Shown here in pieces: positions 1 to 64,000 of a DNA stretch of 64,000 nucleotides. This DNA is from an uncultured Bacteroidales bacterium (GTDB taxonomy: Bacteria; Bacteroidota; Bacteroidia; Bacteroidales; F082): the NCBI GenBank assembly GCA_946185535.1, contig CAMHJX010000007.1, positions 1-64,000 of the forward strand. Reading direction: 5' to 3'. Positions within the stretch are counted from its first letter, which is position 1. Each line of letters opens with the position of its first letter. The notes beneath the pieces were generated by a model. That model worked only from the letters and a program-made list of their open reading frames with translations, was not told the DNA's origin and did not search any database. A program made the position numbers and the translations under genes.

Positions 1-2
1 TC

Positions 3-1208
3 ACATTACCGAGAGACCTTTATCATGGTGAGAACGCTTTAGAAGCATTGAAGACATTTACAGGTAAACGCGCTGTTATCTGCGTAGGCGGAGGAAGCAT
101 GAAACGTTTCGGATTTTTAGATAGAGCCATCGCCTACCTCCAAGAAGCTGGCATGGAAGTAAAAGTGATTGACGGCATCGAGCCCGACCCGTCGGTGGAG
201 ACCGTGATGAAAGGTGCCGCTGTGATGCGTGAGTTTCAACCCGACTGGATTGTGGCCATTGGCGGTGGTTCACCCATCGATGCAGCCAAAGCCATGTGGA
301 TTAAGTACGAATACCCTGAGACCACTTTCGAAGACATGTGCAAAGTGTTCGGTCTGCCCAAACTGAGAACCAAGGCCCATTTCTGCGCTGTTTCGTCCAC
401 TTCAGGCACAGCCACCGAAGTGACCGCTTTCTCCATCATCACCGACTATGCCAAGGGCATCAAGTACCCCATCGCTGACTTTGAAATCACGCCCGACGTG
501 GCCATCGTTGACCCAGCCTTGGCCCAAACCATGCCCAAGAAATTGGTCGCCCACACGGGTATGGACGCCATGACGCACGCCATCGAAGCCTACGTTTCGA
601 CCGCCCACTGCGACTACACCGATCCGTTAGCCATGCATGCCATCAAGATGATTCAAAGAGACTTGGTGAACTCGTACAACGGCGACGTGACCGCCCGCAA
701 CGAGATGCACAATGCCCAATGCCTCGCCGGCATGGCCTTTTCCAACGCCCTATTAGGCATCGTCCACTCGATGGCCCACAAGACAGGTGCCGCGTTCGCC
801 GACTACGGCGCACACATCATCCACGGTGCCGCCAACGCCATGTATCTGCCCAAGGTGATTGCCTTCAATGCCAAGAATCCCGAGGCCAAGCAACGTTACG
901 GTGTCATCGCCGACAATATGAACCTTGGCGGAAGCAATGACGACGAAAAGGTGGCCCTGCTTATCGCCGCACTGCGCAAGATGAACGACGACCTCAACAT
1001 CCCGCACTGCATCAAGAACTATGGTGCCGACTCCTACCCTTGCGAACAAGGTTTTGTGCCTGAGAATGTGTTCCTTGAAAGACTTCCCGAAATCGCCAAG
1101 AACGCTATCGGTGACGCCTGCACAGGCTCCAACCCGTGCATCCCGACGCAAAAGGAGATGGAAGAGCTGCTGAAGTGCTGCTACTACGATACCGAAGTTA
1201 ATTTTTGA
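3..1208 (+). CDS. Iron-containing alcohol dehydrogenase, 5' end cut by the window edge
   Basis: Group III iron-dependent alcohol dehydrogenase, which interconverts an aldehyde and an alcohol with NAD(P)H in fermentation. The reading frame is open from base 3 with no stop, and the residues before the first in-frame TTG (TLPRDLYHGENALEAL) look like the usual N-terminus of the family. I therefore treat the gene as running off the left edge and reject a TTG start at 48. Visible signatures are GGGSMKRFGF near the N-terminus, the dinucleotide-binding AIGGGSPIDAAKA, and the metal ligands in GMDAMTHAIEAY (Asp and His), GIVHSMAHKTGA (His) and ADYGAHIIHG (His). The substrate cannot be read from the sequence; butanol-, propanediol- or lactaldehyde-type enzymes are all possible. 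The gene stands alone on the plus strand and is followed by a GC-rich hairpin. Confidence 0.93.
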   Translation, partial: TLPRDLYHGENALEALKTFTGKRAVICVGGGSMKRFGFLDRAIAYLQEAGMEVKVIDGIEPDPSVETVMKGAAVMREFQPDWIVAIGGGSPIDAAKAMWIKYEYPETTFEDMCKVFGLPKLRTKAHFCAVSSTSGTATEVTAFSIITDYAKGIKYPIADFEITPDVAIVDPALAQTMPKKLVAHTGMDAMTHAIEAYVSTAHCDYTDPLAMHAIKMIQRDLVNSYNGDVTARNEMHNAQCLAGMAFSNALLGIVHSMAHKTGAAFADYGAHIIHGAANAMYLPKVIAFNAKNPEAKQRYGVIADNMNLGGSNDDEKVALLIAALRKMNDDLNIPHCIKNYGADSYPCEQGFVPENVFLERLPEIAKNAIGDACTGSNPCIPTQKEMEELLKCCYYDTEVNF

Positions 1209-1228
1209 GTTGATATAACCATTTGACA

Positions 1229-1257
1229 GGCGGGCAGCCAATAAAAGGCTGCTCGCC
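1229..1257 (+). terminator. GC-rich hairpin after the alcohol dehydrogenase
   Basis: An 11-bp stem (1229-1239 with 1247-1257, one G-T pair) with a 7-base A-rich loop lies 20 bases after the stop. No T-run follows, so it may be a weak terminator or a 3' stabilising hairpin. Confidence 0.5.
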
Positions 1258-1323
1258 TAAAATGGTATATAGCATTACAACAAATCTATTCAAACAAAAA
1301 CAACCCTTTAAAACTAACCCAAA

Positions 1324-1551
1324 ATGAATATTAAAGTATGCGTTGGCAGTTCATGCCACCTGAAAGGTTCCTACGAAGTCATTCTAGCCACCGAAAACTT
1401 TTTCGAAGGCATGGCTTGCGACGGCGGCTGCCTTAATGGTCCGGTGTGTATCACCCACAGCCCGCGCAACGTCGTCGACGTGGACAAATACGGCAATGAG
1501 GCCAAAGAAAAGACCATCTTCAATACCGTAAAGCTAATGACGGGATTTTGA
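1324..1551 (+). CDS. 75-residue chimera: [2Fe-2S] protein head joined to an [FeFe]-hydrogenase tail
   Basis: The first 20 residues (IKVCVGSSCHLKGSYEVI) closely match the start of the [2Fe-2S] protein encoded at 18635-18940 (IKICTGSSCHLNGSYDVI, 13 of 18 identical). From about residue 27 the sequence changes to EGMACDGGCLNGP...VDKYGNEAKEKT, which resembles the extreme C-terminus of monomeric [FeFe]-hydrogenases around their third H-cluster motif (ExMACxxGCxxG). The simplest reading is an in-frame deletion that fused an upstream [2Fe-2S] gene to the end of a downstream hydrogenase gene. Four cysteines (C6, C11, C32, C36) remain in the spacing of a thioredoxin-like [2Fe-2S] site, so the product could still bind a cluster. 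Start is ATG 1324 and a terminator follows. Function unknown. Confidence 0.7.
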   Translation: MNIKVCVGSSCHLKGSYEVILATENFFEGMACDGGCLNGPVCITHSPRNVVDVDKYGNEAKEKTIFNTVKLMTGF

Positions 1552-1578
1552 TGAGATTCCATTTTTTGAATCCTTGTT

Positions 1579-1617
1579 CGAGGGCATGCCAATTCTGGTG
1601 TGCCCTCGGATTGTTTT
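1579..1617 (+). terminator. Intrinsic terminator after the chimeric gene
   Basis: A 13-bp imperfect stem (CGAGGGCATGCCA against TGGTGTGCCCTCG) is followed by TTGTTTTT. It lies 27 bases after the stop codon at 1551. Confidence 0.7.
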
Positions 1618-1705
1618 TGGGAACGGGAAACAACATAAGCGAGGCGGTTCCGCCGAGGTCGAAACGCCTTGAAATGGTTAGAACGATACCGTTTGATGAG
1701 CCTAC

Positions 1706-1792
1706 TTATTTGAAGAGTCCGCCTTTGCCATCACCAAAAAAGTACTTGCCTCCATCGGCAAGCAAGGCGAGCAAGATGATTATTGTAATCAT
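1706..1792 (-). CDS. Candidate 28-residue membrane peptide
   Basis: A short minus-strand frame starts at ATG 1792 and stops at 1706. It encodes a hydrophobic stretch (MITIIILLALLADGG) followed by a Gly/Lys/Phe-rich tail (KYFFGDGKGGLFK). The shape, one possible membrane segment plus a short polar tail, is that of many bacterial small membrane proteins. It lies between a plus-strand terminator and the 3' end of the Type ISP gene. I see no strong ribosome-binding site and no homologue I can name. The plus-strand frame over the same bases (1548-1799) looks like random sequence. Confidence 0.35.
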   Translation of the reverse strand: MITIIILLALLADGGKYFFGDGKGGLFK

Positions 1793-1845
1793 AATATAGT
1801 GTGTTTTTCGTTTAACTTAAATTAGATTTCTTGTAAACTACTGAT

Positions 1846-4800
1846 TTATTCAAATGTTATTTTTGGCAAATTGTCCACAATGTCCAGCGTTTTGATGCTG
1901 AGGGTGATAATGCTTTGTAGCAAATCAAGCGGATAGCGAGGGTTGCCTTGCTCGATACCCCACTGGTTGGCATCGTTGCGGATGCCGCTTTTGGTGTCCA
2001 CTTTGTCGCAGTAGCGTTCCATAATCCATTCAATGGCGCTCTTGCCATTGACCACATAGTCGTAGGCGCGTAAGGGAATGTTCCGCAAGGTGATGAAGGG
2101 ATTGTATTCGATGACGCTCTTGTCTTTCTCCTTCCCTTGCTTGCCAAACTTCATTTGGGTGACGCGATATAACTTCTCAGGCGTGTTGTTGTCGGCAATG
2201 CCAGGCAGCATGTTGTGGCAATCCACCACCACCTGTTTAGTAGCGGGCACTTGTTCGTAGTTCAGGTGCAGTTCGGCCAACTCCCGACCTGCTATAGAAA
2301 AGGCCCAGAAATCCTCGGCTTTCTCCACCAATGGAATCCGTGGCAGCATCTTCTTCAAATCGTTGGCAAAGGTCTCACGATAGGTGGGACAATGCAGGAA
2401 GCCATAGACATAGTAGAAGATGTCTTCTTTCTGCACTTTGCCGCCATACTGCTCCCTTGCCAGCTTGAGGATGAAATCGGTGACGGCATCGTGGCGGATA
2501 TATTTCCCTTCCCCATCGTCGAACAACGAGGTTTGAGCGGCTTTGCGCTCTTCGTACCAATAGAGAGGAAAACATTGGGTATCACCAGCAAAATGATTGT
2601 CTGTGTATTGGTTAGTTATCAGACATGTGATCTCTTTCGTTGTGCCAATACAAGAAACACAGATGAGCGTGTTCCTATAAGCATTCGTAGGAAAAAACTG
2701 CACCCATTGGCCAGGACGTTCAATTATGTTACGGTCATACGCAAGACATTGCTTTGTAAAGGGACGATATAACCCATATATAAAGCAATCATTTTCAACC
2801 GCAATTGGTTTGTTATTATATGCATCCTTTTTCAAGTTAACACTCCAGCTAATTTGAGTTTCCTCTTTGGTTAGTTCTTCTATTGAACCAGAATTGAGCA
2901 ATTCTCGCTGTCGGTTATATGTAGTAACCATGCGTTTCACATTATCAAATAAGGCTTTTTGGCTGTAATTATACACCCATGCATCACGGCTTGTAGCCAC
3001 TCCAACAGCATTAGTCACAAAGAACGAATGTGCCTTGTCGTTGTATCGTTTCTCTGGCTCTATGGGAATATAAGACGAGAAGTTATTATTGCGCAAGTTT
3101 ATCCAATCTCCATGTTCATTTGGGTGGAGAATGTCCATAGGAAGCATAGCAATACTGTGCGTTTTTCGGATAATGTCAAGTTTCTGCTCACGAGAGAGAT
3201 AATCGCCGATGTCGTGGTAATGAATGATTGCCTTTCGAATATGCGGCTTCTTCACCAATAAGGTGATACTGACTGGGGTACGGCTGCCACTGCCGAAAAT
3301 CTTACCTCCTTCTTTGCGGGATAATTCGCCGCTAGTACGCTGATTCCCACGAAGATTGAAAACATAAATCTCGGCAAACTCTTGCTCAATGCTTTTGCGG
3401 AAACCATCGAAAGCATTGTTATCAAGCCAAGCACCGTTACTGACAAACGCCACAATACCCTCTGAATCCAATCGATCAGTGGCATATCGAAATGCTTTGA
3501 TATAAGAATCATATACTGAGTTCTTTAGTGTGGCAGTGCTTCCTTGGACATACGTTTTTTCCAATTGTTCCTCCAATAATGGATAATGTTGGTTCTGTGC
3601 GTTGTCGTTAGCGCTCTTTTGGCCTGCGGAATATGGTGGATTGCCAACTACCACTGTTATTCTGCTTTTCAATTGATTCTCCACACGTTTGCTGTTTTCT
3701 ACGAATGGAGTCTCCATACCTTCAATTTCCACCTGCTTGGGCTTGGAATCAGCATACATCTGCTCGCCCAACTGGAAAGTATCGGTAAGGCAAATGCCAG
3801 GGAAAGCTGTGTAACTATCAGTCTGATGCAACAAGTCGTGATAGACATTCTCAATGTTGACACTGGCGATATAATAGGCCAGTAACACGATTTCGTTGGC
3901 AAAAATCTCATTCTTGTATTTATACTCAATATCTTTGATGATGCCGCTTTGCAACAATCGGGTGATAAAAGTACCTGTGCCAGTGAACGGGTCTATGATT
4001 TTCACATTACGGTCATTCAACGAGCGACCAAAATGCTCATTGAGTACATGCTCCACACTGTGGATGATGAAATCCACCACTTCAACAGGGGTATAGACGA
4101 TGCCTAATTGCTCTTTCACTTTCGGGAAGGCAGTGGTGAAGAACTTATCGTATAGTTCTACCACAACCTTTTGTTTGGCTTCGGCATTATCCAGTTTCTC
4201 GGCACGTTGACGGACACTGTCGTAGAACTTTTCCAAGCTTTTTCGGTCGGCTTCGTCAATCTTATCGTTCAACAAGGCCACAATCTTGCTCATCGCCTTA
4301 CTGACAGGATTGTTGGCGGTGAATGCATAGCTGTCAAACAGCGCTTCAAAGACAGGCTGGGTGATGATATGTTGCGCCAGCATCTCCACCGCCTGCGGTT
4401 CGCTGACTGAGGGATTGATGTCTTTGTGTAGACCTTTCAAGAAACGGTCAAACTCACGCCGTGCCTTGGGGTCTTCGGCAATCAAGCGATTGATTTGGGC
4501 AATGTGTTTCTCGGCAATCTTGGCGACATCGCTTGCCCACTGTTCCCAATAGCGTTTGCTGCCTACCTTTTGCACCATACGGGCGAAAATGACATTTTGC
4601 AGTTGCTCAAAACGAAGTTCCAATTGGGTTTGATATTCGGCTTGCGATTCGGCTGCCATCCAACTGTTGCCCCCGCCTTCCTCCTCGTTGCCACTGCCGT
4701 AGCTTATCAGTTGGCTTCCTGGTCGGATAAGCTGTACCGAATCAGGACGTTTCTTGTTGAGTTCAATTTTGTTGACCATAGCATTGAAACGGTCGTCATG

Positions 4801-6747
4801 GGCACGAAGGGCATTGAGGATGTCCCACACCACAGCGTAGGTCTTGTTGTCGTCCAATGCCTTTTCGGGGTCAACATCGCTTGGCACCACGATGGGGATG
4901 ATGATGTAGCCATATTTCTTGCCTTCGGCACGCCGCATGACACGCCCCACGCTCTGCACCACGTCTACCTGCGAGTTTTTGGCGGCAAGAAAGATGACGG
5001 CATCCAACGAGGGAACGTCAACACCTTCACTCAAGCAACGGACATTGCTCAACAGGTGGCAATTAAAACCGTCGGTTCGTGTGCGTTTCAGCCAACCCAA
5101 ATGCTCTTCACGACGAGCAGCACCCATACTGCCGTCCACATGACGGGCTTCCACACGAACTAATCCCTCACGTTCTTTGTCATTGAGACTGGCATAATAA
5201 GATTCAGCACAGGCATTAAAGGCATTTGTGATAGCCTTGGAGACTTTGATATTTTGGCAGAAAGCAACGGCGCGATGCATGGGTTGCGGGTCAATCTCAC
5301 GCAATAGTTGGTTGTCGTAACGACTGCGCTTGCTGAGTGCGTTGATACAGCCAATGAGTTTTGCCATATCGTCGGTGTCAACTTCCTTACGGGTGTCGTT
5401 GTCGAGACCAGAAAGTGCGGTTTGCACTTCGGTGGTCACATCGCCAGGCTCCACGTTAAGGATAAGTACCTTGTAATCGCTGAGAAGGTTCTTGTCCACT
5501 GCCTTACCGAAACCTAAGCGATAGAATTCTTCACCATAAAGTTCGGCATCATCCATCGAGCAAAGGTAGGCTTCGTTTTCACGAGCCCGTTTCTGGTCAG
5601 CCTCTTTATAGAGTCGCGGCGTGGCGGTCATATACATGCGTTTGCGTGCATGGATGAAATTGTTGTCGTGTACTCGGACAAAAGCACTTTCGTCGTTGCC
5701 TTTCAATGTTATCCCTGTGGTGCGGTGAGCCTCATCGCAAATTATGAGGTCGAAAGTCAGTTCTTCACCGATGGCTTTTTGAGCGGTAGCGATACGCTCA
5801 ATGCTCTGGTAAGTGGAGAATACCACCAACATTCCTTTGCGTTTATCATGCTGCAAGGCATAAAGCTGTTGCTTGATTTGTTCCACGCTGGTTGAGGCTG
5901 GGAATGCAAGTTCCTCTACGGTGGTGATATTGGTGTCGTCATCCTTGGTATGGGTACTGCTTACTTCGCTATCGGAGCAGATACACATCGGGCGAATGGG
6001 CTGTTGCGCATCGAAGCTCCATTCCCGAAGCGTTTGTCCAAGCAGGGCGATACTGGGGACGAGGAACAACACTTTGCCATTGTTGGTCAATGCCTCGGCG
6101 ATACGAAGTGAGGTGAACGTCTTTCCAGTGCCACAAGCCATAATGAGTTTTCCACGGTCGTGTTCCTGATAATACCGCAAAGCCTCATCGAGCGCGTCTT
6201 TTTGATGGTCGAGCAGATGTTTGTGCTTGGTAATGGCTTTTGTGCCGCTGATGCCCTTGTCAAGTTCCTCCCAATCGACAGGCATTTCCGCCAATTCGGC
6301 AAGGTGAAGCACACTTGCTGGAATAGCCTGACCACTGAAACTTTCGGCAGCATGTGAAGTGAAGCCGCCATCAGTGGTATCTATCCACAATCGGAAACTG
6401 AAGTAATGGAGGTTGCCATCATCGTCTTTAAATGAGCGTGAAGAGGTGGCAAGGAATGTATCCACTGCTTCTTTGTCAATCTTGGCATGGGCGCGATAAC
6501 ATTTGCATTGGATTGCCCAATAATGGTTATCATTGGTTTGCGCAACGAGGTCGATGCCCGTGTCGTGCAGCGAAATGCTTTGGCGGAAGGGAAACTCACT
6601 CCACAACCACACCTGTTGCAACTCGTTGCAATAGGGCGGAATGGTGCGAAGCATAGCCTGCATAAGGCGTTCAAATCGTTTGCCTTTGTCAGCTTCGGAG
6701 TGCGATTGGTTGCGGTAGCGGTTGATAACGTTCTCGAAATGGCTCAT
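1846..6747 (-). CDS. Type ISP restriction-modification enzyme (nuclease-helicase-methyltransferase in one chain)
   Basis: A 1633-residue single-chain restriction-modification protein like the LlaGI/LlaBIII group (usually about 1570-1600 residues). Domains in order: an Mrr-like PD-(D/E)xK nuclease at about 20-110 (GID66, Q80-C-K82); a superfamily 2 translocase with Walker A ACGTGKT at 204-210, DEAH at 338-341 and a helicase C-terminal region with QSVGRVMRR; an adenine methyltransferase with DPFTGTGTF near 919 and catalytic NPPY near 1034; then a C-terminal target-recognition region of about 450 residues. In this family one protein methylates one strand of an asymmetric site and cuts after two converging enzymes collide. 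Reading frame and active-site motifs are complete, so it is probably functional. It neighbours an AbiE toxin-antitoxin pair, so this is a defence block. The 3' third is visibly more AT-rich in places, as expected for a recognition domain that changes by exchange. Confidence 0.92.
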   Translation of the reverse strand: MSHFENVINRYRNQSHSEADKGKRFERLMQAMLRTIPPYCNELQQVWLWSEFPFRQSISLHDTGIDLVAQTNDNHYWAIQCKCYRAHAKIDKEAVDTFLATSSRSFKDDDGNLHYFSFRLWIDTTDGGFTSHAAESFSGQAIPASVLHLAELAEMPVDWEELDKGISGTKAITKHKHLLDHQKDALDEALRYYQEHDRGKLIMACGTGKTFTSLRIAEALTNNGKVLFLVPSIALLGQTLREWSFDAQQPIRPMCICSDSEVSSTHTKDDDTNITTVEELAFPASTSVEQIKQQLYALQHDKRKGMLVVFSTYQSIERIATAQKAIGEELTFDLIICDEAHRTTGITLKGNDESAFVRVHDNNFIHARKRMYMTATPRLYKEADQKRARENEAYLCSMDDAELYGEEFYRLGFGKAVDKNLLSDYKVLILNVEPGDVTTEVQTALSGLDNDTRKEVDTDDMAKLIGCINALSKRSRYDNQLLREIDPQPMHRAVAFCQNIKVSKAITNAFNACAESYYASLNDKEREGLVRVEARHVDGSMGAARREEHLGWLKRTRTDGFNCHLLSNVRCLSEGVDVPSLDAVIFLAAKNSQVDVVQSVGRVMRRAEGKKYGYIIIPIVVPSDVDPEKALDDNKTYAVVWDILNALRAHDDRFNAMVNKIELNKKRPDSVQLIRPGSQLISYGSGNEEEGGGNSWMAAESQAEYQTQLELRFEQLQNVIFARMVQKVGSKRYWEQWASDVAKIAEKHIAQINRLIAEDPKARREFDRFLKGLHKDINPSVSEPQAVEMLAQHIITQPVFEALFDSYAFTANNPVSKAMSKIVALLNDKIDEADRKSLEKFYDSVRQRAEKLDNAEAKQKVVVELYDKFFTTAFPKVKEQLGIVYTPVEVVDFIIHSVEHVLNEHFGRSLNDRNVKIIDPFTGTGTFITRLLQSGIIKDIEYKYKNEIFANEIVLLAYYIASVNIENVYHDLLHQTDSYTAFPGICLTDTFQLGEQMYADSKPKQVEIEGMETPFVENSKRVENQLKSRITVVVGNPPYSAGQKSANDNAQNQHYPLLEEQLEKTYVQGSTATLKNSVYDSYIKAFRYATDRLDSEGIVAFVSNGAWLDNNAFDGFRKSIEQEFAEIYVFNLRGNQRTSGELSRKEGGKIFGSGSRTPVSITLLVKKPHIRKAIIHYHDIGDYLSREQKLDIIRKTHSIAMLPMDILHPNEHGDWINLRNNNFSSYIPIEPEKRYNDKAHSFFVTNAVGVATSRDAWVYNYSQKALFDNVKRMVTTYNRQRELLNSGSIEELTKEETQISWSVNLKKDAYNNKPIAVENDCFIYGLYRPFTKQCLAYDRNIIERPGQWVQFFPTNAYRNTLICVSCIGTTKEITCLITNQYTDNHFAGDTQCFPLYWYEERKAAQTSLFDDGEGKYIRHDAVTDFILKLAREQYGGKVQKEDIFYYVYGFLHCPTYRETFANDLKKMLPRIPLVEKAEDFWAFSIAGRELAELHLNYEQVPATKQVVVDCHNMLPGIADNNTPEKLYRVTQMKFGKQGKEKDKSVIEYNPFITLRNIPLRAYDYVVNGKSAIEWIMERYCDKVDTKSGIRNDANQWGIEQGNPRYPLDLLQSIITLSIKTLDIVDNLPKITFE

Positions 6748-6836
6748 GATGTATCTCGGTTTTGGCGTTTCGCCTTTCCGTTACATCACAAAAAAATCCG
6801 TGAACTTCTGTCTGAGACTGAGGTTCGCCAAAACCC

Positions 6837-6897
6837 TTAACACAAACAAGAAAGCCCACGGATGAACCGTGAGCGTTCCGCTTTCTTGTAGTGTTAA
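6837..6897 (-). promoter_or_regulatory. Long inverted repeat in the leader of the Type ISP gene
   Basis: TTAACAC plus ACAAGAAAGC on the left pairs with GCTTTCTTGT plus GTGTTAA on the right, and a second small hairpin (CACGG/CCGTG, 6857-6861 with 6867-6871) sits in the loop. It ends about 90 bases before the ATG of the restriction-modification gene. It could attenuate or delay expression, or bind a controller. The T-poor flanks argue against a plain terminator. Confidence 0.5.
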
Positions 6898-7378
6898 GAT
6901 CTAAAATTTGGCGATTTCAGTCTCTACATAGAAAAGCAAAAAACGCTTTATATCAATATGTTATTTAATCAGTTGTATCTCTATTTATTTGCACTTTTGG
7001 GGTTGATGGGTGCAAAGATAGGAAAAATAAAGATTGAAGAATAAAGTTTACAAAAAACCATAGTTTTCAGCGCATAGGATGAGATGCATAGCTCTTCTAC
7101 TATCGAATTACAGCCTCTTATTTATCAACCGCAATCATATTATCAATAGTTCGTTAAATTTTGAACAACTAAGCAGCGTCAGCGACACCATAATATAACA
7201 TAATATAAAATTTCTTTGAAATCGTTGGTATTTTATAGCTTGTTCGGCAGTTTGCCAGACAGCACGGAAAACTGTGAATCATCATTGCGTTGTGGACAAG
7301 CGTCTTGACATTGACTTTTAAAAGACAGAAGAATCATTTGTAACGATGGGCGTTTGCCCAAATATGAGCAACTTTTCT
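6898..7378. other. AT-rich gene-free stretch in the defence block
   Basis: About 480 bases between the Type ISP gene and abiEii hold no credible gene on either strand. A possible minus-strand promoter -7 element, TATCTTTG (TAnnTTTG), lies at 7013-7020 and would give a leader of roughly 260 bases carrying the inverted repeat at 6837-6897. I see no convincing -33 TTTG at the normal spacing. Confidence 0.4.
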
Positions 7379-7421
7379 AAAAAAAACCTTCAAATCTACT
7401 GCACTTTTGAAAAAATGCAGT
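7379..7421 (-). terminator. Terminator after abiEii
   Basis: Read on the minus strand, ACTGCA pairs with TGCAGT (7398-7421) with an A/T-rich inner stem, followed downstream by a run of T (A-run at 7379-7386 on the plus strand). It lies five bases past the abiEii stop. Confidence 0.55.
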
Positions 7422-7425
7422 AATA

Positions 7426-8301
7426 TTATTTCTCTTCCCAATACCTATCATAAAGACCTTTCAACCGTACAATAATCACGGCCATCACATTGGCAAATGA
7501 AAGCGATTCCTTCCACTGGATCTTTTTCAAGAACACTTCCCATCGCTTTAGGCGCACTTCATCGGTGCAAAAGTCATCATTGAACAATTGTAGATTGGCA
7601 TTATATGCAAGCTCACGATTGTCGAAGGTGGCTTTTATTGCCTCATACAGCATTTCATCATCAAATTCCTTCGTGGTGAGAATCTGGTAGCAATCAAAGA
7701 AGTCCTTCATGCGGCTGTTGTTGACATCGCGCTCCACCATGGCGTGGAACTTCTCAGCTACAATAGTCTCTAGCGAATAGGCTTGGATGTTGATGCTGGG
7801 GACATCCTGAAGCAATAAGGGGAAATCAACTGTAACGGGACCAGGAGTCACCACATCGCCGAATCCAACATCCATCGACATGGGATAGACGATGGTGTCC
7901 ATCTTGGCAGTGACGAAAAAACGAGACCCTGGATATTCCTTTTCGACAGTAATCGGCTCTGAACGAAGCCCATCAACATCGAAAGTGACACCATCTTCCA
8001 AGCATTCGATACTCAATATCTCACGAAAGACCTTTTCCAAATGCTCACGGTCACGATTGATGCGCTGGGCCATGAAATCGATGTCGATGGTAGGTCGAGT
8101 CTCCAAACCGTTGATCGCATAGAGCAACGAGCTGCCCTTCAGGAGGAAATTCTCGCGGTAAGGACTCACCGATACGCGGTATAACAGTCGCTCATTGAAA
8201 TAACGAGCCAATAGATACATGTATTTGTAACCTGATGAGTTCATCAGATTAAGCAACTTGGTCTTGACTGACTTGCCGTAGTTCTTGATAGATTTTGTCA
8301 T
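7426..8301 (-). CDS. abiEii: AbiEii-family nucleotidyltransferase toxin
   Basis: A 291-residue member of the AbiEii/AbiGii nucleotidyltransferase toxin family, the toxin half of a type IV toxin-antitoxin system linked to phage abortive infection. The nucleotidyltransferase signature is complete: LKGSSLLYAI (G56, S57) followed by RPTIDIDFMA with the metal-binding pair D73 and D75. A later EKFHAM...NSRMKDFFD block carries the conserved Lys and Asp seen in the family. Family members such as MenT modify tRNA acceptor ends; the target here is unknown. Its ATG overlaps the antitoxin stop (ATGA at 8298-8301), so the two are translationally coupled with the antitoxin first. Confidence 0.9.
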   Translation of the reverse strand: MTKSIKNYGKSVKTKLLNLMNSSGYKYMYLLARYFNERLLYRVSVSPYRENFLLKGSSLLYAINGLETRPTIDIDFMAQRINRDREHLEKVFREILSIECLEDGVTFDVDGLRSEPITVEKEYPGSRFFVTAKMDTIVYPMSMDVGFGDVVTPGPVTVDFPLLLQDVPSINIQAYSLETIVAEKFHAMVERDVNNSRMKDFFDCYQILTTKEFDDEMLYEAIKATFDNRELAYNANLQLFNDDFCTDEVRLKRWEVFLKKIQWKESLSFANVMAVIIVRLKGLYDRYWEEK

Positions 8302-8879
8302 TCTATTGCAATTTCAAGGTAGTTATTCATCACTTTTGTCAGTCGCAGCTTTTGCGCATATTCGGAAAGACGGCTGAGGTTGCGTTCCTTCATGCGGGCA
8401 TAGCTTCGAATTACTTCGGCGCACACATCCAGTCCAACTTTATTGCGGTATTTCACGGCATCGCATACACTCCGCTCCAAATCGGTCATGCGCACCTGAA
8501 AACCAGAAATCTCTTTCCGCTCGATGCCGAACTCCATGTTTTCCTTCTTCCAATAATAGAGGTTGATGGGCAGCTCTTCGGGGAGTACCACCTTCCGCTT
8601 GGCTTCAATGGCAATGCAAAAGGCTGGTGGAACTGTGGTACAAAGCTGATGGTGCATCCATGCGGTGTAGAGACACACGATGCCACCAGGCACGATGCGC
8701 TCTATATCGATCATGGTATTAAGCATGGCTGACGGCTCGGCATACACACCATGACACAGTCGCACTATGTCACCTTTTCTAACCGCTCTGCGCAGCCGCT
8801 CATACTCTGCTCTTCCCTCCAAGTCCTTTGTAGAGATGACCCCTCCTTTAGATGCTATTCGTTCAGAGATTGTTTCCAT
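8298..8879 (-). CDS. abiEi: AbiEi-family antitoxin (winged-helix transcriptional repressor)
   Basis: A 193-residue partner of the AbiEii toxin. The first 50 residues (RIASKGGVISTKDLEG...RRAVRKGDIVRLCHGVYA) are the winged-helix 'AbiEi_4' type N-terminus, and the rest matches the C-terminal antitoxin part in length. The product should neutralise the toxin and repress its own promoter. I chose ATG 8879 (METISERIASK) over a TTG two codons upstream. A TACCTTTG -7 element lies at 8900-8907, which would give a leader of about 15 bases, and an inverted repeat at 8938-8961 is a candidate operator. Confidence 0.85.
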   Translation of the reverse strand: METISERIASKGGVISTKDLEGRAEYERLRRAVRKGDIVRLCHGVYAEPSAMLNTMIDIERIVPGGIVCLYTAWMHHQLCTTVPPAFCIAIEAKRKVVLPEELPINLYYWKKENMEFGIERKEISGFQVRMTDLERSVCDAVKYRNKVGLDVCAEVIRSYARMKERNLSRLSEYAQKLRLTKVMNNYLEIAIE

Positions 8880-8899
8880 ATACAACCATTTTTCAGCTG

Positions 8900-8961
8900 C
8901 AAAGGTAATGTATTTTTCTTTATTTCGTTACTTTTGAACGGAGAATTTTAATAATCTCCGT
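8900..8961 (-). promoter_or_regulatory. abiE promoter with candidate AbiEi operator
   Basis: TACCTTTG (8900-8907, minus strand) fits the Bacteroidota -7 consensus TAnnTTTG. Upstream, ACGGAGA (8938-8944) and TCTCCGT (8955-8961) form a perfect 7-bp inverted repeat with a 10-bp A/T spacer. AbiEi proteins are known to bind inverted repeats in their own promoters, so this is the likely autoregulatory site. Confidence 0.5.
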
Positions 8962-9042
8962 AGAAAATACATATTTTCACAGAAATCACTTTCTGTTTGC
9001 CGAGAAGTTCTTTACCGATGCCAATCGCGCCTTAGCTTCTTC

Positions 9043-9073
9043 AAAAAAAATCGCGCCTCAAAAAAGCGCGATT
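9043..9073 (-). terminator. Terminator of the nqr-frd operon
   Basis: On the minus strand AATCGCGC pairs with GCGCGATT (8 bp, 9049-9056 with 9066-9073) and is followed by a run of eight T. It lies ten bases past the frdB stop, so it ends the long respiratory transcript. Confidence 0.85.
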
Positions 9074-9082
9074 CTTATTATT

Positions 9083-9838
9083 TTACTTTCTGTCTCTCCC
9101 AAACAACGCTCCAATCCATTGTCGGTTGAGCCTTGAGATGTTCTGCCGCTTAATGAGTTTCGGACACTCGGCCTCGCAAGCGTAGGTGTTGGTGCAGCTG
9201 CCAAAGCCCAACTCGTCCATCTTGCAGACCATTTTGTGTACGCGGTCGGCAGCCTCGATTTGTCCTTGCGGCAACAAGGCCAAATGGCTGACCTTGGCAC
9301 CCACAAACAGCATGGCACTAGCATTCTTACAAGCCGCCACACAGGCACCGCAACCGATGCAAGATGCGGCATCCATGGCCATGTCGGCTTTATGCTTCGG
9401 AATCGGAATCGTGTTGGCATCAGGCACGCCGCCCGTGGTGGTGCTGATGTAGCCTCCCGCTTGGATGATCTTGTCGAATGCGGAACGGTCCACCACAAGA
9501 TCACGGATGATAGGGAACGGCTTGGCGCGCCAGGGTTCAATCCAAATGTCATCGCCATCATGGAATTTGCGCATGTGCAGCTGACAGGTGGTGATGCCGT
9601 CGTCGTTACCATGCGGGCGACCGTTGATATAGAGTCCGCACATGCCGCAGATGCCCTCGCGACAGTCGTTGTCGAAGCACACGGGATGGGCTATGCGGTC
9701 GTTGATGAGTTGCTCATTCAGGATGTCAAGCATCTCAAGGAAAGAGCAGTCGGATGAGATGCCTTCCAGAGGATAGGTTTCGAAATGGCCCTTGGCGCTG
9801 GCGTTTTCCTGTCTCCAAATATGTAATGTGAACTTCAT
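9083..9838 (-). CDS. frdB: Fumarate reductase iron-sulfur subunit
   Basis: A 251-residue iron-sulfur subunit of fumarate reductase (Bacteroidota type), which carries electrons from the membrane cytochrome to the flavoprotein. The [2Fe-2S] ligands are C54, C59, C64, C67 and C85 ([14 protein letters not shown]...TCQLHM). The C-terminal half has [11 protein letters not shown] and [13 protein letters not shown] for the [4Fe-4S] and [3Fe-4S] clusters. It follows frdA by three bases and is the last gene of the operon, just before a strong terminator. Confidence 0.95.
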
Positions 9839-9841
9839 GGC

Positions 9842-11848
9842 TTACTTGTAATTACGTTTTGCGATTTGAATGTGTTCATAGACCAGCGGTTCCTTTTCCA
9901 TAGTCTCGGGTTGGCCGTGACCTTGGTATTCCCATGCGGCGACATACATAAAGTGCTCATCGTCGCGTAGGGTCTCTCCGTCTTCGGTCTGATGCTCAGT
10001 GCGGAAGTGTCCGCCGCACGATTCCTCGCGGTGCATGGCATCGTCGATGACAAGCTGTGCCAGCTCGAAATAGTCCTCCAAACGGTAGGCTTTCTCCAAC
10101 TCGGGGTTCATCTCATTGGCGTTGCCCGGGATGAAGACAGATTTCCAGAACTCTTCTTCCAATTCTGTGACCAGCTTCTTCGCCTTGGTGAGGCTCTCGG
10201 TGTTGCGCGCCATGCCACAGTATTCCCACATGATCTTGCCTAACCGTTTGTGGAAATCATCGACGGTCTGTAGAGACGTTTCCCGAAACGTCTCCTGATT
10301 CGTTTTTTTGGACGTTTTTTGAGACGTTTCAGGAAACGTCTCTACACATCCGATTTCTAACAAACGGTTGATGCGTTCCCGAACAGCCTCTTCCGCTGCA
10401 TCGAATTCTGGCGATGTAGAAGAAATCTTCCCCACATAGATCTGGTCGGCGAGATAGTTCTGCATGGTGTAGGGCAAGACGAAATAGCCATCGGCCAGTC
10501 CCTGCATCAAGGCGGAGGCACCGAGGCGGTTGGCGCCATGGTCGCTGAAGTTGGCTTCGCCAGCGGCAAAGAGTCCTGGAATGGTGGTCTGCAGCTCGTA
10601 GTCGACCCAAAGGCCTCCCATAGTGTAATGGATGGCTGGATAGATCATCATCGGAGTCTCGTAAGGGTTCTCGTCCGTGATTTTTTGGTACATCTGGAAC
10701 AGGTTGCCGTATTTCTGCTCCACAACATCCTTGCCTAGGCGCTGGATAGCATCGGCAAAGTCGAGGTAGACGGCATAACCTGTGCCTACGCCATAGCCGG
10801 CGTCACAGCGCTCCTTGGCGGCACGGCTGGCCACGTCACGGGGAACGAGGTTGCCAAAGGCGGGATAACGACGCTCCAGGTAATAGTCGCGGTTTTCTTC
10901 AGGTATCTCTGTAGGTTTCAACTTCCCAGCACGTATAGCTTCGGCATCCTCCTTTTTCTTGGGCACCCAGATGCGGCCGTCGTTGCGAAGGCTCTCGCTC
11001 ATCAGGGTGAGCTTTGATTGATAGTCACCATGCACAGGGATACAGGTTGGGTGAATCTGCACATAACAGGGGTTGGCAAAGGCAGCTCCCTTGCGGTGAC
11101 ACACCCATGCCGCACTACCGTTGCTGTTCATGGCGTTGGTGGAGAGGTAATATAGGTTGCCGTATCCGCCTGTGGCGAGCACCACGGCATGGGCGGCATA
11201 GCGCTCCAAGTCGCCAGTGACGAGGTTGCGGACGATGATGCCACGGGCGCGACCTTCCACCACGACGAGGTCCATCATTTCGCAGCGCGTGTGCAGTTTC
11301 ACCGTACCTCGGGCAATCTCACGGCTCAAGGCACCGTATGCGCCGAGCAGCAGTTGCTGTCCCGTCTGTCCTTTGGCGTAGAAGGTACGGCTCACTTGTG
11401 CGCCACCGAAGGAACGATTGTCGAGCAGGCCGCCATAGTCGCGGGCAAAAGGCACGCCTTGGGCCACACATTGGTCGATGATGGCACCGCTGACCTCGGC
11501 CAGACGGTACACATTGGCCTCACGAGCACGGTAGTCGCCTCCCTTGATAGTGTCGCGGAAGAGGCGTTCCACACTGTCGCCGTCATTTTGATAGTTCTTT
11601 GCCGCATTGATGCCACCTTGGGCAGCGATGCTGTGGGCACGGCGCGGCGAGTCTTGAATGCAGAAGATGTCGACATTGAAGCCCATGGCGCCAAGCGAGG
11701 CGGCTGCCGAGGCACCAGCCAGGCCTGTGCCGACTACGATGATGTCGAGTTTACGCTTGTTGGCCGGGTTGACCAGCTTCTGCGAGGCTTTATAATTTGT
11801 CCATTTCTCAGCGAGCGGACCAGCAGGTATCTTAGAGTCTAGTTTCAT
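9842..11848 (-). CDS. frdA: Fumarate reductase flavoprotein subunit with an in-frame repeat insertion
   Basis: A 668-residue catalytic subunit that reduces fumarate to succinate. The FAD-binding [13 protein letters not shown] is at about 38-50, and H72 in [11 protein letters not shown] is the covalent FAD ligand. The substrate/capping region and the [13 protein letters not shown] motif are intact. Residues of about 501-526 (a Thr-rich run with ETFPETS and ETFRETS) are encoded by a 78-bp palindromic repeat at 10269-10346. Without it the length would be about 642, close to the family norm. The insertion keeps the frame and lies in the C-terminal helical part, so activity is probably retained. 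Gene order frdC-frdA-frdB matches Bacteroides. Confidence 0.95.
10269..10346. repeat. 78-bp palindromic element inserted inside frdA
   Basis: The ends are TGTAGAGACGTTTC and GAAACGTCTCTACA. Inside are two 22-bp palindromes of the form GAGACGTTTC-nn-GAAACGTCTC (10273-10294 and 10321-10342) separated by a T-rich spacer. The length is 26 codons and all is translated. Related palindromes with other stems occur at 45783-45872, and an element with similar TGTAG/CTACA ends at 21495-21570. Confidence 0.85.
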
Positions 11849-11871
11849 ATCATTGTATGTCTTTTAATTAG

Positions 11872-11950
11872 GAATGCAGAATGCGGAATGCGGAATGCGG
11901 AATTCTCAAGCCTTGTTCATTCATAATTCAGCATTCATAATTCAGCATTA
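11872..11950. repeat. Heptanucleotide and 14-mer tandem repeats between frdC and frdA
   Basis: Four copies of GAATGCR (11872-11899) are followed by two copies of a 14-base unit ending TTCAGCAT. The period is 7 bp in the first part and twice that in the second. It lies in the only sizeable gap (105 bases) of the operon. Confidence 0.8.
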
Positions 11951-11953
11951 TTA

Positions 11954-12760
11954 TTATAGTCCGAAATACACTCCGATGACCACGACAGCGAACATCAGGC
12001 ATACTACCCAAGTGTATATTTGACCAAGCACCTCGATGGCTTTGCCGTATTTGTAGTTATACAGTCCGAAAGTCTGGAAAATAGCAGGGAAGCCGTGCCG
12101 TAGATGGAACCATACTACAGTGAAAAACACCAAGTAGGCAATGACAATGTGTAAGATCTTGAATTTCTCGCGAGCTTGGTGGTAAAAGTCAGGCTCGACT
12201 TCAAGTCCGGCGGCCTCAAGAACAGCCTTGTCTTCTTTGTCGAAGTTGGTGAGCCAGTTCTCCTTGGCGGAATACTCTCCATGTTGTTCGGCATAGTTGA
12301 ATGCGTCGGGTTGCGTTGTTTTCAGGGCTACGACATCTTCCGTTTTGGCCATGTATTTTCCTTTCACCCAGCCGATCTTCACGAAATAAAAATCGGTGAA
12401 GTGCATGATGAGACAGGCAAAGATGAGGACGCCCGTCCACATCTGGATTTTGGAACCAGTGTGCGTTTTGGAGCGTTGCGGCTTATGATAACCTTTGGGC
12501 CGAGCCATCTTGTTGGTCACGGCCAGCCAAATGGCCAAAACCGCGTGCAGCAACAGTGCGGCAAATAGGCCTATCTCCATCACCTTGACGATGACGTAGG
12601 TGCCCATAAAGTGGCAGAAAGCGTTGTACCATTCACCACCGTCATGCCTCAAAATGAGGAGATTGGCGCTGGCGTGGAACAGCAGGAAGAAACTCAGGAA
12701 TGCGCCCAAGGCGCCTACGAGGATCTTCTTGGAAATGGAATGTATCTTTGGTAAATTCAT
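11954..12760 (-). CDS. frdC: Fumarate reductase cytochrome b subunit
   Basis: A 268-residue di-haem type membrane anchor (FrdC/SdhC b558 family) that takes electrons from menaquinol for fumarate reduction. Hydrophobic segments begin at KILVGALGAFLSFFLLFH, then TYVIVKVMEIGLFAALLLHAVLA, QMWTGVLIFACLIMHF, ILHIVIAYLVFFTVVWFH and YTWVVCLMFAVVVIGVYFGL, each carrying or flanked by candidate haem histidines. I start it at ATG 12760 (MNLPKIHS); an upstream start at 12874 would run into the 3' end of nqrF and adds sequence unlike the family. The gap to nqrF is 22 bases. Confidence 0.93.
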   Translation of the reverse strand: MNLPKIHSISKKILVGALGAFLSFFLLFHASANLLILRHDGGEWYNAFCHFMGTYVIVKVMEIGLFAALLLHAVLAIWLAVTNKMARPKGYHKPQRSKTHTGSKIQMWTGVLIFACLIMHFTDFYFVKIGWVKGKYMAKTEDVVALKTTQPDAFNYAEQHGEYSAKENWLTNFDKEDKAVLEAAGLEVEPDFYHQAREKFKILHIVIAYLVFFTVVWFHLRHGFPAIFQTFGLYNYKYGKAIEVLGQIYTWVVCLMFAVVVIGVYFGL

Positions 12761-12782
12761 GATAATAAGTATTTTCAGTTGG

Positions 12783-14135
<1,353 letters not shown>

Positions 14136-14139
14136 AATA

Positions 14140-14754
14140 TCAAATTTTTATACCCATAAAGGCCATGAAAGCGATACCCATCAAGCCGGTGATGATAAAT
14201 GAAATGCCTACACCCTGCAGACCTTTGGGAACTTTGGAATAGCGCAGTTTCTCGCGGATGGCGGCGATAGCCACAATGGCCAGCAGCCAGCCAATGCCTG
14301 AGCCGAGACCGAACACGGCGGCCTCACCCACATTGCTGAAGTTGCGCTCCTGCATAAAGAGCGAGCAACCCAAGATGGCACAGTTCACCGCAATCAGCGG
14401 AAGGAAAATGCCCAAGGCGGAATAGAGCGACGGCGTGAAGGTCTCAATCACCATCTCCAGAATCTGCACGATGGCAGCGATGATGGCAATGAAGAGGATA
14501 TACGTCAGGAAGCTCAAATCGACAGAAGCCAATTTCGGGCTTATCCATGACAAAGCACCAGGCAAAAGTAAATATTTGTTGATCAGATAGTTGACCGGAA
14601 TAGTAACGACCAACACGAAAGTCACGGCAAGCCCTAAACCAGCGCTTGTTTTCACTGTCTTCGAAACGGCAAGATACGAACACATACCAAGGAAGTACGC
14701 GAAGATCATATTGTCGACGAAAACCGATTTTATGAACAGGTTAAAGTATTCCAT
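14140..14754 (-). CDS. nqrE: Na+-NQR subunit E
   Basis: A 204-residue polytopic membrane subunit of the sodium pump. It has six hydrophobic segments and the family sequences NMIFAYFLGMCSYLAVSK near the N-terminus and NCAILGCSLFM near the middle; the cysteines in these half-repeats ligate the intramembrane iron centre shared with NqrD. It lies 4 bases after nqrF is reached on the other side and 6 bases after nqrD. Confidence 0.95.
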   Translation of the reverse strand: MEYFNLFIKSVFVDNMIFAYFLGMCSYLAVSKTVKTSAGLGLAVTFVLVVTIPVNYLINKYLLLPGALSWISPKLASVDLSFLTYILFIAIIAAIVQILEMVIETFTPSLYSALGIFLPLIAVNCAILGCSLFMQERNFSNVGEAAVFGLGSGIGWLLAIVAIAAIREKLRYSKVPKGLQGVGISFIITGLMGIAFMAFMGIKI

Positions 14755-14760
14755 GGCCTA

Positions 14761-15387
14761 TTAGTTTTGGTTGTTCTCTTGCATTTCGGGGTTACGGGTG
14801 CGCTGAATCCAGATGATGACACCCACTACGATTAGTGCCATCGGTGGCAAAATCATGAGTCCGTTGTTTTGATAACCAGCCTCATAGAACGACTGCGGGA
14901 TAACCTGGTAACCAAGCAAGGTTCCTGAGCCAAAGAGTTCACGGAAGAAGGCTACGATGACAAGTATCAAGCTGTAACCCAGTCCATTGCCTAAGCCGTC
15001 CAAGAACGACTCTCCAGGCCCATGCGACAAGGCAAAAGCCTCCAAGCGTCCCATGATAATGCAGTTGGTAATAATAAGTCCCACATAAACAGATAGTTGC
15101 TTGCTTACATCATAGGCAAAGGCTTTCAGAAATTGATCGATCAAGATGACCAAGGTGGCCACAACAACAAGTTGCACGATGATACGGATACGGTTGGGGA
15201 TGCCCTTTCGTAGCAGCGAGATGATGAAATTCGACAACGCCGTCACGACCGTCACTGAAAGGCCCATTACCAAGGCAGGCTTGAGTTGGGCGGTCACGGC
15301 AAGGCAAGAGCAGATACCCAGCACCAACACGGTGACGGGATTGGTCTTGCGCAGAGGTTCTATAATAAGTTTCTTTAAGTTTGCCAT
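14761..15387 (-). CDS. nqrD: Na+-NQR subunit D
   Basis: A 208-residue membrane subunit, paralogous to NqrE. It has the motifs PVTVLVLGICSCLAVTAQ and LIITNCIIMGRLEAFA, each holding one of the cysteines used for the iron centre at the NqrD/NqrE interface. It is separated from nqrC by two bases, which implies translational coupling. Confidence 0.95.
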   Translation of the reverse strand: MANLKKLIIEPLRKTNPVTVLVLGICSCLAVTAQLKPALVMGLSVTVVTALSNFIISLLRKGIPNRIRIIVQLVVVATLVILIDQFLKAFAYDVSKQLSVYVGLIITNCIIMGRLEAFALSHGPGESFLDGLGNGLGYSLILVIVAFFRELFGSGTLLGYQVIPQSFYEAGYQNNGLMILPPMALIVVGVIIWIQRTRNPEMQENNQN

Positions 15388-15389
15388 AG

Positions 15390-16007
15390 TTATTCTCCTC
15401 TCTCTGCTATTCTGCTTAAATATGCCGAATATTTCTCCAAAGTATTGTCAATCATTTCTTTAACTCCATTCGAAGTCTTGGTTGCTCCAGTGATGGCATC
15501 AAATTCTATAGGGACCATATTGCCGTTGTTCATGATTTGCTTGCCGGCAAATTGGCCTTGGAACTTTTCGGTCGTAATCTCTCCGCCCAAGCCTGGTGTT
15601 TCCGATTTGTGTCCAAAGGTAGTACCCACAACAGTTTTACCGTCAGAGGCAATGGCAAGGTAGCCCCAAATGGGACCCCAAAGGCCGTTACCCTGCATGG
15701 GGATGACGCTGGTCTGACGGTCGATGACAAACACGGGCAAACCTGCTTCGTTTTCAGTGGGATTTCCATTCTCGTCCAATAGGAATTCGGATGTGCAGTG
15801 TTTCTCGAACATCAACGCCGCGTTTTTGGCGTTGACGCCGGGAATGCCCGCCGCTGTAAGGATGCTGATGCGTTTCTCGTTCTTCTTGTTGCAGTCTTGG
15901 AAAGGCTGCAGCCACAAGGCCGTCACCGTGAGCAGCACCGCCACAATAACAATTAAAATAGTGGCGTACAAGAAGATATAACGATTGCTATTGACATCTT
16001 TCTTCAT
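15390..16007 (-). CDS. nqrC: Na+-NQR subunit C (covalent FMN subunit)
   Basis: A 205-residue periplasmic flavoprotein subunit with one N-terminal membrane helix (YIFLYATILIVIVAVLLTV). The C-terminal FMN-binding domain has DAITGATKTS, in which the Thr after GA is the expected site of covalent FMN attachment by ApbE. It is shorter than the Vibrio protein (about 255) but typical for Bacteroidales. Its ATG overlaps the nqrB stop (ATGA at 16004-16007). No apbE gene is in the window. Confidence 0.94.
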   Translation of the reverse strand: MKKDVNSNRYIFLYATILIVIVAVLLTVTALWLQPFQDCNKKNEKRISILTAAGIPGVNAKNAALMFEKHCTSEFLLDENGNPTENEAGLPVFVIDRQTSVIPMQGNGLWGPIWGYLAIASDGKTVVGTTFGHKSETPGLGGEITTEKFQGQFAGKQIMNNGNMVPIEFDAITGATKTSNGVKEMIDNTLEKYSAYLSRIAERGE

Positions 16008-17191
16008 GACTTAACGGTTTTTGAGAGTTTTAAGGCACGATGTTGGCGCATTTTGATGTTCCTGGCCACCACACAGTGGTCGATGAGCGGGGCGAAGCAG
16101 TTCATGAGCAGGATGCTGAGCATCATACCCTCGGGATAGGCCGGGTTGATGACACGGAGCATCACGGCGAAAATACCGATGAGCAGGCCATAGATCCACT
16201 TGCCCGTGTTGGTCTGGGCTGCCGTAACAGGGTCGGTGGCCATAAAGACCGCACCGAACATGAAACCGCCCATCAAATAGTGGTAATAGAATGGCACTTG
16301 CATGTATTCGTTGGCTCCAATAGCATTGAATAACAAGCCCATGAGACCACCACCAAGGATGACAGAGAGCATGACACGCCAACTGGCAATACCCGTGAAC
16401 AACAACAGAATGGCGCCTAATAAAATGGCTATCACAGATGTCTCACAGGTAGACCCAGGAATTGTTCCGATGAACATATCCAAGGCGGAAGCCGAAGGAC
16501 GCATCCCAGCGGCCAATTCAGCCAAAGGCGTGGCGCTCGTGATGGCATCGGTGCCCCAAAGGTCGGCGGCAATCCATACGTTGTCGCCCGACATACGGGT
16601 GGGATAAGCGAAGAAGAGGAAGGCGCGCGCCACCAAGGCGGGATTGAGGAAATTCATTCCCGTGCCGCCGAAGACCTCCTTGCCGATGATGACGGCAAAG
16701 GCCGTGGCGAGGGCAAGTTGCCACAAAGGTGTGGTGACCGGCACAATCATCGGGATGATGAAACCTGTGACCAAAAAGCCTTCGTTCACCTCATGGTGAC
16801 GTATCTGCGCGAAGGTGAATTCGATGCCCAAACCGACGATATACGACACTGCCAACATGGGCAGCATTCTCAAAAAGCCAAACCAGAGGCAATACCACCA
16901 ACTGGCCACTGTGCCCAACTCATAAGGCCAATCCGTGGCGTGGAGCGAAGTCTGGTAGCCGATGTTCCACATGCCGAAGAGCATGGCGGGAACGAGGGCG
17001 ATGACGACCATGATCATGGCGCGTTTCAAATCGATGGCATCGCGAACATGGCTGCCTCGCTTGGTGACCCGATTGGGCGAGAAGGCAAAGGTTTCGAAGG
17101 CCTCAAAAGTGCTCTGAAGCCATGCGAATTTTCCGCCCTCCACAAAGTTCGGCTTGATTTTGTCAACAAAACGACGTAGGTTATTGAACAT
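16004..17191 (-). CDS. nqrB: Na+-NQR subunit B
   Basis: A 395-residue membrane subunit with about ten helices that forms the main sodium channel and binds riboflavin and a covalent FMN. IPGSTCETSVIAILLGA contains the expected FMN-Thr site. I start it at ATG 17191 (MFNNLRRFVDK), which overlaps the nqrA stop codon by one base (TAATG). A longer reading to 17275 adds 28 residues that lie inside nqrA and look out of frame. Confidence 0.95.
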   Translation of the reverse strand: MFNNLRRFVDKIKPNFVEGGKFAWLQSTFEAFETFAFSPNRVTKRGSHVRDAIDLKRAMIMVVIALVPAMLFGMWNIGYQTSLHATDWPYELGTVASWWYCLWFGFLRMLPMLAVSYIVGLGIEFTFAQIRHHEVNEGFLVTGFIIPMIVPVTTPLWQLALATAFAVIIGKEVFGGTGMNFLNPALVARAFLFFAYPTRMSGDNVWIAADLWGTDAITSATPLAELAAGMRPSASALDMFIGTIPGSTCETSVIAILLGAILLLFTGIASWRVMLSVILGGGLMGLLFNAIGANEYMQVPFYYHYLMGGFMFGAVFMATDPVTAAQTNTGKWIYGLLIGIFAVMLRVINPAYPEGMMLSILLMNCFAPLIDHCVVARNIKMRQHRALKLSKTVKS

Positions 17192-18633
17192 TACAATCCC
17201 TCCTTTCTCAGTTTTTCCAATGCCTCGCGGATGATGGCTTGGATGTCGGTTTTCGAAATGTCGATGAACTCGCAAAGGGCGAAGTCTTCAGGCTCGACCT
17301 CGTAAATGCCCAAGTTCTCCATCAACTCGATGTCACCGATGATGCAGGCCTTGATGAGTTGCGTGGGATAAATATCGAAGGGGAAGACCCGCTCGAAATT
17401 GCCTGTGAAGACCAAGGGACGCAAGTCACCGTGGGTGTTGGTGTCGAACTTCCAGAAGTTTTCGAAACGCGGTAGCTCGATGCCCATAGGCTTGAAGGTG
17501 CTTTTCGGCATGAAGCCACTGAGGAAAGTGCGCGAGAAGCTGAACTTCCTGAAGCCAGGCATCAGCCAGCCCATGAAGTCGTAATAGTCGCCTTCGGGCA
17601 GGATGCTCACCAAGTCATCGTAGGCACTCAGAAAACCATCAGCGGCGATTTGCGTGCCGCTCAGGATGTCGCCCGAAATGACGCGGTTTTCCATCGTGGC
17701 ATCGTTGGCATCCATCTTAGGATATTCATTGTTAAGCAGTTGTGCTTTGGTAATCTCAACCAAACAAGCCCCGAACCTTACACGATAATAATGTGGATTC
17801 TTGATATTGGGTCCAGCCACGGCGACAACGCGCTCAGGCTTGTAAATGCCCGTGGCAACCAATTCACCCAACACGGCAACGTCTTGTAGGTTCATCGTCC
17901 AGATGATTTCTCCTTTATTAATAGGGTCAATGTGGGCGATTTGTGCGCCGATGTTTCCAGCAGGGTGAGGACCTTTTACAAAGTGGATGTTGAACTGTTG
18001 ATTGTTTAATTGTTTAATTGTTGAGGCAAGACGTTGATTGGGACGGAAACAAACATGGACTTTTCCATCCGTCAATTTTGCCAGCGCCTCAAGGCCTTTT
18101 TTGAGTGCCTCTTCCCTACCCCGCATGATGAAATCATAATCAGGTGCCAGAGGTGCGCTACTGAAAGCGCTGACGAAGATGGCCTTGGGGTTGTCGTCGG
18201 GGTTGGCTATGGTGCCGAAAGGCCGTTGGCGCAGTTGGGTCCAAAGGCCGCATTGCAGCATGGCCGCTTTGATTGCATCTGCACCCATCGGAATTGGCGA
18301 GGATTTGGAATCCGATCTAGCCGAACTAGTGGATTTGTAATCCGCTTCCACAACCACCTCCAAAAGCTTGCGTTTCTCGCCTCTCACAATGGCTTTCACC
18401 TGCCCGTTGACGGGTGAAGTGAAGCGGATGCGTTCGTCGCTCTTGTCGCAAAACAAGGCATCGCCTACCGACACCCTATCGCCTTCCTCGACTAGCAAAC
18501 GTGGTGTGAGGCCCACAAAGTCAGTGGGCTTCATGGCGTAGGTCGTGATGCTGCGCGCATCGGTGAGGCGTTTCTCAGCCGCTCCACTGACGGGCAGGTC
18601 AAGACCTTTCCGTATCGTTATTGTCTCAGACAT
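17191..18633 (-). CDS. nqrA: Na+-NQR subunit A with two in-frame repeat insertions
   Basis: A 480-residue peripheral subunit of the sodium pump, starting MSETITIRKGLDLPVSG. The usual length is about 448. The excess is explained by two stretches that look foreign: about residues 98-112 (STSSARSDSKSSPIP), encoded by paired 13-bp palindromes at 18301-18343, and STIKQLNNQQFN, encoded by an 8-bp-period A/T repeat at 18001-18023. The conserved GPHPAGNIGAQIAHIDP and the rest of the fold follow normally. It is the first nqr gene, one base after the [2Fe-2S] gene. Confidence 0.94.
   Translation of the reverse strand: MSETITIRKGLDLPVSGAAEKRLTDARSITTYAMKPTDFVGLTPRLLVEEGDRVSVGDALFCDKSDERIRFTSPVNGQVKAIVRGEKRKLLEVVVEADYKSTSSARSDSKSSPIPMGADAIKAAMLQCGLWTQLRQRPFGTIANPDDNPKAIFVSAFSSAPLAPDYDFIMRGREEALKKGLEALAKLTDGKVHVCFRPNQRLASTIKQLNNQQFNIHFVKGPHPAGNIGAQIAHIDPINKGEIIWTMNLQDVAVLGELVATGIYKPERVVAVAGPNIKNPHYYRVRFGACLVEITKAQLLNNEYPKMDANDATMENRVISGDILSGTQIAADGFLSAYDDLVSILPEGDYYDFMGWLMPGFRKFSFSRTFLSGFMPKSTFKPMGIELPRFENFWKFDTNTHGDLRPLVFTGNFERVFPFDIYPTQLIKACIIGDIELMENLGIYEVEPEDFALCEFIDISKTDIQAIIREALEKLRKEGL
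18001..18023. repeat. 8-bp-period repeat inside nqrA
   Basis: ATTGTTTA is repeated twice and followed by ATTGTTG. The same sequence occurs between genes at 45668-45692, so it is a dispersed microsatellite rather than part of the nqrA design. Confidence 0.7.
18301..18343. repeat. Paired 13-bp palindromes inside nqrA
   Basis: GGATTTGGAATCC (18301-18313) and GGATTTGTAATCC (18331-18343) flank a 17-base spacer containing CTAG twice. Both copies are near-perfect palindromes with a 3-base centre and are translated in frame. Confidence 0.75.
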
Positions 18634-18634
18634 T

Positions 18635-18940
18635 TTATTTGAGGTTAAGCAAAGGATAGATCTGCTTCACAAAAAGCTCCTCGGCATTCTCCTTGGTAAC
18701 ATGATGCAGGAGGAAACCGTCGTCACACAGCGTCATATTCGGCATCTCCTGGTTCATCATAGATCCAGTCTCGCACTTTACATTCACGCCGTTGATGCAC
18801 TCGTTGAAGCAAAAACTAGCTTTTAGTTCAATCAAGTCTTCGACATCGTATTTCTTCAGCAAACTCTTGAATTCCTGAATCACGTCGTAAGAACCATTGA
18901 GGTGACACGAACTTCCAGTACAAATCTTTATTATCATCAT
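18635..18940 (-). CDS. Thioredoxin-like [2Fe-2S] ferredoxin protein at the head of the nqr operon
   Basis: A 101-residue small redox protein of the NuoE C-terminal/thioredoxin-like [2Fe-2S] type. The ligands are CTGSSC (two Cys five apart) and SFCFNECING (two Cys four apart). Such proteins often sit next to [FeFe]-hydrogenase or NuoF genes and hand electrons between NADH-linked flavoproteins and ferredoxin. Here it is the first gene of the transcript, with a one-base gap to nqrA, so it may be co-regulated with respiration or be a leftover of a hydrogenase locus. ATG at 18940 or 18937 are both possible starts. Its N-terminus is nearly repeated in the chimeric gene at 1324. Confidence 0.85.
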   Translation of the reverse strand: MMIIKICTGSSCHLNGSYDVIQEFKSLLKKYDVEDLIELKASFCFNECINGVNVKCETGSMMNQEMPNMTLCDDGFLLHHVTKENAEELFVKQIYPLLNLK

Positions 18941-19066
18941 TACATTGATTTATATATTATTACCTTGTCTTTGTTGGCACTTCCATAGCAATTAAATACC
19001 TTATTTATACAATCAATCTACTCATCTGCTAATTCGATATGTTTTTATCGTATCTATATCTCGCTG

Positions 19067-19074
19067 CAAAATTA
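19067..19074 (-). promoter_or_regulatory. Likely -7 element of the nqr-frd operon promoter
   Basis: TAATTTTG on the minus strand fits TAnnTTTG and would give a leader of about 120 bases before the [2Fe-2S] gene. I see no -33 TTTG at the usual distance, so an activator or a different promoter is possible. Confidence 0.4.
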
Positions 19075-19224
19075 CGACATTTATTTTGATTTCCGCGAAA
19101 AAAAAGAAAAAAAATTCAAAATTGTGTTTTTAGTCTTGTTTTAAGCTCCTTTATTAATTTTAATCATTTATATTCCAATAGATTAAACTATATTTCGAAG
19201 AATAGTTTGCAAATATTTCATTTT

Positions 19225-19258
19225 TTTGGTCGAAGTATATGATTTCTTTGTACTTTTG
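19225..19258 (+). promoter_or_regulatory. aspA promoter
   Basis: TTTG (19225-19228) and TACTTTTG (19251-19258) with a 22-base spacer match the Bacteroidota housekeeping promoter. Transcription should start near 19265, giving a 5' leader of about 65 bases. Confidence 0.65.
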
Positions 19259-19330
19259 CAAACGATAAAAATGTATCGAATACAAAATAGTAATTATTAT
19301 AATTAATTGAAAATCAAAACACTTGAAACC

Positions 19331-20752
19331 ATGACAACCAAGACAACAAGTAAATTCCGTACCGAGAGCGACCTTCTCGGAAGCAAAGAAGTGCCAGAAG
19401 AGGCCCTCTATGGTGTTCAGACAACACGCGCCATTGAAAACTTCCATATCAGTGGCAATCTGATGGTCAGTTACCCCAATTTCATCAAAGGTATGGCCAT
19501 TACGAAGAAGGCCGCAGCACTTGCCAACTATGAAGTAGGCATGATCACGGTCCAACAAGCCAACGCCATCTGCCAGGCTTGCGACGAACTGATTGCCGGA
19601 CAGTACCACGACCAATTCCCGATCGACATGATACAAGGAGGTGCTGGTACCTCAACCAATATGTGTGCCAATGAGGTGATTGCCAACCGCGCCCTTGAAA
19701 TCATGGGTCATCAACGCGGTCAATACGAGTTCTGCTCGCCCAACGATGTGGTGAACGCCTCGCAATCCACCAACGACGCTTATCCTTGCGCTATCCACAT
19801 GGCCATGTTCCTTGAACACGAGGAGTTCCTCCCCCACCTGACCCAAATGATCGACGCCTTGGAGAAGAAAGCCAAAGAGTTTGCCGAAGTCATCAAGATG
19901 GGGCGTACCCAATTGCAGGATGCTGTCCCCATGACCTTGGGACAGACGTTCAGTGGCTTTGCCGCTTCGCTCCGTGGCGAGCTGCGCACTTTGAACAGCG
20001 CCGCCCGCGAGTTCCTCACTGTCAACATGGGTGCCACCGCCATCGGTACGGGCATCTGCTCCAAGCCAGGCTATAGCATGGCATGCATCAAGGCCTTGCG
20101 CGAGATTACGGGATGGAGCATCCATTTGGCCGACAACCTCATCGAAGCCACCAGCGCAACGAGCTGCATGATCCAATACAGCGCGGCCATGAAGCGCCTC
20201 TGCATCAAGATCAATAAGATGTGCAACGACCTCCGTCTGATGAGTTCCGGCCCTCGCTGCGGCTTCAACGAGATCCACCTGCCCGAACGCCAGCCCGGTT
20301 CTTCCATCATGCCTGGCAAGGTCAACCCCGTGATCCCCGAAGTGATGAACCAAGTGTGCTATAAGGTGATCGGCAACGACATGACCATCACCTTCGCATC
20401 CGACAACGGTCAGCTCGAACTGAACGTGATGGAACCCGTCATCGCCTACAGCCTTTTCGAGTCCATCCATCTGCTCACCAACGGCCTTGACACCCTGCGC
20501 AAGTACTGCATCGAAGGCATCGTGGCCAACGTAGAGCGTTGCCGCAAACTGGTCGAAGGCAGCATCGGCATCGTCACCATGCTCAACCCCATCATTGGAT
20601 ATAAGCAATCCACCAAGATTGCCAAGGAAGCCAGCGAAACCGGTCGCGGCGTCTACGAGCTGGTCCTTGAGCACAACCTGCTCACCAAGGAACAACTCGA
20701 CAAGATTCTCCGTCCAGAGAACATGCTTAAGCCCATTGACATTAAACTGTAA
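19331..20752 (+). CDS. aspA: Aspartate ammonia-lyase (aspartase)
   Basis: A 473-residue enzyme of the fumarase/aspartase superfamily that deaminates L-aspartate to fumarate and ammonia. FRTESDLLGSKEVPEEALYG is the family N-terminus, and the superfamily signature GSSIMPGKVNPVIPE is at about residue 318-332. STNDAYPCA and TQLQDAVPMTLGQTF also match. I start at ATG 19331 (MTTKTTSKFR) rather than TTG 19307. It is divergent from the nqr-frd operon and supplies the electron acceptor that frdABC reduces, which is a sensible metabolic pairing. A long open frame on the opposite strand is only a codon-bias shadow. Confidence 0.95.
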   Translation: MTTKTTSKFRTESDLLGSKEVPEEALYGVQTTRAIENFHISGNLMVSYPNFIKGMAITKKAAALANYEVGMITVQQANAICQACDELIAGQYHDQFPIDMIQGGAGTSTNMCANEVIANRALEIMGHQRGQYEFCSPNDVVNASQSTNDAYPCAIHMAMFLEHEEFLPHLTQMIDALEKKAKEFAEVIKMGRTQLQDAVPMTLGQTFSGFAASLRGELRTLNSAAREFLTVNMGATAIGTGICSKPGYSMACIKALREITGWSIHLADNLIEATSATSCMIQYSAAMKRLCIKINKMCNDLRLMSSGPRCGFNEIHLPERQPGSSIMPGKVNPVIPEVMNQVCYKVIGNDMTITFASDNGQLELNVMEPVIAYSLFESIHLLTNGLDTLRKYCIEGIVANVERCRKLVEGSIGIVTMLNPIIGYKQSTKIAKEASETGRGVYELVLEHNLLTKEQLDKILRPENMLKPIDIKL

Positions 20753-20813
20753 GTAGATGGGTAGCTTTAGTTTACATAATAGACGCGAGACAACAGAACC
20801 ATGACTTGTGACC

Positions 20814-20990
20814 ATGACGGCTTCAGGCCTCTGGCTTTTGGCTTCTGGCAGCTTATCGAAAAGCCTAAGAGCTTAATTCTATCATCGAGCTGCCAGCAGC
20901 CAGTGGCCAGTAGCCAATAGCCAATAGCTGTTCCAATAGTCAATGGTCATGGTCAAAAAGTCCCGTGTCCCGCGTCAAAAAACATGTAGT
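20814..20990. repeat. Degenerate heptad repeats downstream of aspA
   Basis: Short units such as GGCCAGT, AGCCAAT and TGGCTTC recur with a 7-base period on both sides of a small hairpin, and GACCATGAC near 20813 is mirrored by GGTCATGGTC near 20945. The end of the tract holds the GTCCCGY unit also found inside nqrF. No gene is present between 20753 and 21149. Confidence 0.65.
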
Positions 20991-21032
20991 TCAAATTTGA
21001 TTAGTTACTTATTTAATTAGGAAATTGCTTTG

Positions 21033-21070
21033 AATAACGGTGTCGCATCATGCGGCGCCGTTATTTTTTT
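21033..21070 (+). terminator. Strong intrinsic terminator
   Basis: A 14-bp stem (AATAACGGTGTCGC with GCGGCGCCGTTATT, two G-T pairs) with a 5-base loop is followed by seven T. It closes the aspA transcript 280 bases after the stop. Confidence 0.88.
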
Positions 21071-21149
21071 GTGTTTTTCGCTATTTAGAAAATAATTCAT
21101 AAATTTGCAGTCCAATAGTAACGAGACACAAGATTTAAAACGATAAACA

Positions 21150-21488
21150 ATGAAAGTAAAAGAATTAGTCGAAAAACTCAACCTGAAGGTCCTCTCGGGT
21201 GAGAAAGGCCTTGACAGAGAGATAGATGGCTGCTACATCAGCGACCTTTTGAGTGACGTGATGGGCAATGCCATGGAAGGCAACATCTGGATTACCCTCC
21301 AGACCCACAAGAATGTAATGGCCGTGGCCTCGCTGAAGGAAATGTCGTGCATCATCCTGGTGAAGAACCTCATGCCAAATGATGAGACCATCGAACAGAG
21401 CAACGACGAGGATTTGCCTATTTTGCAAACCAACCTTCCAACATACGAGATCGCTGGATTGGTTTATAACTTGTTAAACAACAAATAA
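21150..21488 (+). CDS. DRTGG-domain protein 1
   Basis: A 112-residue protein made of one DRTGG-type domain (KVKELVEKLNLKVLSG at the start, then CYISDLLSDVMGNA and NIWITLQTHKNVMAVA). Such single-domain proteins accompany NADH-dependent and bifurcating [FeFe]-hydrogenase operons and are thought to bind a nucleotide or another protein, but no activity has been shown that I know of. It begins the cassette at 21.1-27.8 kb and is related to the second DRTGG protein at 25502 (about one third identical by eye). Confidence 0.85.
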   Translation: MKVKELVEKLNLKVLSGEKGLDREIDGCYISDLLSDVMGNAMEGNIWITLQTHKNVMAVASLKEMSCIILVKNLMPNDETIEQSNDEDLPILQTNLPTYEIAGLVYNLLNNK

Positions 21489-21494
21489 TTGGTT

Positions 21495-21570
21495 TGTAGG
21501 GCTTTCGTACCACGGTAGCCGCTTATCGCATTTAGCGGAATAGCGGCTGCCACAATGTGACAGCCCTACA
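21495..21570. repeat. 76-bp palindromic element with TGTAG/CTACA ends
   Basis: TGTAGGGCT at the left is mirrored by AGCCCTACA at the right. Inside, GTAGCCGCTTATCGC and GCGGAATAGCGGCTGC form a second long stem. Length and termini resemble the 78-bp insertion in frdA, though the stems differ. It fills the gap between the DRTGG and PHP genes. Confidence 0.8.
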
Positions 21571-21581
21571 GCCACACCATT

Positions 21582-22358
21582 ATGGAATTAAACGCATATA
21601 GAGCCGACCTCCACATGCACACGGTGCTTTCGCCGTGCGGTGACCTCTATATGAGTCCCTCCGCCATCGTAGAGCAGGCCAAGAAACTCCACCTCGACGT
21701 CATCGCCATCTGCGACCACAACACCACACGGCAGGTGAAGGTGACGCAAAAGATCGGGCACGAAAACGGCATCCTCGTCATCGGCGGCGTCGAAATCACC
21801 ACGCAGGAAGAAGCCCATGCCCTCGCCTACTTCGAGAACGATGAGCAGTTGGACAAATTTCAGGAATTCCTTGATGCACACCTCCCCCACATCCCACTTG
21901 ATGAAGAGAAGTTCGGCTATCAACTCATCGTAGATGAGAACGAGGAAGTGGTAGGTGAAGAGGAATGGCTGCTGTGGAGCGCACTGGATGCCGATTTGGA
22001 TCAACTTTATGATGTTGTGCATGAAATCGGAGGACTGTTTGTTCCCGCGCATGTCAACAAACCGACAAGCAGCCTCACCAGTCAGTTGGGTTTCGTGCCG
22101 CCCGACATCAAGGCGGACGCCTTGGAAATCTCGAAGCACGTCACCAAGCCCGATTTTTTGAAGAAATACGCCTACCTGAAGAAGTTCAACTTCACCAAGA
22201 GTAGCGACGCCCACTTCCTGCACATCATCGGCGAGGTGCATTGTGTGCTGCACATGTACGACAAGACCTTCGATGAGTTCCGCAAGACGCTCCACGGCGA
22301 GGACGGACGCTATATCGACACTGAACCCAAGGAAAAACTACAACTCTTATTCGGATGA
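21582..22358 (+). CDS. PHP-domain metal-dependent phosphoesterase
   Basis: A 258-residue PHP-superfamily protein. Metal-binding motifs are ADLHMHTVLSPCGD (D9, H11, H13), ICDHNTT near 46 and a C-terminal KSSDAHFLHIIG. Family members hydrolyse phosphoesters, and this subtype is the one found beside hydrogenase genes (as TM1423 in Thermotoga), where its substrate is unknown. The C-terminus overlaps the next gene (ATGA at 22355-22358). Confidence 0.9.
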   Translation: MELNAYRADLHMHTVLSPCGDLYMSPSAIVEQAKKLHLDVIAICDHNTTRQVKVTQKIGHENGILVIGGVEITTQEEAHALAYFENDEQLDKFQEFLDAHLPHIPLDEEKFGYQLIVDENEEVVGEEEWLLWSALDADLDQLYDVVHEIGGLFVPAHVNKPTSSLTSQLGFVPPDIKADALEISKHVTKPDFLKKYAYLKKFNFTKSSDAHFLHIIGEVHCVLHMYDKTFDEFRKTLHGEDGRYIDTEPKEKLQLLFG

Positions 22359-22903
22359 AAGAACTATCAATGCATGTTTACGACCTGATGGAAAACTCGA
22401 CGGCGGCCAACTCCACCCTCGTCGAACTGACCATCAAGGACAGCCTGAAAGACAACATATACGCCTTCACCATCAAGGACAACGGCAAAGGCATGACGCC
22501 CGAGTTTTTGGCCAAGGTGACCGACCCCTGGACCACCTCACGCACCACACGCAAGGTCGGTCTCGGCCTCCCTTTAATTAAAATGAACACCGAAAACGCC
22601 GGCGGTGGCATGAAGATTGAAAGTGAGGTCGGTAAAGGCACCGTGTTGAACTTCTGGTTCCAGCACGACCACCTCGACCGTCCCCCAATGGGCGACTTGG
22701 CGGGTTCGTTGGTGATGCTGTTCGCTGCGCACGAAGACATCCATTTCATCTACAAGCACATCACCGACGACGGCGAGTTCGTCTTCGACACTGACGAAAT
22801 CAAGGAAGCCCTTGATGGCATGTCGATGACCGATGTCAGCATCATGAAATACCTGAAGGAGATGATTCAGGAGAATTTGGAGGAGATACATTATAATGAT
22901 TGA
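22355..22903 (+). CDS. HATPase-domain (histidine-kinase-like ATP-binding) protein
   Basis: A 182-residue stand-alone GHKL ATPase domain. It has the N-box region MHVYDLMENSTAAN, the G1 box IKDNGKGM and the G2-type GLGLPLIK, but no dimerisation/phosphoacceptor domain. It therefore cannot be a classical kinase and more likely acts as a switch protein like anti-sigma factors. Translation is coupled to the PHP gene by a 4-base overlap. Confidence 0.88.
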   Translation: MKELSMHVYDLMENSTAANSTLVELTIKDSLKDNIYAFTIKDNGKGMTPEFLAKVTDPWTTSRTTRKVGLGLPLIKMNTENAGGGMKIESEVGKGTVLNFWFQHDHLDRPPMGDLAGSLVMLFAAHEDIHFIYKHITDDGEFVFDTDEIKEALDGMSMTDVSIMKYLKEMIQENLEEIHYND

Positions 22904-22977
22904 CTTCTTTGGTGACCTGTCGGTTCCCCTCATTTTGAACAATTAGAAATTTTCTAATAGTTGCCGTTTCGGACAAA

Positions 22978-23976
22978 TTACTTTACAAACTTTACAATGC
23001 AGTCGATACAGATGGGTTGAGCACTGGTATCATCGATGAAGACATTGGCAGGGTGCATGTCTTCCAAATATAAACGGTCACCGATATAGTTCACACCTTG
23101 TCCTCCTTGGTTGTCACGAAAACCTTTTGCTGCGACCATCTCGTCAATTTCCGCTTTGGTTGCCAATCGTTTGCAACCGATGTAGGGTTGTGTAAGAATA
23201 CAACGGAATAGTCCATCAGCATCGCGAGTGAAACCGACCACGGACATTTGCGTTTCAGGGAAAAGTGTATTGTGTAACACAATGGCTTCCAACGCTTTGC
23301 CAAAAGTAGAATAGATTGAAGTACGTGCTTTTACCACAGAGGTACAGCCGTCTTTGTAATAGACTTTGGCTTCTGCTCCTTCTGCAATTTTAGAGCCAAA
23401 TGTGGAAGTGATAAGTTGCTCTGCATGAGGGAACCACAGTTTTTTCGCTTCCGACCATTGTTGCACCAGTTCTTCTTGCTTGGCATCTATTTCCCAGTTT
23501 GTTGGGCTGCTTGTTTGGCCTGCTGGAGCATCTCCACTTGGCTCAAGGCTTTTTCGCGCGTAGTTGCATATGATGTACGCCCCAATGAGCGGCGCACCTG
23601 CTGTGCAGAGTCCTGCATGCTCCGGTAAATTGAATCGATCAAGATTTGTTCTTCCATTGAGTATGTCATTTATGTAATTGTCAATCAGTTGAAGTGTATG
23701 CTCCGAAAAGGCATTGTATTTTATGGATGTGTAGATTTGGTCTTGTTGTGTCGGCCAGTCTGTAATATTCAAACGTTCTTTGGTGTCCCAATCTGGCTCA
23801 GGCACGATGGCAACGTTGCAAACCTCAACAATCTCATCTTCCGTCAGCCCAAGACCAGAGCGTTCCAATTCTTCCCGCACATCATGCGTCCATCGAGAAT
23901 CGATAAGTTCAGACCATCCCCTGTCATCCAAATATCGAAGACCATTTGAAATTGCGGATGGGTTTGAGGAAGGCAT
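22978..23976 (-). CDS. Putative polyvalent kinase-like protein
   Basis: 332 residues. The C-terminal half (about 190-332) looks like the small 'polyvalent protein kinase' fold found in mobile-element proteins: GAEAKVYYKDG...VVKAR (a Lys in the glycine-loop position), a long hinge, LEDMHPANVFID resembling a catalytic HxDLxxxN-type loop, and PICIDCIVKF with an Asp in the metal-binding position. The N-terminal 180 residues are not recognised. It is encoded against the flanking hydrogenase cassette and sits with a toxin-antitoxin pair, which suggests acquisition as an island. The function is not known, and the kinase call is by motif only. Confidence 0.55.
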   Translation of the reverse strand: MPSSNPSAISNGLRYLDDRGWSELIDSRWTHDVREELERSGLGLTEDEIVEVCNVAIVPEPDWDTKERLNITDWPTQQDQIYTSIKYNAFSEHTLQLIDNYINDILNGRTNLDRFNLPEHAGLCTAGAPLIGAYIICNYARKSLEPSGDAPAGQTSSPTNWEIDAKQEELVQQWSEAKKLWFPHAEQLITSTFGSKIAEGAEAKVYYKDGCTSVVKARTSIYSTFGKALEAIVLHNTLFPETQMSVVGFTRDADGLFRCILTQPYIGCKRLATKAEIDEMVAAKGFRDNQGGQGVNYIGDRLYLEDMHPANVFIDDTSAQPICIDCIVKFVK

Positions 23977-24029
23977 ATTTAAATTGAATTATTTGAGGCA
24001 AAGGTACAAAAGTTTTTGGGAAACTCTAC

Positions 24030-24302
24030 TCAAACTCGAATCAAATCTTCGCCAAGGGCAGTGGAAATCTTGGCCAAGGTTCGAAGCGTAAAATTATGTG
24101 TGCCGCCAAGCCAGCGCGAAACCTCGGCTTCGGTTTTCCCTGTGTTCTTTGCCAAATCGCGTTGCGACATACCTCGCTCTTTGAGTAGTTTGTCCAACTT
24201 TTCGGCAATGGAATCCGAGAAACGCAACTGCGTCTTCAGTTCCTCTGGGGTTTCGTCAACAATTTGCCGAAACAGTTTCTGTCCTTCCAAGTCTTGTTTC
24301 AT
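24030..24302 (-). CDS. HigA-like antitoxin (XRE-family HTH)
   Basis: A 90-residue protein with an XRE helix-turn-helix at about 35-85 (LLKERGMSQRDLAKNTGK...EVSRWLGG). Its ATG overlaps the stop of the toxin-like gene upstream (24299-24302). Toxin-first order with an XRE antitoxin second is the HigBA arrangement. It should bind the toxin and repress the pair's promoter; an imperfect palindrome at 24822-24837 is a candidate site. Confidence 0.85.
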   Translation of the reverse strand: MKQDLEGQKLFRQIVDETPEELKTQLRFSDSIAEKLDKLLKERGMSQRDLAKNTGKTEAEVSRWLGGTHNFTLRTLAKISTALGEDLIRV

Positions 24303-24775
24303 AGGTCATACTCCTTATCGTCAATGCCAATGATTTCCGTTTTTTCAATACGAACCAATCCATTCTTGATATCGGCTTTCAATAGCGCATCAAGTTTCTG
24401 TAGGCTAATGACATAGCCATTCAAATCCTCATCTTCTTGGTAAGTTTTTGTGTCCTTGATGCCACCATTGCCCACAATCAAGACGCTGTCAGACATTCGC
24501 AAGCAATACAGGCGAAGCCCGTTTTTGTAAACAGGCAATGCAGCAACACCGTCGTTCATTTTCCCTTCAGGGCGGAAACGACGTTCCTCAAATCCTTTCA
24601 CCAGCATCGTGTCAATCTGATTGAGGATGATTCTCAAATCGTTCTTTCTGACGGCATCGTCCTTGAACTTGTTTACGAATTTCACAAATTCCGATTGGCT
24701 TTCGTCTTCAAAGATGATGGTGAACAGGCCGGCATTTTCGGTTTGCTCTAATGATTGTATTGTTGCTTTTGTCAT
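24299..24775 (-). CDS. HigB/RelE-like toxin
   Basis: A 158-residue protein from ATG 24775 (MTKATIQSLEQ). The core FRPEGKMNDGVAALPVYKNG...RLYCLRMSDSVLIVGNGGIK resembles the RelE/HigB-type fold of a family common in Bacteroidota beside XRE antitoxins, whose members are ribosome-dependent mRNA endonucleases. I preferred 24775 to an upstream ATG at 24817 because the promoter -7 element (24796-24803) lies between them. The catalytic residues cannot be assigned with confidence from reading alone. Confidence 0.7.
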   Translation of the reverse strand: MTKATIQSLEQTENAGLFTIIFEDESQSEFVKFVNKFKDDAVRKNDLRIILNQIDTMLVKGFEERRFRPEGKMNDGVAALPVYKNGLRLYCLRMSDSVLIVGNGGIKDTKTYQEDEDLNGYVISLQKLDALLKADIKNGLVRIEKTEIIGIDDKEYDL

Positions 24776-24795
24776 TTCTTTACGGTTTAACGCCG

Positions 24796-24837
24796 CAAAG
24801 ATACAAAAGTTTTCCAAAAGTTTACTTTATAAGGTAA
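24796..24837 (-). promoter_or_regulatory. Toxin-antitoxin promoter and candidate operator
   Basis: TATCTTTG (24796-24803) is a -7 element 20 bases before the chosen toxin start. Upstream lies TTACTTTATAAGGTAA (24822-24837), a 16-bp palindrome with 7 of 8 pairs matching, placed over the -33 region where a repressor would act. Confidence 0.55.
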
Positions 24838-25338
24838 GTTTTTTTTGTTTTTGAGCGAAACAAAAGCGCAGCACCCCTGCCGCGCCGTCTTTTTGTCTTT
24901 TCTGTTTCGCATTGAAAATGCTGATATTCAAGGATTCCAGATTGCAAATTCGAAAGGATTAAGATATTCATTTCTTAATCCCTAAATTCATGTCGGGCGC
25001 AACCTTTAATTTCCTTCCCAACACCACAAAGGACAATTATTTACAAAAGAAACGTGGCACTGCTATACCACGTCTTTAGTTAGAGGTCGTGAGAATTACC
25101 TTTGCAGGAAGATGTAACTATAACAGTCCACGCATAACGCGCGAACCACTATACTCTCTTGCCTGCGAAATTTCTCACGTTTCCATCAACAAGAAGAGCA
25201 TAACGCTTCGTGTTTCTTTATGTTGGCGACATAAAACTCGCCATAAGAACCGGTGTAAATATACGAAGAAATCGGAAAAGGAAGATGGATTTGGTATTTT
25301 TTTCTTACTTTTGCAAAAAATAAATGAATAGTAACTAT
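24838..25338. other. Gene-free stretch between the island and the second cassette half
   Basis: About 500 bases without a convincing gene. It contains a hairpin ACGTGG...CCACGT near 25050-25071 and a plus-strand TACTTTTG -7-like element at 25306-25313. An 80-codon frame at 25089-25331 has no recognisable content and is not called. Confidence 0.4.
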
Positions 25339-25457
25339 GGATTGGCCTTCGGCCAAGAAATCTGATAAAATCGAAATGAAAATCCATCAAAAATATAGCA
25401 AATTGATTTTGAATGATTTTGGAAAAGATTTTTGAAAGATTTCTTGCGAAGCAATCC
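25339..25457. repeat. Inverted-repeat element, copy 1
   Basis: The left end is GGATT + TTGGCC-TTC-GGCCAA + GAAATCT and the right end AGATTTC + TTGC-GAA-GCAA + TCC. The termini are inverted copies (GGATT...AAGAAATCT against AGATTTCTT...AATCC), but each carries its own small hairpin with a TTC or GAA loop. It ends 44 bases before the DRTGG gene. Confidence 0.7.
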
Positions 25458-25501
25458 CACATACAATTAAACGATTAAACAATACAACAATCAACAATAA
25501 A

Positions 25502-25846
25502 ATGAAACTCAGAGAAATATCTGAACTTTTGAACGCCAAGGTGCGTTGCGGCGAAGACCGTTTGGACGAAGAACACGAAACCGCCTTCGCCTCCGACCTG
25601 ATGAGCGATGTGCTCACCCTCGGCGACTACAACCCCGTGATTCTGACGGGATTATGCAATATGCAAACCATCCGCACCTGCGAGATGGGCAACCTCGACA
25701 TCATCGTCCTCGTGAGGCGGAAAAAGGCCACCGAGGAGATGATTGAGGAGGCCGAGGACGAAGGCATGGTGGTCATGGAAAGCGACTTCTCCATGTTCAA
25801 GGCCTGCGGACTGCTCTTTAAAGCAGGAATGCTACCCATTTTCTAA
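25502..25846 (+). CDS. DRTGG-domain protein 2
   Basis: A 114-residue DRTGG-domain protein (KLREISELLNAKVRCG, AFASDLMSDVLTLG, NPVILTGLCNMQTIRTCEM), paralogous to the one at 21150. It starts the second half of the cassette and is 26 bases from the anti-sigma-like gene. The same pair of DRTGG proteins on both sides of PHP/HATPase genes is seen in hydrogenase-linked loci of other anaerobes. Confidence 0.85.
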   Translation: MKLREISELLNAKVRCGEDRLDEEHETAFASDLMSDVLTLGDYNPVILTGLCNMQTIRTCEMGNLDIIVLVRRKKATEEMIEEAEDEGMVVMESDFSMFKACGLLFKAGMLPIF

Positions 25847-25872
25847 CCGATGTTTAACTAAAACCCAATGTC

Positions 25873-26286
25873 ATGCATTTAGAATACCAAGTATATGAAG
25901 CGGACTTCGTGAATGCAGGAGCCGCATCGAGTGCCATCAAGAAGACCTTGAAACAACTCAACGTCAGCCCTCAAATCGTGAAACGGGTGGTCGTCGCCTT
26001 ATATGAGGCCGAAGTCAACGCCATCGCTCATGCCTACGGCGGCATGATTTATGCCGACATCGAACCCGACAAGATTGTCCTGAAGGTGGAAGACAAAGGT
26101 CCAGGCATCCCCGACATCGACTGGGCCATGCAGGAAGGCAACTCCACCGCCTCGCCTGAGGTCCGCAACATGGGCTTCGGTGCCGGCATGGGTTTGCCCA
26201 ACATCCAAAAGAATGTCGACAAACTGAATGTGACCTCAACTGTGGGTGTTGGCACCACCGTCGAGATGGAGGTAAACTTTACATAG
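25873..26286 (+). CDS. Anti-sigma-factor-like ATPase (RsbW/SpoIIAB type)
   Basis: A 137-residue GHKL ATPase of the serine-kinase anti-sigma group. It has VVALYEAEVNAIAHAYGG (N-box with Glu and Asn), VEDKGPGIPD (G1) and MGFGAGMGLPNI (G2). It is the likely counterpart of TM1422 in Thermotoga. No partner sigma or anti-anti-sigma gene is in the window, so the target is unknown. Confidence 0.9.
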   Translation: MHLEYQVYEADFVNAGAASSAIKKTLKQLNVSPQIVKRVVVALYEAEVNAIAHAYGGMIYADIEPDKIVLKVEDKGPGIPDIDWAMQEGNSTASPEVRNMGFGAGMGLPNIQKNVDKLNVTSTVGVGTTVEMEVNFT

Positions 26287-26422
26287 GGATTTGCTTCGCA
26301 AAGAAATCCGACAAAATCAATAATAAAATCAATAATAAAATCAATAATCAATTGAAGAAGAAAAATGATTTTGTAAGATTTTGAAAAACAGATTTTTGTA
26401 TGATTTCTACACGAAGTGTATC
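26287..26422. repeat. Inverted-repeat element, copy 2
   Basis: Same architecture as the copy at 25339. The left end is GGATT with TTGC-TTC-GCAA and AAGAAATCC; the right end is GATTTC with TACAC-GAA-GTGTA and TC. Between them are A/T-rich AATCAATAATAAA repeats. The hairpin stems differ between all four ends while the TTC/GAA loop and flanks are kept. It lies just before the Fe-S gene. Confidence 0.65.
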
Positions 26423-26464
26423 GCACAAACAATTCAACGATTCAACAAACAACAATTCAACGAT

Positions 26465-27844
26465 ATGGAAAAGACCCCGTTCTTCCACGCCCTTAAGATA
26501 GATGAAGACACTTGCATAGGCTGCTCACGCTGCATGAAGATTTGCCCCACAGAGGCATTGCGCGTGCGCGACGGAAAAGCCGTCTTAATGCCCGACCGTT
26601 GTGTTGACTGCGGCAACTGTTTCAAAGTGTGTCCCACTCGCTCCATCTACATCGAGCAAGATGACTTCGAGGATATCTTCAACTTCCCCATCCGTGTGGC
26701 ACTAGTGCCCGCGGTCTTCATGGGCCAGTTCCCGAATGAAATCACCGTATCGCGAATTTACGGCATCCTCAAGGATATAGGATTCACCCACATCATCGAG
26801 GCGGAGTCATCCATACCCGTATATACAGCAGCCAAAAAGAAATATGCTGCTGAAAATCCCGACATCAAGCCACTGATCTCGACCTTTTGTCCGGCCATCG
26901 TACGCTTGATTCAGGTGAAATTCCCTGGTCTCACGGAAAATCTCATCCCATTACGAGCCCCTATCGACATCACGGCCATGTACATCCGCCGCAAAATCAA
27001 GGAGGAAATGGAATTAAAGGATGACCAAATCGGCATTTTCTACATCACCCCTTGCGCGGCCAAGATTGCAGCCGTGAAAAGCCCTGTGGGCGAAGAAAAG
27101 TCGCTGGTCGACGGTGTCATCAACATGGACTCACTCTATAACCGCGTGTATCACGAAATCAAGAAACAAGGCCATGGCTACAAGGAACAGAAACTGCCCG
27201 TTTCGCAACTCTCCGCCGACGGCGTGCTGACTTCATTAACCAACGGTGAGCGTCGTCTCTCAGATGCCCACCACTCCTACTCCATCGATGAAATCCATAA
27301 TGTCATCGAGTTCTTGGAAAAGGTCGAAAACGAAGAGATTGAGAATGTCGACTTTCTCGAATTGCGTGCCTGCGACCAAAGTTGCCCAGGCGGCATTCTG
27401 ACCTGTGATAATCGTTTCCTGATGTGCGAACGTGTGTTTGGTCGTGCCCGTAAAATCGCCGACCGTGAGCGTAAGGGCGAGCAGACCAAAGACCACGAGT
27501 TGGAAGAAGAGCGCAATTACTTGATGCGCCACATGAAAGTCGGTGAAATCAAGCCGCGTTCCATGCTCGTCCTCGACGACAACATCGCAGTGGCCTTGGA
27601 GAAGATGAAGAAAATCGACGAATACCGTGCCCGACTTCCTCAGACCGACTGTGGCATCTGTGGTGCCCCTACCTGCGATGCCTTAGCCCGCGACATCGTA
27701 TGTGACAACGCCGAACTCACCGACTGCGTCTTCATCCAGCGCAACCTCGAAGCCCGTGGTAACATGGATGTGCAGGAATCGCTTAAGATCATGGAGGTGA
27801 TTTGGGGCAAGGCAAAGATGAATGACTATGTGAAGAAGAAGTAA
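26465..27844 (+). CDS. [4Fe-4S] ferredoxin / [FeFe]-hydrogenase-like protein (non-catalytic or sensory type)
   Basis: 459 residues from ATG 26465 (MEKTPFFHALKIDED). The N-terminal double [4Fe-4S] ferredoxin has C17, C20, C23, C27 and C46, C49, C52, C56. The middle is a hydrogenase large-subunit-like domain, but its three H-cluster loops are altered: TFCPA in place of TSCCPxW, TPCAAK in place of MPCxxKxxE, and LRACDQSCPGG in place of ExMACxxGC. The C-terminus has DCGICGAPTC, a further [4Fe-4S] motif of the type found in corrinoid Fe-S proteins. It is unlikely to be a normal H2-evolving enzyme and may sense redox state for the DRTGG/HATPase partners. It corresponds in type to TM1421 of Thermotoga. 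Confidence 0.85.
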   Translation: MEKTPFFHALKIDEDTCIGCSRCMKICPTEALRVRDGKAVLMPDRCVDCGNCFKVCPTRSIYIEQDDFEDIFNFPIRVALVPAVFMGQFPNEITVSRIYGILKDIGFTHIIEAESSIPVYTAAKKKYAAENPDIKPLISTFCPAIVRLIQVKFPGLTENLIPLRAPIDITAMYIRRKIKEEMELKDDQIGIFYITPCAAKIAAVKSPVGEEKSLVDGVINMDSLYNRVYHEIKKQGHGYKEQKLPVSQLSADGVLTSLTNGERRLSDAHHSYSIDEIHNVIEFLEKVENEEIENVDFLELRACDQSCPGGILTCDNRFLMCERVFGRARKIADRERKGEQTKDHELEEERNYLMRHMKVGEIKPRSMLVLDDNIAVALEKMKKIDEYRARLPQTDCGICGAPTCDALARDIVCDNAELTDCVFIQRNLEARGNMDVQESLKIMEVIWGKAKMNDYVKKK

Positions 27845-27867
27845 CCTATTTAGACATCACTCATACA

Positions 27868-27898
27868 AAACGGCCACCTCGATGAGATGGCCGTTTTT
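27868..27898. terminator. Bidirectional terminator with ACGGCC core
   Basis: AAACGGCCACCTC pairs with GAGATGGCCGTTT, with an A-run before and a T-run after. It serves the plus-strand cassette and the minus-strand C25 peptidase gene, which converge here. Confidence 0.85.
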
Positions 27899-27918
27899 GC
27901 GTCTTATGGTGGCACAGA

Positions 27919-30900
27919 CTATTTTGAGTTTGTTGGATAGGTGAAAGCTTTGTTGTCCGTTGCCTTGGAATAATAGATGTAACCATGTCCTGGCTCAAGG
28001 ATATCCACTGACCCTCTCCAGCCGTTGCCGTTAAAGGTGGAAGTGCCTTCCGAAGACTTGATGACATCGCCCACCTCTGGATTAAGTCCAGAGAAGACAT
28101 CGTCAATAGACATAATATCTGTGGGTAGGAATCCAATCCAATTGATGCCATTCTGGATAGTAATTACATACTTTGAAGGATCGACGGGCATGCCTGACAA
28201 CATGAGTTCACAATCAGCGCTGACCAGAATCTGGTACATCTCACGAATGTCGAAGTCCAGGTTGACAGGTCTCCACTGTCCGTTGGTGAGTGAGATGGAA
28301 CTGTTTTGCGACTTGATGGTCGCGGTGCCGTTCGTCCCCACAGCGGCTTCAATGGCACTCTTGAGTTGGTCAAGAGTTATGTCAAGGTTGGTTGAGAACC
28401 AATTTGCGCCTGCAGCCAGTTCGACGATTTGTTCGGCCTCTGTCTCAATGCCAAGAAGAATATGGTTCTTCACCGACAAGACAGCATTGGCATTCGGATT
28501 CCAGCTGGTGGCACCTGAAGTGGTCGGAGGTGACAACGGGTTATAGTTGGTGGCGGAGTTGTATGAATAAATGGCTTGGCTTGTACTTGTGCTGTAAACC
28601 GAGCAAGCCATATAAGGCGTACCATCATATCTGCCTGAATTGTCGTCAATCACAACAACGAGGTTGTTAGTACCATCATATTCGAACGGTGTATCAAACA
28701 CAATGAAGGTCCAAGCGTTGGCAGCCATGGTGACACTGCCACTGAACACCTTGTTGGATGCCTCCATCGGAATCCAATCGGTATTGCTGCTAAAGGATGA
28801 CTTCTCTGTCGTAGCCAAGTACAAATCATACGTGCGAGTCCTCTCCCCACCTTCGTTGTAGAAGGCTATGCTGTTGATCGTTCCCGCTGTGCCTATTTCC
28901 TCAGCCGTGTAAATCTGCTGCGACAAGGTATAATTGTAATAACTGTAACTTGGCAAATAGGTATTGGTCGTGGTGCCTTCACCAATTTCAATGGCTTGAA
29001 CGAACATGGCTACAAGAATCCTGTCGCTGAGTGCCACAAAACTGATTTCCAAATCGTTGGAGATGATCTCGTCGTTTTCGGTCCAGCCAACGAAATAATA
29101 GCCCGTGTTGGCCGTGGCTGTGACCATGCAAGTTTCGCCGAAACTATACACGCCGCCACCTGTCAATGTTCCTCCTTGGGCGGGATTAGCACTCACCGTG
29201 ATGGTGATAGGCTCAGTTGAAGGAGCCGATTTGGTGATACGGATTTGGTTCTTCACATTGAGGATTGTTCCATAATAACTCGAAGTATTCATCGGATCGT
29301 AGTCCGTGCTTTCACTAAAGACGCGGATAGCTTGGCTTGGGGCATCAAACACACGGCATTTCATACCTCCACTGGTTGAAGTCGTATGGTCGTCAGCAAC
29401 AAGCACCACATTGGACGTGCCATCATAAAGGAATGCAGGATTCAGTGTAATGACCGTCCAATCATTGGCCACCATGGTGACTTCGCCACTAAACACCTTG
29501 TCGGAAGCGGAAACGGTTTCCCAATCCCTGTTTCCAGTGAAAGCACTTTTCGATGTGGCCTTCATGTAGAAGTCATAGTGACGTGTCTTCGCAGTGCCAC
29601 CGTTATAGAAGGCAATGCTGGTGATGACGCCAGCACCACCCAATTCCTCAACGGTGTAAATCTGTTCGGAAAGCGTGTTTTTGTACAAACTGATACTCGG
29701 AAGGTATTCATTTGTGGCATCGCTACTGTCGCCAATCTCAACACCCTCAACGAAATTGGCCACCAAATCCACATCGGTGGTCACATCGAAGGAATAGGAA
29801 ACGCTGTAGGAAACCACTTCGCCATTTTGAGTCCAATTGGTGAAGAGATAACCTTCGGCAGGCGTAGCAGTCACTGTGCAACTTGCCCCATAATGGAACT
29901 CACCGCTACCTGTGACAGTGCCGTGCGTGTCATCATCGGGAACGGCGGTGACGAAGAAGGTCTGGTAAACCATGGCGCAGTCGCAGTCGAACTCATAGAG
30001 GACACCAGAAGATGGGGTGCCACTCGATTGATAGACTAACATATCGCCTTCGTATTTCACGACAAAAGAACATTCACTGGCCATACTCGCCGAATGCCAG
30101 GTCAACGTCACATGAACGCCATGACCTATTTCCAATTCATAAAGCGCGCCACCGCCTCTTTCAATGGTCAACTCTTGTGCATCGCTTCCGTCGTCAAAAG
30201 AAACGATCAACTTGTTCCCGTTCCATCCGTCACCGTAGGAGTCACTAAGCTCGAATATGACTTTACAGGAGTTCTTCAACATCTCATTGGCTTGCACTTC
30301 GAGTCCGCCATCAGCCGTCATGGTGAAGTTGACGGGAATTTGCTTATCTTCAGGGCAATCAGCCGAAATAGTGGCCGTGAATTGGCATACTACCTCTTCA
30401 TCAACAGCAATAGTACCCACATTAATCGACGGATTGGAAATGTCGATGTAGTTGCTGGAAGAACTCATCGTGACCACGGCATTGTTAGCTTGGTAGTGGC
30501 CTCTGTTCTTGAACTTGGCGGTCACGGTAATCGTTTCGCCAGGGACAAAACTGCCATCCCACTTCATGCTCTGATAGGCCAACACGGCTTCGTTGGCTGT
30601 GACCACGATATTGCCTTCCCAACGATGCTCTCCGTTGACGGCGGCATAGTGGAGGGGTAACTCCGTGCCATCTGACACACCTTGCGCAATGAGGAACTTG
30701 AAACCGCTTGCAGTCGTCATGGTCTCAGGGGCCAAAGCATCAAAACTACTGGTTTCATCAACAATGATGACATCAGAATTTGTCGAAGTCAAGGTGAGGG
30801 TGGTGATGCCTGTAGTAGCCTCAGTACCCGTATTCTTGAAATTGAGGCTCAAATCAATGGTGTCGCCGACATGAGCAAGGGTTGGAGTAAAGCTGTCGAC

Positions 30901-32973
30901 CGAAATATATGGCCCTTCAACGATTGAAGACGGAATGGTGGTAATATAAGGAATGCGTTGGGGAGCGGTCACACAAATGGTGACATTGCAATTCGTATGG
31001 ACTGGAGTAACGGGGACGTAGGCCCTACCCGATTCATCCACAAGCGATGTGCCGATAAGCTCGCCATCCACGCTGATAGCCACGTATGACCCAGCGACGG
31101 CATTCACCTCAAAGGATTCCCAACCTATAGGAAAGACGTGCATGTGGCTCACGTTGTTGACAGTAGGTTGCACTCGATAAGGCATGATGGAGCCATCGCC
31201 CAACACATGATAGCCTTCCCAATAATAAAGCGGGTTGCAATGGACGCTATAGCCAAGCGCGCGGGCGGCATTGCCTGCTAGATTGCCAGCATAAAGAATG
31301 GAACAAACAGTATTGTAGGCATCATTCCTCCAAATGGCATCATAGCTGCCCATAGTGGTCTGTTCAAAGGTCGGCATGACGCCAAGTTGACCCGTCGAGA
31401 GGTTCGTGTTGACGGTCGTGGCACCCACACCAAAGTAATAGTCGTTATACCAAGTCGTGGGAGGGCAGGAACCAATGTATGCGTAGGCACCTTTATTCGC
31501 GGCACGAGTCAACACTTCTCCGTAACAGGGGGATTCGTTATAGCCCCAGTTTCCGGTTCTGCAGCAGTTACCCATGGCAAGGAAATACTTGTGCTCGTTG
31601 GTCAGGTTGTTGACATCGTCAACGGAAAACAACGGGTCTAACCAGGCTGTCTCGCTACCGTGGGCTGTGTAGTTGGCGAAGCCCACACCAGAGTTCAGAT
31701 AGTCGTAACAGCCGTCAAAGATGCCGTGGCTGAACTCATTGACGTTGGTGAAGCCATGCTCGGCATTGTAATAATAGTTGGTGGCATACCAAACGGTAGG
31801 ACGACCGACGATAATGTCCCAACCCGTATTGTCATAGCCAGCCACAAAAAGCACATTGTTCAAATAGCTCGGGTCGGGCATGGTGTATTGCTCGTATTCC
31901 ATGCCTTTGTTGAGCATGGCCGTCATCTCACCAACGGTCTCGGCGGAAAGACGGCTGTGGAGCATGTCAGGGAACTGGTCGCCGTCCACGCTGGAGTAGT
32001 AAAGGTCGGTAACAAAGCCTGTCTTGGTTCCGATGCCCGAGTTCACCACTTGGGCTTGGTCGCCCATAATCATCAGGAAAGTCGGCGCATCTTGGGCATA
32101 TTTTTCTTGGATGAAACTCTTAATTTCCTCAGCAGTAGTGCCGATGACATCGGTATAATTCACATCCACATAAATGCCCTTCAAGGTCTTCCAAGCCACC
32201 CAGTTTTGGATGCAGTTCTCGAACATACGGTTGGCAATGACCAGCATCTTCACGGGAGCGGACCACAGGTCGGGATGGTCTTCGTAAACACCTCTGACCG
32301 CTTGGCCATTGAACAATTGGTCATAAATCCCTGTATAATAAGGGCTGTAAGTCTTGACAAACATATCCTCTGTGGCGCGGATATCGGCACCATCGAAGCT
32401 GACCTCAACCTCAATGTCGTTAAACACACGGATTTTATTGTTGACAGGGTCATAGCTGACAGGCTCGATGCTCATCTGCCCCACTTGAACACCACGCATA
32501 GTGCCTTCTACACTGATGCGAGCCACAGGTTCGGAGCGTAAGCCACGTGTTTGATAGGCAGCTTCGTTATAGACGAATGGTACCTCTTGGTCTTTCCATA
32601 CCTCTGGTTGGCGAGGCGATAATCTGTGTATTCCGTATTCCTCAAGGTTGTAATCTGTCGCAGAATAATGGGTCACACAGATACTAGGTGAAGCACCAAA
32701 TGGCACTGCAATTAGTTGGTTCACGACAGGAATCTGAGGGTCGCCTTCATTACCGCCAATGACGGTGTTGGGCATGGTAAGCATGGAGAAAACGCCACGC
32801 TCAGTACTCATTTCGTTGGTCTCTAGGCTAGAAAACGAAAACGTGGCCTTCAGACTCGTCATGTCACTCTTTACACATTCGGCTTTGTCGACCGAACGAA
32901 GTTGGATGCTTTGTTGTGCCATAACACTCACACTGAGCATCATGGAAAGAAGAATCAGTAAGTTTTTTTTCAT
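27919..32973 (-). CDS. Gingipain-like C25 cysteine peptidase with InlB-type repeats
   Basis: A 1684-residue exported protein. Residues 1-19 are a signal peptide (MKKNLLILLSMMLSVSVMA), followed by a propeptide-like region. The caspase-like C25 domain spans about 230-600, with the catalytic His in NYTAHGSETAW (about 438) and Cys in MGNCCRTGNW (about 470), as in gingipains. An immunoglobulin-like part follows, then two units of an InlB-type repeat (GTVTGSG, GGTLTGGG) alternating with two copies of a 155-residue beta-rich module (LPSYSYYNYTLSQQIYT). The last about 175 residues are a GANWFST...NWIGF...PGHGYIYYS domain, where a T9SS tail would be expected. It is probably a surface protease; specificity cannot be inferred. 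Confidence 0.88.
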   Translation of the reverse strand: MKKNLLILLSMMLSVSVMAQQSIQLRSVDKAECVKSDMTSLKATFSFSSLETNEMSTERGVFSMLTMPNTVIGGNEGDPQIPVVNQLIAVPFGASPSICVTHYSATDYNLEEYGIHRLSPRQPEVWKDQEVPFVYNEAAYQTRGLRSEPVARISVEGTMRGVQVGQMSIEPVSYDPVNNKIRVFNDIEVEVSFDGADIRATEDMFVKTYSPYYTGIYDQLFNGQAVRGVYEDHPDLWSAPVKMLVIANRMFENCIQNWVAWKTLKGIYVDVNYTDVIGTTAEEIKSFIQEKYAQDAPTFLMIMGDQAQVVNSGIGTKTGFVTDLYYSSVDGDQFPDMLHSRLSAETVGEMTAMLNKGMEYEQYTMPDPSYLNNVLFVAGYDNTGWDIIVGRPTVWYATNYYYNAEHGFTNVNEFSHGIFDGCYDYLNSGVGFANYTAHGSETAWLDPLFSVDDVNNLTNEHKYFLAMGNCCRTGNWGYNESPCYGEVLTRAANKGAYAYIGSCPPTTWYNDYYFGVGATTVNTNLSTGQLGVMPTFEQTTMGSYDAIWRNDAYNTVCSILYAGNLAGNAARALGYSVHCNPLYYWEGYHVLGDGSIMPYRVQPTVNNVSHMHVFPIGWESFEVNAVAGSYVAISVDGELIGTSLVDESGRAYVPVTPVHTNCNVTICVTAPQRIPYITTIPSSIVEGPYISVDSFTPTLAHVGDTIDLSLNFKNTGTEATTGITTLTLTSTNSDVIIVDETSSFDALAPETMTTASGFKFLIAQGVSDGTELPLHYAAVNGEHRWEGNIVVTANEAVLAYQSMKWDGSFVPGETITVTAKFKNRGHYQANNAVVTMSSSSNYIDISNPSINVGTIAVDEEVVCQFTATISADCPEDKQIPVNFTMTADGGLEVQANEMLKNSCKVIFELSDSYGDGWNGNKLIVSFDDGSDAQELTIERGGGALYELEIGHGVHVTLTWHSASMASECSFVVKYEGDMLVYQSSGTPSSGVLYEFDCDCAMVYQTFFVTAVPDDDTHGTVTGSGEFHYGASCTVTATPAEGYLFTNWTQNGEVVSYSVSYSFDVTTDVDLVANFVEGVEIGDSSDATNEYLPSISLYKNTLSEQIYTVEELGGAGVITSIAFYNGGTAKTRHYDFYMKATSKSAFTGNRDWETVSASDKVFSGEVTMVANDWTVITLNPAFLYDGTSNVVLVADDHTTSTSGGMKCRVFDAPSQAIRVFSESTDYDPMNTSSYYGTILNVKNQIRITKSAPSTEPITITVSANPAQGGTLTGGGVYSFGETCMVTATANTGYYFVGWTENDEIISNDLEISFVALSDRILVAMFVQAIEIGEGTTTNTYLPSYSYYNYTLSQQIYTAEEIGTAGTINSIAFYNEGGERTRTYDLYLATTEKSSFSSNTDWIPMEASNKVFSGSVTMAANAWTFIVFDTPFEYDGTNNLVVVIDDNSGRYDGTPYMACSVYSTSTSQAIYSYNSATNYNPLSPPTTSGATSWNPNANAVLSVKNHILLGIETEAEQIVELAAGANWFSTNLDITLDQLKSAIEAAVGTNGTATIKSQNSSISLTNGQWRPVNLDFDIREMYQILVSADCELMLSGMPVDPSKYVITIQNGINWIGFLPTDIMSIDDVFSGLNPEVGDVIKSSEGTSTFNGNGWRGSVDILEPGHGYIYYSKATDNKAFTYPTNSK

Positions 32974-33093
32974 TATTCAGACATTTATACTGTTCAAATT
33001 AAAAATACAAAGATATACAAAGAATAAACACGACGAAGACAAAGTTGCCAGAATTGCATATTTTTCACTCTCAATAGCAGAATTGCATTAATT

Positions 33094-33131
33094 GAGAAAC
33101 GGCCGCTCTCGGGAGAGAGCGGCCGTTTCTC
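33094..33131 (-). terminator. Perfect 17-bp hairpin, ACGGCC type
   Basis: GAGAAACGGCCGCTCTC is followed by a 4-base loop and its exact reverse complement. It lies 27 bases past the stop of the small secreted protein. The T-run is weak, but the core matches the hairpins at 27868 and 42803. Confidence 0.75.
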
Positions 33132-33157
33132 ATCTTTTCTTTGCTTTGGCAAGTAGA

Positions 33158-33838
33158 TTACTTATTACTTGACGGGAATGTGAATACCCTGTCTGTCGAG
33201 TTTGGTGCCGAGACGAAGATGTAGCCGTGTCCGGGTACGAGAGTGGTGAAAGTTGTTCCCTGCCAACGACCTCTGTTATACACGGAGTTACCGCTCGGGT
33301 CTTTGACGTTGTCATTGTTTTGGGGTGGCAAAGTGGCAAAGGCTTCGGTGATAGTCATGCTCTGGCTGAACGGGAAGCCAATCCAGTTGGAAACACCGTT
33401 GCCAACGATGGTAATGGGATGTTCAGCGGGGTCGATGGGCATGCCTTCAAGCGAAATCTCGATATCCTCATCCAAAACGATTACGAATCTATTGGCCACA
33501 TCCCAAGTAAAGGCTGCGGGAACGTTCCAACGTCCTCTACTATACGTGGCGTTAGCACCATGTGACTTGATTGTGATAGTCTTATTGGGCGTTGAGGCTG
33601 CCACGAGAGCTGCTTGAAGGTCTTCAAGCGTGATATCCAAGTAGGTCGAGAACCAGTTGGCGCCTGTCAACAACGCTATCGTCTGGGTCTCGGTTGAACC
33701 ACAAAAAGCACTTTGGTGATCATCCAATCCGTGCGTCGGGGGCAGACAAGGGCCGTCATATTCCTGAGCTTGGCCTCTTGTTATGGCCGCCAATATAAGT
33801 GCGACCATCATTGCAATTGATAATAACTTTGTTTTCAT
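33158..33838 (-). CDS. Small secreted protein made of the GANWFST domain
   Basis: 226 residues: a signal peptide (MKTKLLSIAMMVALILAAITRGQAQ), a short linker, then one full copy of the domain that also ends the neighbouring C25 peptidase. The shared landmarks are GANWFSTYLDITLEDLQAAL, TIKSHG, SRGRW, LEGMPIDPAEHPITI, NWIGFP, NRGRWQG and PGHGYIFVS, ending FTFPSSNK (FTYPTNSK in the peptidase). No other domain is present. Function unknown; it could bind the same surface partner as the peptidase or be carried with it. Confidence 0.8.
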   Translation of the reverse strand: MKTKLLSIAMMVALILAAITRGQAQEYDGPCLPPTHGLDDHQSAFCGSTETQTIALLTGANWFSTYLDITLEDLQAALVAASTPNKTITIKSHGANATYSRGRWNVPAAFTWDVANRFVIVLDEDIEISLEGMPIDPAEHPITIVGNGVSNWIGFPFSQSMTITEAFATLPPQNNDNVKDPSGNSVYNRGRWQGTTFTTLVPGHGYIFVSAPNSTDRVFTFPSSNK

Positions 33839-33920
33839 TGTTTATGTTTTTAATATCGTTAACTCAATTTGTTCGCTTTTATTATAAGTTACTGTTCAAA
33901 AATAATGTATAGTATTCTTG

Positions 33921-33955
33921 GCTGTAAGCTATCAGCCGTCAGCTATCAGCTCGGT
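33921..33955. repeat. Heptad repeat in the intergenic region
   Basis: AGCTATC / AGCCGTC / AGCTATC / AGCTCGG, a 7-bp period. It is followed by about 60 GC-rich bases up to the stop of the LRR gene; no gene is present in 33839-34025. Confidence 0.65.
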
Positions 33956-34025
33956 AGCACCCCGTGCGCGCCCCGCCCAGCGGCTTTCTCGCCCCTGGCC
34001 CGTCTTGCCCGTGACGGAACAAAGG

Positions 34026-37000
34026 TTAGTTCTGAGAAACAGAACGCACGGGACGCACACTTTGACCATAGTCACGGGTGTCTTGCCAGAACATGAAGTA
34101 ATCGTCCGAGTTGAAGAAGAAGTCCCACGCAATGCTCGGGTAATCCGTGCGAAGCGAACTCGACCAGTAGACGCCCCAACTGTCGGTATAGCCGAGAAAG
34201 CTATTGTAGCGGTAGCCAGCGGCAGGCAGGAAGAGACTATTGCCGTTTGTGGCGGTGAAGAGGCGTCCGTTCACCCCGTTTTGAGTCGTCCAAGTATGGG
34301 TCGTGTTGTCGAGAAGTTCCTCCCATTCCTCCTTGGTGGGCATGCGCCAGCCACTGCCCCAATTGGCCGTGGCCGCGTCGTCCTCGGGCAACAAGATGGT
34401 CAGGTCGTCGTAGAAGCCTTCGTAGCCGAAGGTAGAGTAGCTGCAATACTTGGTGAGTTGCGGGTATTCCTCCAAGATACCATTTACATATTGGTAGGTG
34501 TCCCAGTTGTAGGTGTCCTTCGGCGTGGTTTCGCCCCAGGCGAAGTAGTCGCCGTATTCTTCGGGGCTGTCGGCACCCACGTTGCAGGTGGCCCAAAGCA
34601 GGCCGCTCGGCAGGCCGAGGTCGACGTAGTCGTTTATATGAGCCTCGCCGCGGATGCAGACCGTGGTCGTCTCCGTCACATGCACGAAGAAGCCTTGCAT
34701 CGGGGCAATAGGCCCGCAGGTGATGGTCTGCAAGTCGCCGTTCTCATCATATATCATGACTTCCATCGGCACCAGCTCGCCATCGCTGGTCTGGCGGTAG
34801 ACGTAGGCATTGTAGGTGAAGGGGTTGCCCAAGAGCTCCCAACCGTTATAGGGGTTGGCTGAGCCTTCGGTGTACTCCACGGTAATATCCATAGTTGTTT
34901 CATAATTGGTAGAAAGCGTGGCGCCCGGCACCGAAATCTCAATGGACTCGGGATTGGCATAAAGGTATCCCGAACCATAACCGACATAACTGATGGAGTA
35001 CTGCTTGTGGTTGCGCCATTCGGCATCCGGCTCGTTCGGGTCAAAACGGTAGAGGTCGTTGCCCTCGTTGGCAGTCATGGCTGTAGGCACTTGGGAATTT
35101 AGGAACGGGAAAGCCAGCAGATAATAGTTGTCCTGGTTGTTCGCATCGCCATAGCCTACGATATTCTTCTTCATCGTCACCACAAGACCCGGGGTATTGT
35201 GCTTCAGCTGTCCGCCGTCGGCCACGGTGATGCTGCCGCCTTGTTTGCTCACCGTGTTGGCCACGGCTATATAGCCTGCAGGAACGATGACGTCAGCTTG
35301 GATGATGACGTCGCTGCCCGCGGGAGGCACCGTGCCTGTGTTCCAATGGCTGCCTTCGTTCCAGTTGCCGTTGCTAATGAAGATGGGTGGCGTGTCGGTG
35401 GTGAAGTAGTGCATGGCACTCCAATCCGTATAGGAGCCGCTGCCGTCGCAGTCCATGTCTCTCACCTGCCATTCGTATTCGGTGGCAGGCATAAGACCGG
35501 TGATGTCGACGCTTGAGCCGGCGACAAGGACTGTCGTCCAGTCGGTCAGGGCATTGGAATAACAAACGCTGAAGTCGTCCACGTCGAGGTAACACTTATC
35601 TGTGCAGTCAAAGTGACGGATGGCCACATAGCCTTGTAGTCCGGCATAGGCACCCAGGTCAACGGTAAACTCGTACCATGTTCCTTGGGCACGACTGTCG
35701 CCGCGGGTAGCGATGGCGCGACCGCCACTTCCCTTGGCGGCCATCGTCCATTCTTGCACCATAGTGAAGGCTGATGGACTGGTGTTGTTCGTTGTAGAGA
35801 CGGCCACACCGAAATGTTCGGCTGCATAGAGGTTATCCTGAGCGCAAGCATAGAACCTGACAACGCCTCCTAAAGGTATCCTTGGCGTGACGAGATAGTT
35901 GTCGGGGGTCAGGGGACCTACTCCAGACACCCAACTTGCGGAAAGCACCATGGATTGGCTCTCATGGCCTCCCCAAGTCGTGTTAACTTGCCAGCTATAG
36001 CCATCGCCGTCGGCGTCAATGGTCGTCCATTGGTCAAGGCCATCCTCGAAGTCATCATAGAAGACGGAGGCCTGCCTGTACCTCAGCGTGTAGGCGTCTT
36101 GCAATCCGTTCCAACTCAGCGTAGCCGAGTTCAGTGCGACATCGGAAGCCACCAATGCACCAGGCCGCATGCAAGGATCGGGTGCCGTGAAGCTGAATTT
36201 GTCAAGGTATAAGTAGAACTGGTCATACGAATTACACCTGACGGCCACAAACTTGGTACCAGCAGGAAGCAATGTGTGGTAGCGTTTCCAACGTGTATTG
36301 GAAACAGTGGTCTCTTCCTCCCAGGTGAAGTTGTCCACATCGGAGTCGGTGGTTGACCAGCCCACTTGGAACCTTTCGCAATATGCAAGGGAATTGTTCT
36401 TGTATTGGAACTCGACAGCCAAGCCCTCATCGGTGCCGACCAGCTCGGGGGAAATCAGATATTGGGGCGGAGCATAGTTATACTTGAAACTGAAACCGTA
36501 AGAGCCAGTATACGCGCCATTCACGTTGATACCCGTTAATCCGTCGCAGTCAACCATCGACCAGCAGTTGAACTCGTCGCTGTCCTCGAAGCCATAGGCA
36601 TAAGGAATGGTTCTTGCGCATGTGCCGCTCCCGTTGAGGATGAGCTGGTTCTTGAAGGGGATGGTGAATAATGTGCCAACATAGCCCGAGGGACTGCTGG
36701 GGTTGAAGTCGGTGTTGTCGTTGTAAACATAAATGGACTGTTGCTCATCGGGTATGTAGCCTCGACACTCCATGTGCGGTTCATTCGACCAGCTTCCCGT
36801 GTTGTCATCCATGACCAAGAGAAGGTTGGACGTGCCGTTGTAGGCGAAGGGCGTGTCAAGCTCAATGGTGGTCCAGTAGCCCTTGGTCATGGTCACCGTG
36901 CCGCTGAAGACGCGGTTGGCCGACGACACTGACACCCAGTCGGTGCCGCTGCTGAAGCTGTTCTTGGCGGTATGCAACATATAGATGTCATAGCTTCGGG

Positions 37001-39941
37001 TTTTCGTGTTGCCGGCATTGTAGAAGGATATGCTATTGATCGTGGTGCTTCCGCCAAGCTCATTGGGGGTGTAGATTTGTTCCGACAGGCCGTATCTGAA
37101 ATAGGAATAGCTGGGCAGGTAGGTAGAGTTTGCTGTCCAATTGTTGCTCACATAAACACCACTGATAGGCATGAAGACGGCCTCAAGCTCCGCATTCTCT
37201 GTCACGACGAAGCTGTATGTGGTTTCGCAACTGACCACGGTCCCGTTATGACTCCAATGCAGGAAGAGGTTCCCCTCGTCGGGAGTGGCCCTCAGTGTGC
37301 AGGTCATGCCTGCGCCATAGTGCCCTGCCCCGCTCACCGTGCCTGTGCCGTTGCCGGCCACGGTGGCCGTGACGTCATACGAATGGCTGTTCAAGAGGAT
37401 TTGGTTCTTCACCCCTAAACTTGAGCCCGAGTAAGAGGACGCGTTGCTGGGGTTGTAGTTGATGCCATCGCTATAGACACGGAGCGATTGGACGCCACTA
37501 CCATACGTCCGGCAAGCCATCTGGGGGGCCATCGTCCAGTCTCCCGTGTTATCGTCCACGACCAAGAGAAGGTTGGAGGTACCGTTGTAGGCGAAGGGCG
37601 TGTCAAGCTCGATGGTGGTCCAGTAGCCTCGGGTCATGGTCACAGTGCCGCTGAAGACACGGTTGGCTGTTGTAACGTTGACCCAATCTGTGCCGCTGCT
37701 GAAGGCATTCTTTGTGGTATGCGACATATAAATGTCATAGCTACGCGTTTTTGTCGGGCCTTCGTTGAAGAACGACAGCGAGCTTATGGTGGTGCTTCCG
37801 CCAATCTCCGACGGGTTGTAGATTTGCTCAGAAAGCGAGTAGTTAAAATACGAATAGCTTGGAAGGGTCTCGTTGGTTGACTGGTCTTCGCCGACGAGTG
37901 TCCCTGTTACGAGCATGAAGACCGCATTGATGTCTACCGTCTCCCCTTGCATCGTCCAACTGTAGGTCGGGTCGCAGCTGACCACTTCACCATCGATGCT
38001 CCAATGGAGGAACATGTATCCGGCATTCGGCGTGGCCGTCACCGTGCATGTCTGACCGTAATTGTAGTAACCGTTGCCCGTCACCGAGCCGCCTGCGGAA
38101 GGAACGGCCGAGGGGACGACGACTCCGCCGCACAACACACCCGTCATGTTGGTGAACGCGCTCCAGCCCTGGGCAGACTGATACTGTGAAAGCGTATGGC
38201 ATGGCACTTGGACCGGGATGCTTTTCGGCACATTGGCAAACGCTGTTGCGCTCGTGGTAGGTGGAAATTCGGGCAAGGCTTGGATGGACGTCAAGTGATT
38301 GCAATTTTTAAAGGCATTAGCACCTATCGAGTTCACGGAAAGGCCGATGGTCAGCGTGCCGTTGAATCCAGTGCACCCAGCGAAAGCAGTCTCGCCAATC
38401 GTGGTCACGGAATTCGGGATGGTAAGGCTTCCAGTGAAGCCGTCACAAAGGTAGAAAGCAAGGTTGCCTATCGAGGCCACAGAATTACCGAGGGCAAGGG
38501 TGCCGACAAAGCCATCGCATACAGCGAAAGCTTCCTCTCCTATCGAAATCACGGAATTGCCAATGGTCAAGTTGCCATTGAAACCGTTGCATTGGTAGAA
38601 GGCATTTTCTCCTATCGTGGTCACGGAATTCGGGATGGTCAAGTTACCTGTAAAACCATGGTTGCCATAAAAAGCCGCATAACCAATCGAGGTCACCGAA
38701 TTGCCAATGGTTAGCGTACCATCGAAACCACTGTAATTAAAGAAAGCATAATCACCTATCGAGGTCACGGAATTGCCTATGATGAGTGAACCACTGAAAT
38801 TGGCAGCCAATCTACCTCTAAAGCTTTCAGGGATGTTAGGCATGTTAACATTCAAGCCGTTGAAAGTGCAATTCTGGAAAGCATTAATGCCAATCGAAGT
38901 CACGGAATTGCCGATGAACAACGGGCCACTATACGTTCCGCCAACAGTGCTTATGAAATTGTTTGGGATGTTAGGCATATTGATGCTCAAGCCGTTGAAA
39001 GTGCAATATAGGAAAGCATTCTCGCCAATCGAGGTCACGGAATTGCCGATGGTCAACGTGCCATTGAATCTAGTGCACCCAGCGAAAGCATCCTCGCCAA
39101 TCGTGGTCACGGAATTGGGGATGGTAAGGCTTCCAGTGAAGCCGTCACAAAGGTAGAAAGCAAGGTCGCCTATCGAGGTCACAGAATTACCGAGGGCCAA
39201 GGTGCCGACAAAGCCAAGGCATCCAGAGAAAGCTTCCTCTCCTATCGAAATCACGGAATTGCCAATGGTCAAGTTGCCATTGAAACCGTTGCATTGGTAG
39301 AAGGCATTTTCTCCTATCGTGGTCACGGAATTCGGGATGGTCAAGTTACCTGTAAAACCATGGTTGCCATAAAAAGCCGCATAACCAATCGAGGTCACCG
39401 AATTGCCAATGGTTAGCGTACCATCGAAACCACTGTAATTAAAGAAAGCATAATCACCTATCGAGGTCACGGAATTGCCTATGATGAGTGAACCACTGAA
39501 ATTGGCAGCCAATCTACCTCTAAAGCTTTCAGGGATGTTAGGCATGTTAACATTCAAGCCGTTGAAAGTGCAACCCATGAAAACATTTTCGCCAATATCG
39601 GTCACGGAATTGGGGATGATCAGCGAGCCTGTCAAGCCATTACAGTCCTTGAAAGCATAATCGCCTATTTTTGTCACGGTGTAAGTTACGCCATTATGGG
39701 TTACACTAGAAGGTAAGGTGATGCTCCCCGTGGGTTTGGTGTATCCATCCCAAGGATTTGTAGTGCTTGTTCCCGGATAGGTTATCTCCACATAATGATT
39801 GGTGGCATTAATGATGTTGTAATAGAACGTCTTCCCATAGTATGTTGCTGAGAAGTTGTACGCATACGCCGTTCCCATGCCCAAGCTGAGGGCAAGGAGG
39901 AGGGCGAAAACTCCTTTTCGATGTTGTAGCGTTCTTTTCAT
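34026..39941 (-). CDS. Giant BspA-type leucine-rich-repeat surface protein
   Basis: A 1971-residue exported protein. The signal peptide is about 1-27 (ALLLALSLGMGTAYA). Residues about 80-590 are LRR_5/BspA repeats of the LTIPNSVTTIGENAFYQC type. An InlB-type repeat then alternates with two copies of the 155-residue LPSYSYFNYSLSEQIY module. Next come MAM/cleaved-adhesin-like modules with fibronectin-type strands, a beta-helix-like stretch (GSDVIIQADVIVPAGYIA) and a C-terminal FISUMP domain (YVDLGLPSGLLWATCNVG ... GWRMPTKEEW). No T9SS tail is seen; FISUMP ends at VRPVRSVSQN. It is likely an adhesin. Its promoter carries a palindrome shared with the sensor kinase operon. Confidence 0.85.
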   Translation of the reverse strand: MKRTLQHRKGVFALLLALSLGMGTAYAYNFSATYYGKTFYYNIINATNHYVEITYPGTSTTNPWDGYTKPTGSITLPSSVTHNGVTYTVTKIGDYAFKDCNGLTGSLIIPNSVTDIGENVFMGCTFNGLNVNMPNIPESFRGRLAANFSGSLIIGNSVTSIGDYAFFNYSGFDGTLTIGNSVTSIGYAAFYGNHGFTGNLTIPNSVTTIGENAFYQCNGFNGNLTIGNSVISIGEEAFSGCLGFVGTLALGNSVTSIGDLAFYLCDGFTGSLTIPNSVTTIGEDAFAGCTRFNGTLTIGNSVTSIGENAFLYCTFNGLSINMPNIPNNFISTVGGTYSGPLFIGNSVTSIGINAFQNCTFNGLNVNMPNIPESFRGRLAANFSGSLIIGNSVTSIGDYAFFNYSGFDGTLTIGNSVTSIGYAAFYGNHGFTGNLTIPNSVTTIGENAFYQCNGFNGNLTIGNSVISIGEEAFAVCDGFVGTLALGNSVASIGNLAFYLCDGFTGSLTIPNSVTTIGETAFAGCTGFNGTLTIGLSVNSIGANAFKNCNHLTSIQALPEFPPTTSATAFANVPKSIPVQVPCHTLSQYQSAQGWSAFTNMTGVLCGGVVVPSAVPSAGGSVTGNGYYNYGQTCTVTATPNAGYMFLHWSIDGEVVSCDPTYSWTMQGETVDINAVFMLVTGTLVGEDQSTNETLPSYSYFNYSLSEQIYNPSEIGGSTTISSLSFFNEGPTKTRSYDIYMSHTTKNAFSSGTDWVNVTTANRVFSGTVTMTRGYWTTIELDTPFAYNGTSNLLLVVDDNTGDWTMAPQMACRTYGSGVQSLRVYSDGINYNPSNASSYSGSSLGVKNQILLNSHSYDVTATVAGNGTGTVSGAGHYGAGMTCTLRATPDEGNLFLHWSHNGTVVSCETTYSFVVTENAELEAVFMPISGVYVSNNWTANSTYLPSYSYFRYGLSEQIYTPNELGGSTTINSISFYNAGNTKTRSYDIYMLHTAKNSFSSGTDWVSVSSANRVFSGTVTMTKGYWTTIELDTPFAYNGTSNLLLVMDDNTGSWSNEPHMECRGYIPDEQQSIYVYNDNTDFNPSSPSGYVGTLFTIPFKNQLILNGSGTCARTIPYAYGFEDSDEFNCWSMVDCDGLTGINVNGAYTGSYGFSFKYNYAPPQYLISPELVGTDEGLAVEFQYKNNSLAYCERFQVGWSTTDSDVDNFTWEEETTVSNTRWKRYHTLLPAGTKFVAVRCNSYDQFYLYLDKFSFTAPDPCMRPGALVASDVALNSATLSWNGLQDAYTLRYRQASVFYDDFEDGLDQWTTIDADGDGYSWQVNTTWGGHESQSMVLSASWVSGVGPLTPDNYLVTPRIPLGGVVRFYACAQDNLYAAEHFGVAVSTTNNTSPSAFTMVQEWTMAAKGSGGRAIATRGDSRAQGTWYEFTVDLGAYAGLQGYVAIRHFDCTDKCYLDVDDFSVCYSNALTDWTTVLVAGSSVDITGLMPATEYEWQVRDMDCDGSGSYTDWSAMHYFTTDTPPIFISNGNWNEGSHWNTGTVPPAGSDVIIQADVIVPAGYIAVANTVSKQGGSITVADGGQLKHNTPGLVVTMKKNIVGYGDANNQDNYYLLAFPFLNSQVPTAMTANEGNDLYRFDPNEPDAEWRNHKQYSISYVGYGSGYLYANPESIEISVPGATLSTNYETTMDITVEYTEGSANPYNGWELLGNPFTYNAYVYRQTSDGELVPMEVMIYDENGDLQTITCGPIAPMQGFFVHVTETTTVCIRGEAHINDYVDLGLPSGLLWATCNVGADSPEEYGDYFAWGETTPKDTYNWDTYQYVNGILEEYPQLTKYCSYSTFGYEGFYDDLTILLPEDDAATANWGSGWRMPTKEEWEELLDNTTHTWTTQNGVNGRLFTATNGNSLFLPAAGYRYNSFLGYTDSWGVYWSSSLRTDYPSIAWDFFFNSDDYFMFWQDTRDYGQSVRPVRSVSQN
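38370..39579. repeat. 702-bp tandem duplication inside the LRR gene
   Basis: Sequence at 38370-38877 recurs nearly unchanged 702 bases further on (39072-39579). The offset was checked at the CTTCCTCTCC (38531/39233) and TTGCCAATGG (38701/39403) landmarks. The unit equals 234 codons, so the frame is kept. Confidence 0.88.
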
Positions 39942-39998
39942 AATGTGTTATTTTTGTGGTTAGTAATTCTTTATTGAGAGCCTTTGGAATTTTCGCCT

Positions 39999-40044
39999 CA
40001 AAAATATAGGAAATTTTTGAAACAATTGTAAGTAAAATTACTTA
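39999..40044 (-). promoter_or_regulatory. LRR gene promoter with activator-type palindrome
   Basis: The minus-strand -7 element TATTTTTG is at 39999-40006. TAAGTAA-AA-TTACTTA lies at 40029-40044, with its centre 30.5 bases upstream of the -7 element, in place of a -33 TTTG. The same palindrome at the same distance stands before the sensor kinase gene. Confidence 0.65.
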
Positions 40045-40070
40045 TTGCAACAAAAAAACATCAAAATTAT

Positions 40071-40144
40071 GTCACACGGATTACACAGATTACACAGATA
40101 TTGCTCGGCTGCCGCAGGCAAAAAATCCGTGAAATCTGTGTGAC
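40071..40144. repeat. Intergenic inverted repeat (TCACACGGATT type)
   Basis: GTCACACGGATTACACAGATT on the left is mirrored by AATCTGTGTGAC with AATCCGTG on the right, around a small GC hairpin. It ends four bases from the response regulator stop and could act as its terminator or be a dispersed repeat. Confidence 0.65.
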
Positions 40145-40147
40145 ATA

Positions 40148-40777
40148 TCATCTATGTGCCACCAACCCGGCCTCGTAGGCGTATTTCACCAAGTCTGCCG
40201 TGGTGTTGAGGTCGAGCTTTTCGAAGATATGGCTTTTGTGCACCTCCACCGTGCGGCGGCTGAGGCAAAGGCGGTCGGCAATCTGTTGGGCCGACATGCC
40301 ATTGGCGCACAACTGGATGATTTCTATCTCACGTGCCGACAGGTCGGCTTTTGCCTTAATGCGGTATTGTCTGTCTTCGTCGTCACCATTGATTTCAAAC
40401 AAGGCATTGAGTTTTGCCTTCAGCGTCTCCGGTTCTATTTCCTTGCCTAAATATCCATCTACAAGACCTTGGGTGTCAGCCACTAAATCTTCGTTCTCAA
40501 TTTCGCCCGAAATCAGGACTATTTTGGCCTTAGGGCTGAGCGCTCGCGAATGATGGATCACATCAACGCCAGTGCCGTCGGGCAGGAAGTAGTCGAGCAA
40601 GATGAGGTCCACCTCATCGGCATGTTGCTCAAGATAGCTCTTGGCCGACTTCACATCGTCGGCCTCGGCTGCAACGACGCAGCTCAAGCCAGAATAGTTG
40701 AGCGACAAGCGGATGCCCACGCGATAAAGCGGATGGTCGTCCACCAAGAGGATTCGTATAGGCTTTCGTTGGGTCAT
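40148..40777 (-). CDS. LuxR/NarL-family response regulator
   Basis: A 209-residue response regulator. The receiver domain is at about 7-125, with DD13-14, the phosphoacceptor D62 (LILLDYFLPDGTG) and a Lys near 110. The LuxR-type helix-turn-helix is at about 145-205 (LSAREIEIIQLCANGMSAQQIADRLCLSRRTVEVH, where the recognition helix lies). It overlaps the sensor kinase stop by 4 bases (ATGA) and should be phosphorylated by it. A palindrome upstream of the operon and of the LRR gene is its best candidate site. Confidence 0.94.
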   Translation of the reverse strand: MTQRKPIRILLVDDHPLYRVGIRLSLNYSGLSCVVAAEADDVKSAKSYLEQHADEVDLILLDYFLPDGTGVDVIHHSRALSPKAKIVLISGEIENEDLVADTQGLVDGYLGKEIEPETLKAKLNALFEINGDDEDRQYRIKAKADLSAREIEIIQLCANGMSAQQIADRLCLSRRTVEVHKSHIFEKLDLNTTADLVKYAYEAGLVAHR

Positions 40778-42621
40778 TGGTTGCCTTTCTTTATGGTGAT
40801 AGTCACTACGGTTCCCTTTCCTTCTTCGCTTTCTATCGCTATGGTTCCACCGTTATGTTCCATCATCTGCTGACTGACGAAAAGGCCAATGCCGGTGCCT
40901 AACTCGCCGCAGGTGCCTTCGGTCGAAGAGGTCATCATCTTCAGCAATTTGCCTAACTTTTCCTTATCGATGCCTTTGCCGTGGTCAATTACCTTAACCA
41001 GATAACGCTCGCCACCGTCTTCGGCTTCCAACCTGATTTCGCCGTTGTCGAAAGAGTATTTCACCGCATTCGAGAGGATGTTCTGCAACACCATCTCAAT
41101 GATTTTGGGGTCGTCGTTGCCTATCCAATCCTTGGGTATGGCATTGGTGACCTTCAGTTGCTTCTGCCCTATTTCGAAGGCCAGGCTACGCGTCACCGTT
41201 TCGACCAATTCGCACAGGTTGAAAGGCTCGGCTTGGCTTTTGGTGTCGCCAATCATGCCCTTCACCCAACCGATGACATTGATGGTCTTGACATTCAATT
41301 CTTTGGTTGACGATTTCAATGTGAACAGATACTCCTTCAGGTCTTCAGGTGGCATCTCATCCATGTATTTACAGATAAGGTCGAGGATTTTCTCCTGCGC
41401 CTGCAACGGCGTCTTGATGTCGTGCGAGACCACGGTGAACAATTGGTTCTTGGTATTGTTGAGGCGGGTCAGCGTTTCGTTCTGTTTTTTACGTTGGATG
41501 GCGTTGCGCGCCAGCACCACGACCAAGACGAGCAGCAAGGCCACCACAAGCAGCGACAAGGAAAGCAGGAGACGGCTTTGTCGGGTTTTCTCCTCCTGCA
41601 TCTCCAGTGCATGCTCTTTCTCTGACATTTGGTACCTCACTTGGTAGTCGCGAATCAAGGCTTGCTGGTCTTCGTTGTAGATGGAGTCCCTCATCTTGTT
41701 GCATTCCTCAAGATAGCCGATGGCGCGTTCGGGGTGTGAGGTCTTTGTGGCCAGATAGGCACCTTGCATGCACTCCAGGTAAAACTGGTTGTACTGGTTT
41801 TCTTTCGCGATGTCGAAGGCTTCGAGGAAGTGTTGCTCCGAAGCCATGTCGTCGCCACGGTCGTGGGCATATTGGCCTTTGAGCATGATGATGGCGGTTT
41901 CGAAGTAGAGCTCTTTTTCGTGTTGTGCAATGACAAGTGCGGTGTCGAGTTGTGCATGTGCCTCGTCGATGCTTCCTGTCGCTTGGTAGGCTCTCGACAA
42001 GGTGATGTGCCTGTTGATCAATTTTTCTTGGTTGTCGCCATATTGTTTCGACAAAGCCAAGGCCTGTTCGGCAAAGTCAACGGCCTCGGCTTGGGTTTTG
42101 TCGTGCTGCGGGTCGTCGGCTGCCATCAGTCCGAGTTGCATCAGTCGCACCCCTGAGAGGTTCTGGTAATAGGTGGCCAGGTCGAGGTTGGTCGTCGTGT
42201 CGTTACCCGGCTCCCCCAACATCTCGATACATTTCCAGTACATCTCCTCCGACTGGTCATATTCCTCCATGTCGAAGTAAATCGAAGCGATGTTGTTAAT
42301 GACATACCGTTTGTTGACGGAGGCCATCTCGCCACCGATTTCATCCATGATTTCGGTGCAGAGGGTGTAGTTGCGTATGGCTTCGTCATATTGCCCCATG
42401 CGCATGTAGGCCCCTGCGATGGTGTTGTAGCATCCTGCCACATTGTACTTGTCGTCCACCTGTTCATAAAGTTGCAACGCCTGCTTGCTATAGTCAATCA
42501 CCTCAACGAAACGGCTCTCGTTGAAGCATTGCAATATCTTGGCCCTTAGGCTGTCAGCGTCTTGCGCCTTCACCCCTATTACGAGGCAGGCAAGGATTAT
42601 GGTGGAAAACAGTCTTTTCAT
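40774..42621 (-). CDS. TPR-containing sensor histidine kinase
   Basis: 615 residues. A signal peptide (about 1-19, IILACLVIGVKA) is followed by periplasmic tetratricopeptide repeats to about residue 330, one membrane segment (LLLSLSLLVVALLLVLVVVLA, about 350-370), a short coiled coil, a HisKA domain with the phosphoacceptor His in TVVSHDIKTPLQAQ (about 397), and a GHKL ATPase domain with QNILSNAVKYS, DHGKGID and GTGIGLFVSQ. This is the common Bacteroidota TPR-kinase layout; the signal sensed is unknown. It forms a two-gene operon with the LuxR response regulator. Confidence 0.94.
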   Translation of the reverse strand: MKRLFSTIILACLVIGVKAQDADSLRAKILQCFNESRFVEVIDYSKQALQLYEQVDDKYNVAGCYNTIAGAYMRMGQYDEAIRNYTLCTEIMDEIGGEMASVNKRYVINNIASIYFDMEEYDQSEEMYWKCIEMLGEPGNDTTTNLDLATYYQNLSGVRLMQLGLMAADDPQHDKTQAEAVDFAEQALALSKQYGDNQEKLINRHITLSRAYQATGSIDEAHAQLDTALVIAQHEKELYFETAIIMLKGQYAHDRGDDMASEQHFLEAFDIAKENQYNQFYLECMQGAYLATKTSHPERAIGYLEECNKMRDSIYNEDQQALIRDYQVRYQMSEKEHALEMQEEKTRQSRLLLSLSLLVVALLLVLVVVLARNAIQRKKQNETLTRLNNTKNQLFTVVSHDIKTPLQAQEKILDLICKYMDEMPPEDLKEYLFTLKSSTKELNVKTINVIGWVKGMIGDTKSQAEPFNLCELVETVTRSLAFEIGQKQLKVTNAIPKDWIGNDDPKIIEMVLQNILSNAVKYSFDNGEIRLEAEDGGERYLVKVIDHGKGIDKEKLGKLLKMMTSSTEGTCGELGTGIGLFVSQQMMEHNGGTIAIESEEGKGTVVTITIKKGNQ

Positions 42622-42716
42622 GCCTTACTCCCATTTATATTAACTAATTGATAATCAAAAGATGCAACATTACATAGATTTATACGTATGTCCTAATTCT
42701 TAAAGAATACGACATA

Positions 42717-42763
42717 CAAAATTAGAAATGATTTCGGAAATAGCGATAAGTAAATTTACTTAT
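42717..42763 (-). promoter_or_regulatory. Sensor kinase operon promoter with activator-type palindrome
   Basis: The -7 element TAATTTTG is at 42717-42724. The perfect 18-bp palindrome ATAAGTAAATTTACTTAT is at 42746-42763, centred 30.5 bases upstream of the -7 element. No -33 TTTG is present, as expected for an activator-dependent promoter. Confidence 0.65.
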
Positions 42764-42802
42764 TGGCGCAAAAAACTGTTGGGACGCGGGGGTGGCAAAA
42801 AC

Positions 42803-42832
42803 AACGGCCACCCTCTTCCGAGAGCGGCCGTT
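42803..42832 (-). terminator. Hairpin after rpsA, ACGGCC type
   Basis: AACGGCC...CTC pairs with GAG...GGCCGTT around a TTCC loop, 26 bases after the rpsA stop, followed on the minus strand by a T-rich stretch. Its core matches the hairpins at 27868 and 33094. Confidence 0.75.
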
Positions 42833-42857
42833 TGGCGGTTTTCAGCAAGTGAAGCGA

Positions 42858-44768
42858 TTATTCGCCTTTCTGGGCTTTCTCTTGCTTCTCAAGGTTTTCT
42901 TTCAGACCGGCAAGGACTTCGAGGTCGCCGAGGGTGCTGTGCTCAATGTTGTCATTGATTTCCTTCACAGTGCGCTTGGCTTGCTTGGCTGCCTTTTCAG
43001 CGGCCTTTTCCTCTGCGCTCTTGGCAGGAGCTTCCTTCTCTTCCTCTACCTTAGGCAGGGCAAGGATGATCTTCTTGCTTTCCTTGTTGAACTCAAGGAC
43101 CTTGAACTCGAGGCTGTCGTCTACCTTGGCGGGAGTGCCGTCTTCCTTCTTCATGTAGCGGCTGGGGCAGAAGCCTTCCACGCCGTAAGGCAGTGAAACG
43201 ACGGCGCCCTTGTCGGTAGCGCTGATGACGGTACCTTGGTGCATGGAACCGACGGTGAAGACGGTTTCAAACACATCCCAAGGATTCTCTTCGAGTTGCT
43301 TGTGGCCGAGGCTGAGGCGGCGGTTCTCCTGGTCGACGTCGAGGACGACGACTTCGATGGTCTCGCCAACCTTGGTGAATTCGGCCGGGTGCTTGATCTT
43401 CTTCGACCAGCTGAGGTCGCTGATGTGGATCAGGCCATCGACGCCTTCTTCGAGTTCGACGAAGATACCGAAGTTGGTGAAGTTACGCACGGTGGCGGTG
43501 TGCTTCGAGCCAATCGGATAGCGGTCGGTGATGTTGGCCCACGGGTCGGGCATCAACTGCTTCATGCCGAGGCTCATCTTGCGCTCCTCGCGGTCGAGGG
43601 TCAAGACCTTGGCTTCCACCTCGTCGCCCACCTTCAGGAAGTCTTGGGCGCTGCGGAGGTGTTGGCTCCATGACATCTCGGACACGTGGATGAGGCCTTC
43701 AACGCCAGGAGCGATCTCGACGAACGCACCGTAGTCGGCGATGACGACGACCTTACCCTTGACAGTGTCGCCCACCTTGAGGTTCTCGTCGAGAGCATCC
43801 CACGGATGAGGAGTGAGCTGCTTGAGACCCAAGGCAATACGTTTCTTGTTGTCGTCGAAGTCGAGGATGACGACCTTGATCTTCTCGTCCAACTTGACCA
43901 CCTCTTCGGGGTGCGTGATGCGGCCCCAGCTGAGGTCGGTGATGTGGATGAGACCGTCGACGCCACCGAGGTCGATGAACACACCGTAGCTGGTGATGTT
44001 CTTGACCACGCCTTCGAGGATCTGACCCTTCTCGAGCTTGCTGATGATCTCGGCCTTCTGGGCCTCGAGTTCGTCTTCGATGAGGGCTTTGTGAGACACA
44101 ACCACGTTCTTGAACTCTTGGTTGATCTTCACGACTTTGAATTCCATCACGCTGTCAACAAACACGTCGTAGTCACGAATGGGCTTGACGTCGATTTGCG
44201 AACCGGGCAGGAAGGCTTCGAGGCCGAACACTTCGACGATGAGGCCACCCTTGGTACGGCTCTTGACATAACCGTTGACAATTTCGCCGCTTTCGTAAGC
44301 TTCGTTGACGCGATCCCACGACTTGAGGAGTTCGGCTTTCTTGTGTGACAGGATGAGTTGGCCGTTGGGACCTTCTTGGTTCTCAACATAGACTTCCACC
44401 TTGTCGCCCACCTTCAGGTTGGGGTTGGTGCGGAATTCAGCAACAGGAATAACACCATCCGACTTAAAGCCGATGTTGACGACCACTTCACGTTCGGTGA
44501 TGGCCACCACAGTGCCTTCGATGACTTCGTGATCAGCCACTTGGCTCATCGTGCCAGCATACTTCTCTTCGAGTTTGGCGCGTTCGTCAGCTGAATAGTT
44601 GTCGAACTTCTTGTGTGAGGATGTCCAGTCGAAATCCTCGGCGGGAACCGGTTTCGGTCTCGGGGCTTTGGGAGCCTTCTTTGCAGGAGCTTCCTTGACT
44701 TGGGTTTCTTCAACGGCCTTTTCTACTACTGGCATGGCTTCGTTGATGATGTTTTCGTTTTCTTCCAT
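42858..44768 (-). CDS. rpsA: 30S ribosomal protein S1
   Basis: 636 residues from ATG 44768 (MEENENIINEAM). It has an N-terminal acidic/Ala-rich region typical of Bacteroidota S1, then six S1 RNA-binding domains (landmarks GTVVAITEREVVVNIGFKSDG, GYVKSRTKGGLIVEVFG, GVVKNITSYGVFIDLGGVDG, GKVVVIADYGAFVEIAPGVEG, ATVRNFTNFGIFVELEEGVDG, GTVISATDKGAVVSLPYGVEG) and a Lys/Glu-rich tail. An upstream reading to 44819 adds 17 residues unlike the family. It is a housekeeping gene among secreted-protein genes; a hairpin in its leader may be used for autoregulation. Confidence 0.96.
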   Translation of the reverse strand: MEENENIINEAMPVVEKAVEETQVKEAPAKKAPKAPRPKPVPAEDFDWTSSHKKFDNYSADERAKLEEKYAGTMSQVADHEVIEGTVVAITEREVVVNIGFKSDGVIPVAEFRTNPNLKVGDKVEVYVENQEGPNGQLILSHKKAELLKSWDRVNEAYESGEIVNGYVKSRTKGGLIVEVFGLEAFLPGSQIDVKPIRDYDVFVDSVMEFKVVKINQEFKNVVVSHKALIEDELEAQKAEIISKLEKGQILEGVVKNITSYGVFIDLGGVDGLIHITDLSWGRITHPEEVVKLDEKIKVVILDFDDNKKRIALGLKQLTPHPWDALDENLKVGDTVKGKVVVIADYGAFVEIAPGVEGLIHVSEMSWSQHLRSAQDFLKVGDEVEAKVLTLDREERKMSLGMKQLMPDPWANITDRYPIGSKHTATVRNFTNFGIFVELEEGVDGLIHISDLSWSKKIKHPAEFTKVGETIEVVVLDVDQENRRLSLGHKQLEENPWDVFETVFTVGSMHQGTVISATDKGAVVSLPYGVEGFCPSRYMKKEDGTPAKVDDSLEFKVLEFNKESKKIILALPKVEEEKEAPAKSAEEKAAEKAAKQAKRTVKEINDNIEHSTLGDLEVLAGLKENLEKQEKAQKGE

Positions 44769-44847
44769 GTAATAATAATTTTGATAAAAATTGTACCCGC
44801 AAGCGTTCCAGACATCCACCTACGAGGAGGTTAAACTTTTGATTTCC

Positions 44848-44908
44848 AACTCAAACCGCCGATTTCGCAATCCATCTGGAGTGCGGTTTGAATTGGGCTG
44901 CAAAAATA
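44848..44908 (-). promoter_or_regulatory. rpsA promoter and leader hairpin
   Basis: The -7 element TATTTTTG is at 44901-44908. A 12-bp stem, AACTCAAACCGC (44848-44859) with GCGGTTTGAATT (44883-44894), 11 of 12 pairs, would form at the 5' end of the roughly 125-base leader. S1 mRNAs are autoregulated in other bacteria, so this may be a binding structure. Confidence 0.5.
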
Positions 44909-44969
44909 GATATTTTTTCCTTAAGTTTTGAAATTACAGCGAATTATTTTTTTCTTTGTCCTCTTTTGC

Positions 44970-45377
44970 TCATCTACTTATCTTCACAATCTTCCCAACA
45001 CGTCTTTGTGCTCCAGAAAGGACAGAAAGAATATAGTATCCATCCGACACAGTACCAAGGTCAAGAACAACATCTTCTCCTTCAAGGTATTCTGACAGAA
45101 TAGGATGTCCATGCTCATCCATCAGCCGGACCAAACACTTTTCCTGTAAACCTTTTATTGTTACTTTTCCTTAAGTCGGATTAGGGAAAACCGATAAAGT
45201 GGTCTCTTTTTCCCCCATACCATCAATAAATGTGAAATGCGCTTCTAGATTCCTGTTTTGGGTTACCACGAAGCTCATGAAGGGTTGGTCGGAAACAAAA
45301 TATCCTTCTTCTGTCCATTCAACAAACACATAGTCCTCTTTGGGATGGGCGATAAGCGTAGCCGTTTGCTCCTCTTT
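44970..45377 (-). pseudogene. T9SS-tailed protein remnant with a nonsense mutation
   Basis: The frame encodes the last part of an InlB-type repeat (TATLIAHPKEDYVFVEWTEE...NRNLEAHF) and then a T9SS type A sorting domain (TTLSVFPNPT-stop-GKVTIKG ... GYYILSVLSGAQ...GKIVKISR). An in-frame TAA at 45171-45173 interrupts the conserved PNPTxGxVTI motif. It probably arose from CAA or GAA by one base change. The 5' part is missing: the remnant begins right after, and in the same frame as, the stop of the small gene at 45378. A decayed end of a once larger secreted protein. Confidence 0.8.
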
Positions 45378-45644
45378 TCATTCGTTTTTCTTCTTTTTGG
45401 CAATCGCATATCCTGCCCCAAGGCCAATGAGAGTTAGGACACCACCTCCAAGTGGAGCGGCATCCGCGTCCTGATCGCCATATAAATTGTGTTGATAGGG
45501 CAATATGGGCATTTCGTTGCTCCTAAGGAAAAACAACATTTGTTCATCGTCATATTCTATTCCGCGTTGAAACAGGCCGTCTTCGGCAAAAGCCATGCTA
45601 CTTAGTCCAAGCACAACTGCTATAGTAATTATTAATTTCTTCAT
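45378..45644 (-). CDS. Small exported protein with a LGGG-helix-KKKK C-terminus
   Basis: 88 residues from ATG 45644 (MKKLIITIAVVLGLSSMAFA signal peptide). The middle is polar (GLFQRGIEYDDEQMLFF...DQDADAAP), and the end is PLGGGVLTLIGLGAGYAIA-KKKKNE: a Gly motif, a hydrophobic helix and a basic tail. This three-part C-terminus has the logic of LPXTG or PEP-CTERM sorting signals, and small proteins of this kind are common in Bacteroidales genomes, but I know of no described transpeptidase for it. The 3' end abuts a pseudogene in the same frame, so the gene end may have been formed by a deletion; the intact TM/basic tail argues the protein itself is whole. Confidence 0.75.
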   Translation of the reverse strand: MKKLIITIAVVLGLSSMAFAEDGLFQRGIEYDDEQMLFFLRSNEMPILPYQHNLYGDQDADAAPLGGGVLTLIGLGAGYAIAKKKKNE

Positions 45645-45701
45645 CGTCGGGTATTGTTTAATCATTGATTGTTGAATTGTTTAATTGTTGTTGATAGGGG
45701 T

Positions 45702-47558
45702 TTACCTCACCACAATCTTTTGCACACGAACGTCGTCACCGTTGACAAGGCGCAACACATACGTGCCAGGTGCCATCCCGCCTGTAGAGACGCGATTCAT
45801 CGCGTCTCCTTGGCACGAAACAACGATGCGCCCCATAATATCAATCACCTGTAAAGACGCATTGGATGCGTCTCCCAACCCATCCGCAATGACGATGTCA
45901 CCATCGCTGAAATAGGCAAAGGTCCCTGAGCCTGTCGAAGGGCCATTGTCATCATTTGCGTCCACGCAAATGAAAACAATCTTGAAGCGGCTGGCATAGT
46001 CCGTTGTGCGGGCGTTAAAGCAATAGGTCGAGGTTTCCAACAGATCCACCTCCTTGCCCGTGAGATTGTCAATCAGATGCAGATAGTTCATGTCCACAAG
46101 GGAAGCGCTGACGCCGATGGTGTAGTTGCCATCCTCATAAGCCTTGAAATTGACTGGAAGCTCGCCTTGTACGTCAGAGGTGACGATGGCATAGTCCGTC
46201 CCTTCCTGCGGGATGGAGAGCTGCGGCCCATTGCCTTGGAACACAAACTTGGCCAAGGCGTCGTCAGGATTGAAACTGATGATGGCACAATCCGAAGCGG
46301 CACCACGGCCAGAGGAAGACACCGTCAATTTCAGGCTACCATGGTCTTTATTCGGGGCTGTTTGACTGAAACCGACTACTTCTCCAGCGGAAGAAGCTTT
46401 CACCATAATGCCCGTACAAGGCATAATGGCTTCGACCTCCGACGCGGCAACGGGGTCCAATTCCGTACCCTCGGCATTCAACACATAATAGCTTCTGTCG
46501 GCATAGACATTATAGGTAAAAGGATTACCAATCAAGTTCCAACCTTTTTGGGTATAGTCTGAGCCATAGCCTAATGCAACGTTTTCGACAGTGCTGTTGA
46601 GCTCACCTGCAAATCCAAGAACCACATCCTCGGTATTGGCATAAAGATACCCTCCTCCGGGATTCATGGTCAAATCGTGGTTCTTGAAATTGCGCCATTC
46701 CAACACATACGTCTGGTCAAAGGCATACAGGTCATAACCTTCCTCGTTCACCAAATTGTCGACTGTGGTATGTGACGTCCCTCCCACCAACGGAGAAGCG
46801 ATGAAGCACCATTTGTCGGAACCTGTGCCGTAGCCTTCGACGAATTTCTGTATTGTGGCATAAACGCCTTCCGTGTTGTCGCAAACCAATTGTCCGCCAT
46901 CGGCGATGATGAGCTTGGTGGCAGCATCACTGATGATGCTGTTCGCCGTGAGGGTGTAGCTTTCCATGACGGTCAGCGAAGAGCCGTCGTTCACGACCAC
47001 TCTATACACTTCAGCATCCTGATCGAGTTGACAAGGTGCGTTGACGATGACAAGGTCATAATTGGACGGTATGGCATTGCTTTCCCAATTGTCAGCCAGC
47101 GACCATAATGAATTAACCGTTCCATTAAAGACGAATTGTGTTGAATTGGTGGTGAACGGAAACACGTAAGGGTCACGGGGAATGCCGTAAGAATCGTCAG
47201 CGACGAATGTGTAGGTGACATCACAGGTCACATCAACCTCTGCCTGAGTCACATGATTCCAAAGTTTGAACGTCATCACCATACCTGCCTCGCCATTCAC
47301 CGTCAGATAGGCAAAATACCGATCCTTGAGCGGCTCATACTCGCATCTGTAGCTGCCACGACACTCACCGTCGCAAAATGCACCTATCTCCAAATCCTCA
47401 CTCCGCTGTTCCAAACCATTGATGGAAAGGACGGAAACGAAAGTGGCATTATAGGCATACTGATTGGGGTTCCAGGTCCAATGCTCTCCCTCGGCATACG
47501 ACAGACAAGAGGCCGACAAGAGCAACGCCATTGCTAAAAATCTAATAACCTTTTTCAT
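45702..47558 (-). CDS. T9SS-sorted surface protein with palindromic repeats in its tail
   Basis: 618 residues. A signal peptide (about 1-22) is followed by a 110-residue module (NATFVSVLSINGLEQ...GAFCDGECRGS) shared with the proteins at 47581, 54325 and 59885. The middle is beta-helix-like (NWESNAIPSNYDLVIV, KLIIADGGQLVCDN) with a GWNLIGNPFTYNVY stretch also seen in the LRR protein. The C-terminal T9SS type A domain runs FSDGDIVIADGL...LQVIDIMGRIV...MAPGTYVLRLVNG...QKIVVR. Two palindromic repeats (45783-45808, 45853-45872) are translated within this tail as GDAMNRVSTGG and GDASNAS. No enzyme domain seen. Confidence 0.82.
   Translation of the reverse strand: MKKVIRFLAMALLLSASCLSYAEGEHWTWNPNQYAYNATFVSVLSINGLEQRSEDLEIGAFCDGECRGSYRCEYEPLKDRYFAYLTVNGEAGMVMTFKLWNHVTQAEVDVTCDVTYTFVADDSYGIPRDPYVFPFTTNSTQFVFNGTVNSLWSLADNWESNAIPSNYDLVIVNAPCQLDQDAEVYRVVVNDGSSLTVMESYTLTANSIISDAATKLIIADGGQLVCDNTEGVYATIQKFVEGYGTGSDKWCFIASPLVGGTSHTTVDNLVNEEGYDLYAFDQTYVLEWRNFKNHDLTMNPGGGYLYANTEDVVLGFAGELNSTVENVALGYGSDYTQKGWNLIGNPFTYNVYADRSYYVLNAEGTELDPVAASEVEAIMPCTGIMVKASSAGEVVGFSQTAPNKDHGSLKLTVSSSGRGAASDCAIISFNPDDALAKFVFQGNGPQLSIPQEGTDYAIVTSDVQGELPVNFKAYEDGNYTIGVSASLVDMNYLHLIDNLTGKEVDLLETSTYCFNARTTDYASRFKIVFICVDANDDNGPSTGSGTFAYFSDGDIVIADGLGDASNASLQVIDIMGRIVVSCQGDAMNRVSTGGMAPGTYVLRLVNGDDVRVQKIVVR
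45783..45872. repeat. Two GAGACG-type palindromes inside a T9SS gene
   Basis: GAGACGCGAT-TC-ATCGCGTCTC (45787-45808, preceded by TGTA) and AGACGCAT-TGG-ATGCGTCT (45854-45872, preceded by TGTA). They share the TGTA(G/A)AGACG start with the frdA insertion but have different inner stems, each fully self-complementary. Confidence 0.8.
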
Positions 47559-47580
47559 ATTTCTAATTGATTTGGTTTTC

Positions 47581-50010
47581 TTATTGAATGATCAGTTTTC
47601 TGTAATAGGCTCTGTTGGAAGCACCATGTACACGGATGACATAGGTGCCTGGAGCCAATGTCTCACTTATCCTGAATGATGTGCCGTTGACTTCCATCTT
47701 GCTGACCAACACATCAAGCACATTATAAATATCCACATGAACTGTGCCCTCATCCTCTGGCAATTCGAGACGGACCTCTCCGCCACGCTTTACAGGATTG
47801 GGGAAGAGACTCAGCAAGGTCTCATTCTCTTGCAGGCCAGTGGTACTGCCGAAATGCAATGCCATAGGATTGTCGAGACTGCCAAGGACTGCGTTGACGG
47901 CAAAAATGCAGGTTTCGTCAGCCTGGCTGAAGTATTCAACGCCCTTGTCCGCGCTATAGAGTCTGAACGTGATGCCCATACCCTCATCACCCAAAACAGG
48001 CAACAAGGCATAGTAACTGTCACGGCGGGCATTATACTGGAGTCTTGTACTACCCAAGCAGGTGCCATTACAGAAGGCAGCCACTTCATAGCTATCGGAA
48101 CGCAGCTCCTCACCATCGAGGAAAACCAAAGCCACAATGCTCATATTGTCAGCAAATGTGTGGAAGTTGGCTCTCCAGTTGGTGGCTTCTGCAACTTCTT
48201 CGGCAACACATCCTCGGCTTTCGCTGTATTTGAAGCTATGGCTGCGCTGTGCCTTATACATATAACCCATTCCCGGATACATATTGTTCAGGCTTCCGAA
48301 CCATCCGTCATCACCGTCGTAAACCGAGAATTGGCTTATCGACTTCAACAGGTCGCCATCATCGGGATCGAGCTGTGACAAAGAGCTGTTGACCGATTGC
48401 GTTGAGGCCAAGGGATAGCCTATCCATGTCCAATTTGACGAAAGGTCAATGTTAAGTTGGGAGGCATTCACGGGGACGCCGCTCAAGCTGAAATCGACGT
48501 CCGACGAAGTCTGCACCAAATACATGTACCGGTTGTCAAGCGAATTAAGGCTTCCATACCAACCGTCTCCATAATTCATGACGAAGCCATCTTGTTGCGA
48601 TTTGATGTTGAGGCCGCTCTCACCCAAACCATTCTCCAGCTGTTCAAGACCGCCGCCGCTCACATTGACATAGGTGCTCCACCAGTTCCAACCTTGAGCC
48701 AGCTCGTACTGCACGCTGACCGTGGATGAAGGTTCAAATTCGGCCACCAGTTCGAGGTTATCGTGGATGGCAAAAGTATAGACATAGTCTTCTGATACGG
48801 TTACACCATTGAGCATCCAACGTCTGAAGGCATATTCCCCAGTAGGAATGGCGGTGAGGGTCACTTGCGAGTCATACACATAGGTTCCTGCGCCCGTCAC
48901 AGTTCCGCCCTCTTCGGGTGAAACCACAACCGACACGAAAAGATTATAGTTGCCATACTCAAAGTCAGGCTCCGCCTTCATCTCTTCCACATTGCCGGCA
49001 TTGTCCTCGCCTAAGCAGTAGAACCGATAGCAATGGTTGTATTCAGTCGGGAAGACTGCCTCTGTCCCAGCCAAATATGTGTCGTAATACTGATAGGGTG
49101 CGTAGTTGTCCGAGACATAAAGCTTGTACTGCTTCAGTCCACTCCCTCCTTCATCGTCCTCACCTGTGAACTGTAGCAAAAGCTCGTTGACCAAGCCGTC
49201 GTCAGAGCCTGTCATTTGGGTTGTGGGCGGCAAGGCATCCACGGTGTTGTGCCACACGTTGGTGGGGAGCGGCTCGTTGACATCGAAGACGATGGAAGCT
49301 GTTGCCGTGACCACATCGCCTGTGACGCATGCTGAGGCTTTGGGTCTGATGGTGAACGTCACGAAGCCTTCACCGTTGTGACTCTCATCGTTGATGGGCA
49401 GGAAACCCTGTTGTGTTCCTTGCGGTGGCAAGCCCGTGGCGGGGTCGATGCTTTCGAAGATCCAGAAGGCTTCGTTGGTGACCACATCGATGCCGGCCAC
49501 CACATCCACATAGAGTCCCATGTCCTCTGTCATGTCCAATCGCTGTTGGTAAGTGGCGAAGTTACCCTCGACGGCGAAGATATGGCTGCCAAAGCCGAAG
49601 GAACCAACGGCGAAAGTGGCGATGTCGGCCTTGGCGTGCAGCGGCAGCCGGATTTCGACCATTTGTGCCGCAGCGGTGGCAAAGTCGGGGTCGTTCTCGA
49701 AGTAGATGGTGTAAGGCAGCGAGGCCGTCAACGACACCCATTGCAAGGTATCACCCGGAGCATCGTAGCCCACGGTTCCAATGATTTCATTGGGGTCTTG
49801 TGGGGCGAAGACTGAGATGTCGGCATTTGCGGCGATTAAAGCATCAACGATTCTTTTTTGTTCTTCGTCTAGTGCTTGGTAGCCTTGGTAACATCTGACC
49901 CAATTTTTCCTAGGTCTATGTGGTTTTTGTGCATTAGCCTGATTAGCCAATCCTATCAACAAGCAGATAAGAATCACTATTGTTGTTCTTATAGTATTCA
50001 TTTTTTTCAT
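47581..50010 (-). CDS. T9SS-sorted multidomain surface protein
   Basis: 809 residues. After a signal peptide (about 1-27) comes a region typical of the tail of giant Bacteroidota proteins (APQDPNEIIGTVGYDAPG, LPYTIYFENDPDFATAAAQ, VGSFGFG, FDVNEPLPTNVWHNTVDALPP; I recall this as a DUF7619-like domain). Then follow an InlB-type repeat, one GWNWWSTY/NWTWIGYP domain, the NMSIVALVFLDGEEL...AFCNGTCLGS module, and a T9SS type A tail (LSLFPNPVKRGGEV...GTYVIRVHG...YYRKLIIQ). It is 16 bases from the RHS gene. Since this tail is usually fused to CARDB-rich proteins, it may act with the CARDB protein upstream. Confidence 0.83.
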   Translation of the reverse strand: MKKMNTIRTTIVILICLLIGLANQANAQKPHRPRKNWVRCYQGYQALDEEQKRIVDALIAANADISVFAPQDPNEIIGTVGYDAPGDTLQWVSLTASLPYTIYFENDPDFATAAAQMVEIRLPLHAKADIATFAVGSFGFGSHIFAVEGNFATYQQRLDMTEDMGLYVDVVAGIDVVTNEAFWIFESIDPATGLPPQGTQQGFLPINDESHNGEGFVTFTIRPKASACVTGDVVTATASIVFDVNEPLPTNVWHNTVDALPPTTQMTGSDDGLVNELLLQFTGEDDEGGSGLKQYKLYVSDNYAPYQYYDTYLAGTEAVFPTEYNHCYRFYCLGEDNAGNVEEMKAEPDFEYGNYNLFVSVVVSPEEGGTVTGAGTYVYDSQVTLTAIPTGEYAFRRWMLNGVTVSEDYVYTFAIHDNLELVAEFEPSSTVSVQYELAQGWNWWSTYVNVSGGGLEQLENGLGESGLNIKSQQDGFVMNYGDGWYGSLNSLDNRYMYLVQTSSDVDFSLSGVPVNASQLNIDLSSNWTWIGYPLASTQSVNSSLSQLDPDDGDLLKSISQFSVYDGDDGWFGSLNNMYPGMGYMYKAQRSHSFKYSESRGCVAEEVAEATNWRANFHTFADNMSIVALVFLDGEELRSDSYEVAAFCNGTCLGSTRLQYNARRDSYYALLPVLGDEGMGITFRLYSADKGVEYFSQADETCIFAVNAVLGSLDNPMALHFGSTTGLQENETLLSLFPNPVKRGGEVRLELPEDEGTVHVDIYNVLDVLVSKMEVNGTSFRISETLAPGTYVIRVHGASNRAYYRKLIIQ

Positions 50011-50026
50011 TATTTATTAATGTTAA

Positions 50027-53000
50027 TTAATCAAACCAACTTTTTACCGTATTAACGAAATCTTTTCTTCTAGCTCCCCGTCTCATCATCTTTTCCGCAT
50101 GAGCATCAGAAAATGGTATTCCTGTCATATAATAGAACTCGTTGGTTGGTTTATTTTGGGCTATATTATATGCCTTTTGCTGTTGTCTAGTAGCATTTTC
50201 ATAATCTGACCCGTTTGCAACAAAGGCAAGGCAATCAGCTTCCATAATATCAACCCACTGGTCTCTAGCCTTTCCCGCTTCTCTACCCATACCTTCAAAC
50301 ACGTCTTGAGATAATCCAGCATAATAACCTGCATCATTAAGAGCTTGATTCCAAGCCCCTTTTAATATTCTTAAACCTGAGCTTAAACCGCCAGAAGAAT
50401 TCCCGTTAAAAGCATCCTTCGTTACATTCCAAGCCTCTCTTAATCCACCTCGAATTGCCCCTTCAAAAGCACCTACTGTTCCACATATAGGAGCCGCAAG
50501 CACTGTTCCAACAAACTTGGAATCAGCAGCATATTCTTCCTCAAATGTAGCAAAACCTTTTTTACTCCATGGCCAAACGCCAGATTTATCCCAAAGCCTA
50601 ATCATCTCAACTCCACCTTGAATCTCTGCAATCAAATCTCCTGCTGCACTAAGACTTTTAGGACCTAAAGCAGAAAGGACACTACCGCCATCTGAAATAC
50701 CGCCCATAAAGGCATCAAACTTTGTCTCGGTAGAAGCTGGATTATTATTCTCATACGAATATGTATTCATAGATTTAACATAAACCAAAACATCCTGTTC
50801 CGTATATCGTCCCTGAGTTGTATTATAGTTTCTATCGGAAGTATGATAACTGCCAGTATAATCATCCATATAATTTCCTTCGTACAAAAACGGCATTTCC
50901 GTAGACACATCTCTTGAAAAAACAGTTGTTTTACCAAAAGGGTCATACGAATACCGTTCACTTATGGCATTATTGTCATCAATTAGCAACGTAGTCGAAC
51001 CGAGCTGATCTTTTTGAAGATAATAGGAATTGTTACCTTTTATAAACTTGACTATGTCTTTGGTGTTTTGACCATAAACAAATGATGAAACCAGATTCCC
51101 ATAATCATCATTTTCTTCTATCATCATATTTCTTGCATAATGATAATTCTCCGTCTGGCTTACACTTGGCACTTGGCGTTGAATCATACGACCTAATGCA
51201 TCATATTTATATATTACAGAATTACCATTATCAACGCTAACTCGCCTATTATTACCGTCATATTGATACGTATGGATTCCATCATTTGTCAAATTTCCGT
51301 TATCATCATAAACCATATTCTGATTGCTGCCTGGCCCAATGATAGATGTATATGCATTCATCATATTAGTCGAAAAGTGAGTCGTAACACCGTTTTCAAT
51401 GACATCCGTGCGATTCCCCAAACCATCCAATCCATACGAAATATGGCAAGCAGGTGCGGCTATCAAATAATCATTATTCATTTCACCCCTTTGATAATCT
51501 ACCAAGCGATCCAATGCATCATAAGTATAGGACTGGCTATCCTCAACATTAATCATGTCTTTCCTTGCCAAAAGATTATTCGAAGCATCATAGACAAGCT
51601 GATAATCAATAGTGTTATGATTATCATACAAATGATTCATTCGTCCCAGCTCATCATACGCATAATTGGTAACAGCACTGTTTGCGTATGTTCTGCTTAT
51701 CACATTTCCTGCATTGTTGTATTCAAACGAAGCCACCACTCCTCCATTTACATAAACGCCTGTTGTTCGTGAGCGTAAATCACGTGTCTCCATAACCTGC
51801 TTTCCACTAGGATAGGTAATTCCAACAGTTCTATTAGCGGTATTATAAGAATAGGTTGTCAATGCACCGTTCATTTCTTCGGACAACAACCTTCCAACTG
51901 CATCACGAGTAAAGATGGAAGTCGCGTTTTGATTAGATGCACTTATAAGATTTCCAGCCAAATCATATTGGAAAGCAGAATACTCATTAGTTCTATCAGA
52001 ACTTTGTATAGTCGTCAGCCTGTCTACAGCGTCGTAAGTCAAAGTAGTTTGCTCTCCTGCTTCATTTTCTTGCAATGTAATGTTACCTTTGCCATCATAC
52101 CAAAAGCGGCGAGTTTTTCCATTGGGAAAAGTAACTTTTTTCAACTGATACAACAAATCATACTCGCATGTGGTCGTGTTACCATTGGCATCCGTCACAG
52201 ATACAAGATTTCCATTGCTATTGTAACTATAGGAAGTCATGTAATTCAAAGCATTAGTATGTGTCACCATATTGCCTTTGGCATCATAAGACAGTATTGT
52301 GGCATTTCCGTTTCTGTCCATATAGGTCAACAAATTGCCCTTGTTGTCATAGGAAAGATACTCGGAATTGCCCATAGCATCAGTATGTTGGATTAGACGG
52401 CCCAGTGCATCGTATGTAAAATAATCCGAATACCCTAAAGCATTTTCTATCTGAATGACGTTGTTATTGGCATCATAATGACATACATAGAAAGTTCCCA
52501 TCTGGTCTGAAGCAGATATCACTCGCCCCAATGCATCATATTGGTAAACTATGTTTTCTCCATTCGCCAAACTCACACCTACTAAATCACCAACATTGTC
52601 ATAAGCACGTCTTATGGTGTCATTAATAGCATCGATACTCATCACCAATTGATTGTTGTCGCCATAAACAAAACAGTTCTCATGGTTCATAGCATCCACA
52701 AATTTTGTCAACCGATTACCCGAATAACAGAATTGGATATGGGCTCCTTCAGGACTAAACGCACTGATTAATTGTCCTATGGCATCGTATGAAAACGTAA
52801 AAGTATGATCCAACGCATCCGTATATCCCACCATATTTCCTTTTCGGTCATATTGCATTTGGGTGCTGAAATTCAATCCATCTATGGCCTCAATAAGGTA
52901 TTCCGCGTTATCGTAAACAAATGTCGAAACCGCCCCATTAGGATCCGTCAGCGTCAGTGGCAGACCTGCCTGATTATAAGTGATGGTCGTCACATTCCCC

Positions 53001-54304
53001 AACGGGTCGGTTATGGAAATGAAATTCCCATAGCCGTCATAACCATAGTGGGACGTGTTGCCATTCGCATTTGTGAAAGTAACCGGTTGCCCATACTGAT
53101 TATAGGTCATACTCAACGAATAATTCAACGGCCCATTCATCTGCAGAAGGTCGCCATGAGAGTCATACTGGTAATTGTAGGAATGCCCCATCTTGTCCGT
53201 ATAGGAAGTCACCTTGTTGAACGCACTCTCATAGGTGTAATACTCGGTGTTTCCCAATGGGTCGGTAATCGACAAACAGTTGCCGTTTTGGTCGTAAGTA
53301 TAAGTATAGGCATGTCCATTGGCATCCTCGCGACGAATCAGGTTGTTGTCGTCGTCGTAGGCGAACTTGGTGCTGGTACCCATGTTGACATTCACAATTT
53401 CGGCCAAACGGCCTGCCTCGTCCCATATGTATTTGGAATACTGGTTATTGGCATCCTTTAAATAGTCAATGAACACCGTCTGCCGCTTAGCTATCTCATA
53501 TCGGATGGACTTGTCGGTGAGGTCAGTCTTCACACGGTGTGCCATACCGTCAACATTGTAGCTGACATAGGTGGAATAACCTTCGGCATCGGTGAAGGTC
53601 TTGATGCGGTTGTCCTTGTCGTAGGCATAATACACGGAATAACCCATCGGGTCGGTCACGCAGGTCAAGTTGCCTTTTTCGTCGTATTGGTAGCTCCATG
53701 TGCGGTTGTCGAACGAGGTGCTCAGGCCAACCAGCAGACTGTCGGCCCAAGTGAAGTTGAGCGAACGACCGCTGATGTCGGTGGCGGTGGCGAGATTGCC
53801 TTCTTGATAAACGTAGGTAATCGTGTTATCGTAACGGTCTTTCACCAAGGTCACCTTCTTACTCTCTGCATCGGCAAAATAGTATTTGGTGCCGTCCTTG
53901 TAGGTAAGCAGATAGCCGTTACCTTCGATGCTGAGGGTGCTGAAGACCCCGGCAGGCGCCTCGAAGCTGTTTCCATAACGGGTAAACAGGTCTTGCCGAC
54001 CGTCACCTTGCTCGATGATGATACCCAACGAATCCTCGATGTAGCGCAATTCACCGCCAAGGCTCCAGCCGTTGCCGTAGCCATAGTTCTTCTTGTTGGA
54101 AGAACTGTTGTAGTAGAACACGGCTTCAAGACGCATGTTCCTGTTGCTCACAGAGACATCGGGTCTTTGATAGAACAGAACCCCATTATAGCTGTTCACA
54201 TAAATCCCGTTGGGACATTCCACCTTAGGACGGATGATGTTCTGGGCTTGCACAGCCATCATCGCCAACAGCGTGACGGCCAATATGATTAGTCTTTTCT
54301 TCAT
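50027..54304 (-). CDS. RHS-repeat protein with unrecognised C-terminal domain
   Basis: 1425 residues from ATG 54304 (MKKRLIILAVTLLAMMAVQA signal peptide); ATG 54322 is an alternative start. More than 30 YD/RHS repeats (GNLTCVTDPMGYSVYYAYD type) run from about 160 to 1150, ending in a degenerate RHS core (YDPFGKTTVFSRDVS...NTYSYENNNPAS). The last about 200 residues after the core (from GGISDGGSVLSALG) are not recognised; in RHS toxins this is where a variable effector domain sits. No immunity-type gene follows. Sequence from about 53100 down to 50027 is clearly more AT-rich than the first 400 codons, suggesting a recombinant gene. It lies between a CARDB gene (20-base gap) and a T9SS-tailed gene (16-base gap). 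Confidence 0.88.
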   Translation of the reverse strand: MKKRLIILAVTLLAMMAVQAQNIIRPKVECPNGIYVNSYNGVLFYQRPDVSVSNRNMRLEAVFYYNSSSNKKNYGYGNGWSLGGELRYIEDSLGIIIEQGDGRQDLFTRYGNSFEAPAGVFSTLSIEGNGYLLTYKDGTKYYFADAESKKVTLVKDRYDNTITYVYQEGNLATATDISGRSLNFTWADSLLVGLSTSFDNRTWSYQYDEKGNLTCVTDPMGYSVYYAYDKDNRIKTFTDAEGYSTYVSYNVDGMAHRVKTDLTDKSIRYEIAKRQTVFIDYLKDANNQYSKYIWDEAGRLAEIVNVNMGTSTKFAYDDDNNLIRREDANGHAYTYTYDQNGNCLSITDPLGNTEYYTYESAFNKVTSYTDKMGHSYNYQYDSHGDLLQMNGPLNYSLSMTYNQYGQPVTFTNANGNTSHYGYDGYGNFISITDPLGNVTTITYNQAGLPLTLTDPNGAVSTFVYDNAEYLIEAIDGLNFSTQMQYDRKGNMVGYTDALDHTFTFSYDAIGQLISAFSPEGAHIQFCYSGNRLTKFVDAMNHENCFVYGDNNQLVMSIDAINDTIRRAYDNVGDLVGVSLANGENIVYQYDALGRVISASDQMGTFYVCHYDANNNVIQIENALGYSDYFTYDALGRLIQHTDAMGNSEYLSYDNKGNLLTYMDRNGNATILSYDAKGNMVTHTNALNYMTSYSYNSNGNLVSVTDANGNTTTCEYDLLYQLKKVTFPNGKTRRFWYDGKGNITLQENEAGEQTTLTYDAVDRLTTIQSSDRTNEYSAFQYDLAGNLISASNQNATSIFTRDAVGRLLSEEMNGALTTYSYNTANRTVGITYPSGKQVMETRDLRSRTTGVYVNGGVVASFEYNNAGNVISRTYANSAVTNYAYDELGRMNHLYDNHNTIDYQLVYDASNNLLARKDMINVEDSQSYTYDALDRLVDYQRGEMNNDYLIAAPACHISYGLDGLGNRTDVIENGVTTHFSTNMMNAYTSIIGPGSNQNMVYDDNGNLTNDGIHTYQYDGNNRRVSVDNGNSVIYKYDALGRMIQRQVPSVSQTENYHYARNMMIEENDDYGNLVSSFVYGQNTKDIVKFIKGNNSYYLQKDQLGSTTLLIDDNNAISERYSYDPFGKTTVFSRDVSTEMPFLYEGNYMDDYTGSYHTSDRNYNTTQGRYTEQDVLVYVKSMNTYSYENNNPASTETKFDAFMGGISDGGSVLSALGPKSLSAAGDLIAEIQGGVEMIRLWDKSGVWPWSKKGFATFEEEYAADSKFVGTVLAAPICGTVGAFEGAIRGGLREAWNVTKDAFNGNSSGGLSSGLRILKGAWNQALNDAGYYAGLSQDVFEGMGREAGKARDQWVDIMEADCLAFVANGSDYENATRQQQKAYNIAQNKPTNEFYYMTGIPFSDAHAEKMMRRGARRKDFVNTVKSWFD

Positions 54305-54324
54305 AATATGTGAGTTTTTCATTG

Positions 54325-57300
54325 TCAATAGATGTTACGAATAGCAAAAACATTGATTCTGATTGTATTCGAGTTGTTCGCTTTCACGAATATGGCACGC
54401 GTGCTTCTTGATCCTGGTCGTATGACATCGGGATTGCCATTGGGTTCAGCCGTATCAAAGTACAGCTGCGTTTCGTGTGCCGCCAAACCTTCGGTATCAA
54501 GAGAGACATAATGCCCGTTTTGGCTCACCACCAACAAGCCTGAGACGTTCAAATCAGTAGTGCCGATATTGCCGTATTCAATATTCACCGTAAAGGTATT
54601 GCCGCTTCTGACGCTTGAAGGTGCGATGATGTTCACCGAAAGCTCGGCCGGTAGACCTTCTTCAACCGTAAAAGCACCGTCTTTTATGGTGATGACACCT
54701 CCTGGCAGTTCTGCTTCCATATCATACAAACCAGCCTGCAGGTCAGTAAGGTTGAAGGTGACAAATGACTCGGTGGTGTTGCTGAAGAAGACCTTCTCAG
54801 CCGGCATATACTCTTCTCCCTGCACCAAACGGAAGTCCATGATGCTGTCGAACTTGGCACCTATCACTTGTGTGGTCAGCGAACCTGTGTTGGAACCATG
54901 GTCGGCATTGACATGCAGGATCTCGAAATTGATGATGGATGCAGAAAGGGTAATGTTTTGCGGTTGACCGCCTTGGGCACTGCCTCGGGCAAGCAAGTAA
55001 TAATCGCCTTGCTCCAACGAAGGTATCAATATCTCCAATTCCTTTTCATAAGGCGTACTTGCGGAGAAGTCAAACTGCGACATCGAAGGCACAACTCCGT
55101 ATGAGATATACAAACCATTGCCAGGGTACGACGATGTGGTCGTCAGTTGGCATGAAAGCGTTTGATGCTCATATTCAGGCCCAACCTCAATCTTATAGTA
55201 AATGAACTGACTGCCACTCATGGTCCTATCAACACTGGAGCCTATGGCCAAAACAGGATAATCGACTTCGATGGGTGAAAGGCCTATGCAAGTATTGTTG
55301 TCATACGAGGCTTCATTCAAGGCATGGAGGATATTGGTCTTGACAATAAGATAATAGCTGCCCTGCGGAACGCCCTGAGCTGTTGCCGTCATTTCGATGT
55401 TCTGCTGCCCATTGGCTTCCAAATTGATGTTGGTCTCCATATAGCCCAACATAATGTCGTCGCTACTCCATTCATTGTCTTCTGAGAGATAGACAGCGTC
55501 TCTGATACGTCCAGATGCAGGATTGTTGCCTGTGTTGAACAATGTCCAAGAGACGGTAATGGCATCACCCGACACTGCTGTTGAGGGATAGGAAGGATCC
55601 ACGACCGTCAGGTCGCATGGCAACGGCAAAGCTATCGTCACGGGAGTGCTGAGCAGATTGTTGTTTTCGTTGTCGTGCTCATAAACCAAAGAGGTGGCAT
55701 CGGTGAATCCGATGATGAAGAAGTCGCCTGAGATAGTGGAAGGAATCGTCACATCCACTGTGGCTTCATAGGTATCACCGGGAGCCAGCACACCTTGATG
55801 CGTCTTCTCAGCCAACCTGAATGCACCTGTCAAAATGCCGTCCATACTGCTAAGATAGAAAGCATCTTTCCAAACCTCTTGCCGCGTGGCGCCTTCGCCT
55901 TCGTTGACGACCTCGTAGCTGATGGTATAGGTTTGGTCGGCGGTCAGCACGGGTTCCACATCAAGCACCGTGATTCTTAGGTCAGGCAGATCGCCCAACA
56001 ACACTGTCACTTGTTGACTCAAAATGTTGTTTTCGCGATTCATGTCGTAGGTCATGTCCGTGCAATCTGTAATCGCAATCAGATAGGGATTGCCCAACAC
56101 TGAATAGGGCACATCAAATGAGACAGTTACCGTATAGGAATCGTCTGGATTCAAGACGGTTGTCCGATTGCGAGTGCAAACACAAATATCATTATTGCCA
56201 ATCACTTCATCCGTTGAGAAATACACCTTGTCGACCCAAGGATAGGGCAAGTTGCCAGACTGCGCTTGATAGTAGGTGCCGTTTCTGTTCACAAACATGG
56301 GAATGTTGTCCGTGGGACATGTTCCAACATTCTTCACTGTCCAAGAAACGGAATAGGTTTCTCCGGCAGTGATTTCGGTTGGGAATTCCATAGAAAGCAA
56401 CGATAAGTCGAAAGGATAATCCAGCACGTTTGCCGAAACCGTATTGCTATTGTTGTTGTCGTTGGTTTCAAAGATGGCATTGTTGGGGTCGACGGTCAAC
56501 GTGAATTGGTTGCAAGTGGGCTCGATTGTGGGCGGCACCAACACAGTTTGAACGAAATGGATTGACTCACCCACTTCAAGTTGGATGGATCCGCCTTGAA
56601 CGGGCTCAATTTGGCTCTGCAAAGGACAAAGGACAGTAGAGCCATTCATGTTGGCATAGACAGCCACTGACAGACTGCCGGTTTCCAAATCGGCTTCACC
56701 TTCGTTATTGACATCGAATGAGACCGTGACCGAGGCACCTGCTTGCACCGATTCGGGAAGGACGATATTGCTCACCGTCAGGTCGGGAAGCGGACAATCT
56801 ATCACAGTCGAAACCGTTACCATTGTATTATTGTTCTCGTCCAGCTCGGTAATGCTCCCTTGCGCATCCACCATCAACTGGAAAGAAGTGCAGGCAGAAG
56901 TGACGTTGGCCGGAACCAGTATCGTCCGGTTGAAATGCAATGAGCCATTGATGGGTATGGAGATATTGCCCATTGGCGGTTCGGTCTGGGACTGCATGGG
57001 GCAAAGTATCTGCTGACCGTTTTGCACAACATACACATTCATGACACAATTGCTGTTGAGGAGGTCCATTTCACCTATATTAGACACATCGAATTCTGTC
57101 GTGACGACGGTTCCAGCCTGAATCTCACCTGGCAAAGCAAACGAGAAAGGTATCAGATCGGGCAAAGGTTGATGGAGCACCATGATAGGATAGAACGACA
57201 GCCTGTTGTTCTCCTCATTCGACTCATTGACGGCATTACCCGTATCGGTCTGCACGAACAGATAATAGGTTCCCTCAGCCAGATTCGGCATTTGCACATT

Positions 57301-59868
57301 GCAATTGAAAGTGCCGACCTGTTGGCTTGGCATGGTCAGCGAATGAGTTTGAGAGGTCAGCTGAACTGCGTTGCTCATATCGGCATTGGGCGATATGTAC
57401 AAACGGTCGGTCACCGAAAGATTGTTGATTGCTCCCTCTCCGATGTTCTGTATTGTATAGCTGAACGAGGCAGGATAACATGCCGTCAAGGTGCTCTCCG
57501 AAACAATTTGCGTGACCACCAAATCAGGTTTGATGACAGTCAGGGTTGCCGAGCTTCTCAAGGTGTTGTTGTCATCATAGAGATACTCAAACACCTGATT
57601 GTCGGCATCCGTCACCACATAAAGATAATAATCCCCAGCACTCAACGATGAAGGCAAGGCGATGGACTCCGTTATGGTGTATGTCGCATTAGGCTCCAGA
57701 CCATTGTAGTGGGTGATGGTCTTCAGTTCAATAGGGTTCTCCAATTCGTCAGGATTGGTGGAAAGGTAAATCCTGTCGCGCCATGAACTCGAGTTCGGAT
57801 TGCCCGCTCCTTGGTTAATTACCGTATATGAAACCGCAAGACGTTCCCCGGTACTTACTGTAGAAGGCATGCTGATACTGGTTGGAATCAAATCCGCAGG
57901 AGGGTTCAGGATGACGTTCACCGGTTGTGAATGCGATATATTGTTGTCGTTGGCCACATGTTCGTACACTTGGCCATAAACATCCGTATGCACATAGAAA
58001 TAGACTTCGCCATACCACGTCAGCGGAATCGTTCCTGTCAATGTGACTTCGTATGACTCATCCGGAGCCAAAACGCCATTATGTTGCACAATGCCCAAAT
58101 GCACGGCTGTCTCATCAAACGTTTCCGATTGCGACACATACAAAGCATCGCTCCAACGGTTGACATTGGTATGGGCACCGCCCAAGTTACTGATGGTCGC
58201 CACAACCGAAGCCGTAGTGCCCGAGTATATGTTATTGGGAGTAATGATGGAGGTCACCTGCAAATCAGCCAATGGTGGCACCTCTATGGTCAGGTAGTCA
58301 TAGAAGAAGTTATCGTGGTAATCACTGCCAGGCTGTCTTCCGTAATCATATTCGGACTGCTCATAGATTCTGTTTCCACTGCCGTTACTGCAATTGACTC
58401 CACTGCAATGGGCACTTAATGCGCCAAGGAAAGGAGGTGGAGAATAAGGCATAGGTACTTCATCATCTTCCCAATAGATGCGATGACAATCATAGGCATC
58501 CGTGATCACAAAAAGGTAATACGGGCCGCTCAAGGTCAGCGGAATACTGAAGCTCTGCGTCTGGGTGTAGTATTCCCCCGGACCCAAGGCGGCAAGATTG
58601 GCGAATTCGCCCAACAAGATGGGATCATTGTCAGCAGCAGCCACACGATTCTCAACCGACAGCCAAACCCTGTCGTACCACACCTCGCCATCAGGCGTGG
58701 CCACGACTCCGTCATTCTGGACCGTCCAAGTGACCGTGGCCTGTTGGCCTGCATAAAAATCTGAATGTGAAATACCTGTCACATGCAACTCTGGCAGCAC
58801 CCTATGGAAGTGCGCCACCAAGTTGCGGTCGTTGTACGCTGTGAAGCTGTAGGAAGCTTCGGACGAAACGGCATCTCCGTTTTCCGTCCAGTTGACAAAG
58901 GCAAAACCATCCTCCGGAGAAGCTGTTAATGTGACTGTTGTCCCATAATCATAAACGCCGGTTCCTGTCACTGAACCGCCATTAGATGGCAAAGCACTTG
59001 CATTAATATGGACTTGTTGAACAACGAAGTTGGCCACCAAATCCATGTCTTCCCATATCGTGAAAGTGTATGAGGTGTTGGTTGAGACCGTCTCGCCATC
59101 CACCGTCCAACGGTCGAATTGGAATCCTGTGTTTGCCGTTGCCGTCACGGTGACTTGGGTGCCTTCTTGATAGTCGCCACCGCCTGTGACCGACCCCGCT
59201 GTTTCGTTGTTGGCCGTCACATCGACGTGGTGCATAATCATTTCGAAGTTGGCCACTATTGAGCGGTTGCCCACAATATCGAATTGTAATGTGGGCTCTG
59301 AGCCTATCACCTCGTCGTTCTCCGTCCAATTCAGGAAAGTGTAACCCGTGTTGGGTGTGGCAGAGAGCGTCACCGTTTCATGTGACAGATAGCGTCCCCC
59401 TCCTGTTACCGTACCTGCTTCAGTCGGGTTGGCAGCCACAGTTGCGGTAAAGTAAGGTATGAAGTTGAACACGTAAGGGTTGCTGGGCAAGCCGTGCATG
59501 GCATTAATCTCAAAGGTCATGCCATCGATTCCAGCATCCAGTTCTTCTTCTGAGCCATGGTCATAGAGCTTGAAGGTGATGGCATCGTTATCTTCGCCAT
59601 ATACGGTCAGGAAAACCAAATAACGGTTCACTTGAGAGAAATAGCGCAGCATCTCACTGCCCCTGCACTCCGTTCCGCAGAAAGCACCCACCTCGAAAGA
59701 GGTATTGCCCTGCTCCACTCCATCAATCTCAACAACGCCAACAATAGTCATCGTGTTGGGATAGAGATAGGGGTTGCAATTCCAGTGCTTTTCTATCTCG
59801 GTAGCGGCCCAAACATTGCAATGGAAGGCCACAGCCATGAAAATTGCTAAAAGAATATTCTTTCTCAT
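54325..59868 (-). CDS. Giant CARDB-repeat exported protein
   Basis: 1847 residues. A signal peptide (about 1-21) is followed by the module NTMTIVGVVEIDGVEQ...GAFCGTECRGS, three InlB-type repeats (GTVTGGGRY...NWTEND, about 135-355), then roughly ten CARDB (cell-adhesion-related) Ig-like domains with the repeating DLxVTxIxxPxxVxxGxxxxVxxTVxNxG pattern, and an IPT/TIG-like stretch (VNADHGSNTGSLTTQVIG). It ends in another CARDB-like half and SNTIRINVFAIRNIY with no T9SS tail. In related proteins CARDB arrays usually continue into the DUF7619-like and T9SS parts, which here are on a separate gene (47581) beyond the RHS gene. Confidence 0.85.
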   Translation of the reverse strand: MRKNILLAIFMAVAFHCNVWAATEIEKHWNCNPYLYPNTMTIVGVVEIDGVEQGNTSFEVGAFCGTECRGSEMLRYFSQVNRYLVFLTVYGEDNDAITFKLYDHGSEEELDAGIDGMTFEINAMHGLPSNPYVFNFIPYFTATVAANPTEAGTVTGGGRYLSHETVTLSATPNTGYTFLNWTENDEVIGSEPTLQFDIVGNRSIVANFEMIMHHVDVTANNETAGSVTGGGDYQEGTQVTVTATANTGFQFDRWTVDGETVSTNTSYTFTIWEDMDLVANFVVQQVHINASALPSNGGSVTGTGVYDYGTTVTLTASPEDGFAFVNWTENGDAVSSEASYSFTAYNDRNLVAHFHRVLPELHVTGISHSDFYAGQQATVTWTVQNDGVVATPDGEVWYDRVWLSVENRVAAADNDPILLGEFANLAALGPGEYYTQTQSFSIPLTLSGPYYLFVITDAYDCHRIYWEDDEVPMPYSPPPFLGALSAHCSGVNCSNGSGNRIYEQSEYDYGRQPGSDYHDNFFYDYLTIEVPPLADLQVTSIITPNNIYSGTTASVVATISNLGGAHTNVNRWSDALYVSQSETFDETAVHLGIVQHNGVLAPDESYEVTLTGTIPLTWYGEVYFYVHTDVYGQVYEHVANDNNISHSQPVNVILNPPADLIPTSISMPSTVSTGERLAVSYTVINQGAGNPNSSSWRDRIYLSTNPDELENPIELKTITHYNGLEPNATYTITESIALPSSLSAGDYYLYVVTDADNQVFEYLYDDNNTLRSSATLTVIKPDLVVTQIVSESTLTACYPASFSYTIQNIGEGAINNLSVTDRLYISPNADMSNAVQLTSQTHSLTMPSQQVGTFNCNVQMPNLAEGTYYLFVQTDTGNAVNESNEENNRLSFYPIMVLHQPLPDLIPFSFALPGEIQAGTVVTTEFDVSNIGEMDLLNSNCVMNVYVVQNGQQILCPMQSQTEPPMGNISIPINGSLHFNRTILVPANVTSACTSFQLMVDAQGSITELDENNNTMVTVSTVIDCPLPDLTVSNIVLPESVQAGASVTVSFDVNNEGEADLETGSLSVAVYANMNGSTVLCPLQSQIEPVQGGSIQLEVGESIHFVQTVLVPPTIEPTCNQFTLTVDPNNAIFETNDNNNSNTVSANVLDYPFDLSLLSMEFPTEITAGETYSVSWTVKNVGTCPTDNIPMFVNRNGTYYQAQSGNLPYPWVDKVYFSTDEVIGNNDICVCTRNRTTVLNPDDSYTVTVSFDVPYSVLGNPYLIAITDCTDMTYDMNRENNILSQQVTVLLGDLPDLRITVLDVEPVLTADQTYTISYEVVNEGEGATRQEVWKDAFYLSSMDGILTGAFRLAEKTHQGVLAPGDTYEATVDVTIPSTISGDFFIIGFTDATSLVYEHDNENNNLLSTPVTIALPLPCDLTVVDPSYPSTAVSGDAITVSWTLFNTGNNPASGRIRDAVYLSEDNEWSSDDIMLGYMETNINLEANGQQNIEMTATAQGVPQGSYYLIVKTNILHALNEASYDNNTCIGLSPIEVDYPVLAIGSSVDRTMSGSQFIYYKIEVGPEYEHQTLSCQLTTTSSYPGNGLYISYGVVPSMSQFDFSASTPYEKELEILIPSLEQGDYYLLARGSAQGGQPQNITLSASIINFEILHVNADHGSNTGSLTTQVIGAKFDSIMDFRLVQGEEYMPAEKVFFSNTTESFVTFNLTDLQAGLYDMEAELPGGVITIKDGAFTVEEGLPAELSVNIIAPSSVRSGNTFTVNIEYGNIGTTDLNVSGLLVVSQNGHYVSLDTEGLAAHETQLYFDTAEPNGNPDVIRPGSRSTRAIFVKANNSNTIRINVFAIRNIY

Positions 59869-59884
59869 CTCTTATATATATTAA

Positions 59885-62800
59885 TTATTTCACAATCAGT
59901 TTTCTACAATAGGTTCTTTGCTTGCCTGTCACGATTCTCACCGTATATACACCCGGCACATCGGGAGCCCGGAGGGTAGCAGGCTTGGCATAAAGGTCGG
60001 TCGTCGAAACCATCGAGCCCAAAGCATTGATGATGCTGACCCTCGCTCCCATGCTTTCAGCGGGAAGCTCAAGCTGGAACACGTGGCCTGCCGACACGGG
60101 GTTGGGATAAAGGATCACAGTCTCATCGCCAAACTCATCCAATTCGGTGTTGCCACCAAATCGTGCGACAAAGGGCGAATGGAGATTGCCTAACACAGCA
60201 TTGGTTTCGAAGCTCAAGCAATCCGAAGTGTTGAAATAAGCCTCACCAGTAGCCGAGTCGTACAAGGCCAAGCAGAGTTCGGCATCCTCATCTCCAGCCA
60301 CCGAGAGGAAAGCGACATAGCGACGCATAGCCTCAACATAGACCAGTCGGGCACTGCCTCTGCATTCATCCCCGCTGAAGACCGCCAACTCGTAACGCTC
60401 TTCTTGGAGCTCCTCACCGTTCAGCTCAACAACAGCCAAGATGCTCATGTTGTTAGGATAGGCGTGAATGTTGGGTCCCCAGTGATTGTTCTCTGCGGTA
60501 ACATTCGCTCTCAACGAACGGCTCATGCCGACGGCATAAGTCAAGGTGATGGCTTGCGAGTTGTGTGACTGATACATGAGACCTTTACCGGGAGTCAATG
60601 TATTCAGTGAGCCGAACCAACCGTATTCTGTGCTATAGGTAGAGAAGCCCGACTGCGACTTCAACATGTCGCCTTCAGTGGCGTTCAGGTTGGCCAAAGC
60701 GTCATTCACATCCATTTCAAAAGGCGAAGGATAGCCTAGCCAAGTCCAGTTCGGATTCACCGTGATGGGATGGTCAGCCAAATGGGCCACGGGACCAGTC
60801 ATGGTGACTTCGGAAGGTGCCGTGATATTGACGAGATACATCTTCTCGTTGACAATCGCATCCAATGTACCAATCCACATATTCGCATCATACGACAGGA
60901 ACCCATCGCTCTGCGACTTGATCATGACACCATTCGGATTCAAGCCTTCCTCCAGCATGGCAAGGCCATCTATACTCTCTTGTTCAATATAGGTGGAAAT
61001 CCATGTCCATCCAGGGCTCAAGCTGATGGTTTGGGTATTCTCGGCGAAATAGGCTACAAAGTCGTGGTCTGCCGTTACCGTGAAGCTATAAGTAGTGTTG
61101 GATGAGACCATGGCACCGTTTTCTGTCCAGTACATGAATTCATAGCCCTCATTGGCTGTGGCGGTCAAGGTGCATTCTGTCCCAATAATATATTCACCCG
61201 CACCTGTAACGGTTCCGCCTTCTTCAGGCACAGCTGAAACCGAAATGATGAACGGGAGAACGAAGTTCGCCACCAAATCACGCTCTGTAGTGACGGTGAA
61301 GGAATACGTGGCATCAGTAGAAACCACCTGCCCATTCTCCGTCCAGTTGACAAAGGTGTAGTTTTCATTAGGCGTCGCTATCAAGGTGCATTCCGAGTTA
61401 TAGATGTGTTCGCCGGCTCCGGTGATGGTACCTCCTTCCTCGGGATTAGCCGTAGCCGTGATGGTGTGAGGATAGGCCCTCAGGATCCTGTTCGATCTGA
61501 TCATAGGAGTCGTGTATAGGGTATCGACACCTGCATAGTTGGCAACGACACCGTATTTATACCAACCTTCGGCCAATGCACTCCAGTCCGTATCCACATA
61601 AGTGGTGTCCGTAACGTTGTCGGCAAGGAGTTCCCACGAGCCGTTTTCAGGATGCTCGGAACGGTAAACCTGGTAGTGATCCACTGTGCGGTCTCCGCTT
61701 CTTGCTCCACCGACAAAGCTGATATTGTCCACATAGAAGCTGTCTTCATTGCTGCTCACACTACCATCTTTGGTGTATGCCCACTTGAACGTGTGCTCTC
61801 CAGCGGTGATGTCATAAGTGTGCTGTTCCCAACCACTGCTACCGCTCCAGTTGCTCATCTCTTGACCATCAATGTAGAAACGCCCAAAGTCATATCTGCT
61901 TTCTGAAGAAATCCTTGACCAGAAACTCATCTGCCTGTCGTCGGGAATGTAAACCGTCACCTGAGCGTAGGAAGATGTGCTGTTCCCATGGTTGTCGCTC
62001 TTCATACAGAATGTGCCTTCATAAGGATTGTAATCGGTGACGATCCATCCGTTGATTTCCCATTCGTGCTGACTAAAATCACCGCTCTCGAAGTCCTCAC
62101 GCAAATTAAATTCCATGTTCCAGTTCACCCTCACATACGGGCTTTGGTTGTCCTCTGGGTCGGGATCATACATGGCTGTGACTAAACCTACAGGTTTGAG
62201 TTCGAAATGCGCCACCAAATCACGCTTTGTGGTGACGGTGAAGGAATACGTGGCATTCCTTGAAACCTCTGTGCCGTTCTCCGTCCACTTGGAGAAGTAG
62301 TAATCCTCGTTGGGCGTGGCGACAAGCGTGCATTCAGTGCCGTAATCATACTCTCCAGTTCCAGAAACGGTGCCGCCCTCAGCAGGCGTAGCCGAAGCCG
62401 TGATGGTGAACGGTAAGGCAAAGTTCGCCACCAAATCGCGCTCTGTGGTGACCGTGAAGGAATATGTGGACTCCGTGGAGATTACCTCACCGTTTTCAGT
62501 CCAGTTGACAAAAGTATAGTTTTCGTTAGCCGTGGCCGTCAGGGTGCATTCCGTGTAGAGCACATAGTCGCCAGCTCCGGTGATGGTACCTCCTTCTTCG
62601 GGATTAGCCGTGGCCGTGATGGTGTGAGGATAGGCTCTCAGAATCCTGTTCGACCTGGCCATATAGGTCGGATAAACTGTATCGAAACCTTCATAATAGG
62701 CAGCGACACCATATTGGTACCAACCTTCGGCCAATGCACTCCAGTCCGTATCCACATAAGTGGTGTCCGAAACGTTGTCGGCTATCAGTTCCCACGAACC

Positions 62801-64000
62801 ATTTTCAGGATACTCGGAACGGTAAACTTCATAGTGATGCACGGCACGGGTTCCGTCCCTTGTCACACCAAAGAAGTTGATGTTGTCCACATAGAAGCAG
62901 TCGTCGTTGCTGTTCACACTGCCGTCCTTCGTGTAGGCCCACTTGAACGTGTGTTGTCCTGCGGTGATGTCATAGATGTGTTGCTCCCAACCGCCGTTGC
63001 CGCTCCACGCTCCTAACTGCTGGTCGTCAATGTAGAACCTACCGTAATCATAGCTGCTCTCAGAAGAAATCCTCGACCAGAAACTCATCTGTCCTTCCCA
63101 AGGAATGAATATGGTTGTCTGGACAGAGGAAGCTGTGTTGTGGGCTCCTCCGTTGTTGCTCCTCATGCAGAAACCTCCTTCGTATGGATTATAGTCAGTG
63201 ATGACCCATGGGTAACTGTCGGGGAACTCCCAAGCGTGCATATTGAAGTCGCCGCTCTCAAAGTTCTCCTGCATATTGGAGTCCCTGCTCCAGCTTACCC
63301 TCACATAGGGACTCTGGTTGTCATTGGGGTCTGGATCATACTCGGCCGTAACTGTGCCAACCAGCTTCAGCACAAAGTGCGCCACATAATCCGCATCTTC
63401 AGTAACTACAAAGCTATAGCTGGATTGGGTGGAAACCACGGTTTCACCCTTGGTCCAATTCACAAAGTTATAGTCCTCGTTTGGCGTGGCGACAAGTGTG
63501 CATTCAGTGCCGTAATCATACTCGCCAGCTCCAGAAACGGTGCCGCCCTCAGCAGGCGTAGCCGAAGCCGTGATGGTGAATGGCAAGGCAAAGTTCGCCA
63601 CCAAATTGCGCTCTGTGGTAACGGTGAAGGAATAGGTGGCATCGGTAGCAACCACTTCGCCGTTTTCCGTCCAATTCATAAAGGTATAGCCTTCGTTGGG
63701 TATTGCAGTCAAAGTGCAGGTCTCGCTGACGAAGTAAGTCCCAGCTCCTGTCACCGTGCCGCCTTCGATAGGATTCGGCGTAGCCTCAATGGAACAAGTG
63801 GTGGTCAGCACATTCTTCACCAGACGGACGGAATAGCCATACCATCTGCTGTCGATTCCCCAAGCCACAACATAGTCATTGGTGAAATCAAAACGATGAG
63901 CATACGGGCTGCCGCTTGGCGTGGTTGACCAATAAATACCAAGCGAGCCAACCGTAGGCATATTTTCATTGCGGATTCCGGCCGTAGGCAAGAACACAGC
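59885..64000 (-). CDS. T9SS-sorted adhesin-like protein, 5' end cut by the window edge
   Basis: At least 1371 residues; the frame is open to base 64000, so the GTG at 63997 is not a start. It begins inside a FISUMP domain (FLPTAGIRN...GIYWSTTPSGSPYAHRFDF). Two long repeats follow, each an InlB-type repeat pair, a MAM/cleaved-adhesin jelly roll (GQMSFWSRISSESSYDYGRFYIDD...ITAGQHTFKWAYTKDG) and a fibronectin-like part (HHYEVYRSEYPENGSWELI). Next come further InlB repeats, one GWTWISTY/NWTWLGYP domain, the NMSILAVVELNGEEL module and a T9SS type A tail (VILYPNPVSAGHVF...GVYTVRIVTGKQRTYCRKLIVK). It is probably a surface adhesin and is 16 bases upstream of the CARDB gene. Confidence 0.85.
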   Translation of the reverse strand, partial: AVFLPTAGIRNENMPTVGSLGIYWSTTPSGSPYAHRFDFTNDYVVAWGIDSRWYGYSVRLVKNVLTTTCSIEATPNPIEGGTVTGAGTYFVSETCTLTAIPNEGYTFMNWTENGEVVATDATYSFTVTTERNLVANFALPFTITASATPAEGGTVSGAGEYDYGTECTLVATPNEDYNFVNWTKGETVVSTQSSYSFVVTEDADYVAHFVLKLVGTVTAEYDPDPNDNQSPYVRVSWSRDSNMQENFESGDFNMHAWEFPDSYPWVITDYNPYEGGFCMRSNNGGAHNTASSVQTTIFIPWEGQMSFWSRISSESSYDYGRFYIDDQQLGAWSGNGGWEQHIYDITAGQHTFKWAYTKDGSVNSNDDCFYVDNINFFGVTRDGTRAVHHYEVYRSEYPENGSWELIADNVSDTTYVDTDWSALAEGWYQYGVAAYYEGFDTVYPTYMARSNRILRAYPHTITATANPEEGGTITGAGDYVLYTECTLTATANENYTFVNWTENGEVISTESTYSFTVTTERDLVANFALPFTITASATPAEGGTVSGTGEYDYGTECTLVATPNEDYYFSKWTENGTEVSRNATYSFTVTTKRDLVAHFELKPVGLVTAMYDPDPEDNQSPYVRVNWNMEFNLREDFESGDFSQHEWEINGWIVTDYNPYEGTFCMKSDNHGNSTSSYAQVTVYIPDDRQMSFWSRISSESRYDFGRFYIDGQEMSNWSGSSGWEQHTYDITAGEHTFKWAYTKDGSVSSNEDSFYVDNISFVGGARSGDRTVDHYQVYRSEHPENGSWELLADNVTDTTYVDTDWSALAEGWYKYGVVANYAGVDTLYTTPMIRSNRILRAYPHTITATANPEEGGTITGAGEHIYNSECTLIATPNENYTFVNWTENGQVVSTDATYSFTVTTERDLVANFVLPFIISVSAVPEEGGTVTGAGEYIIGTECTLTATANEGYEFMYWTENGAMVSSNTTYSFTVTADHDFVAYFAENTQTISLSPGWTWISTYIEQESIDGLAMLEEGLNPNGVMIKSQSDGFLSYDANMWIGTLDAIVNEKMYLVNITAPSEVTMTGPVAHLADHPITVNPNWTWLGYPSPFEMDVNDALANLNATEGDMLKSQSGFSTYSTEYGWFGSLNTLTPGKGLMYQSHNSQAITLTYAVGMSRSLRANVTAENNHWGPNIHAYPNNMSILAVVELNGEELQEERYELAVFSGDECRGSARLVYVEAMRRYVAFLSVAGDEDAELCLALYDSATGEAYFNTSDCLSFETNAVLGNLHSPFVARFGGNTELDEFGDETVILYPNPVSAGHVFQLELPAESMGARVSIINALGSMVSTTDLYAKPATLRAPDVPGVYTVRIVTGKQRTYCRKLIVK
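61263..63590. repeat. Two tandem units of about 1.17 kb inside the adhesin gene
   Basis: AAGTTCGCCACCAAAT marks the unit boundaries at 61263, 62421 and 63591, giving unit lengths of 1158 and 1170 bp. Each unit encodes an InlB repeat pair, a jelly roll and a fibronectin-like domain. The copies differ by scattered substitutions, so this is an older duplication than the one in the LRR gene. Confidence 0.85.

Follow-up and report, generated by a model that had tools for sequence, protein, structure and literature searches.

The locus studied here raises a simple question: which genes does a TPR sensor kinase with an adjoining LuxR-type response regulator control, and through what DNA site? It lies in a window of 64,000 nt (the whole stretch of DNA that was analysed; contig CAMHJX010000007.1 of assembly GCA_946185535.1, positions 1-64,000, forward strand) from the 3.67-Mb genome of an uncultured Bacteroidales bacterium (family F082), which is kin to ruminant-gut species. 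Read along the minus strand, the locus consists of a palindromic box (box 1), a -7 promoter element, the kinase gene, the response regulator gene, a second box (box 2), a second -7 element, and the gene of a giant leucine-rich repeat (LRR) protein. An earlier note on this DNA had proposed that these parts form a compact regulon in which the two-component system activates its own operon and the adjoining adhesin.

Two copies of one palindrome and their promoters

The sensor histidine kinase (615 aa; 40774..42621, minus strand) matches TPR_12 and other TPR models of Pfam, followed by HisKA at residues 391-443, under its Pfam cut-off (22.6 vs 26.9 bits), and by HATPase_c at 504-612 above cut-off; judged by eye only, its topology comprises a signal-like N-terminus and a membrane-span-like stretch. 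The response regulator (209 aa; 40148..40777, minus strand), correctly placed between the two boxes by the earlier note, combines a receiver (Response_reg, 9-123, 63.1 bits against a Pfam cut-off of 30.2) with a GerE/LuxR helix-turn-helix (146-200, 62.7 bits against 23.5) and is the proposed binder of both boxes. The giant LRR protein (1971 aa; 34026..39941, minus strand) has a signal-like start, BspA-type LRRs (LRR_5, 239.5 bits against a cut-off of 27.7), InlB B-repeats, and Cleaved_Adhesin/choice-of-anchor J matches (Pfam, NCBIfam), a set of domains that suggests a role in adhesion. At its C-terminus, an Lcl_C/FISUMP match is weak and under both cut-offs, and a T9SS tail is absent among its Pfam and NCBIfam matches up to E 0.001.

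Each of the two boxes is a 16-bp palindrome in which two heptamers flank two bases (TAAGTAA-N2-TTACTTA). Box 1, TAAGTAAATTTACTTA, is found at 42747..42762 on the minus strand, 5' of the kinase-regulator operon, and box 2, TAAGTAATTTTACTTA in minus-strand letters, at 40029..40044, 5' of the LRR protein gene. As claimed, 19-mers comprising the two sites agree at 18 of 19 bases, the first at 40029-40047 as previously reported and the second at 42747-42765, since its earlier coordinates (42748-42766) need a shift down by one base; outside the boxes, the flanking sequences differ. At each promoter, a gap of 22 bp separates the palindrome from a TAnnTTTG element on the minus strand, namely TAATTTTG at 42717..42724 for the kinase operon and TATTTTTG at 39999..40006 for the LRR protein gene, so that both the element positions and the claim of identical spacing hold. 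The primary sigma factor of Bacteroides has TAnnTTTG as its -7 consensus (PMC7366714). A -33 TTTG was sought at both promoters and is absent from both, in keeping with the earlier note; the end of the palindrome occupies that position. From the centre of the palindrome to that of the -7 element downstream, the distance is 34 bp, which puts the palindrome near -41 if the start site is the usual one (the earlier note had placed it near -42, the position of LuxR-type activators), and with this assumption both promoters have a class II layout of -7 TAnnTTTG, no -33 TTTG, and a palindrome near -41.

At up to 3 mismatches, the palindrome has 3 matches in the window (two of which are one site counted on both strands) against a mean of 0.02 in shuffled controls. 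The exact palindrome occurs at only these 2 places in the organism's own genome, both at the promoters described here, and not at random genome positions as would speak against a regulon. With up to 2 mismatches, 12 sites (2 exact copies, 1 single-mismatch copy, and 9 double-mismatch copies) compare to 26 in a backwards control, so that only the exact sites stand out. The 10 degenerate genome copies with 1-2 mismatches were rejected as further candidates, as 0/10 have TAnnTTTG at the 22-bp spacing; the single one-mismatch copy (C46:19414) is found around 20 bp upstream of an ATG. Among the 50 TAnnTTTG elements of the window, at least 5/7 arm pairs at gap 22 are seen only for these 2, and both have 7/7.

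It would be barely credible to explain the palindromes as RNA features such as terminator hairpins, or as recent DNA copies, with an accidentally shared spacing. While both are indeed preceded by a stop codon and followed by a promoter on the same strand, each seven-pair arm contains one G-C pair only, the flanks of the two sites are dissimilar, the identical box and spacing recur at other exported-protein genes in other places and species, and paralogous modules show different palindromes at that spacing (see below).

The reading that takes in the box, its spacing, its conservation, its co-occurrence with the kinase, and the covariation of helix and box, all of them observed, is that the regulator binds the box and, as a class-II activator, turns on its own expression and that of large exported proteins, which we consider quite likely from these comparisons. 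We infer binding by this regulator, the activating sign, the signal, and adhesion along the following lines: The TPR histidine kinase would sense a signal that is probably periplasmic and phosphorylate the LuxR/NarL-type response regulator, a dimer of which would then bind the 7-2-7 palindrome near -41, overlapping the missing -33 element, and recruit RNA polymerase as a class-II activator. Box 1 would drive the kinase-regulator operon and thus result in positive feedback, while box 2 would drive the giant LRR surface protein, with the same box before more exported proteins in sister species. Some paralogous modules keep this geometry with a palindrome matched to the helix of their own regulator.

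The same regulator could also bind the boxes as a repressor that blocks polymerase at -41/-33 and engages in negative autoregulation, and the overlap of the box with the -33 region could indeed block sigma access. We nevertheless regard repression as unlikely, given that no -33 TTTG remains for unaided polymerase, while in B. thetaiotaomicron the -7/-33 motif accompanies 81% of primary start sites (PMC7366714).

Box and kinase orthologues across the genus

In 173 family genomes, we looked for the box followed by 22 bp and TAnnTTTG and allowed up to 2 mismatches. Matching places number 53, spread over 25 genomes (counted from the table), as compared to 19 for the control; the genomes compared are mostly incomplete assemblies. 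The exact box with this spacing was found at 20 places in 10/173 genomes, all 10 in the genus. A protein search covering the 99 genus genomes recovered orthologues of the kinase (72-100% identity, with the next homologue at no more than 48%) in the same 10 genomes, i.e., the exact box and the kinase orthologue co-occur in 10/10 vs 0/89 genus genomes (Fisher p = 6e-14), which supports the compact regulon with a putative regulator box on its own operon and on the adjoining adhesin. One of these orthologues is split in two pieces (G061) and another is a contig-end fragment (G108).

A gap-22 box is located upstream of the kinase in 9/10 orthologues (7 exact, 2 with one mismatch), the one without an upstream box being G108:C100. 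Past the regulator, the box lies no more than 700 bp away in 8/9 orthologous loci (two with one -7 mismatch), most of these loci having been fetched for their box and the orthologue set itself stemming from the protein search. The box after the regulator is absent in G076, where the next gene follows around 30 bp downstream as in one operon. On a contig outside the family-search set (L104), a regulator fragment with 93% identity over 59 residues is followed by an exact box.

The gene after box 2 varies by species. In four genomes (G061, G095, G096, G097), it encodes proteins that resemble the LRR protein of the window by blastp only, while a T9SS-tailed protein is found in G070, an InlB-repeat protein in G131, and a 91-aa HTH-like ORF comes first in G120. 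Additional box-bearing genes in G061, G076, G095, G096, G097, and G108 have signal-like N-termini (by eye), which agrees with the earlier expectation of more sites before exported-protein genes and is seen in these sister species. Exceptions among the box sites are those before a ClpB-like ATPase (L064, L067) or a 91-aa ORF (L059), and two sites lack a called ORF (L072 and L043, the latter with a fragmented kinase).

A wider search returned 40 stretches, 9 of which come from outside ruminant Bacteroidales (Aliarcobacter, Fluviicola, Flavobacteriales/Flavobacteriia, Rikenellaceae, a sediment Bacteroidales, and a lake Bacteroidetes) and show no regulator orthologue in their loci. We took the non-ruminant box matches as chance, except for the lake contig that carries two sites. 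A stretch from yak omasum (L098) has no regulator in view, and among plasmids, the regulator as query matched 1341 records, every one below 60% identity.

Could the palindrome be bound by an unlinked transcription factor, with the two-component system as merely one of its targets? In G062 (98% complete), which has no kinase orthologue, the gene of an exported protein of 3600 aa is preceded by a box with one mismatch; this case, and the kinase of G108 without a box before it, would fit such a factor. Its existence appears highly improbable to us in view of the box/kinase co-occurrence, of paralogue palindromes that track the helix of the adjoining regulator, and of a GerE scan of the genome in which only one other protein scores like the regulator (C2:623, 64.7 bits). 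The locus of this protein has one weak 5/7 palindrome match only; five further GerE matches in the genome reach 22-34 bits, one of them in a 181-aa frame.

Activation rather than repression is also what the spacing argues for. A fixed spacing would be explained by an activator that contacts polymerase, whereas a repressor would not need it, and the spacing of 22 is found before varied targets (partly selected by spacing) and again in paralogues chosen by protein.

Paralogous modules with other boxes

These paralogous modules number 54, comprising 52 loci collected by protein similarity and three fetched before, with that of G108 left out. Across them, 23/169 TAnnTTTG elements have at least 5/7 arm pairs at gap 22, while counts at the 30 remaining gaps in the 10-40 range run from 0 to 12, the 12 being at gap 23. 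With one vote per cluster of regulators at 70% identity, gap 22 is represented in 7/17 clusters, whereas 40 other gaps average 1.05 clusters and never exceed 3; the palindrome of one of these seven (L225) looks like chance. Clustering at 60% (5/11 vs an average of 0.95 and at most 3 at other gaps) or 80% (10/28 vs an average of 1.05 and at most 3) gives similar contrasts. By the same 700-bp rule that was used for the orthologues, a box follows the regulator in 20/54 modules (L225 among them), mostly with other letters, and an adjacent box is absent in 34/54.

The letters of the box follow the regulator's predicted recognition helix. The TAAGTAA box goes with the helix SRRTVEVHKSH, CAGGTAA with SRRTIEGHKSH, TAGGTAA with SARTVESHKNK, TAGGAAA or TGGGTAA with S[AV]HTVENHKD, TCCGTA with KRTVETHKER, and GAGGAG with TPHS; sites of the TCCGTA and SARTVES types have a one-mismatch -7 element. 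Helix and box distances are correlated (Mantel r = 0.74, n = 27 with L225 dropped, 0/5000 permutations), also on 10 representatives (r = 0.755, 0/5000 permutations), though this test is partly confounded by phylogeny because helix and box are in part inherited together. The simpler rule that a VEG/IEG helix reads CAGG was rejected, with 2 modules that fit (L176, L195) and 4 without a box (L179, L213, L217, L219).

We then asked how well helix type predicts the box. An exact search for the TCCGTA box with spacing gave 5 places in 5/99 genomes, exactly the 5 with that helix, against 3 control matches, a result that informs by absence elsewhere only because the matches are the defining sites. The GAGGAG search gave 21 places in 16 genomes with 4 control matches, and this box is present in 14/17 genomes with the matching helix vs 2/82 others (p = 2e-12); it is absent in 3/17. 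Seven of the 10/17 genomes that have no box under the module rule hold a GAGGAG box (p = 5e-7). In these counts, G139 (L211), which has the TPHS letters in an otherwise different helix, is excluded (14/18 if included), two of the 17 (L182, L184) have TPHS without ENMK, and G112, which carries the box but whose contig ends within the regulator gene, is scored as an exception to the rule; the fetched regulators do not include that of G091. The GAGGAG box of G124 is located around 60 bp after the regulator and is too asymmetric for the module rule, so that it is adjacent after all, while distances of around 0.8, 1.1, and 2 kb separate box and regulator in G113, G050, and G130, respectively, and G100, G107, and G115 have the box on contigs other than the regulator's. 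At ten GAGGAG-type loci, the following ORF has a signal-like start in 8, none in 1, and is an unlikely ORF in 1.

A further group of sites resembling TAGGTAATTTTACCTATGG is located before genes for DUF6935 lipoproteins and T9SS proteins in seven genomes (G057, G061, G097, G098, G101, G114, G117). Their presumed regulator (helix SARTVES/SIRTVES) is encoded in G064, G097, G098, G101, and G114 and thus in 4/7 genomes with such sites, so that the match of the TAGGTAA type is partial only.

The finding is, as far as sequence comparison can tell, larger than first stated: one promoter layout is common to related regulators in the genus, several of which have their own box. It seems somewhat more probable than a coin toss that the genus contains mutually insulated modules of kinase, regulator, and surface protein, which would be built on one chassis (box, 22 bp, TAnnTTTG) with private boxes (TAAGTAA, TAGGTAA, TCCGTA, GAGGAG, TAGGAAA/TGGGTAA, CAGGTA) that are read by the helix; private palindromes matched to the helix would insulate the modules from each other. 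One genome, G131, carries three boxes together (TAAGTAA, TCCGTA, and GAGGAG). If this holds, the targets of LuxR-type regulators in these uncultured Bacteroidales could be predicted from the helix. Promoters that share one fixed spacing but differ in their box letters could also be put to use as an orthogonal set in laboratory Bacteroides.

Comparison with FimS/FimR, NarL, and class II promoters

To see how far the layout extends, we surveyed the order and found FimS-like modules at 72 places in 61/393 genomes, with 0 genomes above the FimS cut-off in this sample. The first 41 of the 72 places, except G470:C217, were inspected (40 loci), and a LuxR regulator is present in 19/40. After those 19 regulators, at least 5/7 arm pairs were seen at gap 22 in 1/18 elements, at gap 23 in 4/18, and at gap 35 in 4/18; the whole 40 loci gave 17/434 elements at gap 22, 24/434 at gap 23, and 4 to 21 at other gaps. 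A layout general across the order was therefore rejected, and our claim is limited to the genus because the layout was not seen in these 40 loci.

FimR is a LuxR-type protein. The best NCBIfam match of the window kinase is NF053520 HK_Porph_FimS (208.3 bits, E 1.7e-61), below the equivalog cut-off of 600 bits, and the window shares with FimS/FimR an N-terminal TPR region followed by a histidine kinase (HisKA sub-cut-off, topology by eye) and an adjoining response regulator with LuxR-type helix-turn-helix. The FimS/FimR system of Porphyromonas gingivalis, a TPR sensor kinase and response regulator that control fimbriae (PMC11053733 and PMC1974823), is the closest precedent, having in common the TPR sensor domain (with eight predicted TPRs in the periplasmic domain of FimS; PMC11053733), the C-terminal histidine kinase, and adhesin control. 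The targets differ, being fimbrillins for FimS/FimR, whereas those proposed here are large exported proteins, LRR proteins among them. At the mfa1 promoter, FimR binds and acts as an activator (PMC1974823), which also speaks against repression in our system; that paper contains none of the terms palindrome, inverted repeat, and binding site.

In the open-access literature, we found no site plainly described for this class of FimS-like TPR kinases and LuxR regulators, for which our analysis proposes where the regulator binds, how the promoter is laid out, and which genes are targeted. The question of how large surface proteins are turned on and off in Bacteroidales thereby becomes simply testable.

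NarL uses a 7-2-7 arrangement of inverted heptamers. NarL is also the closest solved structure of our response regulator by sequence and its best NCBIfam match (PRK10651 NarL, 99.2 bits against an equivalog cut-off of 250 that is not reached), and the receiver and GerE helix-turn-helix common to NarL/VraR-type regulators are above Pfam cut-offs here. Differences from these regulators are the other half-site, the HisKA-type partner kinase with its TPR region, and the Bacteroidota -7 element. At class II promoters, finally, an activator site centred near -41/-42 replaces the upstream sigma element; the promoters described here differ from them in combining the Bacteroidota TAnnTTTG with several boxes that share one spacing and vary in their letters.

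Sequence between box, promoter and regulator gene

The 22-bp spacer that separates the box (the palindrome TAAGTAA-N2-TTACTTA, proposed site of the LuxR-type regulator) from the -7 element is itself partially conserved, with TTTC followed by an A-rich stretch, among 22 class-A promoters of which some are close copies of one another. The partly conserved spacer could act as an additional contact site.

Between the regulator stop codon and box 2, which precedes the giant LRR protein gene, the window holds around 80 bp (40070-40150) in which repeats occur in both direct and inverted orientation (GGATTACACAGATTACACAGAT ... AAATCTGTGTGACA), whereas this distance is just 16-25 bp in seven box-bearing orthologous loci. 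A 22-mer from the repeat stretch was found in one copy in the genome when up to 2 mismatches were allowed.

Neighboring genes and a split kinase orthologue

Beyond the S1-domain gene, a series of ORFs occupies the minus strand (window 45702-54328), and two of these minus-strand ORFs (45702-47558 and 47581-50010) gave weak, below-cut-off matches to T9SS sorting tails. On contig 16 of genome G061 (L043 6181-8009), the kinase orthologue matches as two overlapping pieces, reflecting either decay or an assembly error.

Departures from the pattern and boxes in other lineages

In a paralogous module, the gene downstream of a TAGGTAA-type box, after the regulator, encodes a ClpB-like AAA ATPase and not an exported protein (L064 2058-4664; L067). 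Genome G062, 98% complete, lacks the kinase orthologue and has a one-mismatch box preceding a 3600-aa exported protein (contig 21; L047 10919). Outside ruminant Bacteroidales, contig JAPLDQ010000043.1 of a lake Bacteroidetes carries two TAGGTAA-type boxes with 22-bp spacing (L097 1467; L113 6816), each preceding one of two similar large exported proteins.
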